A stretch of DNA of 64,000 nucleotides from Giesbergeria anulus (GTDB lineage Bacteria; Pseudomonadota; Gammaproteobacteria; Burkholderiales; Burkholderiaceae_C), in the NCBI RefSeq assembly GCF_900111115.1, contig NZ_FOGD01000002.1:248001-312000 (forward strand), given 5' to 3'. The position numbers were made by a program, and so were the translations under genes. Shown here piece by piece: positions 1 to 64,000 of the stretch; position 1 is the first letter of the stretch, and every line of letters begins with the position of its first letter. The notes beneath the pieces are model-generated. The model saw only the letters and a program-made list of their open reading frames with translations. It was not told the origin of the DNA and ran no database searches.

Positions 1-1847
1 TCCAACCCACTGATAAAAACGCAGTCAAACTCCAGCCCCTTGCTGGCATGAACGGTCATCAGTTGCACAGCCTCTTGACCCGCTTGGGCTTGGTTGTCGC
101 CCGCTTCCAGCGCTGCATGGGTTAAAAAGGCAGCCAAAGGCGAGAGCGTCTCGCCGGTATCACCATCCACAAGGTCGGGCAGGGTGGTGGTAGGGACGCC
201 ATGCTCGTCCACCGGTAGCGCCACCGCATCGCGGCCAAAGCCTTCTAAAGTGACAAAGCTTTCGCCCGCATTGACCAGTTCTTCTAAATTTTCGACACGG
301 TCGGCACCGTCTTTGTCTGCGCGGTAATGCGCCACTAGGCCACTGGCTTGCAGCATCTGGTCGATGATGGTGCGCAGGTTTTGGCCTTGCGTTTGTTCGC
401 GCAGCACCTGCACCAGCGCAACAAAATGATTCAGCTTGGCCCCGGCGCTGCCCGGCACCAACGATACGGCATCGTGCAGCGAGCAGCCACTGCTGCGGGC
501 GCTGTCTTGCAAAATTTCGACACTGCGCGCACCAATGCCGCGTGGCGGAAAGTTAACCACGCGCATAAAGCTGGTGTCGTCGTGTGGGTTTTCTAGCAGG
601 CGCAAATAGGCCAAGGCGTGTTTGATTTCGGCACGCTCAAAAAAGCGCAAGCCACCATAGACGCGGTACGGAATGCGGGCATTGAACAGCGCCGATTCAA
701 TCACCCGGCTTTGGGCGTTGCTGCGGTACAGGATGGCGATTTCTTGGTGCCGGAGCTGGTCGGATTTAAGCAACTGGCGGATTTCATCGGCCATCCATTG
801 CGCCTCGGCCAAGTCGCTGGCCGCTTCATACACGCGCACTGGCTCGCCGGGGCCTTGTTCGGTGCGCAGATTTTTGCCCAAGCGGCGGCTGTTGTGGCTG
901 ATGAGCTGGTTGGCGGCGTCCAGAATGTTGCTGTAGCTGCGGTAGTTTTGCTCCAGCTTGATCTGCTGCTGCACATCAAACTCGCGCAAAAAGTCTTGCA
1001 TATTGCCCACGCGTGCGCCGCGAAAGGCGTAGATGCTCTGGTCATCGTCGCCCACGGCAATCACGCTGGCATGGGTTTGCAATTGCCCATCTGCCTCGTC
1101 GCCTGCCAGTTGTTTGAGCCACAGGTATTGCAGCCGATTGGTGTCTTGGAACTCATCGACCAAGATATGCGCAAAGCGCCGTTGGTAATGGGCGCGCAGG
1201 GGGTCGTTGTCGCGCAGCAGTTCGTAACTGCGCAGCATCAGTTCACCAAAATCGACCACGCCTTCGCGCTGGCATTGTTCTTCGTAAAGTTGGTACAGCT
1301 CTACCTTTTTTCGTGTGTCTGGGTCGATACCAGCCACATCGCGCGGGCGGCGGCCTTCTTCCTTGCAACCGGCAATAAAGTATTGCACCTGCTTGGGCGG
1401 AAAGCGCTCCTCATCCACACCAAATTGTTTGCACAGCCGCTTGATGGCTGAAAGCTGGTCTTGGGTACCCAAAATTTGGAAGGTTTGTGGCAAACCCGCT
1501 GCTTGGTGGTGGATGCGCAGCAGCCGGTTGCACAGGCCGTGGAAGGTGCCGATCCACATACCGCGCACGGCAATGGGCAGCATGGCCCCAAGGCGGGTGA
1601 GCATTTCTTTGGCCGCCTTGTTGGTAAAAGTGACAGCCAAAATGCTACCGGGGCTGGCCTGCCCGGTGTGCAGCAACCAAGCAATACGGGTAGTGAGTAC
1701 GCGGGTTTTGCCCGAACCGGCACCGGCCAGCACCAAGGCATGGCCGCTGGGCAGCGTGACAGCCGCTAATTGTTCGGGGTTGAGGTGGTGCAGCAGGGCT
1801 GCTGTGTCAGGGCTTGTAGGATCGAAAGGCAGGGAATGTGGGTGCAT
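1..1847 (-). CDS. uvrD: UvrD/PcrA-family superfamily I DNA helicase, C-terminal end outside window
   Basis: ATP-dependent 3'-5' DNA helicase used in nucleotide excision and mismatch repair. The minus-strand frame runs from the ATG at 1847 to the window edge without a stop (about 615 codons), so the C-terminus is missing here. Visible superfamily I motifs in order are Walker A GAGSGKT (residues 42-48), motif II LVDEFQDTN, motif III VGDDDQSIYAFRG, motif IV LEQNYRS and motif V TVHASKGLEFD. The order and wording match UvrD/PcrA/Rep. UvrD is preferred over Rep by general similarity only. The gene lies next to the left attachment site of the genomic island but is outside it. The tRNA-Ser terminator lies about 120 bp upstream of the start. 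Confidence 0.93.
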   Translation of the reverse strand, partial: MHPHSLPFDPTSPDTAALLHHLNPEQLAAVTLPSGHALVLAGAGSGKTRVLTTRIAWLLHTGQASPGSILAVTFTNKAAKEMLTRLGAMLPIAVRGMWIGTFHGLCNRLLRIHHQAAGLPQTFQILGTQDQLSAIKRLCKQFGVDEERFPPKQVQYFIAGCKEEGRRPRDVAGIDPDTRKKVELYQLYEEQCQREGVVDFGELMLRSYELLRDNDPLRAHYQRRFAHILVDEFQDTNRLQYLWLKQLAGDEADGQLQTHASVIAVGDDDQSIYAFRGARVGNMQDFLREFDVQQQIKLEQNYRSYSNILDAANQLISHNSRRLGKNLRTEQGPGEPVRVYEAASDLAEAQWMADEIRQLLKSDQLRHQEIAILYRSNAQSRVIESALFNARIPYRVYGGLRFFERAEIKHALAYLRLLENPHDDTSFMRVVNFPPRGIGARSVEILQDSARSSGCSLHDAVSLVPGSAGAKLNHFVALVQVLREQTQGQNLRTIIDQMLQASGLVAHYRADKDGADRVENLEELVNAGESFVTLEGFGRDAVALPVDEHGVPTTTLPDLVDGDTGETLSPLAAFLTHAALEAGDNQAQAGQEAVQLMTVHASKGLEFDCVFISGL

Positions 1848-1964
1848 TCCGTCATTGTAGAAATTCCAAGGATTGGAGACGAACGCATCCGTGCTGCACT
1901 GGGCTGGCAATGTAGGCCAAAAAGTGCAAAAACCCTGTACCGGTGGCTACAAAAAACCAAAAAA

Positions 1965-1994
1965 GGCTTGCTACTAAATTTATAGTAGCAAGCC
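1965..1994 (-). terminator. Rho-independent terminator of tRNA-Ser (left copy)
   Basis: An 11-bp perfect stem GGCTTGCTACT/AGTAGCAAGCC (1965-1975 and 1984-1994) with an 8-nt loop. On the minus strand it is followed by six T. It lies directly downstream of the tRNA fragment. Confidence 0.85.
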
Positions 1995-2005
1995 TTTGTA
2001 TTTAT

Positions 2006-2068
<63 letters not shown>

Positions 2069-2193
2069 CAAAGTTATAATTCCGAACTGTTGATCTGTGT
2101 AGATAGATACTATAGAAATCAATGCGTTAAGTGTTTTCTCCCACTGAGAGAGCATGCCAAGTGTTGATTGATATTCGCCAAAATAGCCCAAAA

Positions 2194-2233
2194 GTGGCTA
2201 CATGGTGGCTACATGGAATTTTTCATGTAGCCA
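2194..2233. promoter_or_regulatory. Probable integrase arm-type binding sites, left end
   Basis: Two tandem copies of GTGGCTACATG (2194-2204, 2205-2215) and an inverted TGGCTACATG (2224-2233) lie between the left att repeat and the integrase start. The same tandem pair occurs beside the right att repeat (18352-18373). Position and pairing at both ends are what arm-type sites of tyrosine integrases look like; the binding protein is inferred. Confidence 0.6.
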
Positions 2234-2254
2234 AACAGCACAAGGAACCGACCG

Positions 2255-3592
2255 ATGGCCCGCCCCAAAAAGTCCGAAGCACCCGACCTAGGTAGCCGCA
2301 TCACGTTGACAGCAGGCAGCATCGAGCGACTGGCCTGCCCTGATGGCAAGCAGCAGGCATTCCTACGCGATAGCGAAGTGCCCGGCTTGCGTGTGCGGGT
2401 TACGGCGGCTGGTGCCAAGTCTTTTGTCTTTGAAGCAAAGTTGCAGCGCCAGACTATCCGCCGCACCATCGGGGATGTTCGGACATGGAGCATTGAGCAG
2501 GCCCGTACCGAAGCGCGCCGTTTGGCCGTGGTGCTGGACAACGGGCAAGACCCACGGGAGATAGAACGCCAGCAGCAGGCCGAGCGCCAAGCCGCCCAAG
2601 CCGCCGCTGCGGTGCAGGCCGTTACTGTGGGCAAAGTGTGGGCCGCGTATCTGCAAGCCCGCCGCCCACTTTGGGGAGAGCGCCATTACAACGAGCACCT
2701 GCTGATGGTCAAGGATGGCGGGTTGCCTACCAACCGCACCGCCACTGGTGTGACCTCCCCCGGTATCTTGCGCCCGCTGATGGATATGGCCTTGCGTGAG
2801 TTGACCGCGCCAGAGATCGAAGCATGGGCCATGCGTGAATCGGCACACCGCCCAGCAGCAGCCCGTCTAGCATGGCGCTGCCTGAAAGCATTTCTGTCTT
2901 GGTGTGAGGAGCAACCCCTGTTTGCCCCAGTGCTGCAACAGAACAACCCGGCCAAGATCAAGCGTACCCGCGAAGCCTTGGGCAAGTCCAGTGCCAAACA
3001 GGACGCGCTGCTGCGTGAGCAGCTACCGGCATGGTTTGGGGCAGTGCGCCAGTTACCAAACCCAGTGATGGCCGCCTACCTGCAAACCCTGCTCCTGACT
3101 GGGGCCAGAGCCGGGGAGGTTCTCGGGTTGCGCTGGGACGATGTGAACAGCCAATGGCGCGGCCTGACCATCCGCGACAAGGTAGAGGGAACCCGTGTCA
3201 TACCCCTGACGCCCTACGTTCACCACCTGATCGCCACCCTCCCCCGACGCAATAGCTTTGTCTTTTCCAGTGCCACATCAGCCAGCGGAACCTTGGTGAT
3301 ACCGCGCAACCCACACCACGAGGCTTGCAAGGTGGCGGGCATTGATGGCCTAACCATCCACGGCTTGCGCCGCTCCTTCAAGAGCCTGACCGAGTGGCTG
3401 GAGATTCCTGCCGGGGTGGTAGCTCAGATCATGGGGCACAAGCCCAGTGCCACCGCCGAAAAGCATTACACCGTTCGCCCCCTTGACTTGCTGCGCGTAC
3501 ACCACGAGCGCATTGAGGCGTGGATGCTGGAGCAGGCCGGGGTGCAGTTTGATAGCGCCATCGAACCGGGCAAGCTACGTGCCGTGGGATAG
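2255..3592 (+). CDS. Tyrosine-type site-specific integrase
   Basis: Catalyses integration, and with a directionality factor excision, of the island at tRNA-Ser. The protein has 445 residues. The N-terminal DUF4102-like arm-binding region covers about 10-100, the core-binding domain about 120-235 and the catalytic domain about 255-420. Catalytic residues are visible: R285 (LTGAR), K309, H369 and R372 (HGLRR), H395 (MGHK) and the nucleophile Y405 (KHY). The length fits P4-like tRNA integrases. The ATG at 2255 has AAGGA about 8 bases upstream. All active-site residues are present, so it is probably functional. It reads away from the left att core; arm-like repeats lie just upstream of the start. 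Confidence 0.95.
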   Translation: MARPKKSEAPDLGSRITLTAGSIERLACPDGKQQAFLRDSEVPGLRVRVTAAGAKSFVFEAKLQRQTIRRTIGDVRTWSIEQARTEARRLAVVLDNGQDPREIERQQQAERQAAQAAAAVQAVTVGKVWAAYLQARRPLWGERHYNEHLLMVKDGGLPTNRTATGVTSPGILRPLMDMALRELTAPEIEAWAMRESAHRPAAARLAWRCLKAFLSWCEEQPLFAPVLQQNNPAKIKRTREALGKSSAKQDALLREQLPAWFGAVRQLPNPVMAAYLQTLLLTGARAGEVLGLRWDDVNSQWRGLTIRDKVEGTRVIPLTPYVHHLIATLPRRNSFVFSSATSASGTLVIPRNPHHEACKVAGIDGLTIHGLRRSFKSLTEWLEIPAGVVAQIMGHKPSATAEKHYTVRPLDLLRVHHERIEAWMLEQAGVQFDSAIEPGKLRAVG

Positions 3593-3634
3593 CACACCAG
3601 AAGCAGCACAAAGACCTGATGAAGGGACTTCACT

Positions 3635-3964
3635 ATGACTGAACAACACCGATTTACCAGCATTTGGGATGCCATCGAGGACACGCCTCAGCAAGCGGCC
3701 AGTATGCGTGCCCGTTCCAGCCTGACGATGAGTCTGACCGAGGCCATCCGCCAGCAAGGTATGACACAAGCCCAAGCCGCCGCCCTGTTTGGCGTTACCC
3801 AGCTGCGCATTTCTGACTTGATGCGGGGAAGGGTGAACCTGTTCTCGCTGGATACCCTGATCGATATGGCAGCAGCAGGCATGGCCCCGACCATCCATGT
3901 GTCCAAGCCCAAGGCTACACCACCGGCCCGCCGAGCCACACGCAAAACACTGGCCCACGCCTAA
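3635..3964 (+). CDS. XRE-family helix-turn-helix regulator
   Basis: A 109-residue protein with a Cro/CI-type helix-turn-helix at about residues 40-70 (the MTQAQAAALFGVTQLRISD stretch). It resembles the HTH_37/HigA-like antitoxin family. AAGGGA precedes the ATG. It starts 42 bp after the integrase stop on the same strand. No toxin-like partner is adjacent, so a regulator of the island is more likely than half of a toxin-antitoxin pair, but a lone antitoxin is not excluded. The C-terminal tail is basic and low in complexity. Confidence 0.75.
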   Translation: MTEQHRFTSIWDAIEDTPQQAASMRARSSLTMSLTEAIRQQGMTQAQAAALFGVTQLRISDLMRGRVNLFSLDTLIDMAAAGMAPTIHVSKPKATPPARRATRKTLAHA

Positions 3965-4056
3965 CCGTTTTCGCCACCAGCTAGGAAGGGCTGCAATCCG
4001 ACCGAACCGCCAGACCTCCCGCTGGTTTGCTGGTGGTATCTATTACGGGTTGCAGC

Positions 4057-4635
4057 ATGATGACAATGCGATACCCAAAAGAACTTAGTCACCCAATAGC
4101 ACGCCCGAAAGAATCGGACGATGAGACGGTGCGCCATGACTTCTCTCGAAAAATTGACAGAAAGATGCAACTGCTCTTTCAGTTTTTCAAGATCGAGGAA
4201 GGGGACTGGCCACAGATGGCAAACACTCTTGCAAGACGGCATTTGCCCGCATTCGAGCACTTGGAAATAAAGGCAGGCCACCATGAACAACTGGCACGCC
4301 TGCTTGCGCATACGTATGTGCCGGGACTCCAGTTATCCGATCGAGCAGGGCGGCCTACCAAATGGACTACGGAAGAAAGAAGGTCTCTCTTTTTTCATGT
4401 TGAATACCTTGTCCACGAACATCAAGAACTTTCTTTCGCCGAGGTGCTGCGCAAGGTTCAACGTAGCCCGGCATGGGCGAAGAAAACTAAAGGTCTAACC
4501 GATTCGGCCATGCGGAAATTGTTTGATACCTCTAAGGCTTTGGTAAAGAAAGAGGAAGCCGCTTTCAATCTGGCTATTGAGGAGGGGTTGAAGATGCTTG
4601 GTGCCTACCCCCAGCCAGCTCAACAAGAAAAATAG
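4057..4635 (+). CDS. Hypothetical protein of the island
   Basis: I do not recognise this protein. About 192 residues, mostly charged and helix-forming, with no signal peptide or membrane segment. The frame opens at a TTG at 4027, but the cluster of ATGs at 4057, 4060 and 4066 is a better start; 4057 is used here. The C-terminal half is lysine and glutamate rich. It lies between the XRE regulator and the AlpA-like gene, a position often filled by small accessory genes in P4-like islands. Confidence 0.55.
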   Translation: MMTMRYPKELSHPIARPKESDDETVRHDFSRKIDRKMQLLFQFFKIEEGDWPQMANTLARRHLPAFEHLEIKAGHHEQLARLLAHTYVPGLQLSDRAGRPTKWTTEERRSLFFHVEYLVHEHQELSFAEVLRKVQRSPAWAKKTKGLTDSAMRKLFDTSKALVKKEEAAFNLAIEEGLKMLGAYPQPAQQEK

Positions 4636-4683
4636 TTCGGAATCAATTGGGAGGGGGGCTATTTCTTCCCATTTTGGCTGGGC

Positions 4684-4730
4684 AAAGTTCATTTCGGAAC
4701 ACAAATCAACGTGTTTGAAAGACGAACTTT
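4684..4730. promoter_or_regulatory. 47-bp extended inverted repeat over the start of the AlpA-like gene
   Basis: Three nested arms match: AAAGTTC with GAACTTT (4684-4690, 4724-4730), TTTC with GAAA (4692-4695, 4717-4720) and AACAC with GTGTT (4698-4702, 4711-4715), around an 8-nt centre. It covers the proposed GTG start at 4711. It could be an operator or an mRNA hairpin controlling translation. Confidence 0.55.
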
Positions 4731-4971
4731 GCAAAACGACATCCATCACAACGCCGCTACCCGCCACGTAGCCACTGTCCCCAGCTTCCCACCGCTGGAG
4801 CTTGAAACCCGCCCCACTGTACCGACGGAGCAGGCCGCGTACTACTTGGCACGCCGTCCGCAGACAATGCGCTCATGGGCCTGCACCGAGCAAGGCCCAC
4901 TGCGCCCTATCCGTATCAATGGTCGTTTGGCTTGGAAGACGGCAGACATTCGCGCTTTGCTGGGGATGTAA
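4711..4971 (+). CDS. AlpA/excisionase-like helix-turn-helix protein
   Basis: An 86-residue protein. The C-terminal half reads like a MerR/AlpA-type winged helix: TEQAAYYLARRPQTMRSWA (about 40-58), then a turn and RINGRLAWKTADIRALL. Such proteins act as recombination directionality factors or as activators of the element's integrase or replication genes. The frame starts at GTG 4711 and no clear ribosome site is visible, so the true start may be internal. The start lies inside a 47-bp inverted repeat, which suggests autoregulation. Confidence 0.6.
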   Translation: MFERRTLQNDIHHNAATRHVATVPSFPPLELETRPTVPTEQAAYYLARRPQTMRSWACTEQGPLRPIRINGRLAWKTADIRALLGM

Positions 4972-4973
4972 AA

Positions 4974-5366
4974 ATGCCTATAAAGCAAAACGCCCTCAAT
5001 CACCCAAAGGCAAAAGAGAGCGCCGCCGACAAGACGCATTTTGCCAGCACTGCACCGTACGTCAACCTGCTGGCGCTGGCCTGCACCGCTGGTGTGAGCT
5101 ATGGCAAAATCAGCACCAAGGCGAAAGCCCCGGCGTGTGAAGACGCCTTTGGTAAAGCGGTAGCAGCCCCCACCGACAAGCGGGGTTTTGTCATGCCTGA
5201 ATTCTTGGGACGTGGTGCAAGCCACGCCCACATGGTTTATGGGCATGGTGGGGGCTATCCGCAAGGACGCCCGCACGGCTTTACCCGTGTCTTCAACCAC
5301 CATGCCCACCCGTTGTGTGTGAAGACGCAGCGCGTGGTTCTCAAGTCTCGTAAAGGAGCACTGACC
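4974..5366 (+). other. Open frame with ash-like character upstream of a coupled small gene
   Basis: An ATG at 4974 opens a frame that continues in phase into the small gene at 5367. Its translation has phrases such as AFGKAVAAPTDKRGFVMPEF and GRPHGFTRVF that recall the poorly defined phage Ash protein family (P4 ash/kil region). Base composition and the dense internal inverted repeats at 5135-5328 suggest that the DNA or RNA, rather than the protein, may be what matters. I cannot decide between a translated ash-like protein and a structured leader. Confidence 0.35.
5135..5328 (+). ncRNA. Possible P4-type immunity RNA region (complementary segments)
   Basis: The stretch holds several paired segments: AGCCCCCACC with GGTGGGGGCT (5165-5174 and 5247-5256), GGTAAAGC with GCTTTACC (5151-5158 and 5278-5285), and TGGGCATGGTGG with CCACCATGCCCA (5240-5251 and 5297-5308). 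A 12-bp direct repeat GTGTGAAGACGC occurs at 5135-5146 and 5317-5328, and TGAAGAC recurs inverted near 5288. It lies directly upstream of the replication operon, as the CI RNA and its target sequences do in phage P4. That comparison is by layout; no transcript end is visible. Confidence 0.4.
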
Positions 5367-5585
5367 ATGCAGGTCAATCCATTGGGCCACCATGCGCCCA
5401 CGCTCAAGGCCGCCCGTGCCATCCCCACCACCACCGAAGCCCAAGCCCACGCCCTGCTAGAGGCCACCACCAGCGCCAGCTTGGCAGCGTTCTATCTGCG
5501 CAAAGGCAATGTAGCCGCCGCACGCCGCAAGGCCGTGCAACTGCTCAAAAGTCTGCAAGTTTTGGAGGTGCCCGGCCATGCGTGA
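5367..5585 (+). CDS. Small hypothetical protein coupled to the replication gene
   Basis: A 72-residue protein beginning MQVNPLGHHAPTLKAARA, mainly alpha-helical, with an Ala-rich middle and a basic ARRKAVQLLKS segment. A strong ribosome site (AAAGGAG) lies 8 bases before the ATG at 5367, which is why this start is chosen over the longer frame from 4974. Its stop overlaps the ATG of the DUF3987 gene by 8 bases, so the two are probably translationally coupled. I do not know its function; co-regulation with replication is inferred from position. Confidence 0.6.
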   Translation: MQVNPLGHHAPTLKAARAIPTTTEAQAHALLEATTSASLAAFYLRKGNVAAARRKAVQLLKSLQVLEVPGHA

Positions 5586-7362
5586 ACAGCAACAATCGTT
5601 CGATCTACAGGCCGACATCTTTGGCGATATGCCAGCGCTGGCACCTTCGGTTGGGGCGGTGCCCGAAGCTATCACCATGCCAGTGGTGTCAGCCGGGAAT
5701 GACTGTATCAACCGCCCCGGCGGTGCCAAAGCTGTGGCATTGCAGGTTCAGATTGACGCGGCAATTAAGGCAAATGATCCTGCCAAAGCTACACAGCTTT
5801 TTAGCGCAATGGCAGCCTTAGAGCTGGCCGACATCGACGCCCGCAAGGCTCTGTCTGACGCCTGTGACGTATGGCCCGAGTTGCGCGAGATCAAGACCGA
5901 TTTGCCCGCCGTGCCTGCATTTGATGCTGTAACCCTATTGCCGCCGGTGCTGGCCGACTTTGTGCAGGACGAAGCCGACCGTATGCCGTGTTCGCCGGAC
6001 TTTGTGGCCGCCTCGATGGTTGTTGCTTTGGGTTCGGTGATTGGTGCCCGCTGCGCTTTGAAGCCCAAGCGCCGCGACGACTGGATTGTCACGCCCAATC
6101 TGTACGGCGGCATTGTGGGCCTGCCATCGCAGAAGAAGACGCCCGCCGCCAATACTGTGATGCGCTTTCTCGACCGGCTGGAAGCCAAAGGAGCCGAGCT
6201 TTTGGAGGAAGAGCAGCGCATCCATGCTGCCGAGATGGCTGCTTTTGAAGCGCACGAGGCCGCCGTCAAGGCAGCAATGAAAAAAGCCGCCAGCAGCAAA
6301 GAGGGCCAGAACAAGATGGATGAAGCTATGGCTGACTTGCAGGCTCTGCAAGAGCCAGAAGAACCCCACGCCCGCCGATTCAAAAGCAACGACAGCACTG
6401 TCGAAAAGCTGGGAGAAATCCTATCGCGCAACCCGGCTGGCCTGCTGGTGTTTCGTGACGAGCTGATAGGTTTGCTATCGAGCTGGGAGCGCGAAGGCCA
6501 CGAGGGCGACAAGGCGTTTTACTTGGAAGGCTGGAACGGTACCGGCAGTTTTTCGGTTGACCGTATCACCCGTGGCGAGATTCGCATCAAGAACTTTTGC
6601 CTAAGCGTATTCGGCGGCATTCAGCCCGACCTGCTGGAGCGCTATCTGTCCGGTATTGCCAACAGCATGGACAACGATGGCCGCATCCAACGCTTCCAAG
6701 TGCTGGTGTACCCCGATCCGGTGCTGTGGGAGTGGTGCGACCGCCGCCCGGTGCAAGGTGTCCGCGAAGCCGTGCGCGATCTGTTCGACCGCCTCGCCAG
6801 CTTTGACCCGGTGCAAGATGGTGCAGCACCCGCCGACGACTTTGTGAAGCTGCCTTACTTTAGCTTTGACGATGCGGCCCAAGAACTGTTTATCGAGTGG
6901 AGCCATCACCTGAACAAAGAGCTGATGCCGCAGGAAGAAAATCCGCTCATAGCCCAGCACTTGGGCAAGTTCGAGAAACTGTTCTGCGCATTGGCCCTGA
7001 TCCTGCACTTGGCCGAAGGCAATATCGGCCCGGTGGGAGAAGAAAGCGCACTGCGCGCCGCCGCTTGGTGCGAATACTTGGCCGCACACGCCCGCCGCAT
7101 CTATGGCACCGTGGAGGCCGCCAAAGTGAATACCGCAAAGACGCTGGCGCGGCATATCGGCAAGGGCAAGCTACAAGAGCACTTCACTGTCCGCGACGTG
7201 CATCGCAAAGGCTGGACGGGACTCAAGACCGCTGCCGAAGCCGAAACCGCCTTGATCGTGCTGGAGGAACATGGGGTTGTGCGTAGCTACGAGGCCATAG
7301 CCGATACAGGCCGCCCTACTGTCCGTTACCAGATCAATCCCAAATTGAGCGGGGCAGCATGA
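5578..7362 (+). CDS. DUF3987 (YfjI-like) replication-type protein
   Basis: A 594-residue protein of the DUF3987 family, found in prophages and integrative islands and thought to be a primase-helicase-like initiator of element replication. A degenerate Walker A-like loop GLPSQKKTPA is at residues 181-190, followed by a charged coiled-coil stretch (about 200-270). Downstream are the family phrases LLVFRDELIGLLSSWE (about 300) and DGRIQRFQV. The usual GxGKS glycine-lysine arrangement is altered, as is common in this family. It heads a run of five genes with 4- to 8-bp overlaps (5367-9408). Biochemical activity is not established from sequence. Confidence 0.75.
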   Translation: MREQQQSFDLQADIFGDMPALAPSVGAVPEAITMPVVSAGNDCINRPGGAKAVALQVQIDAAIKANDPAKATQLFSAMAALELADIDARKALSDACDVWPELREIKTDLPAVPAFDAVTLLPPVLADFVQDEADRMPCSPDFVAASMVVALGSVIGARCALKPKRRDDWIVTPNLYGGIVGLPSQKKTPAANTVMRFLDRLEAKGAELLEEEQRIHAAEMAAFEAHEAAVKAAMKKAASSKEGQNKMDEAMADLQALQEPEEPHARRFKSNDSTVEKLGEILSRNPAGLLVFRDELIGLLSSWEREGHEGDKAFYLEGWNGTGSFSVDRITRGEIRIKNFCLSVFGGIQPDLLERYLSGIANSMDNDGRIQRFQVLVYPDPVLWEWCDRRPVQGVREAVRDLFDRLASFDPVQDGAAPADDFVKLPYFSFDDAAQELFIEWSHHLNKELMPQEENPLIAQHLGKFEKLFCALALILHLAEGNIGPVGEESALRAAAWCEYLAAHARRIYGTVEAAKVNTAKTLARHIGKGKLQEHFTVRDVHRKGWTGLKTAAEAETALIVLEEHGVVRSYEAIADTGRPTVRYQINPKLSGAA

Positions 7363-8156
7363 GTATGTGGGCAGAACGAGCAAAGGCGCATTTTTCACAA
7401 ACGCCCCCAGAACGAACTGACGAAACTGACAAAACCCCTCTTTCGTCGGTTTTGTCAGTACCTTCCCAGCACTTTTGCGAAAAAACAGAAGAAACTTTTG
7501 GGGGTTTCGTCGGTTTTGTCAGTTCGCATCTAGTGCATCCTGAAAAAACCGCATTGCTAGCAACCGCCCCAGATTGGACGCCACCCGCACCATTGCCTGA
7601 CCCCGGCATGGCCCGATTGCTGGCGCTGGCGATGACTTTGTGTGATCGAACGGGGGCCAGTGAAAAGACCCGGCAAGACTGGCGCGCTGATATTGAGCAG
7701 ACACCGCACGGCTTGCGTGGTGGCTTGTATGCCCACTTGCTAGGCCAGTTGCCACCACCCCACAAACCCATGCCGCCCGCCGTGGTGGCAGTCCCAAGCA
7801 CACCAGCGCCAGCACCTGCACCCACATGGCGCGAAGCCGACAAGGCCGACCAATCACACCATTGGAGCTGTGCCCAATGCCGCACGGGTGCCAAGTGCCC
7901 CGAAGGCCAGCGCCTGAGTGACGCCTATATCGAGGCCGCAAGCCGTGAGCGCTTCATTGCTGCCAAAACTGACCCGGCCAAGCCCTTGCCAAAGTTCCAT
8001 GTTGCCCAGCCGGGGAATAAGGCAGACAAGACATATCAAGCCCACCATTGGAGCTGTGACGCCTGCAAAGCCTACGCCCGAAGCAATGGGCATGGCCAGC
8101 GCTGCATTGAAGGTCAGCAACTGCATTCCGCCTACGAGCAGGCAGCGGCAAAATGA
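7359..8156 (+). CDS. Hypothetical protein with duplicated Cys-rich module
   Basis: A 265-residue protein of unknown role. The N-terminus holds complementary-sense repeat peptides (TDETDKTP, then FVGFVSS) encoded by inverted DNA repeats. The middle is proline-rich (about 125-155). The C-terminal half carries two copies of a module HHWSCxxC-(8 to 12)-C-x-EGQ-x-L-x2-AY (around residues 166-190 and 226-260), which could bind zinc. It overlaps both neighbours by 4 bp (ATGA), so it is translationally coupled in the replication operon. DNA binding is a guess from the Cys pattern. Confidence 0.6.
   Translation: MSMWAERAKAHFSQTPPERTDETDKTPLSSVLSVPSQHFCEKTEETFGGFVGFVSSHLVHPEKTALLATAPDWTPPAPLPDPGMARLLALAMTLCDRTGASEKTRQDWRADIEQTPHGLRGGLYAHLLGQLPPPHKPMPPAVVAVPSTPAPAPAPTWREADKADQSHHWSCAQCRTGAKCPEGQRLSDAYIEAASRERFIAAKTDPAKPLPKFHVAQPGNKADKTYQAHHWSCDACKAYARSNGHGQRCIEGQQLHSAYEQAAAK
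7413..7526. repeat. Inverted repeats ACTGACAAAAC/GTTTTGTCAGT inside the 7359 gene
   Basis: ACTGACAAAAC (7425-7435) pairs perfectly with GTTTTGTCAGT at 7449-7459 (13-nt loop) and again at 7513-7523. Flanking bases extend the outer pairing to about 26 positions (7413-7438 with about 7501-7526). The mRNA can form two alternative hairpins. Confidence 0.75.
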
Positions 8157-9118
8157 GCCACACCATGACGGACACATTGCAACCGGGGGTTGCAAGCGTC
8201 CCCACCCGGTCATCCATCCCCGACCACTTGCGCGCCCAAGTGCTAACGCTGCGCCGTACACAATCGGCCAAGGCGGTATCTCAAACCCTTGGAATCCCCC
8301 TCGGCACCGTCAAGGCCATCAGTAGCCGATCAGGTATCACACGGGACAATGCCAACCTGCGCGAGTTCTTCAAGCTGCCCGACCCGGTAGCTAGCCGTTG
8401 CACCGACCTACAACCCCCGGTTGCACCGCCCCAGCCCGTAGCCGTCACAGGTGATAAGGACTTAGATGCGGTGCTGTGGTTGCGCCAAGTGGTGCAGACG
8501 GGTGATGCTGGCTTGATAGCCAAAGCCATGCAAGCAGCCGAGCGCATCCAGACCCCAGAGAAAGAGTTGGAAAACCGCTATGGCAACTACCTGATGCGCG
8601 TATCTGGTGGCAACACCATGAAAGCCGTCTTTGGCAGCATAGGCTTTGCCAATATCAAGGGACTGGCCGACCGCACACTGGACGAGCAGGCCCGCCGCCG
8701 TGAGGCACTGTCCCGCTTTGGCAGTCAAGATGCGGTGTTTGCCACCTTGCCCCAAGAACAGTTTTGCCTAGATGCGCTGGCGTTGGTGCCCAAGCAGGAG
8801 GGTATTTGGTCGTTCGACAAGGCCCAAGCCGCTGCTGCCTTTGCTACCCAGACCGATCTAGCACCGCACACCTTGGCCGACTGCCTTCACGAACTTGGAT
8901 TCTGGAATCAGTTGTACCGCTTGCGCGATGGCTGGGGTACTGGTTGCGGCGATGGCCCCGCTGAAGTCAACGTCAGAGAGGGCTACCTGTTTCACTGCAT
9001 GGGCCAGATCCGACCCAAGAGCAGAGAGGAAGCCAAATCGGTGCTGCGCTACTTGGCCGACCACGAGCGCATGGACAGGGAAGGCATCGATGCCATCTTG
9101 AACAACCTGATTGGATGA
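8153..9118 (+). CDS. Hypothetical protein with N-terminal helix-turn-helix
   Basis: A 321-residue protein. Residues about 24-60 (DHLRAQVLTLRRTQSAKAVS then TLGIPLGTVKAISSR) look like a helix-turn-helix of the resolvase/sigma-70 region 4 type. The rest is helical, with no family I can name. The start overlaps the upstream stop by 4 bp, and the stop overlaps the next start by 4 bp. As the penultimate gene of the coupled operon it may be a DNA-binding partner of the replication protein. It directly precedes the array of short direct repeats, so it is one candidate binder of that array; this is inference only. Confidence 0.6.
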   Translation: MSHTMTDTLQPGVASVPTRSSIPDHLRAQVLTLRRTQSAKAVSQTLGIPLGTVKAISSRSGITRDNANLREFFKLPDPVASRCTDLQPPVAPPQPVAVTGDKDLDAVLWLRQVVQTGDAGLIAKAMQAAERIQTPEKELENRYGNYLMRVSGGNTMKAVFGSIGFANIKGLADRTLDEQARRREALSRFGSQDAVFATLPQEQFCLDALALVPKQEGIWSFDKAQAAAAFATQTDLAPHTLADCLHELGFWNQLYRLRDGWGTGCGDGPAEVNVREGYLFHCMGQIRPKSREEAKSVLRYLADHERMDREGIDAILNNLIG

Positions 9119-9408
9119 CCCCCCCGGTTGCAATACTCAATCCCAGCCCGGCCACTGCGCCGAGTTTTTTGTTGCTGGCTCTGCTGGTATCCAGCGCGGT
9201 ATCCACGGAATTGAGTGTTGGCAGGTTGGTTACCAAGCTAGTTACCAGCCAAACAAGTGCTTTGCGAGCTGTAACAGATGCCCGTGTAACAGGGGTCGTA
9301 ACAGCTGGGACAGTGTTTCCAAAGCAGGTTTCGACGGAAACAGGCATTTTCGAGCTGGTACGCAAGATCACAGTACGCAGGCAGGTACGCACGGAAAAGG
9401 CCATCTAG
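9115..9408 (+). CDS. Short repeat-derived open frame, hypothetical
   Basis: A 97-residue frame coupled by ATGA to the gene before it. After about 20 hydrophobic residues it is made of Val-Ser, Val-Thr and Val-Arg pairs four or five residues apart (VSSAVSTE, LVTKLVTS, VRRQVRTE), because the frame runs through the 7-mer array at 9186-9390. Within one set the codons are identical, while between sets the same amino-acid pair uses other codons. This suggests selection on DNA rather than protein. It may be translated, but it could equally be a by-product of the array. Confidence 0.4.
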   Translation: MTPPVAILNPSPATAPSFLLLALLVSSAVSTELSVGRLVTKLVTSQTSALRAVTDARVTGVVTAGTVFPKQVSTETGIFELVRKITVRRQVRTEKAI

Positions 9409-9690
9409 TCGTGCGTACTTTCTAGTTAGCATGATGCTGGTTAGCGTCGTGGTTAGCATGCAAACAACGGAACCCGTAGGCGAACCCCTGCAGTGCAAGA
9501 CTCATGCTTGGTATCCAAGGTGGTATCCACAGAATTGAGCGTTTGCAGGGTGGTTACAGCGCAATGGTTACCAGCCAAAGCTACATATTTGGAGCCGGTT
9601 TCCAAAGCGTGTTTCCAAGCTAGTTTCCAAGGAATTGGGCATTAGCGCATAGGTGTGCAAAATGAGGTACGCAGCGTGGTACGCACGGAA
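9186..9690 (+). repeat. Duplicated array of variable-core 7-mer direct repeats (iteron-like)
   Basis: All elements read in the same direction. Sets, with start positions, are: GGTATCC 9186, 9198; (A/G)GTTACC 9228, 9240; (T/C)GTAACA 9270, 9285, 9297; GTTTC-type 9314, 9327; (G/A)GTACGC 9357, 9372, 9384; (A/G)GTTAGC 9424, 9439, 9451; (G/C)GAACCC 9469, 9481; then GGTATCC 9510, 9522; GGTTAC(A/C) 9552, 9566; (G/T/A)GTTTCC 9597, 9610, 9622; GGTACGC 9666, 9678. Spacing is mostly 12 bp, sometimes 13-15. Many sets end in a tail like ACGGAATTG. The second block repeats the set order ATC, TAC, TTC, ACG of the first. A lone GGTATCC is at 9754. The region 9409-9802 holds no other gene that I can support. 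Confidence 0.85.
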
Positions 9691-9802
9691 ATGGGACTTT
9701 TGGGATGCGTACTAGACATGATGATCAAGTCCGGCCAACCAGAGCGTGTCGAGGGTATCCGTTGCTGTGAATTGTCCAAGCGGCCCGCGATAACTGCTTT
9801 AG

Positions 9803-12800
9803 TCAGTCTTTCTTGGCAGTCGTTCTAATCCGCTGGTACACAGCACGCATGAGGTGACTAGCAGCAACATTTCTGAAATCGTTGTCGTTCATCAAACGCA
9901 TGAAGATTTCTTCGTTGCCATCCATGCGCTCAATGAACAGGTCTTCAAGCTGCTTGTTGAATACTGGCTCGAAGTTTTCTATGCTGTTGGCCATAACGGC
10001 ATGGCGCAGCTGTTCATTGGCGACGGCTGTTTCACGAATTTGATCAAAGAAGAGCTGATCGGCAGGGGTGAACTCAGTTCCAAAGCGCTCATTGAGCTTG
10101 CCAACCAAGGTTGAAAGCTGCACATCCTGATCAGCTTGGCCTGTACCCACATCCGTCGGGCCTTTAAGCGCATCCGCTTCGCCCGCCTTGAGATCAATTG
10201 CACCCTCGCTGATTTTTTGCAGACGGTAGTATTTGAGCTCGACTTCATCATCGACCCGCACCGTTCGGTTGTCCAAAGTACGCGGCAACTTGGTCAGTAA
10301 GAAACGGGCGTAGGTGTACAGCTTCTCATGATCGGAGTCCTGATAAGGCACGATCTGAGAAACAAAGCTGTATAGATTGCGGAAGCTGACCAGCTGCCCT
10401 TTGAACAGGTTTTGATCTTCTTCCCCAAGCTTCTTGAATCGTTCAATTGCCAGATCAAGCAGGCCATTCAATTTTTTGTGCTCACCACCGGTGGGGTTCA
10501 GGCGATTGCGAAACCAAATTTCGCACCAATCGCTGATCTCTGCCTCGGTGTAAATCTTCCAACCAGCCAGTGTATGTGCCAGCGTGTTGAGCTGTTGTGG
10601 ATCGGTGTCGTCGCCCTTTTCTGTCCTCTGGTAATAGGGTTTGAAGGCAGCGTAGATGTCTGCAGGCTCATTGACAAAATCGAGGACGAAAGTGTCCGTT
10701 TTGCCGCGTGTCGTGCGATTCAGGCGCGACAGCGTCTGCACCGCCTGAATGCCGGACAAATGCTTATCGACGTACATGCTGTGCAACAGTGGCTGGTCAA
10801 AGCCGGTCTGGTACTTGTCAGCCACCAGCAAGACTTGGTATTCCTCGGTGTTGAACTTTTCCGGCAGCTCAGATTCCTTGATGCCGTTGTTCATGCCCAC
10901 TTCGGTGAACTTCTTGTCAACGAACTCTTTGAGGGTGATTTCGCCAGAGAAGGCCACCAATGATTTCACATCGGTGTAAGCCTTGTCTTTGATGTATTTG
11001 TCGAACCCCAGCTTATAGCGCACAGCATGTTCACGCGACCCAGTCACTATCATCGCTTTGGCCCGGCCACCAATCTTGTGGCGGGTATGGGTGCGGAAGT
11101 GTTCAACGATCACTTCGACTTTCTGCGCGATCTCATAATCGTGAAACTCAACGAACCGTGCGAGTGCGCGGGCAGCTTTGCGGCGCGGCACTTCTGGATC
11201 TTCCTCGACCTGCTGGATTAGGTGGTAGTAGCGCTTGTAGCAGGTGTAGTGCTTTAGCACATCGTGAATAAAGCCTTCATCAATGGCCTGCTGCATGCTG
11301 TAGTGGTGGAACGGCGCTTTACCATCGGGGCCGGGCTCATTGAAAACAGCCAGAGTCTTGAACTTGGGCGTTGCCGTAAAAGCAAAGAAACTCAAATTGG
11401 GCTGTTTGGCGCGCTTGAGCTGTTCACGCAACAGCCCCTTCTTCGCCTCTTCGCTCAAGGCATCATCGTCCATATCCAGCAACTGCTCGGCAATAGCGGA
11501 TTCAATACCATCTTTATTCAGGATCTTGCGCAACTCCATCGCTGTTTCGCCGCTCTGCGAGCTGTGCGCTTCATCCACGATGACTGCGAAACGCTTGCCC
11601 GCTGTCGAGATGGCGACCGCTTTGCCGTTGGCCTCCATCGTGCGAATGGCTTGAGTGATGAAAGGAAACTTCTGGATGGTGGAAATGATGATCGGCACGC
11701 CATCGGCCAGCGCCTTCGCCAATTGCTGTGTGTTTTCGTCGATCTTCTGCACCACACCGAGCTTGTGCTCAAACTGGAAGATCGTGTCTTGCAGCTGTTG
11801 ATCCAGTACACGCCGGTCAGTGATAACCACCACCGAATGAAAAATCTTGTCATTTTTGGCGTTGTGCAGACAGGATAGCCGGTGCGCCAACCAAGCAATA
11901 GAGTTTGATTTTCCAGAACCAGCAGAATGCTGGATCAAGTAGTTGTGTCCCGAACCATACGCCTGCGCGTGGCCGGTCAGTGCCCGTACTGCGTCTAGCT
12001 GGTGGTAGCGCGGGAAGATCATCGACTCTTTGCGGTGGCGCTTGATACCCTTCTCGGTAACGATGGTTTTTTCTTCGATGTCCAGATGGATGAACCGAGC
12101 CAAAATGTCCATCAAGCTGTCACGGATCAACACCTTGTGCCAAAGGTAGGTGGTACGCACATCACCCGCTGCTGGCGGGTTGCCCGCGCCGTGGTCATGG
12201 CCCAAGTTGAAGGGCAGAAAGAATGTGTCTTTGCCTTCCAGCCTAGTCGTCATGAACACCAACTCGGTATCCACTGCAAAATGCACTAGGCAACGCTGCT
12301 TGAAGGCAAACAGCAGCTCCTTGGGATCACGCTCAAAGCGATACTGGTACTTGGCGTTCTCCACGTTCCACCGCGTGGCCGACATTGGGTTCTTTAGCTC
12401 CAATGTGGCCACGGGCAGGCCATTGACAGCTAGCACTATGTCCGGAATGGCCCCGCTTTTGGTCTTGACCTGCCGCACGATGGTCAGGCGGTTGTGATCG
12501 TAACGCTTGGTACTCGCAGGATCTAGCCCGGTATTGGGCGCAAAGTAGGCCAGCCGCACTGTCTTGCCCACGCACTTGAAACCCTCACGCAAGATCGCTA
12601 AAGCTCCTTTGGCAGCAAGCTCCTTTACCAAATTATCCAGCAGCATCGCGGGTGCTTTGGCTGCATCAAGCTGGGTCAGGCGCGTCCAGATCTTGGGCTG
12701 GGTCTTCTGCACAAAGGTGACGACATCTGCCGGAAACAGCGCGGTTTCCGGGTCGTAGGTGTTGGGATCACCTTTTTCATACCCACCGCTACTGATTAGC

Positions 12801-12841
12801 GCGTGCTCAATGTCGTTTTCAAAGTCGATTTCTTTGTGCAT
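9803..12841 (-). CDS. hsdR: Type I restriction endonuclease, HsdR subunit
   Basis: Motor and nuclease subunit of a type I restriction-modification complex: it translocates DNA and cleaves unmodified DNA. About 1012 residues, the usual size. The N-terminal PD-(D/E)xK nuclease shows D134 then E148-L-K150 (TLELKNP). Superfamily II helicase motifs follow: Walker A HSAGSGKS (about 305-312), DEAH in IVDEAHSSQSGE, and FAFTATP. The ATG at 12841 has AAGGGA 7 bases upstream and is preferred over the ATG at 12856. It is the last gene of the minus-strand hsd locus, 178 bp after the AlbA_2 gene. All nuclease and helicase residues appear intact. Confidence 0.95.
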   Translation of the reverse strand: MHKEIDFENDIEHALISSGGYEKGDPNTYDPETALFPADVVTFVQKTQPKIWTRLTQLDAAKAPAMLLDNLVKELAAKGALAILREGFKCVGKTVRLAYFAPNTGLDPASTKRYDHNRLTIVRQVKTKSGAIPDIVLAVNGLPVATLELKNPMSATRWNVENAKYQYRFERDPKELLFAFKQRCLVHFAVDTELVFMTTRLEGKDTFFLPFNLGHDHGAGNPPAAGDVRTTYLWHKVLIRDSLMDILARFIHLDIEEKTIVTEKGIKRHRKESMIFPRYHQLDAVRALTGHAQAYGSGHNYLIQHSAGSGKSNSIAWLAHRLSCLHNAKNDKIFHSVVVITDRRVLDQQLQDTIFQFEHKLGVVQKIDENTQQLAKALADGVPIIISTIQKFPFITQAIRTMEANGKAVAISTAGKRFAVIVDEAHSSQSGETAMELRKILNKDGIESAIAEQLLDMDDDALSEEAKKGLLREQLKRAKQPNLSFFAFTATPKFKTLAVFNEPGPDGKAPFHHYSMQQAIDEGFIHDVLKHYTCYKRYYHLIQQVEEDPEVPRRKAARALARFVEFHDYEIAQKVEVIVEHFRTHTRHKIGGRAKAMIVTGSREHAVRYKLGFDKYIKDKAYTDVKSLVAFSGEITLKEFVDKKFTEVGMNNGIKESELPEKFNTEEYQVLLVADKYQTGFDQPLLHSMYVDKHLSGIQAVQTLSRLNRTTRGKTDTFVLDFVNEPADIYAAFKPYYQRTEKGDDTDPQQLNTLAHTLAGWKIYTEAEISDWCEIWFRNRLNPTGGEHKKLNGLLDLAIERFKKLGEEDQNLFKGQLVSFRNLYSFVSQIVPYQDSDHEKLYTYARFLLTKLPRTLDNRTVRVDDEVELKYYRLQKISEGAIDLKAGEADALKGPTDVGTGQADQDVQLSTLVGKLNERFGTEFTPADQLFFDQIRETAVANEQLRHAVMANSIENFEPVFNKQLEDLFIERMDGNEEIFMRLMNDNDFRNVAASHLMRAVYQRIRTTAKKD

Positions 12842-13019
12842 ACCTATCCCTTCCATGCCGTACCGAGGCTATCGCGAGACACATTCACCCTCAACATCTT
12901 TACCGATGCGTTCAGAGTCAAAAAAGAAATTATCTATAAGTCCATGATTTACAAGAGTTTTTTAAAGTTTCAAAGAGCAGCCGACGGTACCCAATCAAAT
13001 AGCGGTCAAATAAGAAACA

Positions 13020-14486
13020 TCAGGCCCAGAACGGCACGTACTTGGCATGCCGCCGTCCTTGGTCTGGGTCAAACGGCTTGACCAACCCTTGCGCAACCGC
13101 CTCCTTCATCACCCGACTCACCATCGCACTGTTCTCGGCGGCAATCCCAAACCGTTCGCGCAGACTGGCATTGGTCATCGGGTCGCGTTGCACATAGCGC
13201 AAGCAAGCATGCAGATAACACGCACGAACCCGGTCGCGACTGTCCATCTCTTTGTAGGCCGTGTGTGCAAACAGCACCGCACGGGTTGACCCTTCCGGCG
13301 TTTCAAAGCTTGGTGCGGGGAGTTGGTAGAACTCAGTTTCGGCAACCACCTTGTCCACACCACTACCGCGCTCTTCGCAAATGCCGACCCGCCGCATCAG
13401 CGATGCCAACTGCTCGTTGCGTGAGCGCGGCGGACTGTCCAGAAATCGTTGCGTATTCACCAGCGGCAGTCCAGGGTTGGTGATTTCCATCCGGTCAGCA
13501 AACACCTCCACCATAGGGCCAGCACCAGTGACAGAGAAATCCTGATGAATTAGTGCGTTGGCCACCAGCTCACGCACCGCAAGATCGGGATACATCGGCA
13601 CCTCACGGCGCAAGGCTTTGCCGATGACCTCATTGCGGGGTAGCAAGGCGTTGACATAGTCCATCAACCCGGCAAATCCGCTGGCATAGCCTTTGCGGCC
13701 CTCCTGCTCACGCAGCGTTTTGATGCGTCCCTTGCCTTCGTAGACGACCACGCGCACCGCCTTGCGGGCCAATCCCCAAAATCGATGCAAATCCTTGGCA
13801 AACAAAATGGCACCTAGGTTGGTCACACCCCAAAGAGCCGCCGCATTTCGAACCAACAAACGATCTTCCTCAAGCCGCGCCAACAAGGCGGCTCTGTCCT
13901 CGGGTAAAGGCAGCTTTAGCAAGTCGAAGTAAGCGGGGTAGTCCAGCAAGGCCAAGGCATCAGAGCCTGACAAATTGTCTATCGCCAACTGCACCTCAAA
14001 GGGCGTGCTATCAAAGCGCCGCCACAGCTCACGCTCCAGTTCCGGATAGTCCTTCAGTGGCTTTTTGTTGCTGCCTACACGCACCCATTCTTTACCAGCA
14101 AACAGCGTGGGCTTGCCCGAAGCCGCTGGAATTTCCAACAATACCACTGGCTTGTCTTCCAGCTGCAAGGGCACAAAACGGAAATGCAAGCGCGGGCTGA
14201 GCATGCGCAGCAGCCAGCTTTCCAACTCTTCCCCGCCCTTGCGGGCCTTTGCCGGGGCGAAAGTGGTTCCTAGCACGGCATGGCTGTCGTTTTCTATGCC
14301 CCAGATCAGATAAGCATTGGCCTTGCCATCAAGCGCCGCCGCATTGGACAGCGCCGAAAGGTATTCACCGATAGTTTCGGGTTCGTCATTGTTGTGCTTG
14401 AACTCCAGCCATGATGTTTCAGCAGGCAATTTGCACAGTTCGCGCACCAGTCCAGCCCAGTAAGCCTGATCGCGGTCTACGGTCAT
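13020..14486 (-). CDS. AlbA_2/Schlafen-like ATP-binding protein embedded in the hsd locus
   Basis: A 488-residue protein. The N-terminal AlbA_2 (Schlafen AAA_4) domain is recognised from SWLEFKHNNDEPETIGEYLS and YLIWGIEND (about 25-75). A middle HATPase_c_4-like region contains RELVANALIHQDFS (about 308) and the EERGSGVDKV phrase (about 373). A winged-helix-like C-terminus follows. Such proteins are usually called putative transcriptional regulators, but they are repeatedly found between hsdS and hsdR, where a role in defence or in controlling restriction has been suggested. The start overlaps the hsdS stop by 4 bp, so it belongs to the operon. The exact function is unknown. Confidence 0.8.
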   Translation of the reverse strand: MTVDRDQAYWAGLVRELCKLPAETSWLEFKHNNDEPETIGEYLSALSNAAALDGKANAYLIWGIENDSHAVLGTTFAPAKARKGGEELESWLLRMLSPRLHFRFVPLQLEDKPVVLLEIPAASGKPTLFAGKEWVRVGSNKKPLKDYPELERELWRRFDSTPFEVQLAIDNLSGSDALALLDYPAYFDLLKLPLPEDRAALLARLEEDRLLVRNAAALWGVTNLGAILFAKDLHRFWGLARKAVRVVVYEGKGRIKTLREQEGRKGYASGFAGLMDYVNALLPRNEVIGKALRREVPMYPDLAVRELVANALIHQDFSVTGAGPMVEVFADRMEITNPGLPLVNTQRFLDSPPRSRNEQLASLMRRVGICEERGSGVDKVVAETEFYQLPAPSFETPEGSTRAVLFAHTAYKEMDSRDRVRACYLHACLRYVQRDPMTNASLRERFGIAAENSAMVSRVMKEAVAQGLVKPFDPDQGRRHAKYVPFWA

Positions 14487-15853
14487 GCGAATTCTTCCTG
14501 GATCTGTGCCTTCGCGGCAGATGCACTGGGCACTTGAAAGCCACGCACGTCGATTTTTCCGGTGACGGCATTAGTAATCAAAGCTGATCGGTACTCAATA
14601 AGGCGATCAATCACTAGACCAACTCGCTCCCGCTGCACATCAATGCTCTTTAGCTGAACAAGCAAGCGGGAAACAATTGACAATTGCTCGTTAATTGGTG
14701 GAACTGGGATGACGAGATTTGCGTATTTTTCAGCACTCACATTTTGAATTGTGGCTTGGATGAATACACTACTAAGCCATTGCCAGTAACAACTTGACTG
14801 GAGAAAAAGATATGCAAAATCTGGATTCATTGCATCTGACATCCTTGCGCGGATGAGATAACCTGCATAAGCTGCCATCCCCCAAGATGGCTTGTAAATA
14901 AATGACTTGCCCACCGTCGCACCACTACGGGCTAGAAGAATATCCCCATCGGAAAGTAAGTAATCATCCGCGATCTCTTGAGGTAAAGAACGAAACGTGT
15001 CCTCTCGAAGCGAGCCGTCATCATTGACGTCAGTAATTCGAATGTATCTTGGTAATTCAGGGTCAGTTAACTCTGCGGCCTCATTCGCGCCATATTTAAG
15101 TGGTTCACTGATGACAAATTTCAGGCGCTTTGCTTCCCAGTGCCTTGGAATATGGCCGAGCCAAGCTGCCTTCGAATCCTTCATCGGCACCGATGAATCA
15201 AGCCCCTTGGTGACGGCATGGCTGATAAGCGCCGTGCGCTTTTCGGCCAGCTTGTCGAGCAGTGCTTTTTTCTTGGCGATCAGGGCATCGATTTGTGCAG
15301 TTTTGAAATCGAGGAAACGGGCGATGGCTTTTTGTTCTTCCAGTGGTGGCTCTATGACCGGAATTCGAGCAAGGTCACTTGCATTGATGGCCGGGTAACT
15401 GACCCCTACCGAATTAGCCACCACATCGCCAACAAATCCATTGGACTGAAGTAGGTATCCAGCAAATCCAGAGAACAAGTTTTCTTTTGGTCGAACAACC
15501 GCAAAGCCGGTTGAAACGACCATATTTTCCGGAGGTTCGCAAACAGGGGCAATTGCCTTGAGATAAGTACGAACAGTCGAAACAATAATATCTCCATCTT
15601 TTACCTTGCGTCTAGCACGGGATGGAGACTTCTCGAAAGGCATCGCTTCTATTTTTTCGATCCCATTTACCAATGACACACTTGAAATATCGACGTACTT
15701 GATTTCCAAGTCGGGATCGGCTCTTTCATCAAGAGTCTCATCATTATGGGTGGCCACATTTTTCAGGCGTTTGAAGTCCCAGTGTTCTGGAATTTCCTTT
15801 AGCCAAGCGCAACGAGTCTGCTTGTATTTTCTGTAGGCCGGATAGTTTTCCAT
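14483..15853 (-). CDS. hsdS: Type I restriction-modification specificity subunit HsdS
   Basis: Determines the bipartite DNA target of the methylase and the nuclease. About 456 residues with two target-recognition domains (about 15-190 and 225-405), each followed by a conserved helical spacer: LEEQKAIARFLDFKTAQIDA (about 170) and NEQLSIVSRLLVQLKSIDVQ (about 385). Both TRDs begin with the typical W-L-x-I-P-x-H-W phrase. The ATG at 15853 overlaps the hsdM stop (TGATG); a GTG at 15856 is also possible. The target sequence cannot be read from the protein by eye. Confidence 0.93.
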   Translation of the reverse strand: MENYPAYRKYKQTRCAWLKEIPEHWDFKRLKNVATHNDETLDERADPDLEIKYVDISSVSLVNGIEKIEAMPFEKSPSRARRKVKDGDIIVSTVRTYLKAIAPVCEPPENMVVSTGFAVVRPKENLFSGFAGYLLQSNGFVGDVVANSVGVSYPAINASDLARIPVIEPPLEEQKAIARFLDFKTAQIDALIAKKKALLDKLAEKRTALISHAVTKGLDSSVPMKDSKAAWLGHIPRHWEAKRLKFVISEPLKYGANEAAELTDPELPRYIRITDVNDDGSLREDTFRSLPQEIADDYLLSDGDILLARSGATVGKSFIYKPSWGMAAYAGYLIRARMSDAMNPDFAYLFLQSSCYWQWLSSVFIQATIQNVSAEKYANLVIPVPPINEQLSIVSRLLVQLKSIDVQRERVGLVIDRLIEYRSALITNAVTGKIDVRGFQVPSASAAKAQIQEEFA

Positions 15854-18090
15854 CACACCACCTCACTCAACATCGCTATGATGTCTTTTTCTAGCTGACT
15901 GATCTCGCTTGCAATCTCTTCCAGCGGGCGCGGCGGTTGGTACACATAAAAATGCCGGGTCAGCGGAATTTCGTAACCCACCTTGGTTTTGCTATGGTCT
16001 ATCCAAGCATCCGACACATGCGGCAGGACTTCAGCTTTGAGGTAGGCTTCGCAATAGTCTTTCACCAACGCCAACAACTTATCGTGGCCGGTTTCGTTGT
16101 CATAGCCCAGCGGTAGCGGTAGGGTAATGTCTTTGGGCAGGGCCACTATTTCGGTATCACGCAGATCAGGATCAGGTTCCGGATTGCCTTTGGCATCCCG
16201 ACAAATGTCGGCCTTGGGGTCGCGTTCAGACAGTGCCGCTAAGATGGCCTTCTTCACGGGTGCAGGAACCTTGCTGGGTACCTTTTTCAGGGCCGCTTCC
16301 AGCACGGCCTCAAAAGCAGGACGATTGCGGTACAGCGTTTCACTGTCCATACCTTGCAAGGCGGCCTTGATTGCCGCCTGTGTTGCTTTGCCCGCTGCGA
16401 TTTCCGCTTGGTAGGCGGTATCGTCCCTGCGCTTTTTGCTGGTAGCCAAATTCACAAACGCGCTTTGTTGGCCCAGCTTGGCAATGCGTTCGGCACTGGC
16501 TTGAAAGTTCAAGCGCATCGGACGTTCCACCGTGAGCTTGAGGAAGCCAAACTCGCGGTTCTGAAAAATCTTGCTGCACACCCGGCGTTCAGGCTTTCCA
16601 TCCACCAATACTTCGCTGGTTGCATCGTGTTCATGCTCGGCATACAGGCGCACCAGTTCTTTGATGTGCTCATCCGAGAGTTCGTTACGCTTGTTGCCCA
16701 AGCTTTTGTCCATTTTCTTGAAATGGCGCGTGCCGTCAATCAGCAGCACTTGGCCTTGGCGATGCTCGGGCTTCTTGTTCGTAACAATCCAGACGTAGGT
16801 ATAAATGCCCGTGTTGTAAAACATCTGGTCTGGCAAAGCGACAACTGCATCCAGCATGTCACGTTCAATAATCCAGCGGCGGATATTGGACTCCCCCGAT
16901 CCTGCATCACCCGTGAACAGCGGCGAGCCATTGAACACAACGGCAATTTTGGAGCCATCGCCACCAAGGTTCTTGCCATCGACCAGCTTGGGCGGCTGGT
17001 GCATCTTGGAGATCATGTGCTGCAAAAAGAGCAGCGAGCCATCGTTGATGCGTGGCAAGCCTGCACCAAAACGGCCATAGAAGCCTTGGTCTTCGTACTC
17101 TTCACGAACAAAGTCTTCTTCCGGCTTCCACTCCACGCCAAAGGGTGGGTTGGCCAGCATGTAATGAAATTTTTTGCCTAGGTGACCATCGTACGGCACA
17201 AAGCCGTTGGTCTTGTTCTTCGCGTCTTTGATGCCCAAGGTATCGCCATAGATCAGGTTGTTGATCGGCTCATCCTTGATCAACAGATCAGAACAGCAAA
17301 TGGCGTAGGACTCAGGGTTGTATTCCTGACCGAACAGCTCGATGTTCGCATCCGGGTTCAACCCGGTGGTGAATCCATCACCGCAGATGAACTTTTCCGA
17401 TTCAGACAACATCCCACCAGTGCCTGCTGTGGGGTCATACACGCTGCGGTAAATGCCTTTTTCGTAGATGCCATCTTCGCCGGTAAACAGCAACTGCACC
17501 ATCAGGCGAATGACTTCTCGCGGGGTGAAGTGATCCCCGGCCTCTTCGTTGGCTTGCTCGTTAAACTTGCGCACGAGCTCTTCGAACAGGTAGCCCATCT
17601 GCAAATTGCTGATGGCATTGGGAGAAAGATTGATGTCTCCAGAACAGAACTCTTTGATGATCAGGTACAGCCGGTTCGCTTCGTCCAGCTTGGCAATCTC
17701 AGTTTCAAATTCGAACTTGTCGAAGATGTCACGGGCACGCGGCGAGAAGCCCTGAATGTAGGCAATCAAGTTGCCCGCGATGTTGGGCGCGTCGCCCAGC
17801 AATTTTTCAAACGTGAAGCCACTGGTATTGAACAGCTCTTGCTTGCGGTCGGTGGCAGCGATGCGGGACAACGCCTTTTCCAGCGCAGGGCCGGTGATGC
17901 CTTTGTCTTCCAAACGCTTCTTTTCGTCCAACACTTTTTGCTTGTTCTCAGCGAGCACCAGATCAAAGCGGCGTAAAACAATCAGCGGCAGCATCACACG
18001 ACGGTACTGCGGCGGACGATAGGGGCCGCGCAGCTTGTTAGCGATGTTCCAGATGAAACCGACTAGGTTTTGGTGTTGTGTGTTCTGCAT
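15853..18090 (-). CDS. hsdM: Type I restriction-modification DNA methyltransferase, HsdM
   Basis: N6-adenine methyltransferase subunit. About 745 residues from the ATG at 18090, which has AGGA about 9 bases upstream; an ATG further upstream at 18183 would add an unlikely basic leader. The HsdM N-terminal helical domain covers about 10-130. The SAM-binding motif I DPTAGTGGML and the catalytic motif IV NPPFG are present. The C-terminal extension (about 480-745) is longer than in EcoKI HsdM and carries charged linkers and a tail phrase RPLEEIASEISQLEKDI. First gene of the operon hsdM-hsdS-AlbA_2-hsdR, transcribed inward from the right end of the island. Confidence 0.95.
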   Translation of the reverse strand: MQNTQHQNLVGFIWNIANKLRGPYRPPQYRRVMLPLIVLRRFDLVLAENKQKVLDEKKRLEDKGITGPALEKALSRIAATDRKQELFNTSGFTFEKLLGDAPNIAGNLIAYIQGFSPRARDIFDKFEFETEIAKLDEANRLYLIIKEFCSGDINLSPNAISNLQMGYLFEELVRKFNEQANEEAGDHFTPREVIRLMVQLLFTGEDGIYEKGIYRSVYDPTAGTGGMLSESEKFICGDGFTTGLNPDANIELFGQEYNPESYAICCSDLLIKDEPINNLIYGDTLGIKDAKNKTNGFVPYDGHLGKKFHYMLANPPFGVEWKPEEDFVREEYEDQGFYGRFGAGLPRINDGSLLFLQHMISKMHQPPKLVDGKNLGGDGSKIAVVFNGSPLFTGDAGSGESNIRRWIIERDMLDAVVALPDQMFYNTGIYTYVWIVTNKKPEHRQGQVLLIDGTRHFKKMDKSLGNKRNELSDEHIKELVRLYAEHEHDATSEVLVDGKPERRVCSKIFQNREFGFLKLTVERPMRLNFQASAERIAKLGQQSAFVNLATSKKRRDDTAYQAEIAAGKATQAAIKAALQGMDSETLYRNRPAFEAVLEAALKKVPSKVPAPVKKAILAALSERDPKADICRDAKGNPEPDPDLRDTEIVALPKDITLPLPLGYDNETGHDKLLALVKDYCEAYLKAEVLPHVSDAWIDHSKTKVGYEIPLTRHFYVYQPPRPLEEIASEISQLEKDIIAMLSEVV

Positions 18091-18351
18091 AGGCGATTCC
18101 TGAATACGGTGGACTGTTCTTACTTGGAGCTTCTGGTGTCGTCGTTGAGTTTGATTTGGCCAGATTTCAATTTGTAGGCACAACCCCAGTGATGTGCGGC
18201 GGCTCTTACAGGCATTTTTTGAGCTTGAGGGCCATGTTATCTATCTCCAAGCCGGTGACTTCATTCCTTCGGTTTGGGTGAAGTTCGGGCCGATAGGTTG
18301 ACCATGTTGGTCGTGCTGCCCAGTCGATTGGGGTACAAAAACCATGTACCG

Positions 18352-18373
18352 CTGGCTACATGGTGGCTACATG
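18352..18373. promoter_or_regulatory. Probable integrase arm-type sites, right end
   Basis: Tandem CTGGCTACATG and GTGGCTACATG (18352-18362, 18363-18373) next to the right att repeat, matching the tandem pair at 2194-2215. The rest of 18091-18351, upstream of hsdM, holds no gene; it should contain the hsdM promoter, but I see no convincing boxes. Confidence 0.6.
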
Positions 18374-18378
18374 AACCC

Positions 18379-18522
<144 letters not shown>

Positions 18523-18587
18523 TGTGTGCCGAAGCGTAAATTGTAGCAGCAGTTTGCCGGGGCAGAAAGAAGGCGTGCTGGATAGGC

Positions 18588-18941
18588 TCAGTCAAGGTAA
18601 GTCAGCTCCGCTGAAACCAACCGCCCTTGTCGTGCCGTGATGCGGCAGATGTACCGCGAAAACGGCGACATCCCAGTAAAGGTGGCATAGAGCTGGTCAT
18701 CGCCCTGCTCTTGCCGAAACCAGCGTGTCTGGCGCTGATCGGCCCCTTGCCCGATAGCCTCTTCTGCCAAGTGGGTACTGTCCATCCCTAGGGCCAGCGG
18801 GCGGCAAAACGCCTGCGCCCGCTGCTCTGCTTGGCGTTCGGCATAAGTGGCGTAAGCCAGCAATAACACCAGCGCCGCCACCAGCCCCAGCGCAGTTTTA
18901 CCTAGCCGCCAAAGCCATCGGTACCCACGGCTGCTGGGCAT
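18588..18941 (-). CDS. Small membrane-anchored hypothetical protein
   Basis: A 117-residue protein with one N-terminal transmembrane segment (about 14-31, KTALGLVAALVLLLAYATYA), then a soluble part with two cysteines and a tail RITARQGRLVSAELTYLD. It starts 6 bp downstream of the alpha-2-macroglobulin stop on the same strand, so it is probably co-transcribed and exported or inner-membrane anchored. In many relatives the macroglobulin gene is followed by pbpC; here this small gene takes that place. I do not recognise a family. Confidence 0.6.
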   Translation of the reverse strand: MPSSRGYRWLWRLGKTALGLVAALVLLLAYATYAERQAEQRAQAFCRPLALGMDSTHLAEEAIGQGADQRQTRWFRQEQGDDQLYATFTGMSPFSRYICRITARQGRLVSAELTYLD

Positions 18942-18947
18942 GGCACT

Positions 18948-21900
18948 TTACTTTCCAGACGGGTTGGAGAGATTCACCTGCACCCGTGCATTGGGGTACT
19001 CGCCAAACATCTCTGGGGCATACATGGCTTCTACCCGGCTGGGGGGCAAGGCAAAGTCACCAGCATTGTTCAGGCGCACGGTGTATTCCATTTTTACGGT
19101 GCCTTTGGGCAGGTATTGGTAGTAGCTGCGGAAGGCCTCAAAGCTGCGCTCTTCAAATGCCGCCCAGCCGGAGCCGCTGCGTTTCTCGCCTTGGGTGGCC
19201 AGTTCCGAATCGCGCCCTAAGCCGCTGCCCAAAATGGTGGCACCACCGGGAATCGGGTCGGTCATGGCTACCCAAGTCATGTCGGCGCTGGCCGTCACCT
19301 CTAGACTGATGCGCAGCACATCGCCCCGGGTGTACTGGCCGGGGGGCAAGTGCTTGTTGGCCTGTTCTACCGGGGTGATGGTCTTTTGCAGGCTGTAGCC
19401 CGCCGCAAAAGGGGCTTTGCGCTGAAGAGCCGCTACCGATTGCAAGGTCAGCCACGGTTTGCCACTGCCTTGGTGCGTCACGGCCAGCGGGGATTTGTCA
19501 GCAGCCTTGGCCCAAGGCAGGAACATGCCGTTGCCGCGCAACATGCCGGGGGCTGCCGGGGCACCAAACCAAACACTTTGGTGCGCCGCACCGCTGGCGT
19601 CGGTGGACTGGATACGCTCTACCTTGGCCCAATCGACCTGTGCGCTCTGGCTGCCCAGCGTGGCGCGCGTCGTGCCTGCCACTGGAGTAGCCTCAAATTT
19701 TTGTGAGAAGCGCTCCAGCGCCAAGCCGCCCCACAGGTTGGCGGTGGTGGTGTGCCAAGCGCCGTTTTGTTGGCGCTGGATAAAGCCATTGGCCAAGCGG
19801 CCCATGTCCTCTTTCCAGCCGGGGTCGTCCATCACCGTCAGCATCAGCCGGGCCGTGTTGACATCACCGTTTTGCATCAGCCACCACCAGTAGTCATCTT
19901 GCTCGGTGCTAAACAGCAGCTTGGTGCCTTGGTAGCTCAGGCGGCCACGCACAATTTGCATGGCTTCTTCCAGACGCTTGTCGCGTTCGGGCATCGTGCT
20001 CAGGCGTTGCAACACATTGATCCAGTCGATCACGGCATGCGTAGGCCACTGGTTGGGCGCAATGGTGATGCTGGTCAGCATCTTGGGCGTGGCCTTGCCG
20101 TAGCGCGATAGTGCCTCAATGGCGGCCAGCTTGCGCATATCCAAGTCTTTGCGTGGGCTCCAGAAGCTGCGTTCAATGCGCCCCTCCACAAAGGCAATCA
20201 GGCCACGCTCCATTGGGGCGCGGGCCTCATCGGGCAAGGCAAAAGCCGGGTTGATACGGGCCGCCTCATGGGTAGCTGCCAGCAAATAGGCGGTCAGGGT
20301 GTCGCTGCCGTGGTTGGCCTCGCTGCTGTGCGGCGGAAAGTAGTTGGCCAAGCCATCACTGTCCAAGTAGGTGGGCAGTTGGGCCACCACGGTTTGCCAG
20401 AGTTTGGCATCGCGCAAGCCAATGGATTTGCTGGTTTTTTGCTCCAAGCAGGCAAAGGGGTAGTTGGCCCACCAGTCGCGCACACCGGGCAGGCCCTCGG
20501 CCAGCTTGGGTTGCAGCGCCATTTTCAGGCCGCCGCGTCCGGGCACAGCCTCGGCTGGCGGGCTGACGGGCAGGCTGTAGTTGCCGTCAATCTGCACCAA
20601 GGTGGCCTGCTGCACCGACAAAGGCACCGCAGGCACAATGCGCTGGCTCACCTTCAGGGCATCGCGAGCGCCGCTGCGGCTGTCTTTGGCCTCGATCTCC
20701 CACAAAATGGCTTGTATGCGCGTCTGGCCCAGCGGTGCCGGGGCTTTGACGTCCCAAGCCACTTCGCGGGCTTCTCCGGCAGGAATCTCTACCGTTTGCG
20801 GTTTGAGGTCGATCAGGGTGGCGCGAGGCGTCACTTCCACCTGCATCACCGCTTTGGTGGTGTTGCGCAGCGTGATTTGGGCGCGGAACAGGTCATCCTC
20901 GCGCACCAGTGGCGGCAGGCCGCTGATGATCTGTAAATCTTGTGTCGTGCGGATATGGGTTGCGCCAGTGCCAAACAGTCCGGTAGCGGCATCAGCCACA
21001 GCCACAATTTTGAAGCTGGTCAGGGCATCGTTGAGAGGCACCGTGACTTTGGCTTGGCCGTTGGCATCAAGCTGCACCGCTGGGTTCCACAACAGCAAAG
21101 TATCGAGCAATTCGCGCGTCGGGTTGCGACCCCCACCACCGCCCGCAGGCACGGCTTTGCGGCCATAGTGGCGTCGGCCAATAAGCTCCATTTGTGCTGT
21201 CGAGGTGGCTACCCCCCAACTACGCCGTTGCAACATGGCTTCCAGCAAGTTCCAACTGTGGTTGGGCATCAGCTCTAACAGGGCCTGATCGACGGCAGCC
21301 AGCGCCACTTCGGCATGGGCCGCAGGCTGGCCGTTGGGCAGTTTGGCGCTGATGGTGATTTGCGCTTTACCACGCACCGGGTAGCTGTCTTTGTCGGCTG
21401 CCACCTTCACATCCAGTTGGTGGCCTTTGGTGCCCACTTTGATTTCTGCCACGCCCAAGCGGAAGGCAGGTTTGCTCAAATCGACCAGCGCGCTGGGGGC
21501 CACATATTCGCGGCCTTCGTACCAAAAGGCTGTCCACCACTGGCGCGGGGCCTTGTAGCCCCAGCTAAAAAAGCTGTACCAAGGCACTTCTTGCAAACGC
21601 CCGCGCAGCGCCAGCACGCTCACATACACGTTGGGCCCCCAGCCTTCTTGGATTTTGAGGCTCACGGTCGGGTCTTGGCCGTTGAGTTCTACCACTTGGG
21701 TGTCCAAAATGCCTTCGCGCTCCACGCTGACCAGCGCAGTGGCAAAGCGGAACGGCATTCGCACCTGAAAGCGCGCCGTCTCGCCGGGTTGGTAGCTTTT
21801 CTTTTCTGGCAGCAGCTCGATGCGGTCGTGGTTTTCACCGCCAAACCAGAGTTCGCCTTGGCGCGTGACCCACACCGAGGCAGCAGCATCAAAGGTGTTG

Positions 21901-24900
21901 CCATCGGCATCGCGGGCGGTGGCAATCAGTTCGATCTCGCCGGGGTCGGCCATTTGGGTTTGGCACAGCAGCAGGCCACGGGCATCGCTCTTGCCAGTGC
22001 AAACAGTGCCCAAATCCTTGGTGCTGGTTTGGCTGTCGTAGCTATAAAAGCCCCCCACCATGCGCTTACGGCTGGTGGTAGTGATGCGGGCCATCGCCTG
22101 CACTTGCAGCGGCACATTGGCGGCTGGTTTGCCCTCTGGGGTCAGGGCCAACACTTGAAACTGTGCCTTCTGGCTGGCCGAAACCCAGCCCTCGGTTTTG
22201 ATACCTGCCACCACCGCAGCAGGCCAAAGGGTGTGGGTGCTGCGCAGGGTTTGCACCTCGCCATTGGGGTCGGCATAGGTGGCCTCGAGCACCAAATCTT
22301 GGGCTTGGGCCGAGCGCGGCAGCTTCTCCAAGGTGATTTGGCCCGCGCCTTGGCGGTTGAGCGTCAGGGGTAGCTTATCAGCCACCACGCGGTTGTCTTG
22401 GCTGGCGCTAGCTTCTTCTTCGCCGTTGCTCTGGCCTTGTGGGCGCTGGCGGGGTGCCCTAAAGCTAAAGCCCTCGTAATCGGCAAAGTCTAGGCCCTTG
22501 CGGCGCACTTGGGCCGAGACCCGCACCGGCAGGTTGGCAGCAGCACCACCGGCCACATAGTTGATTTGCACATCGGTGGGCACCGAACGCACATTGACCA
22601 GTGGTTTTTTTTCTGCCGGGCCAATGCGGCCTTCAAACACGGGCAGGCGAAATTCTTCCACCCGAAACTCGCCCGAATGGAAGCTCTGTTCCTCGGCACG
22701 GCTATTGCGCAGCTCCACGCTATACAGCCCCAGCTTGGCGGCGGGTGGAATAGCAAAGCTGCTTTGCGCACTACGCCCGCCGGTAGCGGTTTTGCGCCAA
22801 GCCAGTGGCTGGGTAAATTGCTGGCCGCTGCCGCTGTGGGTGATGATGAGGGTATCGGGCCATTGCGCCGGAAGACCAAAGCCCTTGCTGGTCTCAGTGC
22901 GGATCAAGTGCTTCATCGACACCGTTTCACCGGCACGCAACAAGGTGCGGTCAAAAATGGTGTGGGCGCGCTCGTCCGGTTGGACGTTGTTACTGGTGGG
23001 TAGGTTAAAGCGCCAAGGCTCAATGCCGCGCTGCCACTCGCTCCACGTAAAGGCCATATCCTGCACGCCATCGGCCCCTTGGCTGCGCGCACTGACAAAA
23101 TAGCCATGTGCCCCGCCGTATTCGTTATAACAACCGGGAGCCTCTGGGAGAAGCTTGTCAAACAAAGCCCGCCCTTGGGCATCGGTGGTGCCGCTGGCGA
23201 GCAACTTGCCGTGACAGTCAGACACTTGCACCTTGGCATCGGCCACCGCTTTACCCTTGTCTAAGGTAGTAACCCACGCCAAAGCGTTTTCGCGGCCCAA
23301 CTTGAAATGCACGCCCAAGTTGGTCACCAGCGCCGAGGTGCGCACAATCATGGTGCGGCCCGCGCCGTGGCGCTCATCCAGCAGCGAGGCCCCCAGCCGG
23401 GATGAGGCAATCTCCACCACATGAAAGCCCGGTGTGAGCGGAATACCCACCACCTCAAACGGGCGCGGGTCGCCACTGGCAGGCTGGGGCAAGTCGAGGG
23501 TTTTCACGCCCGGCTGCCCAGCCAACAGCGAGAGCATCCGCGACTGCACATAGGCTTGGTCATCGGGGTTAATCACTTGCGGCAGCGGGCCTTTCACATC
23601 TTGGCGGGCTTGGCTACGGTCAACGATAAAGCTGTCGTAGTGCTGCACCTTGCGGTACCAAGCAATGATGTCGGCATCACTGCCGGGCTGCAAGGTACTG
23701 ACCTTGCCTTGCGGGGCCGCCCCCGTGGGCAAGCCTTGGATACGCAAATTGGCCTCCACATTGCGCAGCGTGACGGGCAGCAGCGCTGGGCCGTTCGGGC
23801 CTTCGGCAAACCGCTCAACAATGCCAAACGGCGCAGCCGCAAACTTGGCCAGTGGCGGCCTGCCTGCCGTAGCCACTTGCAGCGGAAAGCTGGCTGCATT
23901 GACCAAGGTGCGGCCCGCTGCGTCGACAAACTGCTTGGGCAGTTCGACGGCAAAGCGGGTGTCTTCGGCCAGTGGCGGGGCAAACTGGATTTGCTCTACC
24001 AGTTCTCCCTCTAGTGGCTGGGGGGCCACGCTTTCGTTTTTGGATTTGAGCCGGATAGCGCTAGCTAGCTTGGCGGGCACCGGGGCATTGAACGAGAGCG
24101 ACATGGGCCGGATCGGCAAGCAAGCGGCTTGGGCGTTTTCGCGCTCGCAATGGAATTCGGCTTGAAACGGTGCCCGCACGGTGAAAGCGAAGCGCTTTTC
24201 GACATGGTTGGCAATGCCGCTGGGGGTAGCTACGCCTTCCCCCCACACCAATTGCACCTTGGAAGATGGCGTCAGGCGTCGGTTGCAGGCCAGCGTGACC
24301 ACCGATAGTGCCTCAGTGGCGGCCTGTTGGCGCAGGCCGTGGGCATCTAGCAGGGCGCTACGCTCCTTGCTATCGATCAAGCGCACCGGTATGCGCTCGC
24401 CCAGCCCTTCGGTGGCGCACCAGACATTGGCTTGCACACTAGCTGCCGTGGCCGGGCCATTGAGTTGCAGGATAAAAAACTGTTCTTCGTCAATCGGTTG
24501 CCAACTGGAGGGCCAAACCTGCTGCACAAAAGGCCCGCCGGTGTTGAACTGGTAGCGGGTGGTGCCACTCAAGGCGCTGTTGCTCGGGGATTGAAACCCC
24601 GGCTTGCCTTGCACGGTGCAGCGCACGCCGGGGGGCAAATCGCGGGCAAAGTCAAACACCCATTCGCGCTCGCTCGTCCAACGCCCCGTGCCTTGGCTGG
24701 CTTGGGCATCGCTACAGCGCACCTCCAGCGGCGCTGGGGCCTGCGGGTCGCCAAAGCGCACGGCGGCACCATCAAACTTGGCTACCAACTGGCGTACGCG
24801 GGCCACTTCGCCTTGGGGCGACAGGCTGGTGATCTGGAGCGCCTGTGCGCCCAGCGAGGTAAGGAGCAGGCCAGTGGCCAGCAAGAATTTTGCGGAGATC

Positions 24901-24941
24901 AAGGCAACGCCCTCACGTCTGAAATAGCACTTTTTAAGCAT
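18948..24941 (-). CDS. Bacterial alpha-2-macroglobulin (thioester-containing)
   Basis: A periplasmic or lipid-associated protease trap of 1997 residues, the normal size for bacterial alpha-2-macroglobulins. The N-terminus carries a signal peptide (hydrophobic stretch about 17-34 ending AQA). MG-type beta domains follow. The thioester motif C1498-L-E-Q1501 in the alpha-alpha barrel domain is intact, followed by the C-terminal receptor-like MG10 region. No ribosome site is obvious at the first ATG; a start about 15 codons later (TTG, preceded by GAGGG) is possible. The usual pbpC partner is absent in the window. It runs with a small membrane protein gene downstream. Confidence 0.92.
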   Translation of the reverse strand: MLKKCYFRREGVALISAKFLLATGLLLTSLGAQALQITSLSPQGEVARVRQLVAKFDGAAVRFGDPQAPAPLEVRCSDAQASQGTGRWTSEREWVFDFARDLPPGVRCTVQGKPGFQSPSNSALSGTTRYQFNTGGPFVQQVWPSSWQPIDEEQFFILQLNGPATAASVQANVWCATEGLGERIPVRLIDSKERSALLDAHGLRQQAATEALSVVTLACNRRLTPSSKVQLVWGEGVATPSGIANHVEKRFAFTVRAPFQAEFHCERENAQAACLPIRPMSLSFNAPVPAKLASAIRLKSKNESVAPQPLEGELVEQIQFAPPLAEDTRFAVELPKQFVDAAGRTLVNAASFPLQVATAGRPPLAKFAAAPFGIVERFAEGPNGPALLPVTLRNVEANLRIQGLPTGAAPQGKVSTLQPGSDADIIAWYRKVQHYDSFIVDRSQARQDVKGPLPQVINPDDQAYVQSRMLSLLAGQPGVKTLDLPQPASGDPRPFEVVGIPLTPGFHVVEIASSRLGASLLDERHGAGRTMIVRTSALVTNLGVHFKLGRENALAWVTTLDKGKAVADAKVQVSDCHGKLLASGTTDAQGRALFDKLLPEAPGCYNEYGGAHGYFVSARSQGADGVQDMAFTWSEWQRGIEPWRFNLPTSNNVQPDERAHTIFDRTLLRAGETVSMKHLIRTETSKGFGLPAQWPDTLIITHSGSGQQFTQPLAWRKTATGGRSAQSSFAIPPAAKLGLYSVELRNSRAEEQSFHSGEFRVEEFRLPVFEGRIGPAEKKPLVNVRSVPTDVQINYVAGGAAANLPVRVSAQVRRKGLDFADYEGFSFRAPRQRPQGQSNGEEEASASQDNRVVADKLPLTLNRQGAGQITLEKLPRSAQAQDLVLEATYADPNGEVQTLRSTHTLWPAAVVAGIKTEGWVSASQKAQFQVLALTPEGKPAANVPLQVQAMARITTTSRKRMVGGFYSYDSQTSTKDLGTVCTGKSDARGLLLCQTQMADPGEIELIATARDADGNTFDAAASVWVTRQGELWFGGENHDRIELLPEKKSYQPGETARFQVRMPFRFATALVSVEREGILDTQVVELNGQDPTVSLKIQEGWGPNVYVSVLALRGRLQEVPWYSFFSWGYKAPRQWWTAFWYEGREYVAPSALVDLSKPAFRLGVAEIKVGTKGHQLDVKVAADKDSYPVRGKAQITISAKLPNGQPAAHAEVALAAVDQALLELMPNHSWNLLEAMLQRRSWGVATSTAQMELIGRRHYGRKAVPAGGGGGRNPTRELLDTLLLWNPAVQLDANGQAKVTVPLNDALTSFKIVAVADAATGLFGTGATHIRTTQDLQIISGLPPLVREDDLFRAQITLRNTTKAVMQVEVTPRATLIDLKPQTVEIPAGEAREVAWDVKAPAPLGQTRIQAILWEIEAKDSRSGARDALKVSQRIVPAVPLSVQQATLVQIDGNYSLPVSPPAEAVPGRGGLKMALQPKLAEGLPGVRDWWANYPFACLEQKTSKSIGLRDAKLWQTVVAQLPTYLDSDGLANYFPPHSSEANHGSDTLTAYLLAATHEAARINPAFALPDEARAPMERGLIAFVEGRIERSFWSPRKDLDMRKLAAIEALSRYGKATPKMLTSITIAPNQWPTHAVIDWINVLQRLSTMPERDKRLEEAMQIVRGRLSYQGTKLLFSTEQDDYWWWLMQNGDVNTARLMLTVMDDPGWKEDMGRLANGFIQRQQNGAWHTTTANLWGGLALERFSQKFEATPVAGTTRATLGSQSAQVDWAKVERIQSTDASGAAHQSVWFGAPAAPGMLRGNGMFLPWAKAADKSPLAVTHQGSGKPWLTLQSVAALQRKAPFAAGYSLQKTITPVEQANKHLPPGQYTRGDVLRISLEVTASADMTWVAMTDPIPGGATILGSGLGRDSELATQGEKRSGSGWAAFEERSFEAFRSYYQYLPKGTVKMEYTVRLNNAGDFALPPSRVEAMYAPEMFGEYPNARVQVNLSNPSGK

Positions 24942-25093
24942 CGTAACAGCCTACTGTTCTTCAGCGCCTATGGGTGCTGTGGTTCTATTACCGCTTTTAA
25001 TGTTGCAGAAGTGACATAGAGTTACAGCTCTCTACGCTCAAAAAACCTACGATAAAGCCGATATATACCTCAAATTCTTATAGAAAGGTTGTT

Positions 25094-25822
25094 ATGACTA
25101 TCATACGAGCAGCCCAATTGACCACCTCCCTCACCAGCGAAGCCTTGCGCGCCCGTGTGATTCAGGCGGGAGCCACCAGCCAAGCGGCCAAACCAGAAGT
25201 AAGCAGCAGTTCTACGTCGATGGAGGAACTGACAGCCAGTGCATCGGTTATTTATCGCCAGCGGCAAAATGAAGTGCCAAAAGATAATACGTATGTGCAT
25301 TTACAATTATCGATAGACCCGCGATCTCCATCCCCATGGATGGATAAAGATATTCGTGAAAAACAGAAAGCCATTGACGTAAATTCAACATTTAATTCTA
25401 TGGATAAGGCTTACAAAGAATTTAAGTCATCTTTGCAAAGAGTCGCGCCAAATTTAGCCAAACTTGACTTTGGATTCACCCTTAATCCTCAAGGCGATCT
25501 GATTGCAACAGGCGTAAGCGGACAGCAGAAAACTGAACTAACAAAATTATTAAATCAGTCCGAAGGCCTCAAAGAATTAGCATCGGAATTTGCTAATAAG
25601 GTAATGAAGTGGGGACAAGCAGACACATACCTAGGATTTGGACAATACAAGCTCAATGCTGAAAATTTTCAAAATACCATAAATATTGGCGAAGCATTAG
25701 ATGCAAGCAATGGGAATATTAAAAAAGGAATATGGGTATATCAATTCTCTAGCAAAGGGGAAATTGATTTAGAGAAAAAAGAAAAAATGAAGCCCTATGC
25801 AATTGAATGGAATCCTCGTTAG
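25094..25822 (+). CDS. AT-rich orphan protein of unknown function
   Basis: A 242-residue protein with no family that I recognise. The N-terminal 50 residues are Ser/Thr/Ala-rich with normal GC content. From about residue 55 the coding sequence becomes strongly AT-rich with Lys, Asn and Ile codons unlike its neighbours, suggesting transfer or a fusion of two parts. No signal peptide. AAAGG precedes the ATG at 25094. It is divergent from the alpha-2-macroglobulin gene. Soluble and helical by composition; a secreted effector or toxin is conceivable, but nothing specific shows it. Confidence 0.6.
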   Translation: MTIIRAAQLTTSLTSEALRARVIQAGATSQAAKPEVSSSSTSMEELTASASVIYRQRQNEVPKDNTYVHLQLSIDPRSPSPWMDKDIREKQKAIDVNSTFNSMDKAYKEFKSSLQRVAPNLAKLDFGFTLNPQGDLIATGVSGQQKTELTKLLNQSEGLKELASEFANKVMKWGQADTYLGFGQYKLNAENFQNTINIGEALDASNGNIKKGIWVYQFSSKGEIDLEKKEKMKPYAIEWNPR

Positions 25823-25881
25823 TTTTAGTGGTTTTATATTTATGCGACTCATAAAACAAATCGCATGAATTTTTAAATTAC

Positions 25882-26220
25882 TCAAATCATAGACATGCTA
25901 CAGATATGGCCAAGATAGACTACTGGGTAATTTAACCCTCCAACACCAGCATCATTTGCGCCGCGAACATAAATTCTCCAAGCTCCTATATTAAAGTAAT
26001 TTTACCAATTACGAGCAATTCCACTAGAGCCGTCTGGAAAAATAACATTATAATCGCCGACGCATTATTCAAAATCAACAACTCTAAAAGCTGAACCTCC
26101 ACTATTCATTTCTAAATCATAGGATATAGTGCAATTGGGATCCGCAATTAAATTAGGCCATATTTTTAAAGTTGCCATAGATCTTGGCAGTGGACTATCT
26201 TTGGAATCTTTAACACTTGT
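25882..26220 (-). pseudogene. Degenerate coding remnant with in-frame stops
   Basis: One minus-strand frame reads as sensible protein for about 108 codons (phrases PRSMATLKIWPNLIADPNC, SGGSAFRVVDFE, NVIFPDGSSGIARNW and FNIGAWRIYVRGANDAGVGG). It is broken by TAA after VVDFE and again after ARNW, and ends at TGA 25882-25884. The family is not recognised; the pattern looks like a beta-rich extracellular or carbohydrate-binding domain. AT-rich like its neighbours. It occupies most of the 442-bp gap between the genes at 25822 and 26265. Confidence 0.65.
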
Positions 26221-26264
26221 GCTTCAGTTCATTTTTCGATAAATTTGCGTTGTTAAATAATGGT

Positions 26265-27188
26265 TTAAAATACAGAAAATGGAATTCTGATCAGGTTGTT
26301 TTCTCCAGATACTGAGTGACTTCCAGTCGTCGGCTTAGAGCCAAAATATAACTGATATTGAGCGGCTGCACTCCATGTGGCTGTGGGATTTGGGCGTACC
26401 CGCACATACAAAAGCTGATTCTGTTGCAATCCACCAATATTACTATAAATGTCATTCTGTAAAATATCCCAATTAATACCATTGCCAGAAATTTTAGTTA
26501 TCCAGCGGTTACTGGTGCCGCTGGCTATGCCATTCAGTTCGACAACTACATCCTGTCCACGTACAGCGGTAAATTGGTAGTAATCATGATCGATGGTACT
26601 ATCCGAATTGCCAACAATAGTATTAAATTTTTCCGGCAAAACCGTTGCCTTTGCTGGGGTGTCATTGACCTCGTAAGCATCAATTTGGTTGTTGACTGCT
26701 GCGGCAAAGTTGATAGGTGTGCCATCGGTAGCGTAAGGCACCATATACCAATAATAATTTCCCGGTTCAGTCAGGGCAACAATGGTTTCATCACCATTGC
26801 CAACCACATCTGAAGTGCCAACAATACTGACGTTGTTGGCACCGTCGTCTTTAAGTAGCATCAAACCAAAATCGGTGCCGCCGCTTTGGCCTGTCAAACC
26901 AACCATTGATTTAGCCTTTTTTGTGACCGCAAAGTGGTAACAGTAAGAATTACCTAATTGCACACCGCTCAAGGTGTAAAGCACATTCACATCTAATGTG
27001 GGACACAGCAGCGTAAAAGATACCGTGGCAGTTGCTGATTGCCTGCAGTGTTGTTTAGATTCAGTGGTGGTGGATGGTGCCTGCTTCTTGACCAATTCGT
27101 CCGGCAGCAAAGAGCGGGGCTGGGTCTCTATCAGCAGTGGCTGATCCGTGGTAATTTTTGGTGTCGAAATAAGTGGGGGTTGATTCAA
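26265..27188 (-). CDS. Pre-peptidase C-terminal-like (PPC) repeat protein, probably 5'-truncated
   Basis: About 307 codons. The sequence holds a PPC-like domain: DAYEVNDTPAKATVLP (about 175-190) and DHDYYQFTAVRGQDVVVEL, the usual pattern of PPC beta-sandwiches on secreted proteases and adhesins. A first similar domain seems to precede it (about 50-165). No signal peptide and no ATG near the 5' end: the frame opens at a TTG at 27188, immediately next to a scrap of an alpha-2-macroglobulin gene. The gene has therefore probably lost its true start by rearrangement. AT-rich composition supports transfer. It may no longer be expressed. Confidence 0.55.
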   Translation of the reverse strand: MNQPPLISTPKITTDQPLLIETQPRSLLPDELVKKQAPSTTTESKQHCRQSATATVSFTLLCPTLDVNVLYTLSGVQLGNSYCYHFAVTKKAKSMVGLTGQSGGTDFGLMLLKDDGANNVSIVGTSDVVGNGDETIVALTEPGNYYWYMVPYATDGTPINFAAAVNNQIDAYEVNDTPAKATVLPEKFNTIVGNSDSTIDHDYYQFTAVRGQDVVVELNGIASGTSNRWITKISGNGINWDILQNDIYSNIGGLQQNQLLYVRVRPNPTATWSAAAQYQLYFGSKPTTGSHSVSGENNLIRIPFSVF

Positions 27189-27191
27189 TTT

Positions 27192-27294
27192 CCCACACCA
27201 ATTGCACCTTGGAGGATGGTGTCAGGCGTCAGGCAAGGAACGGCCCTCCTTGCCGTCAATTGGGCGCACAGGTACGCGCTTGCCCAACTCTGCT
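27192..27294 (-). pseudogene. Remnant of a second alpha-2-macroglobulin gene
   Basis: The minus-strand translation gives LGKRVPVRPIDGKEGRSL and, in another frame, RLTPSSKVQLVW. These match LGERIPVRLIDSKERSAL and RLTPSSKVQLVWGE of the intact gene at 18948-24941, with an internal deletion. It begins just after the stop of the binding-protein gene and ends at the AT-rich segment. Confidence 0.8.
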
Positions 27295-28284
27295 TCAGCG
27301 GGGCTGAAACCCACTTTTCTGAATGATGTGCGTCCAAGCCAAGCTATAGGCCCGCTCGCGGGTAGCCAATTGCTCGCTACTCATGTAGCCCACCGTCAAG
27401 CCCATGTCGGTAAGCTGTTTATGGACATCGGGCAAGACCAGCACCTTGGCCACCGCAGCCGACAGGCGTTGCACTTCAGCCGCTGGGGTGCCCTTGGGGG
27501 CGTAGATGCCATAAAAGGGCAGTTCTGCAAAACCCTTCAGGCCCAACTCGTCAAAGGTGGGCACATCAGGCAAGGCGGCTTGGCGCTGGGTGCCTAACAC
27601 GGCCACCACGCGCACTTTGCCCGCCTTGTGGTGCTCAATGAAGTCTGGCACCGAACCTACGCCAGCGGCAATCTGGTTGCCCAGCATATCGGCCAGCATC
27701 GGGGCGCTGCCCCGGTAGGGTGCAGAGATCAAATCGAGGTGGTATTTGTCACCGATGAGCTTGACCAAAAATTCAGGGGTGGACGCTGGTGCCGGAATGC
27801 CCACGGCCCCTTTGCCTGCGCCTTGGGTTTTGACCCATTCCACATAGTCCTTAAAGCCCTTGGCTGGGGTGCCCGCCGACACAGCAAAGGCATTGACGAA
27901 GGTGGCAAACCCGGCCACCGGCACAAAATCTTGCGCTGGTTGGTAGCCGGGGTTTTTGACCACCAGTGGCAAGATGGAGATGGTGTGATCGTGCGACAAA
28001 AACAGCGTGGTGCCATCGGCGGGGGCAGCTTTGAGCGTTTGCGCCGCAATTTGCCCGCCTGCGCCGGGGCGGTTATCCACCACCACCGACGTGCCCAGCG
28101 GCTCCTTGAGCTTGTCAGCCAAGAGCCGGGCAACCATATCGGTGCCGCCCCCTGCCGGAAAACCAACCAGAATATGCACAGGCTTGGCCGTCTGTGCCAA
28201 GGCCGCAGCGCTGGCGGTACACGTTACGGCCAAAGCGGCAGTGCGCAAGATACGGGTCAGAAAATGGCGACGCGGGGCAAACAT
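27295..28284 (-). CDS. Bug-family tricarboxylate (TctC-like) solute-binding protein
   Basis: A periplasmic binding protein of the tripartite tricarboxylate transporter class. About 329 residues from ATG 28284, with GGAG upstream (the longer frame starts at TTG 28299). The signal peptide is about 1-31 (RTAALAVTCTASAAALAQ). Family phrases present: ILVGFPAGGGTDMVARLLA (about 40-60), VVVDNRPGAGG (about 68) and the PAPASTPEF segment (about 163). There are no TctA/TctB membrane genes nearby, so it is a solitary Bug protein, typical of Burkholderiales. The ligand is unknown. Confidence 0.9.
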   Translation of the reverse strand: MFAPRRHFLTRILRTAALAVTCTASAAALAQTAKPVHILVGFPAGGGTDMVARLLADKLKEPLGTSVVVDNRPGAGGQIAAQTLKAAPADGTTLFLSHDHTISILPLVVKNPGYQPAQDFVPVAGFATFVNAFAVSAGTPAKGFKDYVEWVKTQGAGKGAVGIPAPASTPEFLVKLIGDKYHLDLISAPYRGSAPMLADMLGNQIAAGVGSVPDFIEHHKAGKVRVVAVLGTQRQAALPDVPTFDELGLKGFAELPFYGIYAPKGTPAAEVQRLSAAVAKVLVLPDVHKQLTDMGLTVGYMSSEQLATRERAYSLAWTHIIQKSGFQPR

Positions 28285-28324
28285 GGGCGATGGCTCCAAA
28301 AATCAAGAAAAGAAAAATTGCTGT

Positions 28325-29530
28325 TCAATGGCGCATAGAGCCAGACACTTGCAACTGGTGCAGGGCGGTGTGCAGCTCGCTAGAGGCCAGCACGGCGCGC
28401 AATTGCGCCAGCGCCGGGTGGCCCAAATAAGAGCGCAGATGGAAGGTGTCGGAGCCTAGATCGGCATCCAAGTCGTAGGCTTTGATAGAAGTCAACTGGC
28501 CCAGCGCCAGCTTTTCGCCCACACCAATACACAGATAACCCAGCGCCAGCAGCGGCACTTGTGCGTCATCGATGGCACTGGCCGGTGTCACCAGCACCCG
28601 GCTGATGACCGAGACATCTTCCACCAAGGTGGTGGGCAGTTCCCACAAGCGCAGTACCAAGCTGGCAACCTCACCAGCGGCCAAGCCAATCACCTCTTGC
28701 TCTAGTTTGGCGCGGCGCAGCCGGTCTTGCATCAGCCATTCTTCTACGCCATTGCTGGGCAGCAGCGAGGCTGCTGCCAGATGGCCGACAAACGCCAACA
28801 CCACTTTGGTAGCCAAGACTCCCGGCTCAGGCAAGCCCAGCTCTTTGCCCAAGTACAAGCACAGCTCGCTGGCAGTGGCGCTGGCCTTCCAGATGGCATC
28901 AAACGAGCGCTGCGCTGATGCCAGCTCAGGGCGAAAGGCTTGCGCCAACATATATTGCAGGCAAACATTGCGCACCGTGTCCATGCCCAGCAGCGTCACA
29001 GCTGGCTCAATGCTGGTCACGGGCTGGGACAGGCCATACAACGGTGAATTGACGATGGCCAGCACCCGCGCTGCAATCAGTGGCTCACCCATCAGCAGCT
29101 CGCTTAGTTCTGCGGGATCAGCACGGGTAAAAAAATCAGGCTCCAGCAGTTTTTGCATCGACAGTGGCGGGCGCGGAATGCCACCAATCACCGTCATCAG
29201 TGCTTTATGCCGTGCCGAAGACAGGTCGCGCTCTAACATCCAGTGGAATGCGGCCAACTCTGGGGGAGTGTCAGGTGGCAAGACCACGGCGCTGTGCGCC
29301 ACAGGCGCAGGCAGTGGTGCAACCGCCTGTCCGTCCATTCCTGCCAGCGGCACTGTAGGGCGCTTGGCGGGCAAGATGGTGGGTGGCTGTGGGGCGGGGG
29401 GGGGCATCTGCTCTTGGCCCAGTTTCTGGGGGGTATCGGTGTGGTTCTGGCGGGCGGCAGGGCGCAGCTTCCACCAGACCAAGGCAGCAAGGGCGATCAG
29501 GACAGGGATCAAGAGCAGCAAGGCAGGCAC
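28325..29530 (-). CDS. HDOD-domain signalling protein with membrane anchor
   Basis: A 401-residue protein. The N-terminal transmembrane segment (about 2-20, PALLLLIPVLIALAALVWW) is followed by a Pro/Ala-rich linker (about 25-90) and an HDOD domain (about 110-320) with phrases RVLAIVNSPLYGLS and VTLLGMDTVRNVCLQ. HDOD proteins take part in regulation in many proteobacteria, often near cyclic-di-GMP genes. It starts at GTG 29530 with GGAG 8 bases upstream, and is divergent from the diguanylate cyclase gene 121 bp away, which hints at a shared function. Confidence 0.88.
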   Translation of the reverse strand: MPALLLLIPVLIALAALVWWKLRPAARQNHTDTPQKLGQEQMPPPAPQPPTILPAKRPTVPLAGMDGQAVAPLPAPVAHSAVVLPPDTPPELAAFHWMLERDLSSARHKALMTVIGGIPRPPLSMQKLLEPDFFTRADPAELSELLMGEPLIAARVLAIVNSPLYGLSQPVTSIEPAVTLLGMDTVRNVCLQYMLAQAFRPELASAQRSFDAIWKASATASELCLYLGKELGLPEPGVLATKVVLAFVGHLAAASLLPSNGVEEWLMQDRLRRAKLEQEVIGLAAGEVASLVLRLWELPTTLVEDVSVISRVLVTPASAIDDAQVPLLALGYLCIGVGEKLALGQLTSIKAYDLDADLGSDTFHLRSYLGHPALAQLRAVLASSELHTALHQLQVSGSMRH

Positions 29531-29651
29531 GGTTTCAACTCCTGGTGGATAGAAAAGCTGCCTATGCTAACGACTCTAGCCACGTTTTAGCCCCGGCACG
29601 GCGCGCCCAGCAGCAATTTCTGGGTATCCCTACAATGGCTGTCCCCCCCCT

Positions 29652-31919
29652 ATGCCACCCGACTGCACCGTGCGCTTTACCCGCTCCCGTCAATTGATTT
29701 TGCTGGCTTTGCTGCTCTCGCTGGGGATTGGCACTCTGTTTGTTCATGCCATATCTACCATGCGGCAAGACCAGTGGAATTTTGCCAGCCGCACCCAAGT
29801 GAACTTGGCCCATACGCTGGCACTGGCCGTACGCCACAGCTTGGATGGCTTTGAAGATCCGCTACTGCATGTCGTCACGGAAATGCAAACCACGCCCACT
29901 CCGTCTATGGCATCGGTCTTGGGTGGAAACAGCTTGCCCGGCCTAGAGGCGGTGCTGGTGGTAAACCAAGCCGGACAAGTGGTGCTGGCCCCAGAGGCTG
30001 TGGCGTTGCCACCCAACACCCAGTTAGACCTTGAGGCTTTAGCGCTGTTGCCCTCAGGCCAGCACCACGGGCTGCACGTGGGCAAGCCGATGATAAGCCC
30101 CTTGTCTGGTCTCTATGTATTGCCGATGAGCCACACCTACCGTGGTGCCGATGACCAAGTGGCTGGGGTGGTGTTAGGGCTGATTCAATTGGAGCACTTT
30201 AATCGGTTGTTTTCCTCTGTCCAACTGGGGCCGCACAGCGGGATTAACTTATTTTTGCGCAATGGCACGGTGGTGGTGCGCTTTCCGTACGGAGGGAAGG
30301 ACACCGGCAAATCGCTGGCGGGCACCGACAACATGCGCCAATTGCAAGCGGCCCCCCAAGGCACTTTCGCTAGCCAAGCGGTGTTCGATGGCGTATGGCG
30401 CATGTATGCGTTTGAATGGGTAGAGGGCTATCCGCTGGTGATTAACGTAGCCCAAGCGGTGGACTCAGTGCTGGCCGACTGGCGACGCAGCGCGATGTGG
30501 TTGGGTATTTTTGCCGTGGTGCTCATGGTAGCCTGCGTTGGTTTGGCAGTGCTGTTTGCCCGTGAACTGGAACGCCGCCAAGCCGTGAGTAGCCAGCTGC
30601 AACAAGCACAACACGACCTGCGCACCATTTTGGACAACCTGCCCTCAATGGTCAGCTATTGGGACAGCGATTTGCACAACCGCTTTGCCAACCGAGCCAC
30701 CGAACGCTGGTTTGGCATTTCGCCCGAACAACTGCGCGGTATGCCCGCTGCCACCTTGCTTGGCCCCCAAGCCTACGCTGCCGTGCAACCCTACCTAGAG
30801 AAAGCTTTGCAAGGACAAGCCCAATCCTTTGAACGGCGTCTGACCGATGCCCAAGGCGATAAGCGCCATGTCTATATCACCTACACCCCCGATTTAGACA
30901 AAGGCCAAGTGCGTGGTATTTTGGCGCAGCTGATCGACATCACCGAGCGCAAGCGCATGGAAGATGAGCTGTTTGAAGAAAAAGAACGTATCCGCCTGAC
31001 TCTGCGCTCTATTGGCGATGCGGTGGTCTGCACCGATGCTCAAGGGCACATCACTTACCTCAACCCAGTGGCCGAACGCATGACGGGGTGGCCTCTGGCC
31101 GATGCTGCTGGTCAAGATGCTGATGTAGTGGTGCCCCTGTATCTGGGCTATGGCAACCAGCCCCAACCCAGCCCCCTACATGATGTGCTCAGCACCCGTT
31201 TATGTTGTGGGCCTACCCGTGGCGTAGTGCTGCATGGCAGGCAGGGGCAGCGTTACGATGTAGAAGAATCGGCCAGCCCGATCATTGACCGCCACGACCA
31301 GCTCAGTGGTGCCGTCATGGTGCTGCACGACATGACCGAAACCATGGCGATGGCCGCGCGCATGGCCCATCTGGCGCAATACGACTCTCTCACCGATTTG
31401 CCCAATCGCCTGCTATTGCAAGACCGCACGCGCCATGCACTGGCCCAAGCGCGACGCGACGGCAAGCTGCTGGCAGTGGTTTATCTAGATTTAGACGGCT
31501 TTAAGCAAGTCAATGACTGCCTAGGCCACGATGCTGGCGACCAACTGCTGGTAGAGTTTGCCCGGCGCCTGAAGGCCACAGTGCGCGAATCTGATACCGT
31601 GTGCCGCCAAGGCGGCGATGAGTTCGTCCTCTTGCTGCCGGGGCTAGACAACCCTGCCCACATTGAGCGGCTGGCACACAAAATTTTGGCCACCTGCGAG
31701 GCACCATTCCAGTTACAACAGGGCTGCGCTGGCCAAACCAGTTGTGTGGGCGTCAGTGGCGGCGTGGCATTGTTTGCGCAGCATGGCAGCTCATTTGAAA
31801 CGCTGGCACGCCATGCCGATGAGGCCATGTATGCAGCCAAGCGCGCCGGGCGGGGCCGTTTTTATCTCTACCAAGGCGAGGGGCTGGCCCCTGCCGCCAT
31901 TGCACCGCGCCAAGCCTAA
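29652..31919 (+). CDS. PAS-PAS-GGDEF membrane diguanylate cyclase
   Basis: Synthesises cyclic di-GMP from two GTP. 755 residues: transmembrane segments at about 14-35 and 275-303 enclose a periplasmic Cache-like sensor. PAS domains lie at about 318-430 and 445-560, and the GGDEF domain at about 585-745. The active-site motif GGDEF is intact (VCRQGGDEFVLLLPG), and an RxxD inhibitory site (RESD) lies five residues before it. No EAL domain. An eight-C run (29643-29650) sits just before the ATG. It is followed 10 bp later by a hydroxy-acid oxidase gene. Confidence 0.93.
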   Translation: MPPDCTVRFTRSRQLILLALLLSLGIGTLFVHAISTMRQDQWNFASRTQVNLAHTLALAVRHSLDGFEDPLLHVVTEMQTTPTPSMASVLGGNSLPGLEAVLVVNQAGQVVLAPEAVALPPNTQLDLEALALLPSGQHHGLHVGKPMISPLSGLYVLPMSHTYRGADDQVAGVVLGLIQLEHFNRLFSSVQLGPHSGINLFLRNGTVVVRFPYGGKDTGKSLAGTDNMRQLQAAPQGTFASQAVFDGVWRMYAFEWVEGYPLVINVAQAVDSVLADWRRSAMWLGIFAVVLMVACVGLAVLFARELERRQAVSSQLQQAQHDLRTILDNLPSMVSYWDSDLHNRFANRATERWFGISPEQLRGMPAATLLGPQAYAAVQPYLEKALQGQAQSFERRLTDAQGDKRHVYITYTPDLDKGQVRGILAQLIDITERKRMEDELFEEKERIRLTLRSIGDAVVCTDAQGHITYLNPVAERMTGWPLADAAGQDADVVVPLYLGYGNQPQPSPLHDVLSTRLCCGPTRGVVLHGRQGQRYDVEESASPIIDRHDQLSGAVMVLHDMTETMAMAARMAHLAQYDSLTDLPNRLLLQDRTRHALAQARRDGKLLAVVYLDLDGFKQVNDCLGHDAGDQLLVEFARRLKATVRESDTVCRQGGDEFVLLLPGLDNPAHIERLAHKILATCEAPFQLQQGCAGQTSCVGVSGGVALFAQHGSSFETLARHADEAMYAAKRAGRGRFYLYQGEGLAPAAIAPRQA

Positions 31920-31929
31920 CCCATTCGCC

Positions 31930-33108
31930 ATGACCGACCTTGCCCATATCACCTGTATTGAAGACCTGCGCCAACTGGCCCAGCGCCGTGTGCCGCGTAT
32001 GTTTTATGACTATGTAGATACCGGCTCTTACACCGAGAGCACCTACCGCGCCAACGAGGCCGATTTGCAACGCATCCGCCTGCGCCAGCGCGTAGCTATC
32101 AACCTGAGCGGGCGCAGCACCCGCAGCACGATGGTGGGCCAGACGGTGGCAATGCCCGTGGCACTGGCCCCCACTGGCCTGACGGGTATGCAGCACGCCG
32201 ATGGCGAAATTTTGGCCGCCCGTGCGGCGCAAGCCTTTGGTGTGCCGTTCACGCTCTCGACCATGAGCATCTGCTCGATGGAAGACGTGGCAGCGCACAC
32301 CGGGCGGCACCCGTTTTGGTTCCAGTTGTATGTAATGCGCGACCGTGATTTTGTGGGCCGCCTGATAGATCGGTCTAAGGCGGCAGGCTGCTCAGCGCTG
32401 CAACTGACTTTGGATTTGCAATTGCAAGGCCAGCGCCACAAAGACATCAAAAACGGCCTCTCAGTGCCGGTGCGCCCCACGCTGGCGAACCTGCTCAACT
32501 TGGCCAGCAAGCCACGCTGGTGCCGCGCTATGCTGGGCACGCCCCGGCGCACCTTTGGCAACATCATCGGCCATGTGCAAGGAGTTGATAGCCTGTCTTC
32601 TTTGGGAGCTTGGACGGCAGCGCAGTTTGACCCAACGCTCAACTGGAACGATGTGGAATGGATCAAGCGCCGCTGGGGGGGCAAGCTCGTCCTCAAGGGC
32701 ATCATGGATGCCGAAGATGCCCGCCTTGCCGTAGCCACGGGGGCCGATGCCATCATCGTTAGCAACCACGGCGGACGCCAGTTAGACGGTGCGCCATCCA
32801 CCATTGAAGCCTTGCCCGCCATCGCACAGGCCGTGGGCCAACACACAGAGGTGTGGATGGATGGTGGCATTCGCAGCGGGCAAGATGTGCTCAAGGCGCT
32901 GGCTTTGGGCGCACGCGGCACCTTGATCGGGCGCAGCTTTTTGTATGGCTTGGGAGCGGCAGGCCAAGCGGGCGTGACGCGGGCGCTAGAGCTTATCCAC
33001 AAAGAGTTGGACACGACCATGGCCTTTTGCGGCCACACCGATATCCGCACGGTAGATGCTTCGGTGCTGTGGCCGGGTAGCTACCCACAGCCACGGGGGG
33101 TCTGCTGA
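31930..33108 (+). CDS. FMN-dependent alpha-hydroxy-acid dehydrogenase (LldD-like)
   Basis: Oxidises an L-2-hydroxy acid such as L-lactate to the 2-oxo acid with FMN. 392 residues from ATG 31930, right after the cyclase stop; a longer open frame starting at 31663 overlaps the cyclase and is not favoured. The signature SNHGGRQLDGAPSTIEALP carries the catalytic His and Arg. FMN-binding phrases PVALAPTGLTGM and MDGGIRSGQDVLKALALGA are present. TIM-barrel length is normal. The stop overlaps the next ATG (TGATG), so it is coupled to the transporter. The exact substrate is not certain. Confidence 0.9.
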   Translation: MTDLAHITCIEDLRQLAQRRVPRMFYDYVDTGSYTESTYRANEADLQRIRLRQRVAINLSGRSTRSTMVGQTVAMPVALAPTGLTGMQHADGEILAARAAQAFGVPFTLSTMSICSMEDVAAHTGRHPFWFQLYVMRDRDFVGRLIDRSKAAGCSALQLTLDLQLQGQRHKDIKNGLSVPVRPTLANLLNLASKPRWCRAMLGTPRRTFGNIIGHVQGVDSLSSLGAWTAAQFDPTLNWNDVEWIKRRWGGKLVLKGIMDAEDARLAVATGADAIIVSNHGGRQLDGAPSTIEALPAIAQAVGQHTEVWMDGGIRSGQDVLKALALGARGTLIGRSFLYGLGAAGQAGVTRALELIHKELDTTMAFCGHTDIRTVDASVLWPGSYPQPRGVC

Positions 33109-34025
33109 TGGCTGCGTCTCCAGATTGGTTATGGGTACCAGTGGTGCTGGTGGCTGCACTGGCGCAAACCGTGCGCAACACAGCGCAGCGCTCGTTAACT
33201 TCTGAATTAGGCACCCTGCCCGCCACCTTGGTGCGCTTTTTGTACGGGCTGCCATTTGCGGTGGTCTATTTGGCCGCCTTGTACCTGCTGTTGCCCGCAG
33301 CGCGGGTGCTGCCGCAGTTCAGCGCCAGCTATGTCGGCTGGATTGCCTTGGGGGCACTGTTCCAGATTTTGGCAACGGCGGCATTGTTGCGCGCAATGGA
33401 GGAGCGCAATTTTGCCGTGGCCGTCACGCTGGCTAAAACCGAAGTGCTGCAAGTAGCCTTGTTTGCTGCCGTGTTCTTGCACGAACTGCCTACTCCTTTG
33501 GCCTTGGTGGCGATGGTGCTATCGACGCTGGGTGTGGTCACGCTGTCTCTACCGGGGCGCGGGCAGTGGCTATCTTTGTCAGCTTGGTTAAGCCCGTCGG
33601 CCTTGTATGGGCTGGCAGGTGGTGCCTGTTTTGCCATTGCCACGGTATGTTTTCGGGGTGGCGCGCTGGCGCTGGATGCCGCCTCGCCGTGGGTGTCGGG
33701 GGCTTGGGGAGTCTTGTTGGCCCAGAGCCTGCAATCGGTCGGGCTGGGGGCTTGGGTTGCTTGGCGCAGCCCGCAGGGGCTGGCACCACTGTGGCGGGCT
33801 TGGCGGGTATCGTTGCTGACCGGCGCGATGGGGGCGACAGCTTCTATTGCTTGGTTTACCGCATATGCTTTGCAAAGTGTGGGGCAGGTGCGCACTTTGG
33901 GCATGATTGAGGTAGTGTTTAGCTATTTTGTCTCGCGACGTATCTTGAGTGAGCAACTGCTCTGGCAAGAAAAAACCGGCATGCTGATGGTGGTGGCCGG
34001 TTTGGTGCTGATTTGCTGGTTTTGA
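33108..34025 (+). CDS. DMT-superfamily (EamA) transporter
   Basis: A 305-residue integral membrane protein with about ten hydrophobic segments in two EamA halves (about 1-140 and 150-305), as in drug/metabolite exporters. The phrase MEERNFAVAVTLAKTEVLQVAL in the first half and LGMIEVVFSYFVSRRILSE in the second are typical. Translationally coupled to the hydroxy-acid oxidase upstream, which suggests handling of a related metabolite, but the substrate is unknown. A GC-rich coding stretch follows; 34026-34164 carries only the promoter region of the next gene. Confidence 0.88.
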   Translation: MAASPDWLWVPVVLVAALAQTVRNTAQRSLTSELGTLPATLVRFLYGLPFAVVYLAALYLLLPAARVLPQFSASYVGWIALGALFQILATAALLRAMEERNFAVAVTLAKTEVLQVALFAAVFLHELPTPLALVAMVLSTLGVVTLSLPGRGQWLSLSAWLSPSALYGLAGGACFAIATVCFRGGALALDAASPWVSGAWGVLLAQSLQSVGLGAWVAWRSPQGLAPLWRAWRVSLLTGAMGATASIAWFTAYALQSVGQVRTLGMIEVVFSYFVSRRILSEQLLWQEKTGMLMVVAGLVLICWF

Positions 34026-34164
34026 TCTGCTTGTGCCCACTGCGGGCCATGCACTGATCGACTAGCCAGGCAGCAAGAAGAAAAAAATACAAAACCACTC
34101 GCTCCTGTCCAGTTATAAACTCTCGCGCACCAAAGTAGGACGGTTTTGAGGAGGAGACCCATTC

Positions 34165-35727
34165 ATGCGTGTGAATTTGCCCGTGACAGATCAGGAGTAC
34201 GATTTTCCTGCACAAAATATGTTGGTGTCTACCACCGACACCACCGGCGTCATCACGCATTGCAACCAAGCCTTTATGGACGCCAGCGGCTACTCTTACG
34301 AAGAGCTGGTAGGCCAGCCGCACAACCTGATCCGCCACCCCGATATGCCGCCCCAAGCCTACAAAGACCTGTGGGCCACGGTGGGCCGTGGTCTGCCTTG
34401 GTCGGGTATCGTAAAAAACCGGCGCAAAAATGGTGATTTTTACTGGGTGCGCGCTAATGTCACGCCCATCATGGAAAAAGGCAAGCCCACCAGCTACATG
34501 TCGGTGCGCACCAAGCCCAGCCGGGCCGAAATCGCCTTAGCCACCGGCCTGTATGCCCAATTGCGTGCCGATTTTGCCGCGCAGCGTGAGTCCTTGCGCT
34601 TGCGCCGGGGAGGGGTGGTATATCCCGGACTGCGCGGTGTCTTGCAGCGGCTGCGCCAGCTCGGCGCTACTCCCACGCTGGGCCTGATGCTAGTGGGCAT
34701 CAGCGCTGTGGCTACGCTGCCGCGTTGGCTGGACTGGCAAGGGCCACTGGCTTGGGGCGCAGAGTTAGCTTTGGTACTGGGCGGCAGTGCCGCCGTGCTC
34801 GCTTGGTTCCACAGCCGCATTGTCGGTGGCATACGCTATGCCAGCGACTTTGCCCGCGATATTGCTGCCTGCAACCTCAATGGGCCATTTGACACCTCGC
34901 AGTTTGCCAACTCGCTGCAACCGATGGCGCGCAGCCTACAACAGATTCAGGTCAATTTACACGCTGTGGTCGGTGATGTGCGCACCGAGATTTCGGGCTT
35001 CATGAAGGCAGCAGACCACATTGCCCAAGGCGGCCACGATCTGTACCGCCACACAGAAGCCCAAGCACGCAGCCTAGAGCAAACGGCCACGGTGATGGAA
35101 ACTTTGTCTGCGGCTGTACACCAAACGGCGCAGACCGCCGAGCAGGTCTCAGGCGACAGTATGAAAAGTGCTGGGGTGGCCCGCGAAGGCGGCCAAGCCG
35201 TGCAGCAGGTAGGCCAAGCCATGCAGGCCATTGAGCAGTCTTCGCGCCAAGTGGGCGACATCATCGCGGTGATTGAAGGCATTGCTTTTCAGACCAATTT
35301 GCTGGCGCTCAATGCGGCGGTAGAGGCTGCGCGGGCGGGCGAGCAAGGCCGGGGCTTTGCCGTGGTGGCAGGTGAGGTGCGGGCGCTAGCCCAGCGCAGT
35401 GCCCAAGCAGCCAAAGAAATCCGTACCTTGATTGGGGCCTCGGCGCGCCAAGTCAAAGACGGCACCGAGGAAATGGCACAGGCTGGGCGTACCATCGCCG
35501 AGGTGGTGGCCTCAGTGTCGCGGGTCAGTGAGTTGGTGCGCCAAATCAGCAATGCCACCACCGAGCAGTCGGTGGGTATTGACCGAGCCAATACGGCCAT
35601 GATGCAGCTAGAAACCGCAACCCAGCAAAACGCGGCGCTGGTTGAGCAAACAGCAGACGCTGCCGATGCACTCAAGAGCAGCTCGACAGCACTGTCACGT
35701 TCCCTAGAAGTGTTTCGCCTCAGTTAA
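34165..35727 (+). CDS. PAS-containing methyl-accepting chemotaxis protein (Aer-like)
   Basis: A 520-residue chemoreceptor. The N-terminal PAS domain (about 15-115) resembles Aer, which senses redox through FAD: phrases GYSYEELVGQPHNLIRHPDMP and GDFYWVRANVTPI. A short membrane hairpin follows (about 172-215), then an MCP signalling domain with the tip [21 protein letters not shown] strong ribosome site GAGGAGGAG precedes the ATG. No xWExF tail. It is paralogous to the next gene, suggesting tandem duplication. FAD binding is inferred from the family. Confidence 0.92.
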   Translation: MRVNLPVTDQEYDFPAQNMLVSTTDTTGVITHCNQAFMDASGYSYEELVGQPHNLIRHPDMPPQAYKDLWATVGRGLPWSGIVKNRRKNGDFYWVRANVTPIMEKGKPTSYMSVRTKPSRAEIALATGLYAQLRADFAAQRESLRLRRGGVVYPGLRGVLQRLRQLGATPTLGLMLVGISAVATLPRWLDWQGPLAWGAELALVLGGSAAVLAWFHSRIVGGIRYASDFARDIAACNLNGPFDTSQFANSLQPMARSLQQIQVNLHAVVGDVRTEISGFMKAADHIAQGGHDLYRHTEAQARSLEQTATVMETLSAAVHQTAQTAEQVSGDSMKSAGVAREGGQAVQQVGQAMQAIEQSSRQVGDIIAVIEGIAFQTNLLALNAAVEAARAGEQGRGFAVVAGEVRALAQRSAQAAKEIRTLIGASARQVKDGTEEMAQAGRTIAEVVASVSRVSELVRQISNATTEQSVGIDRANTAMMQLETATQQNAALVEQTADAADALKSSSTALSRSLEVFRLS

Positions 35728-35830
35728 CGAGTTTGCGATAAGTTGAAATAAGGCTGAATTTTGTTGCATTGGTGGCCCAAAAATGCTGCCAGCTTGCATA
35801 TATTCAGGACTTCAACTGAGGATTTGCTCC

Positions 35831-37396
35831 ATGCGCAACAACCTGCCTGTAACGCCACACGAGTTTGACTACTCGGGCCAAGAGTTGCTGATGTCCACCA
35901 CCGATGCCAGGGGCATGATTACCCACTGCAATGCGGCGTTTTCTAGGGTGAGCGGCTACACTATCAGCGAGCTCATGGGCCAGCCACACAATATGGTACG
36001 CCACCCCGACATGCCCCCTGAAGCCTTTAAGGATATGTGGCAAACCATTGGCAATGGCCGTACTTGGGTGGGGGCAGTCAAAAACCGGCGCAAAGATGGC
36101 AGTTTTTACTGGGTACGTGCCCACGTCACACCACTGATGGAAAACGGCAAACCCAAGGGCTATATGTCGGTGCGGGTCAAACCCACCCGTGAAGAAGTCC
36201 GTGAGGCCGAGGCCCTGTATGTGCGCGTAGTGCAAGAGCGCCAATCTGGGCATCATAGTTTTTATCTGCACGCGGGCCGGGTGCGCCCCACAGGCTGGCG
36301 TGACTGGGTAGGGCGCTTGCAGCGCGCTACGTTTACCGAGCGTATGCTGGCCATGATGGTGCCCTTGTGGGCGGTGGCCTTGGTGCCGCAAACGATGGGC
36401 TGGGCCAGCAATCCTGCCGTGGTCGCAGGGCAAGTCACACTGGTGTTTTTGGTCTCCGGCATCATGTTGTGGCATTTTCATCAGCGCATTACATTGGCGC
36501 TGGCCGATGCCAATCAGTTGGCTATTGGCATTGCGGGTTGCAGTATCTCTGGCGATGAACGGCGAATCCAAGAGCGCCATCCAGTGGCGCTGTTGATGGA
36601 GCGTTTGCAACAAATACAAGTCAATATGCGCGCCATTGTGGGTGATGCCCGCGCTGAGATCAACGGCTTTGGTGAAATTGCCGACACCATCGCCTACAGT
36701 GCCCAAACACTGGCCGAGCGCACCGACGCGCAAGCCAGCAATTTGGAGCAAACCGCCGCCTCTATGGAGCAGCTCTCCAGCACCGTGCGCCAAGCCGCAG
36801 ACACAGCCCAGCAAGTGCTGCGCGAGAGTGAGCACAGCGCCGATTTGGCGCGCCGGGGCGGTCAGGTAGTCACAGAGGTGGGAGAGGCCGTACAGTCCAT
36901 CGAGCAGTCTTCACACAAGATGGGGCAGATTATTGGCACCATTGAGGGCATTGCTTTTCAGACCAATTTGTTGGCGCTCAATGCGGCGGTAGAAGCAGCC
37001 CGTGCTGGTGAGCAGGGCCGAGGCTTTGCCGTGGTGGCCGGTGAGGTGCGGGCGCTGGCCCAGCGCAGCGCGACCGCAGCGCGCGAAATCAAAAGTTTGA
37101 TCGGTGAGTCCAGTGCCCATATTGAGCGCGGAGCCAGCCAGATGCAATCGGCACGCCAAACCATCCAAGAGGTGGTCGAATCAGTGGCCCACGTCAATCA
37201 GCTGATGGAGCACATGGGCGCAGCCACCCAAGAGCAATCACAAGGCATTGCGCAAGTCAATCAAGCCGTGACCGAGCTAGACCGCGTGACCCAAGAGAAC
37301 GCCGCCCAAGTGCAGGAGTCGGCTTCTACCGCCGCAGCGATGAGCACCAACGCCGGGGTGTTGGGGCGCACGCTGGCGGTGTTTCAGTTGCCCTAA
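35831..37396 (+). CDS. PAS-containing methyl-accepting chemotaxis protein (Aer-like paralogue)
   Basis: 521 residues from ATG 35831 (TGAGGA upstream); an in-frame start at 35783 would add an unlikely leader. PAS domain about 15-115 with the same [14 protein letters not shown] and [13 protein letters not shown] phrases as its neighbour. Membrane hairpin about 175-220, then the conserved receptor tip [20 protein letters not shown]. The two genes are clear paralogues in tandem. It ends 11 bp from the convergent queF stop. Probably an energy- or redox-taxis receptor. Confidence 0.92.
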
Positions 37397-37407
37397 GCGG
37401 GGTGCAT

Positions 37408-38259
37408 TTATTGCCGCGCTGTACGAACGTTGCGCGGCAGCGCCTGCGGGTGGCTGGTGCGCAGTGGGTTGATGTCTAACCCACCCCGGCGCGTGTAACG
37501 GGCATACACCGTCAGTTTGATCGGTTTGCAACGCTCGCGGATATCCATAAAAATGCGCTCGACGCACTGCTCATGAAACTCATGGTGGTTGCGAAAACTC
37601 ACCAAATATTGCAGCAACCCCTCTTGGTCAATTTGCGGGCCACTGTAGGCAATTTGCACGCTGCCCCAATCGGGCTGCCCTGTAACCAAGCAGTTGCTTT
37701 TGAGCAGATGGCTCACCAGCACTTCACTCACTGGGGCTTGGTCAAACTGTGCCGTCAGTAGATCAGGAGCGGGTTGGTAGCGCGTGCACTCCACATCTAG
37801 CCTATCGAGCAGCAAACCATCGAGTTCGTGGACTGGCTCGCGGTCAAACACCTCCGGCAAGAGCAGTTTGACGCCCACCGTGGCGGTGCGGTCGGCACCG
37901 CGCCACGCAGCCTCACTGACATCGGCGCGGATGCGCGCCTGCACCTCGTCGGCATCGGCAAAGCGGGTGTTGTTCAAACTGTTTAAGTAGAGCTTGAACG
38001 ATTTGCTTTCGATCAGGTTGGGCGTTTCGCAGGGCACCGTGATGTGGGCCAGCGCCACCTGCGGCTTGCCACGCAAATTGAGCCAAGACAGCTCAAAGGC
38101 CGTCCACAGATCAGCCCCAAAAAAGGGCGGCGCTGCCGTGATACCGATCTCACTGCGTTTGCTGGCCCGTGGTAGTGGAAACAGCAAGCTGGGATCGTAT
38201 TGGTCGGTATAGGCAGAAGCCTTGCCCAACTGGGAGTGTTCAGGGATGTTCAAAGACAT
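37408..38259 (-). CDS. queF: NADPH-dependent 7-cyano-7-deazaguanine reductase
   Basis: Reduces preQ0 to preQ1 in queuosine biosynthesis. 283 residues, the length of the bimodular QueF type. The QueF motif [13 protein letters not shown] (about 84-96) and the catalytic Cys in [13 protein letters not shown] (about 189-201) are present, as is [10 protein letters not shown], a substrate-binding segment. No other queuosine genes are in the window. It converges with the chemoreceptor gene. An 8-bp inverted repeat lies in the last codons (37412-37439) and may slow convergent transcription. Confidence 0.95.
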
Positions 38260-38271
38260 GAAGCAAAAAGG

Positions 38272-40029
38272 TTAAAAGCTTTCCCAGTCGCCATCGTTTT
38301 GTGCCGTGGTGGTGCGTGGTGCAGCGGGCGGGGGCAGTGCAGCAGCAGTTTTACGCGGGGGCGGGGTGGTGGACACGCTAGGCCGTGCAGCCGTGGCCGC
38401 TGGTAAGGCCGAAGCGTGGCGCACAGTGGGGCGAGTTGCTGGGCTGGCCGCTGCTGGTGGGCGTTGCTGCACCTTGCTGCGCTGGCCGTTGCCGCCCAAC
38501 TGGAATACCGACACAGTTTGCACCAGTTCTTGTGCTTGCACTTTCAAGCTGCTGGCAGCAGCGGCCATTTCTTCAACCAGCGCGGCATTTTGCTGCGTAG
38601 CCTGATCCATTTGCGTTACCGCCTGACCAATCTCAATCACACCAGCGCTTTGTTCTGTGCTGGCGGCACTGATCTCGCCCATGATGTCAGTCACTTGCTG
38701 GATACTGCTGACCACCTTGCTCATGGTTTGGCCTGCCTTGTCCACCAAGAGCGTTCCTTGCCCTACGCGATCCACGCTGGCATCAATCAGGGTTTTGATC
38801 TCCTTGGCGGCGGCAGCGCTGCGTCCGGCCAAAGCACGCACTTCAGAGGCCACGACGGCAAAGCCACGGCCTTGCTCACCGGCACGGGCTGCCTCTACCG
38901 CAGCATTCAGGGCCAAGATATTGGTTTGGAACGCAATACCATCAATCACGCTAATGATGTCGGCAATTTTTTGCGAGCTGGTGTTGATTTCTTTCATGGT
39001 TTCAACCACTTGGCCCACCACATCGCCACCTTCGGCAGCCACACTGCTCGCTTGCTGGGCCAGTTGGTTGGCTTGGCGGGCGTTGTCGGCATTTTGGCGT
39101 ACGGTCGAGCCTAGGTGCTCCATGCTAGAGGCTGTTTGCTCCAGCGCACTGGCTTGGTTTTCGGTGCGTGAAGACAGGTCTTGGTTGCCTTGGGCAATTT
39201 CAGCACTGGCGGTAGCCACTGATTCAGAACCTGTACGAACGCTGCTTACCACGCCAATCAGGGAGGTTTGCATTTCGCTCATCGTAGACAGTAAAGTGCC
39301 CAATTCATCGTGGTTGCGCACTTCAATGGGGCGGCTCAGATCGCCTTGGGCTATATGGCGAACAGCCTCTACGGCATAGTTCAGAGGGGTGGTGATAGAG
39401 CGGATAATAAAAAGGCTCAATGCCACAGTGGCACCAAGAGCAACAATTACGAGCACAATGATTTGCAGGTGTGCTGTTTTGTAGGCAGCATTAGATTTTT
39501 TTGCTGAATCTTCACTGCCTTTTTCATTAACTTTAACCAGCTTATCCAGATCATTGCCCATGCTATCAAACATGGGTTTAGATTCTCGCTCCAAAGCTAT
39601 CTTGGTATCATCATCCAAGCCTTGACTACTTAATTGCAGTGCTCTTTTTTCAATTGCCTGAAGTTTCTGCCATTTTTCAAGATAAGATTTAAAAGCTATT
39701 TTTTCTTCTGGCTCAGTTATGAGCGCTTCATAAACTTTCTGAGTTTTTTCGATTTCTTTAATTTGCTCTTGAATAGCCGACTCTATTTTAGAAATGCTGT
39801 TTTTATCGGAGTTAATCATGTGCTCCATCATCAACAAACGCAAATCGCTATGCAGCAGATTCATTGTTTTGACAGAGGATATAGATGGCAACCAGTTGGT
39901 TGCTAAATCATCTGAAGCATCGCTCATGTCTTTCATCTTGAGCAAGGATGCACCTGCCAAAATCAAAAGCAATACAACAATCAAGCCAAAGGCACCTGAT
40001 AGGCGGGTGCTTATCTTCCAATTTCCCAT
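38272..40029 (-). CDS. Methyl-accepting chemotaxis protein with xWExF tail
   Basis: 585 residues. Transmembrane segment 1 is at about 12-30 and segment 2 at about 192-213, enclosing a four-helix-bundle sensor (about 35-190). HAMP is about 215-268, then the signalling domain with tip [20 protein letters not shown]. The C-terminus is Pro/Ala-rich and ends DWESF, which matches the xWxxF pentapeptide that tethers CheR/CheB in enteric receptors. Ligand unknown. Runs in the same direction as the next receptor gene, after a 158-bp gap that holds an inverted repeat. Confidence 0.93.
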   Translation of the reverse strand: MGNWKISTRLSGAFGLIVVLLLILAGASLLKMKDMSDASDDLATNWLPSISSVKTMNLLHSDLRLLMMEHMINSDKNSISKIESAIQEQIKEIEKTQKVYEALITEPEEKIAFKSYLEKWQKLQAIEKRALQLSSQGLDDDTKIALERESKPMFDSMGNDLDKLVKVNEKGSEDSAKKSNAAYKTAHLQIIVLVIVALGATVALSLFIIRSITTPLNYAVEAVRHIAQGDLSRPIEVRNHDELGTLLSTMSEMQTSLIGVVSSVRTGSESVATASAEIAQGNQDLSSRTENQASALEQTASSMEHLGSTVRQNADNARQANQLAQQASSVAAEGGDVVGQVVETMKEINTSSQKIADIISVIDGIAFQTNILALNAAVEAARAGEQGRGFAVVASEVRALAGRSAAAAKEIKTLIDASVDRVGQGTLLVDKAGQTMSKVVSSIQQVTDIMGEISAASTEQSAGVIEIGQAVTQMDQATQQNAALVEEMAAAASSLKVQAQELVQTVSVFQLGGNGQRSKVQQRPPAAASPATRPTVRHASALPAATAARPSVSTTPPPRKTAAALPPPAAPRTTTAQNDGDWESF

Positions 40030-40116
40030 GGTCTCTACCTTTCTTCTATTAGTTGAAATAAACCCATTTATTTTGATATATCATGGGTGGAGGATTGCCT
40101 GATTGATGGTAACTTA

Positions 40117-40154
40117 ATGCAACTATTGTAAGCTATTGTAAGCTATAGTTGCAT
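40117..40154. promoter_or_regulatory. Inverted repeat with internal tandem repeat between receptor genes
   Basis: ATGCAACTAT (40117-40126) pairs perfectly with ATAGTTGCAT (40145-40154). CTATTGTAAG occurs twice in tandem at 40123-40142, overlapping the left arm. It lies upstream of the receptor starting at 40029 and downstream of the one ending at 40188. No T tract follows, so an operator is as likely as a terminator. Confidence 0.4.
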
Positions 40155-40187
40155 CAACGATACCCTGATTGCGTCTATATGGCAACG

Positions 40188-42317
40188 TCAGAATTTCTCC
40201 CAGCCATCATCGTCGGATGTGGCTTTAGCTGATAGGGCCAGAGGCGCTATTGGTTTGGATGCAGCAGACCGCAGTTTTGGAGGTGTCACTGGGGTGGCTG
40301 GTTTGCGTACCGAACTGGCGTAAGCTGGGGCGCGTGCATTTGCTCCAGTCTGGGGGCCAGTGTGATGGGTGTTGAGCTTGAAAACGCCCACGGCCTGCAC
40401 CAACTCCTGTGCTTGGCCCTTCAGGCTGGTGGCAGCGGCGGCCATCTCTTCAACCAAGGCCGCATTTTGCTGCGTTACTTGGTCCATCTGCATCACGGCA
40501 TCACTCACTTGGCCCACCCCAGTACTTTGCTGCCCGCTGGCGCTACTGATCTCACCCATGATGTCGGTAACGCGCTGGATGGCACTGACCATCTCGGTCA
40601 TGGTGCGCCCTGCCTGATCGACTTGGCTGGCACCCACCTCGACACGGTTCACGCTGGCGTTAATCAGCTCCTTGATTTCTTTAGCGGCATTGGCCGAGCG
40701 TCCGGCAAGGTTGCGCACCTCAGAGGCCACCACCGCAAACCCTCGGCCTTGCTCACCAGCGCGGGCTGCTTCTACCGCCGCATTGAGCGCCAGAATATTG
40801 GTTTGGAAGGCAATACCGTCAATCACGCTGATGATGTCGGCAATTTTGCGCGAGCTGTCATTGATCTCGCGCATGGTCTCAATCACCCGGTTCACGGCTT
40901 CACCGCCCTGCACCGCGACACTTGAGGCATGGCGGGCTAGCTCGTTGGCTTGGCGGGCGTGGTCGGCATTTTGTGTCACTGCCGAGCCTAGCTGCGACAT
41001 GGAGGCCGCCGTTTCTTCCAGCGCACTGGCTTGGCTTTCGGTGCGCCCAGACAGATCGTGGTTGCCTTGGGCAATTTCGGTACTGGCAGTAGCCACGCCT
41101 TCAGCCCCTTGGCGCACTTTGGCCACCACACCGGCCAAGCCGTTTTGCATTTTTTGCAGTTGTGCCATTAAGCTGTCGTGGTCATGCGGGTGCACGGTAA
41201 TCGGCTGGCTCAAATCGCCGTCAGCTACACGCGCAGCAATGGCTGTGGCGTGCTCTGGCTCGCCACCCAACGGACGCAACACCATGCGATCCAACGCTAC
41301 GGCCAAGCCCACTGCCACCAACAGAATGCCCAACAGGCCCAGCCCAGCAGCCAGCCAGCGCTGCTGGTGGATTTTGTCCATGATTTCACTGTTAGGCACG
41401 CTAACAGCAAAAGACCAAGGCGTTTTGCTGGCCCCAATATGCAAAGGCATATAAATACGGGTTAGGCTCTGGTTCAGGCGCTCGCTGTGTACTTCAGTGC
41501 GCAACATCTGCCCTGCGGCAATAGCTGCTCGTGCTTGGTCGGTGTCGGCACCCTTAGCCATTTCTTTACCTACGTTGGCTGGGTCTTGGTCGGCCAAAAA
41601 GATACCTGTGTGCGACAGCAGGCTGGCGTAGCCGCTTTCAAAAATACGCACTTGCGAGGTGATTTTTTGCAGGCTCTCTAGCGTCAAATCGACCCCAGCC
41701 ACCCCGACAAAGCGGCCATCTACCACAATTGGAACCACCAAACTGGTAATGAGCATTTCTTTGCCACTCACCACGTATTTGTAGGGCTCGATCAGCGTTT
41801 CTTCGCCGGTCTTTTTGGGCAGTAGGTAATAGTCACCAGCAACGGGCTTTTCATAATCCGTCAGCGGCTCCACAATCAACTGACCGCTGCCCCGGTTCCA
41901 GTAAGGGATGTAACGGCCTGTGGCATCGTGCCCCGGCTGGTTAACATATTCGCTGTCTTTGCCATCAAAAGCATTGGGCTCCCAGCCAGACCACACCGCG
42001 AGCAGAGAAGAGTTACCTGCCAACACCCCCTTGAGCAGCGCATCAGCACTGGCACGGTTGGCCAGTCCGGCAGTTTTGAGTTGCCCCAAACCATGGGCCA
42101 AGGTACGCGCTGCGTCCATGCCACGTTCTAGGTCTGTCGTCGCTTTGTGACCTTGGCTGGTAGCCAGCTCTTCGGTATAGCGCAATACGCCTTCGTGTTG
42201 GAGCTTGCCAGCTTGGTGTGCTAGCACAGTGAGTGTGAGGGCGTAGCCCAAAAACACAATCAGCGCTACCAGCAGCAACAGCCGGACGCGCAGGCTACTC
42301 TTGTGGGATGTGGGCAT
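40188..42317 (-). CDS. Methyl-accepting chemotaxis protein with dCache sensor and xWExF tail
   Basis: 709 residues from ATG 42317 (CGGAG 10 bases upstream); the frame opens at 42347. Transmembrane segment 1 is at about 10-30. A double-Cache periplasmic sensor follows (about 40-325) with the typical GRYIPYWNRGSGQ and VVPIVVDGRFVGVAGVDLTL phrases. Then come transmembrane segment 2 (about 330-352), HAMP and the signalling domain ([20 protein letters not shown]). The C-terminus ends GWEKF, a possible CheR/CheB tether. dCache receptors often bind amino acids, but the ligand motif is not assigned here. Confidence 0.93.
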   Translation of the reverse strand: MPTSHKSSLRVRLLLLVALIVFLGYALTLTVLAHQAGKLQHEGVLRYTEELATSQGHKATTDLERGMDAARTLAHGLGQLKTAGLANRASADALLKGVLAGNSSLLAVWSGWEPNAFDGKDSEYVNQPGHDATGRYIPYWNRGSGQLIVEPLTDYEKPVAGDYYLLPKKTGEETLIEPYKYVVSGKEMLITSLVVPIVVDGRFVGVAGVDLTLESLQKITSQVRIFESGYASLLSHTGIFLADQDPANVGKEMAKGADTDQARAAIAAGQMLRTEVHSERLNQSLTRIYMPLHIGASKTPWSFAVSVPNSEIMDKIHQQRWLAAGLGLLGILLVAVGLAVALDRMVLRPLGGEPEHATAIAARVADGDLSQPITVHPHDHDSLMAQLQKMQNGLAGVVAKVRQGAEGVATASTEIAQGNHDLSGRTESQASALEETAASMSQLGSAVTQNADHARQANELARHASSVAVQGGEAVNRVIETMREINDSSRKIADIISVIDGIAFQTNILALNAAVEAARAGEQGRGFAVVASEVRNLAGRSANAAKEIKELINASVNRVEVGASQVDQAGRTMTEMVSAIQRVTDIMGEISSASGQQSTGVGQVSDAVMQMDQVTQQNAALVEEMAAAATSLKGQAQELVQAVGVFKLNTHHTGPQTGANARAPAYASSVRKPATPVTPPKLRSAASKPIAPLALSAKATSDDDGWEKF

Positions 42318-42347
42318 CTTTATCAACTCCGGTAAATCAACAATCAA

Positions 42348-43274
42348 TCAGGTGAACTCGCGCTCACGCATCCATTTGGTGGCTATCCATTTTTCACCCG
42401 CCAGCACAGGGGCACCGCCGTGGAGGGTTCGCGTGGAAGGAACGGGTTGGGGGTAACTAAAAAATACTGCGTTACCCTTTTGCGCCGCCACGTTCAGGCC
42501 GATCTCTGGGAAGGTCGTACCCCCGCCTTGCTCTGGGGTGTTGAGGTACAGCACAAATGTGCCCACCCGCTGGCCGCCACGGGCCAAAATGCGCGGTGTG
42601 CCGGGCTGGCTGGGATCAAAATAATCGTAATGCGGTTTGTACTCTGCACCGGGGCCGTAGTGCAGCACCTGCACGCCCTCGCCGTTTTCTACCGGCCAAT
42701 GGGCAATTTTGGCTAGCCGCGCTTCAATGCGCGCGATCAGTTCGCTCTCACCACGCTGGAAGAACATGCCATTGCTGGTGCGGTCGGCATTGATTTCTTC
42801 GCCGCCGGTTTGGGTGGCTACCGTCAGGGAACGGGCCATGCGTGGGCGCGCTGCCTCGATCAGGGCATCGCATTCTTCAGGCGAGAGCACATTGCCCAAC
42901 ACCACCACACGGGGCAAAGTGATGGACAGCAACACATCGACGTGGCGGTCGCCTGCATCCAAGCGTGCCGGTTCGCCTTGCAGAGCGGGTTCTGGCACAG
43001 CCGGGCTGGCGAGGGCGGTTGTGTCGCCAGTGCTACCGATGTCGCTCAAGTGCCCACGCAAGGTGTCTTCTAGGGCTTGCATGGCTACGGCTTCGCTCCA
43101 ACCGGCCGCCGTCATGGCTTGTATCAGTGCCGGAGCACCAATGTTAGTTTGTGCTTGGCTGATGATCCAAGCGCGCAGCTCAGGCGTAATGGCCGGTGCA
43201 GCAACCACACGGGTGGCCGAGGTGGACGCGGAAGTAGTAGCAAAGGTTTCTTGTGCCATGATAGTTTCGCCCAT
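42348..43274 (-). CDS. Prolyl-4-hydroxylase-like 2-oxoglutarate/Fe(II) oxygenase
   Basis: 308 residues. The C-terminal half (about 190-308) is a P4Hc double-stranded beta-helix: HYDYFD supplies the first iron His and Asp, TLHGGAP the second His, and GEKWIATKW the 2-oxoglutarate Lys. The N-terminal part (about 25-65, PELRAWIISQAQTNIGAPAL) looks like a small helical substrate or peptide-binding domain. Substrate unknown; bacterial relatives hydroxylate proline in small peptides or EF-Tu. The start at 43274 is weak (AAGAGA upstream); ATG 43259 is an alternative. Same strand as the receptor downstream. Confidence 0.88.
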   Translation of the reverse strand: MGETIMAQETFATTSASTSATRVVAAPAITPELRAWIISQAQTNIGAPALIQAMTAAGWSEAVAMQALEDTLRGHLSDIGSTGDTTALASPAVPEPALQGEPARLDAGDRHVDVLLSITLPRVVVLGNVLSPEECDALIEAARPRMARSLTVATQTGGEEINADRTSNGMFFQRGESELIARIEARLAKIAHWPVENGEGVQVLHYGPGAEYKPHYDYFDPSQPGTPRILARGGQRVGTFVLYLNTPEQGGGTTFPEIGLNVAAQKGNAVFFSYPQPVPSTRTLHGGAPVLAGEKWIATKWMREREFT

Positions 43275-43293
43275 GTAACATTCTCTTACATTC

Positions 43294-44070
43294 TTACATT
43301 TTGCGCCGCCGGAACACTAGCCGGTTTGGTTCCGAGGCATGTGGATCGAAGGCATAGCCTTCAGCACCAAAGCCTAGCAGGTCTTCTGGCTGGGTAGCAC
43401 GCTGCACGATGGCATGGCGCGCCATCAGACCCCGGGCGCGTTTGGCATGGATACTGACGATTTTGTAGGTGCTGCCTTTCCACTCCTCAAACACACAATC
43501 GACCACTCTGGCTTGCAAAGCAGGGCCATCGACCGCCTTGAAATACTCTTGTGATGCCAAGTTGAGTACCACGGGTGCCGGATCACTGGCTTGCTCATTG
43601 CGCAAGTGCTTAGCAATTTTTGTACCCCAAAACTGATACAAGCTATGGCCGCTGGCAGTAGCCAAGCGCGTGCCCATCTCTAGCCGATAGGGTTGCATCC
43701 AATCTAGTGGGCGCAGTACGCCATACAGGCCACTGAGAATGCGCAGATGCTGCTGCGCCCATTGCAGATCAGCCGCTGGCAGGCTGCGCGCATCCAGCCC
43801 CTCATAGACATCACCATTAAAGGCAAGTATGGCTGGGCGGGCATTGCTGGCGCTGAACTGTGGCGACCAAGCGGCATAGCGGGCGACGTTGAGTGCGGCC
43901 AAGGCGTCGCTGATTTTCATCAGGGCAGCGAGGTCTTGCGGGGCCTTGGTACGCAGCAGCGCAATGAGTTCGGTGGTCTCTGGCAAAAAGGCGGGCAAGC
44001 TGTGCCCCAGCCCGGCGGGCACCGGGGTGTCGTAGTCCAGAGATTTGGCAGGAGACAGCAAGATGAGCAT
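43294..44070 (-). CDS. yaaA: YaaA-family peroxide stress protein
   Basis: 258 residues from the ATG at 44070 (MLILLSPAKSLDYDTP, the canonical YaaA start); the longer frame from 44151 adds a non-conserved leader. Family phrases: ALMKISDALAALNVARY, GLYGVLRPLDWMQPYRLEMG and the C-terminal YKIVSIHAKRARGLMARH. YaaA limits free iron and protects DNA during peroxide stress in E. coli. Length is normal. It follows rne on the same strand, separated by a terminator. Confidence 0.95.
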   Translation of the reverse strand: MLILLSPAKSLDYDTPVPAGLGHSLPAFLPETTELIALLRTKAPQDLAALMKISDALAALNVARYAAWSPQFSASNARPAILAFNGDVYEGLDARSLPAADLQWAQQHLRILSGLYGVLRPLDWMQPYRLEMGTRLATASGHSLYQFWGTKIAKHLRNEQASDPAPVVLNLASQEYFKAVDGPALQARVVDCVFEEWKGSTYKIVSIHAKRARGLMARHAIVQRATQPEDLLGFGAEGYAFDPHASEPNRLVFRRRKM

Positions 44071-44100
44071 GGCTAAAGAAAGAAGAAATGGGCCGCAACA

Positions 44101-44135
44101 GAAAAGCGCCGGTCTGTAGGGCACAGACCGGCGCT
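44101..44135 (-). terminator. Rho-independent terminator of rne
   Basis: A perfect 13-bp stem AGCGCCGGTCTGT/ACAGACCGGCGCT (44105-44117, 44123-44135) with a 5-nt loop, followed by TTTTC on the minus strand, 80 bp after the rne stop. Confidence 0.88.
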
Positions 44136-44214
44136 GGGAAGGACGGTTCAAGTCGGCAAAGCAACAAACAGTGCGGGTGAACGCACTGTGCGCCTTGCCA
44201 CTTGTGGGGCCGTT

Positions 44215-47200
44215 TTAGGGTTGGGTGGGCTGTTCTGGCTGTTGTGGCTGCTCACGCTCAAAGGGCAGCACCAACTCGCGCAAGTCGCGGCGGGTTTCTA
44301 CCAGCACCAGCGGGCCTTCGTCTAGCAGCACCAGCGCCGGGCGTTGGCGCGGCACATGCACAGGACAAGGCTCGGCGGCAATAGCGGCCTGCACGGCAGC
44401 TACTTTGGCAGGGTCAGACTGCACCCATTGCAGCCCCACGCTCTCAGCCAAGGCCTGCATTTCACCCACTGGCAGCACAAAAGGCTGCACTGGCGCTGGG
44501 GCGCTGCTCTGGGCTGGCACCGAGATGGCTGCCGCAGCCACTGGGGTAGCGGCGGCAGGCTCGGCAACTACTGACACAAGCGCTACTGGCACAGGCGCTA
44601 CTGGTGCAGGTGCTGCCACGGGGGCCGCTTCAACATGGTTGGCTGGTGCTACCAACGTGACCACTGCGGGCGTAGCCTCGGCTGCTGCCACCTCTGGCGT
44701 AGCTGGGGCTGGCTCGGCCACAGGCGGCACCGCTACGGCCACAGCAGGGGCTGGAGCAAAGTAGCTGCGGCGCACGGGCGGCTCGGTGCCTTCAGCGCTA
44801 GGAGCTTGGACGGGCAGGTCTTCGCTAGCGCTAGCAGCAGGTGCAGTGGGCTGCTCTTGGCGCTCTTGGCGCTCATCGCGTTCAGCACGCTCGCCACGCT
44901 CTGGGCGCTCACCACGCTGGCGGTCACGACCATAGCGGTCGCGGGAGCGGCGCTCGCGGCGCTCTTCGCTAGCCACAGCAGGTGCGGCGGTAGGTTCAGC
45001 GCGCTCATTGAGTGCCACCTCCGCCCCAGCGGCTGCTGGAGTCAAAGGCTGGCTCAAGTTGGCATCAGCGGTTTCAGTGATGCGCGCATTGCGCTCACGG
45101 CCTTCACCACGGGGGGGACGCTCGCTGCGTTCGCGGCGTGGTTGCTCACTGCGTTCACCACGGTCGGCGCGTTCGCTGCGTTCGCTATTGCGGGGTGGGC
45201 GTTCGTTGCGCGGCTCGTTGCCATTGGCCTCGTGGGGCTGCACAGACAGGTTGTGTGCCAGATCGGTGTCTAGGGCTTCGTCGTTGAGCGGGCGGTTGTC
45301 CGCTTCGCGGCCACGGCCTCGGTTGGCATTACGCGGCTCGCGGCGCTCGCTGTCAAAGCGCTGTTCGCGTTCGCTATCGCGTGGTGGGCGGGCCTCACTG
45401 TTGCGCTGGTCGGCACCGCGCTCATTGTTACGCTCTGGGCGCTCATGGCGGCGGGCGCTGTTGCCGTTGCGCTCGGTACGGTCTGTGCGCTCGTAGCGGT
45501 CATTGCGCTCGCCGCGCTCTGCGCCACGGCGTGGGCGGGCCTCGCCGGTGTGGTTGCGTTCGCTGCGCTCGTTGCGGCGGGCCTCGCGGGTGCTGGCCGG
45601 GGTGGGCGCGGGTGCCGCTACGGGGCGGCGGGCCACACGGCCAAAGCCAAACAAGCGCTTGAGCCAAGCAAAGAAGCCGCGCTCTGGGGGAGTGGGTGCT
45701 GGTGCTGGCTCAGGGGCCGGAGCAGCCGCCGGACGACCACCACGGGGAGGGCGGCTTTCGCCTTCGGCGCGGGGAGCCGCTTGCGGTGCGGGCGCATCGG
45801 GCAACACGCCACGAATCAGCGGTGTTTGCTTGTTGGTTGGCTCTTGCGAGCGACGTGTGACGGCGGTGGGGTCTTCAAAGTCTTCGGCCAGCTTGTAGCT
45901 AGGCTCGATACCATCCAAGCGCGGATCGTCGTGCTTGAGGCGCTCCAAACGGTAGTTGGGGGTTTCTAGCGTCTTGTTTGGCACCATCAGCACATTGACG
46001 CGCTGTTTGAGCTCAATTTTAGAAATCTCAGTGCGCTTTTCATTGAGCAAGAAGCTCGCCACCTCAACCGGCACTTGGCAGTGAACGGCGGCGGTGTTGT
46101 CCTTCATGGACTCTTCTTGGATGATGCGCAAAATTTGCAGCGCCGAGCTTTCGGTGTCGCGGATGTGGCCGGAGCCACCGCAACGTGGGCAAGGGATAGA
46201 CGAGCCTTCAGACAAGGCGGGCTTGAGGCGCTGGCGGCTCATTTCCATCAGGCCAAACTTGCTGATGGTGCCAAACTGCACACGGGCGCGGTCTTGACGC
46301 AGTGCGTCGCGCAGGCGGTTTTCGACCTCGCGGCGGTTTTTGCTCTCCTCCATGTCGATGAAGTCGATGACGATCAGGCCGCCCAAGTCGCGCAGACGCA
46401 TCTGGCGAGCCACTTCGTCGGCGGCTTCCAAATTGGTGCGCAGCGCCGTTTCTTCGATGTCGCCGCCCTTGATGGCGCGGGCCGAGTTGACGTCTACGCT
46501 GACCAGCGCTTCGGTGTGGTCAATGACGATGGCTCCGCCGCTGGGCAGTTGCACCGTGCGCGCATAGGCCGATTCAATCTGGTGCTCGATTTGGAAACGC
46601 GAGAACAGTGCGGCATCGTCGCGGTAGCGTTTCACGCGGCTGGCGTGCTCAGGCATGACGTGGGCCATGAACTGCTGTGCCTGCTCGTAAATGTCGTCGG
46701 TGTCGATCAGGATGTCACCGATGTCGGCATTGAAGTAATCGCGGATAGCGCGAATCACCAAGCTCGACTCTTGGTAAATCAGGAAGGCACCCTTGCTCGA
46801 CTTGGCCGCGCCGTCAATGGCGTTCCAGAGTTTGAGCAGGTAGTTCAAGTCCCATTGCAGTTCTGGGGCTGTGCGGCCAATGCCCGCCGTGCGGGCAATG
46901 ATGCTCATACCATTGGGGTAGTCGAGCTGATCCATCGCCTCTTTGAGTTCGGCGCGGTCTTCACCCTCAATGCGGCGCGAGACGCCACCGCCACGGGGGT
47001 TGTTGGGCATCAGCACGACATAGCGACCGGCCAAACTGATAAACGTGGTCAGGGCTGCGCCCTTGTTGCCGCGTTCTTCTTTTTCGACTTGGATCAGCAG
47101 CTCTTGGCCTTCGCGGATGACATCGTTGATGCGCGCTTGGCTGGGCGAGACGCCGGGGGCAAAGTATTGCTTAGAGATTTCTTTGAACGGCAAAAAGCCG

Positions 47201-47394
47201 TGGCGGTCTTCGCCGTAATCGACAAAGCAGGCTTCTAGGCTGGGCTCTACGCGGGTAACGACCGCTTTGTAGATGTTGCCCTTGCGCTGTTCACGCCCTT
47301 CGATTTCGATCTCGTAGTCCAGCAACTTCTGGCCATCAACAATCGCCAGACGACGTTCTTCGGGCTGGGTGGAGTTAATCAGCATCCGCTTCAT
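44215..47394 (-). CDS. rne: Ribonuclease E
   Basis: Essential endoribonuclease and degradosome scaffold. 1059 residues from ATG 47394 (MKRMLINSTQPEE, the canonical start); the frame to 47475 is rejected. S1 domain about 35-125. The catalytic aspartates sit in VSVDVNSARA and IVIDFIDMEES, and the zinc-link Cys pair in CPRCGG. After about residue 510 the protein is a low-complexity scaffold rich in Arg, Glu, Pro and Ala, with repeated SERxER phrases (about 590-850) and a Pro/Ala-Val linker. Divergent from rluC as in E. coli. The long leader suggests autoregulation. Confidence 0.96.
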   Translation of the reverse strand: MKRMLINSTQPEERRLAIVDGQKLLDYEIEIEGREQRKGNIYKAVVTRVEPSLEACFVDYGEDRHGFLPFKEISKQYFAPGVSPSQARINDVIREGQELLIQVEKEERGNKGAALTTFISLAGRYVVLMPNNPRGGGVSRRIEGEDRAELKEAMDQLDYPNGMSIIARTAGIGRTAPELQWDLNYLLKLWNAIDGAAKSSKGAFLIYQESSLVIRAIRDYFNADIGDILIDTDDIYEQAQQFMAHVMPEHASRVKRYRDDAALFSRFQIEHQIESAYARTVQLPSGGAIVIDHTEALVSVDVNSARAIKGGDIEETALRTNLEAADEVARQMRLRDLGGLIVIDFIDMEESKNRREVENRLRDALRQDRARVQFGTISKFGLMEMSRQRLKPALSEGSSIPCPRCGGSGHIRDTESSALQILRIIQEESMKDNTAAVHCQVPVEVASFLLNEKRTEISKIELKQRVNVLMVPNKTLETPNYRLERLKHDDPRLDGIEPSYKLAEDFEDPTAVTRRSQEPTNKQTPLIRGVLPDAPAPQAAPRAEGESRPPRGGRPAAAPAPEPAPAPTPPERGFFAWLKRLFGFGRVARRPVAAPAPTPASTREARRNERSERNHTGEARPRRGAERGERNDRYERTDRTERNGNSARRHERPERNNERGADQRNSEARPPRDSEREQRFDSERREPRNANRGRGREADNRPLNDEALDTDLAHNLSVQPHEANGNEPRNERPPRNSERSERADRGERSEQPRRERSERPPRGEGRERNARITETADANLSQPLTPAAAGAEVALNERAEPTAAPAVASEERRERRSRDRYGRDRQRGERPERGERAERDERQERQEQPTAPAASASEDLPVQAPSAEGTEPPVRRSYFAPAPAVAVAVPPVAEPAPATPEVAAAEATPAVVTLVAPANHVEAAPVAAPAPVAPVPVALVSVVAEPAAATPVAAAAISVPAQSSAPAPVQPFVLPVGEMQALAESVGLQWVQSDPAKVAAVQAAIAAEPCPVHVPRQRPALVLLDEGPLVLVETRRDLRELVLPFEREQPQQPEQPTQP

Positions 47395-47980
47395 GATGCG
47401 TTTCCTTTTTTTCTGCTGGGCAGCGCAGCACACCAACCTCAATGCTGGGTTGCTGCAGCCCGTGATTCCAAACAAACAACAGGCCCAATACGGGCCAACG
47501 ATGCCTGGACTGACGCCTTGAAACGAAGGGAATTGCCGGGTATGCCAAAGGCCGCTGGGCTGTAGGTTAGCTCAGCGGGGGAGGCAAGGGCGCGTGGATG
47601 GGAGCGGGCCTGAGAATCTGTAGCTTTGCCATTGCAACAATGGCTGCTGGCGCAGGCAGGATGGGTACTGGCAGGCTGTTGTGTGCCCATAGCGGTGGCA
47701 CGAGCCACCGCCCCAAGGTCTGTAACAACATCGCCAGCATCAACATGTTCGCTTTGATCCGCTGGCAGTTGCACCCCCGTGGGGTGAACTGCCAGATGGG
47801 GTATTCCGTATCTGTATTTCAATTGCGTCAGCCTGCCGTGCATCATGCGGGCCAAGGCAGGCGACGGGCCTGCGATTCTTGCGTGCATGACACCCGCTGG
47901 CATCGACCGGCCTGCGCGCGGGGAAATGGCCGTGTGGACTAAACTCCAGACGAATCAACCACTGACAAAACGCTGCGCAG
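47395..47980. promoter_or_regulatory. Structured rne/rluC intergenic region
   Basis: The 586-bp gap between divergent rne and rluC holds no gene that I can support. It contains a perfect hairpin GCGGTGGC-ACGA-GCCACCGC (47692-47711) and a longer one, CTGGCAGTT...CACCCC/GGGGTG...AACTGCCAG (47762-47795). In E. coli a long structured rne leader lets RNase E cleave its own mRNA; the same logic is likely here. Promoter boxes could not be assigned. Confidence 0.5.
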
Positions 47981-49033
47981 GTGAACCAGATTATAGGCGG
48001 CAAAACCCCGCAACCCCGGCATATTGCCACCCCCTCCCAGAGCCCTGCTGGCGCTGCTGGCACGCAAGCTGTGCGCTTGCTGCTGGTCGATGCCGACTCC
48101 AGCGGCCAGCGGCTCGACAACTTTTTGATGCGCCACCTCAAGGGGGTGCCCAAAACCCATGTGTATCGCATCATCCGCAGTGGCGAGGTGCGTATCAACA
48201 AGGGCCGCGCCAGCGCTGACACCCGTGTGCAAGAGGGCGACAGCGTGCGTCTGCCGCCGGTGCGTGTGTCAGAAAAAATGGCCGACAAGGCGGCGCATCC
48301 AGCGCCAGCGCGCGAGTTTCCGCTGCTGCACGAGGATGAGCACGTCATCGCCATCGACAAGCCTGCCGGTGTGGCCGTGCATGGTGGCAGTGGTGTGAGT
48401 TTTGGCGTGATTGAACAATTGCGCCAAGCACGGCCCCAAGCCAAATTTTTGGAGCTGGTGCATCGCCTTGACCGCGAGACCTCCGGCATCTTGCTGGTAG
48501 CCAAAAAGCGCAGTGCGCTGGTGCATCTGCAAGACCAATTTCGCGAACGCGAAACCGGCAAGACCTATCTGGCATTGGTGCAGGGCACTTGGCCTGCCAA
48601 GCTCAAGGTGATTGACACGCCACTGCACAAATACCTGCTGCCCGATGGCGAGCGCCGCGTGCGCGTGACCACCCCAGACGACCCAGACGGCATGCGCTCG
48701 ATCACGCTGGTCAAGGTGCGGGCTACGGCGGCGGCCCGGCCTGTGCAGGGCTTGCCCGCCATGAGCCTGTTAGAAGTGACCATTAAGACGGGGCGCACGC
48801 ACCAAATTCGCGTCCATTTGGCATCGCAAGGCCACCCGATTGCAGGGGACGATAAATATGGTGATTTTGACCTAAACAAGCGCCTGCAAAAAGTGGGCTT
48901 GAAACGCATGTTTCTGCACGCTTGGCGCTTGCAGTTTACCCACCCGGCCAGCAGTGAGCGCCTGCAACTGTTGGCGGAGTTGCCACCGGAGTTGCTGGCT
49001 TTTGCGCCAACGTCAACGTCAACGTCAACGTAA
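47981..49033 (+). CDS. rluC: 23S rRNA pseudouridine synthase RluC
   Basis: Modifies uridines in 23S rRNA (positions 955, 2504 and 2580 in E. coli). 350 residues from GTG 47981. S4 domain about 40-95 (RLDNFLMRHLKGVP). Synthase domain about 115-320, with catalytic Asp in VHRLDRETSG (about 166) and the conserved TGRTHQIRVHLA (about 272). The C-terminus ends in a TSTSTST run encoded by tandem ACGTCA units. It is divergent from rne. The 90-bp region to the convergent accD stop holds an imperfect hairpin at 49050-49076. Confidence 0.95.
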   Translation: MNQIIGGKTPQPRHIATPSQSPAGAAGTQAVRLLLVDADSSGQRLDNFLMRHLKGVPKTHVYRIIRSGEVRINKGRASADTRVQEGDSVRLPPVRVSEKMADKAAHPAPAREFPLLHEDEHVIAIDKPAGVAVHGGSGVSFGVIEQLRQARPQAKFLELVHRLDRETSGILLVAKKRSALVHLQDQFRERETGKTYLALVQGTWPAKLKVIDTPLHKYLLPDGERRVRVTTPDDPDGMRSITLVKVRATAAARPVQGLPAMSLLEVTIKTGRTHQIRVHLASQGHPIAGDDKYGDFDLNKRLQKVGLKRMFLHAWRLQFTHPASSERLQLLAELPPELLAFAPTSTSTST

Positions 49034-49123
49034 ACGTAAACCAAGACAGCATCACCCGGCACTAGGCGGGTGGATGCCACAGGCCCAACCGCCTGACCTT
49101 AAAAGCAGGTAAGGGGTGGTGCC

Positions 49124-49996
49124 TTATGCCACTGCGTCTGCTGGCAGCCGCTGCAACATGGCCAAGCTGCTGGCAATGGTGGCGCGCAAATCACGACGGT
49201 CGCAAATCAGATCGACAGCGCCCTTTTCTAGCAAAAACTCGGCGCGCTGGAAACCTGCGGGCAAAGTCACGCGCACGGTAGATTCAATCACGCGTGGGCC
49301 AGCAAAGCCGATCAGGGCTTTGGGTTCGGCAATGACCAAATCCCCGACAAAGGCAAAGCCAGCACTGACACCGCCCATCGTCGGGTCAGTAAGCACGCTG
49401 ATATAGGGCAGGCCCTTTTTAGCCAGCCGGGTCAGGGCCGCATTGGTCTTGGCCATCTGCATCAGCGACAGCAGCCCCTCTTGCATCCGGGCCCCCCCGG
49501 TGGCAGTAAAGCAAATAAACGGCACTTTTTGCTCAATCGCGGTTTCGACGCCGCGCACAAAGCGCTCACCGACCACACTGCCCATGCTGCCGCCCATGAA
49601 CTCAAACTCAAAGCAGGCTACGACCACATTGATGCTTTGCACGGCACCGCCAAACACCACCAAGGCATCGGTCTCGCCGGTGCTTTCTAAGGCTTCTTTG
49701 AGGCGTTCGGGGTATTTGCGGCTGTCTTTGAACTTGAGCGCATCCACCGGAATGACTTCTTGGCCGATCTCATAGCGGCCTTCGGGGTCTAAAAAGGCAT
49801 CGAGCCGCGCCCGCGCACCAATGCGGTGGTGATGCTTGCACTGCGGGCAAACACACTGGTTGTGCTCTAAGTCGGTTTTGTACAGCACCGCATCACAGCT
49901 GGGGCACTTGATCCACAGCCCTTCGGGCATCTGGCGGCGCTCGGTGGGGTTGGTGGGCTGGATGCGCGAAGGCAGAAGTTTTTCTAACCAAGACAT
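49124..49996 (-). CDS. accD: Acetyl-CoA carboxylase carboxyltransferase subunit beta
   Basis: Transfers the carboxyl group from biotin to acetyl-CoA in fatty-acid synthesis. 290 residues. The N-terminal four-Cys zinc ribbon is visible ([20 protein letters not shown] then PQC, about 34-60). The crotonase-like core has family phrases [17 protein letters not shown] and [21 protein letters not shown], and [17 protein letters not shown]. It is the last gene of the asd-fimV-truA-trpFBA-accD block, 17 bp after trpA. Confidence 0.97.
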
Positions 49997-50013
49997 GGTT
50001 GCTTCCTTGGGGT

Positions 50014-50823
50014 TTAAGCGTCAAGGGCTTTGCGGATACCACGCATAAAGTCGATGATGATGGGTACGACTTTTTCGTAGGGCTGGTTTTCTAGCAACTG
50101 GATGATGCGCGTGCCAATCACCACGGCATCGGCCACCCTGCCAATGGCTTGGGCGGTGGCAGCATCACGGATGCCAAAGCCCACCCCGACGGGGATTTTC
50201 ACATGCTCACGGATGCGTGGCAGCATGGCCTCCACCGCCGCAGTATCCAGCGCTGCTGACCCCGTGACGCCTTTGAGCGACACATAGTAGACATAGCCGC
50301 TGGCCACCCGTGCCACTTGGGCCATGCGCTCAGGGGTAGAGGTGGGAGCCAACAGGAAGATCAAATCCATGTTGTTGGCACGCAACTGGGCGGCAAACGC
50401 CTCGCATTCTTCAGGCGGATAGTCAACAATGAGGACGCCATCCACCCCCGCAGCAGCCGCATCGCGCACAAAGGCACCTTCGCCGTGGAGTTGGTCGTAG
50501 CGCTCTACCGGGTTAGCGTAGCCCATCAACACCACCGGGGTAGTGCGGTTGCGTTTGCGAAATTCGCGCACATGGCCCAGCACCTGCACCATACCCACGC
50601 CCAAAGCCAGCGCTTTTTCTCCGGCTTTTTGGATCACTGGGCCATCGGCCATCGGGTCAGAAAAGGGCACGCCCAGTTCAATCACATCGGCCCCAGACTC
50701 AACCATGGCGTGCATCAGTGCCGGGGTGATGTCGGCAAACGGGAAGCCTGCCGTAACGTAAGGAATCAGGGCCTTGCGGCCCTTGGCTTTCAATTGTTCA
50801 AACGTGGTTTGGATACGGCTCAT
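50014..50823 (-). CDS. trpA: Tryptophan synthase alpha subunit
   Basis: Cleaves indole-3-glycerol phosphate to indole and glyceraldehyde-3-phosphate. 269 residues. Catalytic Glu and Asp lie in [16 protein letters not shown] (about 48-63). Phosphate-binding phrases [15 protein letters not shown] and GVTGSAALD are present. The start codon overlaps the trpB stop by one base (TAATG), indicating translational coupling for equal subunit amounts. Confidence 0.97.
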
Positions 50824-52091
50824 TACTTGCTTTCTCCGCCCTTGACGCTCAGGCCGCGCATGGAGGGGCGGTCGTAAAAATCTTCTCCGGACAGGTCGGC
50901 CACGGTGCCAATGTCTTTGTCGCCCCGGCCCGACAGATTGACCAAAATGGATTGGTCAGGGCGCATGGTTTTAGCCAGCTTCATGGCATAGGCAAAGGCG
51001 TGGCTAGACTCTAGTGCCGGAATGATGCCTTCGGTGCGGCAGAGGTAGTGGAAAGCGGCCAGCGCTTCTTTGTCGGTAATGCCCACATATTCGGCGCGGC
51101 CCAGTTCTTGCAACCAAGCATGCTCTGGCCCGACGCCGGGGTAATCCAGCCCAGCGCTGATGCTGTGCGTTTCCATGATCTGGCCGTTGTCATCTTGCAA
51201 GATGAAGGTGCGGTTGCCATGCAGCACGCCAGAGCTGCCTTTTTGCAGCGAGGCCGAGTGCTTGGCCGTATCCAGTCCCTCACCGGCAGCTTCTACGCCA
51301 ATCAGGCGGGTCTTTTCATAAGGGATGTAGGGGTGGAAAATACCCATCGCATTGCTGCCACCACCCACACAGGCCACCACCACATCGGGCTGCTCGGCGG
51401 CCATCTTTTGCTCGGCGAGCATGGCGGGCATTTGTGTCAGGCATTCGGTGCCGATCACGCTTTGGAAATCGCGCACCATCATCGGGTAGGGGTGTGGCCC
51501 AGCCACGGTGCCAATGATGTAGAAGGTGTTGTCTACATTGGCTACCCAGTCGCGCATAGCCTCGTTCAGGGCATCTTTGAGGGTTTTACTGCCCGACTCT
51601 ACTGGCACCACGGTAGCGCCTAGCAGCTTCATGCGAAACACATTGGGGCTTTGGCGTTTGACGTCTTCAGCACCCATATAGACGATGCACTCTAGGCCAT
51701 AGCGGGCGCAAATGGTGGCAGTAGCTACGCCGTGCTGACCGGCACCGGTCTCGGCAATGATGCGCGGCTTGCCCATGCGCTTGGCCAGCATGGCCTGCCC
51801 AATCACGTTGTTGATTTTGTGCGCGCCAGTGTGGTTCAAATCTTCACGCTTGAGGAAGATTTGCGCTCCGCCCATTTCTTGGCTGGTGCGGGCCGCGTGG
51901 TACACCGGGGAGGGCCGCCCGACGAAGTGGGCCAATTCGTAGTTGAATTCAGCCACAAACTGCGGGTCGTGCTGGTAGCGGGCATAGGCCTCGCGCAACT
52001 CTTGCAGCGCAAAGGTCAGGGTTTCGCTGGCAAAGCTGCCACCGTAACGGCCAAAGTGGCCAGAAGCATCAGGGTACTGGTAGGAAGCCAT
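50823..52091 (-). CDS. trpB: Tryptophan synthase beta subunit
   Basis: PLP enzyme that joins indole and serine. 422 residues from ATG 52091 ([18 protein letters not shown]); the open frame extends to 52265, but that part overlaps trpF and is not conserved. The PLP lysine lies in [10 protein letters not shown] (about 95) and the phosphate loop in [10 protein letters not shown]. Its start overlaps the trpF coding end by 23 bp. Confidence 0.97.
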
Positions 52092-52818
52092 GAGAGGTAT
52101 TTGCAAGTTGGGCATCGGCTGCACGCACGGCAGCGACGAAGCGATAAATCTTGTTGGCGTCTTTGACGCCCCGCAGGGGTTTGCCATCGGGGCCGTCTTG
52201 TTCGACGCCGGAGCTGACATCAACGGCCAGCGTTTTGCAACGCGGGCGCACCTGCACGATGCCATCGCTCACGTTTGCAGGCGTAAGTCCACCAGACAAG
52301 ACGAGGTGAGCGTTGACGCTTGGAGGAAGGAGTGACCAATTGAATACCTTGCCGCCACCGCCGTAGCCGTCCACATGGGCGTCGAGCAAAATGGCCTGCG
52401 CTGGGGAATAGGAAGCTGCGTATTTTACGAGGTCAAACTGTGCCGCGTCATCGCCTAAGGGTATTCTGGCGGCACGAACAAAGGGCCTAGCACCATTGGC
52501 GGTGGCGGCCATGCAATCTGCCAACGATTCATCGCCATGAAATTGGGCCGTGGCCCCCGCGATGTGGGCACAAGCAGCCTGCACCTGCGCCGCAGACTCA
52601 TTGACAAACAACAGCACTGGGGTGACAAAAGGCGGCAGGCGCTGGGCCAGTTGTGCAGCACGTTGCACGGTCACGGCTCGCGGGCTGGGTGCATAAAGCA
52701 CAAAACCAATGGCATCGACGCCAGCGGCCACAGCGGCATCTACATCCTGCTCGCGCGTCAGGCCACAAATTTTGATACGGGTGCGGTGCAGCGCAGCGCG
52801 AGAAGCAGACAAAGTCAT
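52069..52818 (-). CDS. trpF: Phosphoribosylanthranilate isomerase
   Basis: Amadori rearrangement step of tryptophan synthesis. 249 residues from ATG 52818; the longer frame to 52992 overlaps truA and is rejected. Catalytic Cys in [12 protein letters not shown] (about 14-25) and catalytic Asp in [13 protein letters not shown] (about 151). [12 protein letters not shown] and [10 protein letters not shown] form the phosphate-binding loops. The C-terminal tail extends about 25 residues past the usual end and runs into trpB. Confidence 0.96.
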
Positions 52819-52828
52819 GGTGGCGCGA

Positions 52829-53647
52829 TCAGGGAAGCCAATCAAAGGCGGGGGTGCGTTCTGGCAGGCCCCACACTGGGTCGTACACCGGCCCCAAAAA
52901 ATACAGCCCATCGGCGGCAAAGGTGGGGGCCGCCACTTTGCGCGAGCGCGCCTGCAATACCTCACTGACCCAATGGGCGGGTTGGGTGCCACGCCCCACG
53001 GCCACCAAGCAGCCCATGAGGTTGCGGATCATGTGGTGCAAAAAGGCGTTGGCCTCGAACTCAAAACGCCAGTAGCACACCGGAATGCCCATGCCAGTGC
53101 GCCCGGCACCCATGAGCTGCTGGCTGATGTCAAGGCGGCGCAGGGTTTTCACCGGCGACAGCGCCTGACAAGCCGCTGCCCGAAACGAGCTGAAATCATG
53201 CTCTCCCAGCAACTGGGCGGCAGCTGCGCGCATGGCATCGCCATCCAAGGCATCAAACACCCAGCCCACGCGCCCAGCCTCGACACTGGGACGCACGGGC
53301 GACTGCAACAGCACATAGGCGTAACGCCGTGCTGTGGCACAGGCGCGGGCATGGAAAGCATCGGGCACGGCGTGCGCCCATTGCACGGCAATATCTGGTG
53401 GCAAAAAGGCATTACTGCCACGCACCCAAGAGGCGGTAGAGCGCTGCACGGGCGCATCAAAATGCACCACCTGCATCAACCCATGCACCCCGGCATCAGT
53501 GCGCCCAGCGCACAAAGTATGCACCGGCTGCGTCGCCAAGCGACTGAGCGCGGCCTCCAGCCGATCTTGCACTGTTTGCCCCGAAGACTGGCTTTGCCAG
53601 CCTTGATAGGCCTGACCGTTGTAGCTGACCCCTAGGGCCATTCGCAT
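52829..53647 (-). CDS. truA: tRNA pseudouridine(38-40) synthase TruA
   Basis: Makes pseudouridine at positions 38-40 of tRNA anticodon arms. About 272 residues from ATG 53647; a GTG at 53656 is an alternative. The catalytic Asp is in CAGRTDAGVHG (about 49-59). Family phrases NAFLHHMIRNLMGCLVAVGRG and AAPTFAADGLYF are present. It starts about 15 bp after the fimV stop. No clear ribosome site, which suggests coupling to fimV translation. Confidence 0.95.
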   Translation of the reverse strand: MRMALGVSYNGQAYQGWQSQSSGQTVQDRLEAALSRLATQPVHTLCAGRTDAGVHGLMQVVHFDAPVQRSTASWVRGSNAFLPPDIAVQWAHAVPDAFHARACATARRYAYVLLQSPVRPSVEAGRVGWVFDALDGDAMRAAAAQLLGEHDFSSFRAAACQALSPVKTLRRLDISQQLMGAGRTGMGIPVCYWRFEFEANAFLHHMIRNLMGCLVAVGRGTQPAHWVSEVLQARSRKVAAPTFAADGLYFLGPVYDPVWGLPERTPAFDWLP

Positions 53648-53661
53648 ACCAGGCACGACTT

Positions 53662-56454
53662 TTAGGACAGATCAGCCAACAAACTTTGCGCCTTGGCCTT
53701 GAGCGCCCCAGACGATTCGGCAATCACCTCTTCAATCAGGGTACGGGCACCGTCGCTATCGCCAATGGCATTGAACTCTTCTGCCAAAGCGAGTTTGGTT
53801 TCTAGCGGGTCTTCCGATTGGCCTTCAAAGGGACCGTCTTGCTCTAAGGCTGCCACCGCTTCGTTGGTAGCAGTAGAGGCGGCGGGGGCTGGAGCCTCTG
53901 CCGACATACTGCCCAAATCAAAGTCCATCATTTGCGAATCAGTGGCTGGGGCGGTGCTGACTTCAAACTCTGGCAAGGGGGCTGGAGCAGGGCTGGCCTG
54001 CTCAGAAGGCATATCCAGCGAGAACTCTAGATCGGCCATAGCAGACGTGGCAGGGGCCGTGGGTAAGTCCAGCGCGGCGGGCGGTACTGGCGCAGGCGCT
54101 GGCACCGTAGGTAAGTCGGGCACATCCCACGACAAGCCCATATCTTGCGTTGCAGGCGCAGGCGTTGACACTGCTGGCGCTGACACCGGTGGCGGTGGCG
54201 AAACTGGCCCAGTATCTAGCATCGGCATGGTCAGTTCGGGCATCTCGGTGGCCGACGCGATAGCGGCGGCAAAGCCACCAGGGTCGGCTGCAGCATCTTC
54301 GGCGGGGGTGTCGTGCAGTTCGAGGTCGAGATCGAAATCGAGTTCAGGCGGCAACTGCCCGCCCACACCAGCGGGTGCTGCATCGCTCAAGCTACTGGCA
54401 ACACTACCCACAACACCTGCTGCTGCACCAGCCAGTGCGGGCTGACCGCCGGGTTGATACATCGGATTGCCCGCATCAACTTCGCGGCCCAATTCGACCA
54501 TCCGCTCCCAGTCCGGGCCTTGTCCTTTGGTCAATTGGTAGACGTCAGAAGCCACGGCTTGCAGAGCCTTACGATCGTGGCGCTTGGCATAAATTTCACC
54601 CAATTTCGTGTGGATGGCGATGCGCTCAGGGGTATGGCGCAAGGCTTCTTTGAGGATTTCTTCAGCCTGCAAATCACGGCCATAAGCCAGATAGACATCG
54701 GCCTCGGCTACCGGATCAACATCACCACCAGCGTCAAGCTGGCTGGGGCTGTAAGACATGGACGAAGATGCGCCGGTGCTGGACTGCGCAGCACCGGTGG
54801 TATCGACCTGTTGGCCGCCGCTGGTATTGAAGAAAGAATCGGGCTGGAGCTTGCTTTCAAAGAATGAGCTGTCCACCGACTCCTTGGCTTTACGCTTTTG
54901 GATGACGCGATAGGCGCCGTAACTGGCCAGCAAAGCCAGTATGCCAATACCACCCAAGGGCACCAGCGGATCTTCTAGCAGGCCACTGATGAAACTGGAC
55001 TCCTCTGCGGTAGGCGCTGGTGTGGGGGCAGGGGCTGGCGGAGGTGGTGCAGGAGCCTCAACTGGTGCCGGTGCAGGAGTTTCTGCTGGTGCAGGAGTAG
55101 GTGCTGGCTCCGGCGCTGGTGCAGGAGTAGGTGCTGGTTCGGGCGTTGGGGCAGGAGCAGGGGTTTCTGGCACTGGCGCAGGAGCGGGTGCTGGTTTTTC
55201 TGCCGCTGGAACTGGGGCTGGCGCTGGCTTGGGTGCCAGTGCAGGGGCAGTGATATCGGCGTTGAGCTTGTTCAAATCCTCGATGTTCTTGGCAAGCTCT
55301 TGGGCACGGGTGCTAGCCTCGCTCTTTTGCTTGGCTTGCGCTAACTTTTCTTCTGCGGCTGCCTTTTGCGCGCTCATAGCCCCCTTAGACAGCGTGAGCT
55401 TGTCGGGTGCGGCATTGACGGAGCGCTTGTCTTCGACGCGAGTTTGCACTGCCCCGGTGGCCGAGCGGTCTGCGGCAGCCACTTGGGCCACTGGCGCAGT
55501 GGCGGCCAAGCGGCGGCGGAACTCATTGAAATCACGGCTCTGCGCCGCCATGATCTGGCGCGCTTGGGCTGGTGGCACGGTTTGCGCCTGCTCGGCATTG
55601 GGCACTTCTAGCACAGCCCCTGCCTTGAGGCGATGGATATTGCCTTGCGCAAACGCCTCTGGGTTGGCCCGCAATAGGGCCACCAACATCTGATCGAGTG
55701 AGACACCGGCGGCACGACGACCCTCGGCAATGCGCCCGGCGGTGTCTCCAGGACGCGCCTTGACCGTCATGTGATCGGCAGTAGGCCCGGCAGCAAGAAC
55801 AGCTTCGCGGGGGGGTAATGTGGTGCGCGTGGTGCGCGGCGCTGGCGCTGTTACTGGTGCTGGCTCAGGGGCAGCTACTGGTGCTTGCGCTGCGGGCTGT
55901 GCTTGGCTAATTGGTTCAATCTCCACCGGGGCTGGCACTGTTGGCGTGGCCGTCGGTGCAGATGCAGATGCAGGTGCAGGTGTGGGCACTGGAGCGGGCG
56001 CAGGCGTAATTTGTGGCGCTGCAGCCAAAGTAACCGGCGCACGGCGCAACGCTGGCGGATCAAACAACATGGTGTAGCTGCGCGTGATGCGCCCAGTACC
56101 CCAAGAGGCATCAATCACCAGATCGACAAACGGGTCATTCACAGGCCGGTCGCTAGACAGCTGTAACACCATGCGCCCGTTGGCGCGGCGCTCCAGCCGC
56201 ACACGCATTTGCGTGACGACGGGGGAGTATTCCATGCCCTGACTGCGAAAAATCTCTGCGGCGGCTGGACTAGCACGCAGGGTATCGGCTTCGGCGGGAC
56301 TGATCTGGGGCAGTTCGATCTCAGCGCGCAAAGGCTCGCCCAGGGCGGACTGCACTGTGATTTGTCCTAGGGCCAGAGCCGAAGCGTCAGCGGCATACAG
56401 GCCAAGGGTCGCCACGACCGCTCCTGCCAGCGCAGAGTATTTCCAACGATGCAT
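53662..56454 (-). CDS. fimV: FimV-family peptidoglycan-binding polar hub protein
   Basis: Inner-membrane protein needed for type IV pilus function and polar signalling in Pseudomonas. 930 residues from ATG 56454, with a signal peptide (about 1-27) ending ADASA and the conserved start of the mature part LALGQITVQSALGEPLRAEI. LysM domain about 225-285. A coiled coil (about 345-395) and a Pro/Ala/Glu repeat stretch follow. A transmembrane segment is at about 502-522 (LGGIGILALLASYGAYRV). The TPR/FimV C-terminal domain ends in LETKLALAEEFNAIGDSDGA. Very acidic C-terminal half. Confidence 0.93.
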   Translation of the reverse strand: MHRWKYSALAGAVVATLGLYAADASALALGQITVQSALGEPLRAEIELPQISPAEADTLRASPAAAEIFRSQGMEYSPVVTQMRVRLERRANGRMVLQLSSDRPVNDPFVDLVIDASWGTGRITRSYTMLFDPPALRRAPVTLAAAPQITPAPAPVPTPAPASASAPTATPTVPAPVEIEPISQAQPAAQAPVAAPEPAPVTAPAPRTTRTTLPPREAVLAAGPTADHMTVKARPGDTAGRIAEGRRAAGVSLDQMLVALLRANPEAFAQGNIHRLKAGAVLEVPNAEQAQTVPPAQARQIMAAQSRDFNEFRRRLAATAPVAQVAAADRSATGAVQTRVEDKRSVNAAPDKLTLSKGAMSAQKAAAEEKLAQAKQKSEASTRAQELAKNIEDLNKLNADITAPALAPKPAPAPVPAAEKPAPAPAPVPETPAPAPTPEPAPTPAPAPEPAPTPAPAETPAPAPVEAPAPPPPAPAPTPAPTAEESSFISGLLEDPLVPLGGIGILALLASYGAYRVIQKRKAKESVDSSFFESKLQPDSFFNTSGGQQVDTTGAAQSSTGASSSMSYSPSQLDAGGDVDPVAEADVYLAYGRDLQAEEILKEALRHTPERIAIHTKLGEIYAKRHDRKALQAVASDVYQLTKGQGPDWERMVELGREVDAGNPMYQPGGQPALAGAAAGVVGSVASSLSDAAPAGVGGQLPPELDFDLDLELHDTPAEDAAADPGGFAAAIASATEMPELTMPMLDTGPVSPPPPVSAPAVSTPAPATQDMGLSWDVPDLPTVPAPAPVPPAALDLPTAPATSAMADLEFSLDMPSEQASPAPAPLPEFEVSTAPATDSQMMDFDLGSMSAEAPAPAASTATNEAVAALEQDGPFEGQSEDPLETKLALAEEFNAIGDSDGARTLIEEVIAESSGALKAKAQSLLADLS
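55013..55230 (-). repeat. Pro/Ala/Glu repeat tract inside fimV
   Basis: Tandem imperfect units encode PAPAPEPAPTPAP-type repeats upstream of the membrane segment. At DNA level, phrases such as GGTGCAGGAGTAGGTGCTGG recur. The tract probably spans the periplasm and may vary in length between strains. Confidence 0.75.
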
Positions 56455-56704
56455 GGTTGCTATCAACTGATAAGAAAAGAGAGGCCCGATCAAGCGGACT
56501 TGCAGACAAGAAAAACTAGCGCTTGTGCCACTTGGAGAACGATCAAAACACCATAGCAGCAATGCCTTGGCCTGACAAGAACAGCTGCGTTTTACGCTGG
56601 TCTGGGTCTATCAATCGCGCCCCGTGGCACCCGGTGTGTTGTCCCCTGACAACGGGGCGTAATCGGGTGTTTCCAATGGACACACCCGGTTTTGAGTCCG
56701 CCGA

Positions 56705-57814
56705 TCAGGCAGCCAGCAAAATACGCAACATGCGACGCAGCGGCTCGGCAGCACCCCACAGCAGTTGGTCGCCAATCACAAAAGCCGACAGGTACTCAGG
56801 CCCCATGTTGAGCTTGCGCACCCGACCCACACCCACTTGCAGGCCACCAGTGATGGAAGCGGGGGTCAGCTCCTTGACGGTGATAGCACGGTCATTGGCT
56901 ACCCACTTCACCCAAGGGTTGCCGCCTTGGATGATGGCTTCGATCTCAGCCAGTGGCAGGTCTTTCTTGAGCTTGAGCGTCAGGGCCAAGCTGTGGCAGC
57001 GCATAGCACCGATACGCACGCACAGGCCATCGACGGGGATGGTGGCTTCAGTGCCCAAAATCTTATTGACTTCGGCTTGGCCCTTCCACTCTTCTTTGGA
57101 TTGGCCGTTAGGCAGTTGTACGTCAATCCAAGGGATCAGGCCACCGGCCAATGGTGCGCCGAAGAACTCGGTGGGCACATCTTCACGGATGGTCTTAGCG
57201 ACTTTGCGGTCGATGTCCAAAATAGCCGAAGCGGGGGTAGCCAGCTCATCAGCCACCGCCGCATGCACCACGCCCATGCCTTTGAGCAACTCGCGCATGT
57301 GGTTGGCACCACCGCCCGAAGCGGCTTGGTAAGTCATGGAGCTAACCCATTCCACCAGATCGGCCTTGAACAGACCGCCCAAACCCATCAGCAAGATGGA
57401 GTTGGTGCAATTGCCGCCAATCCAGTTCTTGCCGCCTGCGGCCAGTGCCTTTTGGATCACGTTGTCGTTGACGGGATCGAGCACGATGACGGCATCTTGC
57501 TCCATGCGCAGCGAAGAGGCCGCGTCAATCCAGTGGCCTTGCCAGCCTGAAGCGCGCAGCTTAGGGAACACTTCTTTGGTGTAGTCGCCACCTTGGCAGG
57601 TAATGACGATGTCGCACTGGGCCAGTGCAGCGATGTCATTGGCATCTTGCAGCGCAGTGTGTGCCTTGGCTTGCGCTGGGGCCTTGCCGCCTGCGTTGGA
57701 TGTAGAAAAGAAGATGGGTTCAATCAGGTCGAAGTCACCCTCGGCCTGCATACGATCCATCAACACCGAGCCGACCATACCGCGCCAGCCGACCAAACCT
57801 ACCAATTTGCTCAT
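56705..57814 (-). CDS. asd: Aspartate-semialdehyde dehydrogenase
   Basis: Reduces aspartyl phosphate in the lysine/threonine/methionine pathway and in cell-wall diaminopimelate synthesis. 369 residues. NADP-binding start [17 protein letters not shown] (about 6-22). The catalytic Cys is in [15 protein letters not shown] (about 133-147). [12 protein letters not shown] marks the dimerisation loop. It lies between leuB and fimV as in other Burkholderiales. A 7-bp stem at 56664-56688 lies just after the stop. Confidence 0.97.
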
Positions 57815-57917
57815 TTCAAGCCCCTTCGATGATAAAAAACGTTACCACACCGTAGGGGCTGATCGGTTGCCCGGCTCGTCTGGCCGGGAAGGGGCGCACG
57901 ACGATACCGGAGCTGGA

Positions 57918-58019
57918 TCAGCCCTTAATGGTCGTGGTTTTGGTGATGGTTGCGCGCACGGCCCCGCCTGCCATGATGGCAGAGGCGTTGTTCAGCAGGA
58001 ACTGGCGGGCGGCAAACAT
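57918..58019 (-). CDS. Possible 33-residue small protein upstream of asd
   Basis: A minus-strand frame starting MFAARQFLLNNASAIMAGG and ending in a Thr/Lys-rich tail lies between leuB and asd. GAAAAG precedes the ATG, and a TACAAT box lies 12-17 bases before it. It might be a leader peptide or a small protein, or just a chance frame at the asd promoter. No homologue recognised. Confidence 0.35.
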   Translation of the reverse strand: MFAARQFLLNNASAIMAGGAVRATITKTTTIKG

Positions 58020-58053
58020 AGCTTTTCATTGTAGCGGATGACTGGCCTACAAA

Positions 58054-59124
<1,071 letters not shown>

Positions 59125-59166
59125 AATTCGCTTTTCTTTGGAAGATTGAATATCTGTGGCGGACGT

Positions 59167-59817
59167 TTAAGCCACCATGGTGTGGGCCAGCCAAGGCTTG
59201 GTCGCCAAACGTTCGGCCTCAAAGGATTTGATCTTGTCGGCATGGCGCAGGGTCAGGCCAATATCGTCAAAGCCGTTGAGCAGGCAGTATTTGCGAAACG
59301 GCACCACATCAAACGGGATTTCTTCGCCTTGTGGGCGCACGATGACTTGACGCTCCAGATCAATGGTGAGTTGGTAGCCAGTAAAGGCAGCCACTTCATC
59401 AAACAACTGCGCCACCGTGGCTTGGGGCAGCACGATGGGCAACAAGCCATTCTTGAAGCAGTTGTTGAAGAAGATATCGGCAAAGCTAGGCGCAATGATG
59501 GCGCGAAAGCCATACTGCTCCAGCGCCCAAGGGGCGTGCTCGCGGCTGGAGCCACAGCCAAAGTTTTTGCGTGCCAACAAGACGGAAGCACCCGCATAAC
59601 GCGGCTGGTTGAGCACAAAGTCGGGGTTGGACTGGCGGCTGGCCGGGTCTTGGCCCGGCTCGCCGTGGTCAAGGTAACGCCATTCGTCAAACAAGTTCAC
59701 GCCAAAGCCGGTCTTTTTGATCGACTTGAGAAACTGCTTGGGGATGATGGCGTCGGTATCGACGTTCTCGCGGTCCATCGGGGCCACGATGCCTTGGTGA
59801 AGGGTAAATTTTTGCAT
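59167..59817 (-). CDS. leuD: 3-isopropylmalate dehydratase small subunit
   Basis: Small (swivel) subunit of isopropylmalate isomerase with LeuC. 216 residues from ATG 59817 ([20 protein letters not shown]); the frame to 59883 overlaps the lipoprotein gene and is rejected. Swivelling-domain signature [14 protein letters not shown] (about 80-93). Usual proteobacterial length. Confidence 0.96.
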
Positions 59818-59827
59818 GGGAAGCCTT

Positions 59828-59953
59828 TTACTTGGCGGCGCGTTCAATAGCGGAACCGGCTTTGCCGATATCTTGGCCCACACCCTTGACGGTGTTGCAG
59901 CCAGTCAGCACAAAGGCCAGCGACAGGGCGATGAAAGTGGCAATTTTTTTCAC
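59828..59953 (-). CDS. Entericidin-like small lipoprotein
   Basis: A 41-residue protein between leuC and leuD, starting at GTG 59953 with AGGAG 9 bases upstream. A lipoprotein signal [20 protein letters not shown] places the lipobox Cys (LTGC) at residue 19. The short mature part [19 protein letters not shown] forms the amphipathic helix typical of the entericidin A/B family. It is probably a membrane lipoprotein co-transcribed with the leucine genes. Missed by length filters. Confidence 0.88.
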
Positions 59954-59974
59954 GACAGTGCTCCTGCGGGGCTA

Positions 59975-61396
59975 TCAAGCAAACGTACGAACATCCACAA
60001 AATGCCCGTGCACCGCAGCGGCAGCCGCCATAGCGGGGCTGACCAAGTGGGTACGCCCCCCCGCGCCTTGGCGGCCTTCAAAATTGCGGTTGCTGGTGGA
60101 GGCGCAGCGCTCGCCCGGCTCTAAGCGGTCGGCATTCATCGCCAAGCACATCGAACAGCCTGGCTCGCGCCATTCAAAACCGGCAGCCTTGAAAATCTCG
60201 TGCAACCCTTCGCGTTCGGCCTGCTCTTTCACCAGCCCAGAACCAGGCACCACCAGCGCCTGTTTCACGTTCTTGGCTACTTTTTGCCCCAGCTTTTTCA
60301 CCACGGCAGCGGCTTCGCGCATGTCTTCGATGCGGCTGTTGGTACAAGAGCCGATAAACACCTTATCGACAAAAATATCGTTCAGTGGTTTGCCCGGTTG
60401 CAGGTTCATGTACTGCAAAGCACGCTCGATAGCCCCGCGCTTGTTGGCATCTTTTTCTTTGTCGGGATCGGGCACGATGGCATCAATGCCCAGCACCATT
60501 TCGGGTGAGGTGCCCCAAGTCACTTGCGGCACGATGTCTGCGGCATTGAGCGTGACCACGGTATCAAACTGGGCATCGGCATCGGAGTGCAAAGTCTTCC
60601 AGTAAGCCACGGCCTGATCCCATTCCACGCCGGTGGGCGAGAGCGGGCGGCCTTTGACGTAGTCGATGGTTTTGTCGTCCACAGCTACTAGCCCGGCGCG
60701 CGCACCGGCCTCAATCGCCATGTTACACACCGTCATCCGGCCTTCGATGCTCATGGCGCGGAACACCGAACCGGCAAATTCAATCGTATAGCCAGTGCCA
60801 CCAGCGGTACCGATTTTGCCGATGATCGCCAGCACCACGTCTTTGGCAGTCACGCCCTTGGCAAGTTGGCCATCCACCTGCACCAGCATGTTTTTGGCTT
60901 TTTTGGCCAGCAGGGTTTGCGTAGCCATGACGTGCTCGACTTCACTGGTACCAATGCCGTGGGCCAACGCACCAAAAGCACCGTGGGTGGAAGTGTGCGA
61001 ATCACCGCACACCACCGTCATGCCCGGCAAGGTAGCGCCATTTTCAGGGCCAATGACGTGGACGATGCCTTGGCGTTGGTGCATGAACGGGAAAAAGGCC
61101 GCCGCGCCCGACTCGGCAATGTTGGCATTCAGCGTGGTGATCTGCTCTTTGCTGATGGGATCGGTAATGCCGTCGTAGCCCAACTCCCAGCCAGTGGTGG
61201 GGGTGTTGTGGTCGGCAGTGGCCACAATGGAGCTCACGCGCCAAACTTTGCGCCCGGCTTGGCGTAGGCCCTCAAAAGCCTGTGGGCTGGTCACTTCATG
61301 TACCAGATGGCGGTCGATATAAAGAACAGCGGTGCCGTCTTCTTCGGTATGGACGACGTGCTCGTCCCAGATCTTGTCGTACAGGGTGCGTCCCAT
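59975..61396 (-). CDS. leuC: 3-isopropylmalate dehydratase large subunit
   Basis: Aconitase-family 4Fe-4S enzyme that isomerises isopropylmalate with LeuD. 473 residues. The cluster cysteines lie in [14 protein letters not shown] (about 347) and GCSMCLAMN (about 408-416). [20 protein letters not shown] (about 130) is the family signature. First gene of the leu cluster. The leader holds an inverted repeat (61445-61458). Confidence 0.97.
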
Positions 61397-61444
61397 GGTG
61401 GTCTCTTTGCGTTCAGGGGGGAGGGTGATTTTAGGCTGGGCCAG

Positions 61445-61458
61445 CCAGATATGTCTGG
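61445..61458. promoter_or_regulatory. Small dyad upstream of leuC
   Basis: CCAGA-TATG-TCTGG, about 50 bases before the leuC start, could be an operator (for example for a LysR-type regulator). A TAAAAT -10-like box lies just after it on the minus strand. Weak evidence. Confidence 0.3.
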
Positions 61459-61470
61459 TAGCAATGAAAG

Positions 61471-61498
61471 AACCGCCTGGGCTAGGCCGCAGGCGGTT
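61471..61498 (-). terminator. Hairpin after dnaJ
   Basis: A 9-bp stem AACCGCCTG/CAGGCGGTT (61471-61479, 61490-61498), 26 bp after the dnaJ stop, followed by CTTTCATT on the minus strand. The T tract is poor, but the position fits a dnaKJ terminator. Confidence 0.6.
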
Positions 61499-61523
61499 GT
61501 CGTTGGCGCTTTAAGGCAGCAGA

Positions 61524-62669
61524 TCAGCTAAAAAAACTTTTGAGCTTGTCCGTCCAGCTCTCACCGCTGGGGGAGTGGCGCGCACCGCCCTTTTTCAAAG
61601 ACTCTTCTAGCTCGCGCAGCAGCTTGCGCTGGTGCTCGGTCAGCTTGACGGGCGTTTCTACTGCAATATGGCAATACAGATCGCCGGGGTAGCTAGAGCG
61701 CACCCCCTTGATACCCTTGCCCCGCAGGCGGAACTGCTTGCCCGCTTGGGTGCCTTCTGGGATGTCGATAGCCGCTTTGCCTGCCAGCGTCGGCACCTCA
61801 ATCTCACCACCCAAGGCTGCGGTGATAAAGCTGACGGGCACTTGGCAATGCAGATCGTCGCCATCGCGCTCAAAGATGTCGTGCTTTTTGAGGCGAATCT
61901 CGATGTACAAATCGCCCGGTGGGCCGCCATTGGTGCCCGGCTCACCATTGCCTGTGCTGCGGATACGCATACCATCGTCGATACCCGCAGGGATTTTGAC
62001 TTCCAGCGTCTTTTGCTTTTTCAGCTTGCCCTGACCGTGGCAAGAGGTGCAAGGTTCTGGAATGATCTTGCCCGTGCCCCGGCAGTGTGGGCAGGTTTGC
62101 TGCACACTGAAGAAGCCTTGGCGCATTTGCACCACCCCTGAACCGCTACAGGTAGAGCAGGTCTTGGGGCTGGTGCCGGGTTTGGCACCGCTACCGTGGC
62201 AGGTGTCACAGCTCTCCCAAGCAGGGATGCGAATTTCGGCATTCTTGCCACGGGCCGCCTCTTCCAGCGAGACCTCCATGGCATAGCTCAGATCGCTGCC
62301 CCGATAGACTTGGCGTCCACCCGCACCACGGCCACCACGTCCACCGCCTTGGTTAAACATGTCGCCAAAAATATCGCCAAAGGCTTCGGCAAAACCACCA
62401 AAGCCCTCAGCACCGGGGCCACTGTGGCCCCGATTGGGATCAACCCCGGCATGGCCGTGCTGGTCGTAAGCGGCGCGCTTTTGTGCATCCGAGAGCATCT
62501 CGTAGGCCTCTTTGACCTCCTTGAACTTCTCTTCTGCGCCCTTGCTGGCCTCACCCTGGTTGCGATCCGGGTGGTGTTTCATCGCCAGCTTGCGATACGC
62601 CTTTTTGATTTCTTCATCGGAAGCGGTTTTTGCCACCCCGAGGATTTCGTAAAAGTCTCTTTTCGACAT
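61524..62669 (-). CDS. dnaJ: Chaperone DnaJ
   Basis: Co-chaperone that delivers unfolded proteins to DnaK and stimulates its ATPase. 381 residues. J domain 1-70 with HPD in MKHHPDRN. The G/F-rich region is about 85-125. Four zinc-finger repeats ([32 protein letters not shown]; about 150-220) are followed by the C-terminal substrate-binding domains. Downstream of dnaK on the same strand. Confidence 0.98.
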
Positions 62670-62695
62670 AGATAGGTACCCGGTTGGAACAGGAA

Positions 62696-62735
62696 CGCCG
62701 CGCCGGACTCCCCGGTGTAGGAGCCTGGCGCGGCG
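62696..62735 (-). other. GC-rich hairpin between dnaK and dnaJ
   Basis: CGCCGCGCC (62696-62704) pairs with GGCGCGGCG (62727-62735), with partial inner pairing. It lacks a T tract, so it is more likely an mRNA processing or stability element, or a partial attenuator, than a full terminator. Confidence 0.6.
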
Positions 62736-62760
62736 GTATGGGTCAGCGCAAGCGCTACCC

Positions 62761-64000
62761 TTAGCCCTTCTTGACTTCCTTCACCTCGGCGTCCACAACA
62801 TTGTCGTCATCGGCAGGCTTGGCCGAAGAAGCATGGGCACCATGCCCACTGTGTCCACCGTGGGCACCACCTGCGCCCGCCTCGGCACCCGCAGCTTGCG
62901 CTGCCTGTGCGGCTTGCTCATTGGCATACATTTTCTCGCCCAGCTTCTGGCTGGCAGCCATGAGGGCCGTAGTTTTTTCGTCGATAGCGGCCTTGTCTTC
63001 ACCCTTGAGCGCATCTTCCAAGGCTTTGACGGCAGACTCAATCGCGCTTTTTTCGGTGGCATCAAGCTTATCGCCATGCTCGACCAAGCTCTTGTTGACG
63101 CTGTGGACGGCGGCTTCACCTTGGTTGCGTGCTTGCACCAGTTCTAGCTTGCGGTGGTCTTCAGCGGCATTGAGTTCAGCATCTTTGACCATTTGCTGGA
63201 TTTCTTCTTCAGAAATACCGGAGTTGGCCTTGATGGTGATTTTGTTTTCCTTGCCGGTGGCCTTGTCTTTGGCGCCGACGTGCAAGATGCCGTTGGCATC
63301 AATGTCAAACGACACTTCGATCTGTGGCACGCCACGGGCCGAGGGAGGAATACCTTCGAGGTTGAACTCACCCAGCAGCTTGTTGCCCGAAGCAATTTCA
63401 CGCTCGCCTTGGAACACCTTGATGGTCACGGCAGGCTGGTTGTCATCCGCCGTAGAGAAGGTTTGGGCAAACTTGGTCGGGATCGTGGTGTTCTTGCTGA
63501 TCATCTTGGTCATCACGCCGCCCAGGGTTTCAATACCCAAAGACAACGGAGTCACGTCCAACAGCAGCACGTCTTTGCGATCACCCGACAGCACTTGGCC
63601 TTGGATGGCAGCACCCACGGCCACGGCTTCGTCGGGGTTGACGTCTTTGCGGGGTTCGCGGCCAAAGAATTCTTTGACCTTCTCTTGCACCTTGGGCATA
63701 CGGCTCATGCCGCCGACCAAAATCACGTCTTGGATGTCGGCAACGTTGATGCCTGCATCTTTAATAGCCATGCGGCAAGGAGCCATCGTGCGCTCGATCA
63801 GCTCTTCCACCAACTGTTCCAGCTTGGAGCGGGTCAGCTTGATGTTCAGGTGCTTGGGGCCAGAGGCATCGGCAGTGATGTAAGGCAGGTTGATGTCGGT
63901 GGCTGCTGAGTTGGACAGCTCGATCTTGGCCTTTTCTGCTGCTTCTTTCAGGCGTTGCAGGGCAAGCACGTCACGCGACAGATCGACGCCTTGGTCGCGC
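62761..64000 (-). CDS. dnaK: Molecular chaperone DnaK, N-terminal part outside window
   Basis: The C-terminal 412 or so residues of Hsp70; the frame continues beyond the right edge. Visible: the end of the ATPase domain ([27 protein letters not shown]), the interdomain linker [16 protein letters not shown], the beta substrate-binding domain ([20 protein letters not shown]) and the helical lid. The C-terminal tail has an unusual Gly/His stretch ([11 protein letters not shown]) before the conserved [12 protein letters not shown] end. Confidence 0.97.

Follow-up and report, generated by a model that had tools for sequence, protein, structure and literature searches.

A row of repeated six-base motifs on a phage-satellite-like island corresponds to motifs in phage small terminase genes and suggests a multi-helper packaging array

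A tRNA-Ser island and its motif array

The window, the 64-kb stretch of DNA analysed here, carries an island of approximately 16.4 kb in tRNA-Ser, with an integrase and type I restriction genes. The island is bounded by a 114-bp direct repeat whose left copy (attL, 1952 to 2065) holds part of tRNA-Ser and is 98% identical to the right copy (attR, 18379 to 18492), which overlaps the tRNA-Ser (CGA) gene at 18433 to 18522. A tyrosine integrase gene (2255 to 3592, forward strand; Phage_integrase and Arm-DNA-bind_3) follows attL, giving the island the integrase and attachment repeats of a phage satellite. Further genes on the forward strand encode a DUF3987 protein (5578 to 7362, by Pfam), which we take to have a primase- or helicase-like role, and a putative protein of the phrog_6204 family (8153 to 9118, by PHROG), with no known function; in phage Fels-1, a distant relative of the latter adjoins helicase and primase genes. 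The reverse strand carries type I restriction-modification cargo (9803 to 18183) encoding HsdR (9803 to 12856), HsdS (14483 to 15856), and HsdM (15853 to 18183), with a Schlafen/AlbA_2 gene (13020 to 14486, reverse strand) between hsdR and hsdS. An HTH_37 gene and several genes without a Pfam family, including those at 7359 and 8153, also lie between the att repeats. No capsid, portal, or TerL gene was found among 13 scanned open reading frames of 1952 to 18492, most of them scanned by Pfam only. Just beyond the right end of the island is a bacterial alpha-2-macroglobulin gene (18948 to 24941).

Directly after a terminator-like hairpin and T run (9143 to 9171, forward strand; recognized by eye, as are the similar hairpins that precede most of the sister arrays we read) lie eleven sets of short direct repeats (9187 to 9712). 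They form two blocks in one orientation, all on the forward strand, and each set consists of one 6-mer present two or three times, often followed by an ACGGAA-type tail. The first block opens with GTATCC (9187 to 9214; copies at 9187 and 9199, 12 bp apart, with an ACGGAA tail), GTTACC (9229 to 9246; copies at 9229 and 9241, 12 bp apart), and GTAACA (9271 to 9303; copies at 9271, 9286, and 9298, 15 and 12 bp apart). These are followed by GTTTCC (9315 to 9341; an intact copy at 9315, a degenerate GTTTCG at 9328, and a GGAAAC tail), GTACGC (9358 to 9418; copies at 9358, 9373, and 9385, 15 and 12 bp apart), GTTAGC (9425 to 9457; copies at 9425, 9440, and 9452, 15 and 12 bp apart), and GAACCC (9470 to 9487; copies at 9470 and 9482, 12 bp apart). 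The second block holds GTATCC (9511 to 9528; copies at 9511 and 9523), GTTACA/GTTACC (9553 to 9572; GTTACA at 9553 and GTTACC at 9567, 14 bp apart), GTTTCC (9598 to 9628; copies at 9598, 9611, and 9623, stepping by 13 and then 12 bp), and GTACGC (9653 to 9712; a degenerate GTGTGC and copies at 9667 and 9679). An inverted copy, GCGTAC, trails each of the two GTACGC sets, at 9413 and 9707, respectively.

Within 9171 to 9720 we counted 35 identical 6-mer pairs 11 to 16 bp apart, compared to a mean of 1.09 and a maximum of 8 in 1000 dinucleotide shuffles, which excludes chance as the source of the array; when the 64 kb was cut into 1269 overlapping tiles of 550 bp, none gave a higher pair score. 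The existence of the array, the positions of its sets, and their single orientation, all given in a preliminary description of this DNA, are thereby confirmed, and reading both blocks bore out its statement that the second follows the order of the first. Its claim that the spacing is mostly 12 bp needs correction for the three-copy sets: those of the first block (GTAACA, GTACGC, and GTTAGC) all step by 15 and then 12 bp, and GTTTCC of the second block by 13 and then 12 bp.

An open reading frame at 9115 to 9408 stays open over 97 aa, and the pattern might be the by-product of a gene encoding a VS/VT/VR peptide repeat. Steps of 12 and 15 bp preserve the reading frame, and in phages the same motif is truly coding, within terS. 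The frame ends ahead of the second block, however, steps of 14 bp are also used (30 of 188 identical-core pairs in arrays), and sister arrays align with the encoded protein only in scraps of 15 to 69 aa, two of them with stops. The preliminary description had suspected a constraint at the DNA level, to be abandoned if homologous islands kept the protein and not the codon identity within sets. When this comparison was made, sister islands were found to retain the sets and to lose both the reading frame and the protein, so the array is a DNA element and not a repeat protein; the "coding half" is not conserved as protein, and the sister islands already refute a coding repeat, leaving that explanation with virtually no probability. 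The same description had held that the array is neither a CRISPR nor a standard iteron array, and both statements stand. A CRISPR array has identical repeats and unique spacers, whereas here the variable part is itself repeated two to three times per unit; replication iterons share one initiator and one consensus, whereas seven different cores occur in this one array.

Array motifs within phage terS genes

A viral scan for pairs of GGTACGCA led to lambdoid phages, in which the pairs lie within a gene whose product starts with a helix-turn-helix (HTH), and a scan for GTTACC led to a sister terS class with a different helix. In both classes the 6-mer repeats stand directly after the HTH codons and can be followed by an inverted copy, as in the GTACGC units of the window. 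All 16 of the motif-bearing proteins that we scanned were PHROG terminase small subunits (TerS; 6 of 6 and 10 of 10), and one of six TerS proteins passed the Pfam cut-off. Within terS, a unit consists of two or three copies of one 6-mer at steps of 14 to 15 and/or 12 to 13 bp, and in some cases an inverted copy follows. That some units of the array close with an inverted copy might suggest a structured or regulatory RNA, but we consider this exceedingly improbable, because the phage terS motifs show the same inverted copy, most sets in the window lack one, and there was no Rfam match at the gathering score.

A protein search with the HTH profile, which placed no condition on the DNA, returned 82 distinct hits, part of which were checked for TerS identity. 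In the codons downstream of the HTH, 52 of these genes carry an exact triple of the repeat and 20 a pair only, with corresponding shuffle rates of 0.06% for triples and 22% for pairs. The 52 triples are spaced 12/13 (42), 15/12 (9), or 12/12 (1), and TerS genes from the host family and order carry the arrangement X-15-X-12-X, which is the step of the window's three-copy sets.

The TerS recognition helix predicts the core 6-mer. We described each helix by a key, the residues at -3, -2, -1, and +1 relative to a conserved I/V, and found that EGA-R goes with GTACGC (4, with GTACGA in 2), HGA-N with GTATCC (4), HVA-A with GTTACC (6), HAT-L with GTAACC (11 of 12), HNT-M with GTGACC (6), DTA-R with GTTCGC (4), and EGT-R with TCACGC (9, one of them read a base earlier). 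The keys HTA-N for GTTTCC and DAG-I for GTTAGC were taken from DNA scans. In the covariation analysis of 52 rows, the core was shared by all 139 same-key pairs compared to 23 of 1187 different-key pairs; the maximum in 2000 permutations was 38, with the rows related by descent and the permutation ignoring shared descent. These 52 rows were drawn from the 82, of which 14 have no readable key and others, including two GTACGA genes, are dropped by the core pattern. Under a looser core pattern (56 rows), 127 of 148 same-key pairs and 17 of 1392 different-key pairs share a core, and the 21 misses consist of 8 pairings of GTACGA with GTACGC and 13 in which the same repeat was read one base on. One protein-search set is at least 68% identical to its query, so that in it key and core shift jointly between closely related proteins. 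Two TerS proteins of the EGA-R class (loci L686 and L687) have GTACGA in place of GTACGC, possibly a one-base drift within one helix class. The DNA-binding mechanisms of TerS were called unclear and controversial in a 2022 review (PMC9611059), and the DNA-binding domains of SF6 TerS have been described as nearly non-specific in vitro (PMC4737164). A search of solved structures with one TerS returned one chance-level chain, and the AlphaFold model of the same protein was poor (mean pLDDT of 61, near 80 in the HTH and below 50 at residues 61 to 74); no claim made here rests on it.

DNA scans with the window's cores placed the motif in the TerS-HTH reading frame at 103 of 120 loci for GTACGC, 60 of 118 for GTATCC, 33 of 116 for GTTTCC, and 2 of 120 for GTTAGC among the matches listed, and at 7 of 41 for GTTACC, each count taking in only loci new to that scan. 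No helix key was common to two cores at these loci. Five of the seven window cores were decoded by matching their motifs to terS genes: GTATCC (helix HGA-N), GTTACC (HVA-A/G), GTTTCC (HTA-N), GTACGC (EGA-R), and GTTAGC (DAG-I at two loci and DAA-I at L318). For GTAACA the match is one gene with helix HVA-T and three GTAAC copies at 15/12 (L690). No TerS class was found for GAACCC, nor for the array cores GTTGAC, GTTTAC, GTCAAC, GTGAAC, and CTTAAC. In a blind test, GTTGAC yielded no convincing TerS among the 131 matches listed, its one weak hit being a 605-aa protein with the motif more than 300 residues from the HTH. A second blind test, with GTAAAC, yielded three HMM hits and one hit by PHROG among the 122 matches listed, comprising two clear TerS HTHs at 15/12 (L947 and L892), a weak HMM hit (L922), and a phrog_57 TerS (L959).

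Sister arrays and a packaged satellite

Three further arrays (L007, L008, and L009) lie in the window's own genome, and DNA matches occur in 6 of 26 genomes of the genus, the window's own included. We read 17 host-genus arrays, counting that of the window, and together with 7 others these make up a set of 24. Order and cores are partly common to the 17, and units come and go among them. One of the arrays in the same genome belongs to a decayed sister island (L009, 4524 to 5720), of which an integrase-like fragment, recognized by eye, and a broken array are left.

Across the 24 arrays, 14 GTNNNC cores are shared by at least two arrays, and they contain 8 of the 9 GTNNNC cores that protein searches gave for TerS (P of about 5.5e-6, for a hand-made TerS core list and a rough uniform null of 64 words, with 6 of the 24 arrays having been found through core-pattern scans). 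GTTAGC owes its place in the TerS list to L318, where one copy is exact and the other a variant; leaving this core out, 7 of 8 are among the array cores (P of 4e-5 under the same list and null). In the 17 host-genus arrays alone, 4 of 8 TerS cores are among the 11 array cores (P of 0.024, likewise), so the match draws its strength from the larger set. No array of the 24 contains the terS class GTGACC. Eight cores occur as pairs 145 times in these arrays, with 137 of the pairs pointing one way; some of the 8 reversed pairs may be other forward cores or trailing inverted copies.

A search of 84,980 species for the family of the protein encoded at 8153 (phrog_6204) gave 13 loci, 8 of them with an array, and 6 of those 8 are arrays of the genus identified beforehand. 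Beyond the genus, 2 of 7 phrog_6204 loci have an array beside them, in Pseudomonas sp. UMAB-08 and S30, and no array was found within 6 kb at 5 of the 13 loci (Zobellella, two Aeromonas, Pseudothauera, and strain L18). Conversely, all three scanned arrays that had been found by DNA (L175, L204, and L215) have a phrog_6204 gene beside them. On these three IMG/VR contigs a tape measure gene lies between the phrog_6204 gene and the array (L175, 6201 to 8315; L204, 3554 to 6457; L215, 7854 to 10568), and L175 (14.5 kb) also carries a Mob_Pre relaxase and a Rep3 initiator and L215 a neck-type protein. The tape measure gene may be a satellite-borne tail part, and the contigs could be either prophage fragments or satellites that carry a small number of tail genes.

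Association with phrog_6204 genes bears on the suggestion, made in the preliminary description, that the array is a replication origin or a partition site. Use of the array as an origin or a set of iterons by the DUF3987 protein or the phrog_6204-family protein of the island would be in keeping with its position directly downstream of both genes, with the presence of phrog_6204 genes near arrays elsewhere, and with the place of the Fels-1 relative in a replication module. A single island protein would need no seven unrelated cores, however, and the cores correspond to foreign TerS classes; we therefore regard this explanation as very improbable, and our results do not support a partition site either.

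Array DNA had no blastn match in plasmids (queries L175 and L008) or in Escherichia coli (query L228), and GTTAAC pairs were overall no commoner than the reversed control. A pattern built on a step of 13 bp matched 2 of 399 genomes, neither with an array by eye, but this pattern also fails on the window array and is therefore uninformative. A phrog_1206 search found none in the 26 genus genomes and gave a signal in two unusual control genomes. Paired sites of a second kind, at approximately 10 bp and reading TGTTNNCAAATGTTNN or GTCAGGTTTTGTCAGG, recur around arrays (L217, 6200 to 6500; L204, 8250 to 8700; L680, 13800 to 15000; L063; and L064), and may belong to another TerS family.

Among phage records, the sole blastn match to the arrays of L204 and L175 was phiAH14b, a 16.8-kb satellite of Pseudomonas sp. 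ANT_H14 that is co-induced with phiAH14a and was detected in capsids built from phiAH14a proteins; its packaging was deduced to be headful, of the pac type (PMC4936722). Its array, at approximately 14.15 to 14.92 kb, holds GTATCC, TTTCACGCA, TGTAACA, GTTCGC with inverted copies, and GTTTCC. Like the window island, phiAH14b is approximately 16 kb long, with an integrase, replication-type genes, and an array of the same kind, and no terminase or capsid gene is annotated in it; it differs in encoding a Toprim primase and a DUF927 protein where the island has DUF3987, and in lacking annotated restriction genes. Its packaging signal is left unnamed in the consulted portions of PMC4936722. The candidate TerS of phiAH14a has no such motif. 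A 25-mer just upstream of the candidate phiAH14a terS recurs in phiAH14b with 23 of 25 bases matching, a similarity that is weak alone (E of 0.043). Three variant copies of CTNGACAG..CTNGACG, related to this helper sequence, lie in phiAH14b (L680) at 15382, 15563, and 15788, the latter two being looser variants.

A candidate packaging array and known satellites

We propose, with a probability of roughly 0.78, that the array is a row of TerS recognition sites on a phage-satellite-like island of 16.4 kb, each unit copying the packaging-initiation motif of one phage family. The proposal draws on features read directly from sequence, namely the unit form, the spacing, the prevailing orientation, the helix-to-core key, and the occurrence of such an array in one packaged satellite. 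From these we infer that TerS proteins bind the units and that the island is transferred, probably inside virus particles made by many unrelated phages. During growth of any one of several phages in the cell, the TerS and TerL of that phage would bind its own unit on an excised, replicated copy of the island; TerL would start packaging at that unit, and island DNA would be packed the way the units face. The resulting phage particle would then deliver the island, restriction system included, to new hosts, and many units would allow many possible helpers. Among the options listed in the preliminary description, a set of targets for related binders thus appears possible, with phage terminase small subunits as the family indicated. 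These binders, the TerS proteins of many phages, would be encoded outside the island, and we found no support for the binders that it had proposed, the proteins encoded at 5578, 8153, and 4711.

The main rival draws on the same evidence for TerS sites. The units might instead titrate or trap the terminases of invading phages, as an anti-phage device beside the restriction system, and the array does adjoin the type I restriction genes. No TerS of this profile was found in 8 array-bearing genomes, in a search without a positive control and with a base rate of 25 in 399 family genomes; this agrees weakly with a decoy, and under the packaging reading it means that helpers would be incoming phages or other TerS types. 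Packaging needs a direction and titration does not, yet 137 of the 145 paired cores share one. In addition, phiAH14b, which has such an array, is itself packaged, and a virion component, the tape measure protein, is encoded on the array contigs L175, L204, and L215. A decoy is thus unlikely as the sole explanation, and a decoy role could coexist with packaging.

If the packaging reading holds, we also lean, with less assurance, toward regarding the array as a heritable list of helper specificities, in which each unit is the address of one terminase family, and the gain, loss, and duplication of units record the phages that could be ridden. The key from helix to core would then predict pairs of helpers and satellites from sequence alone, in Simplicispira, in Pseudomonas, and beyond. 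Such a key from TerS helix to DNA is useful by itself, as it makes TerS specificity and helper pairing testable by sequence. A 2024 review describes cos and pac motifs as often small, degenerate, or unknown, and notes that shared motifs could pair helpers with hitchers (PMC11389934). In the open-licence literature, searched by titles and the starts of abstracts, we found no paper on a packaging array of multiple specificities or on a TerS helix code.

Individual elements of the proposal have counterparts in known systems. In phages P22 and SPP1, the packaging-initiation site lies within or at the start of terS, as do the motifs described here, and SPP1 pac consists of sets of direct repeats; unlike the array, each is one site serving one phage and its own genome, and the TerS sequence preference has been called unclear (PMC9611059, PMC4737164). 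The Vibrio PICMI is of a shared type, a small island with integrase, AlpA, and primase that packages concatemers in a headful-like manner without capsid remodelling, and the cos or pac sites of its helper were not identifiable to its authors according to the portions consulted (PMC10803314). StCI-301 of Streptococcus thermophilus is likewise a satellite with more than one putative packaging site, but these are two near-identical cos-like 13-mers for one phage type and not many specificities (PMC13376191). Gram-negative PICIs of the EcCICFT073 type similarly use the helper terminase through a packaging site on the island; they have a single cos, with a TerS-side site unlike that of the helper, and the protein Rpp redirects TerS (PMC9026076). 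In the papers cited here, satellites take over packaging through one site fitted to one helper type. By comparison, the array in the window would offer many sites mimicking the TerS-linked motifs of many phages themselves. With seven or more specificities linked to terminases side by side, the island would be a generalist hitchhiker able to spread restriction systems by way of many unrelated phages.
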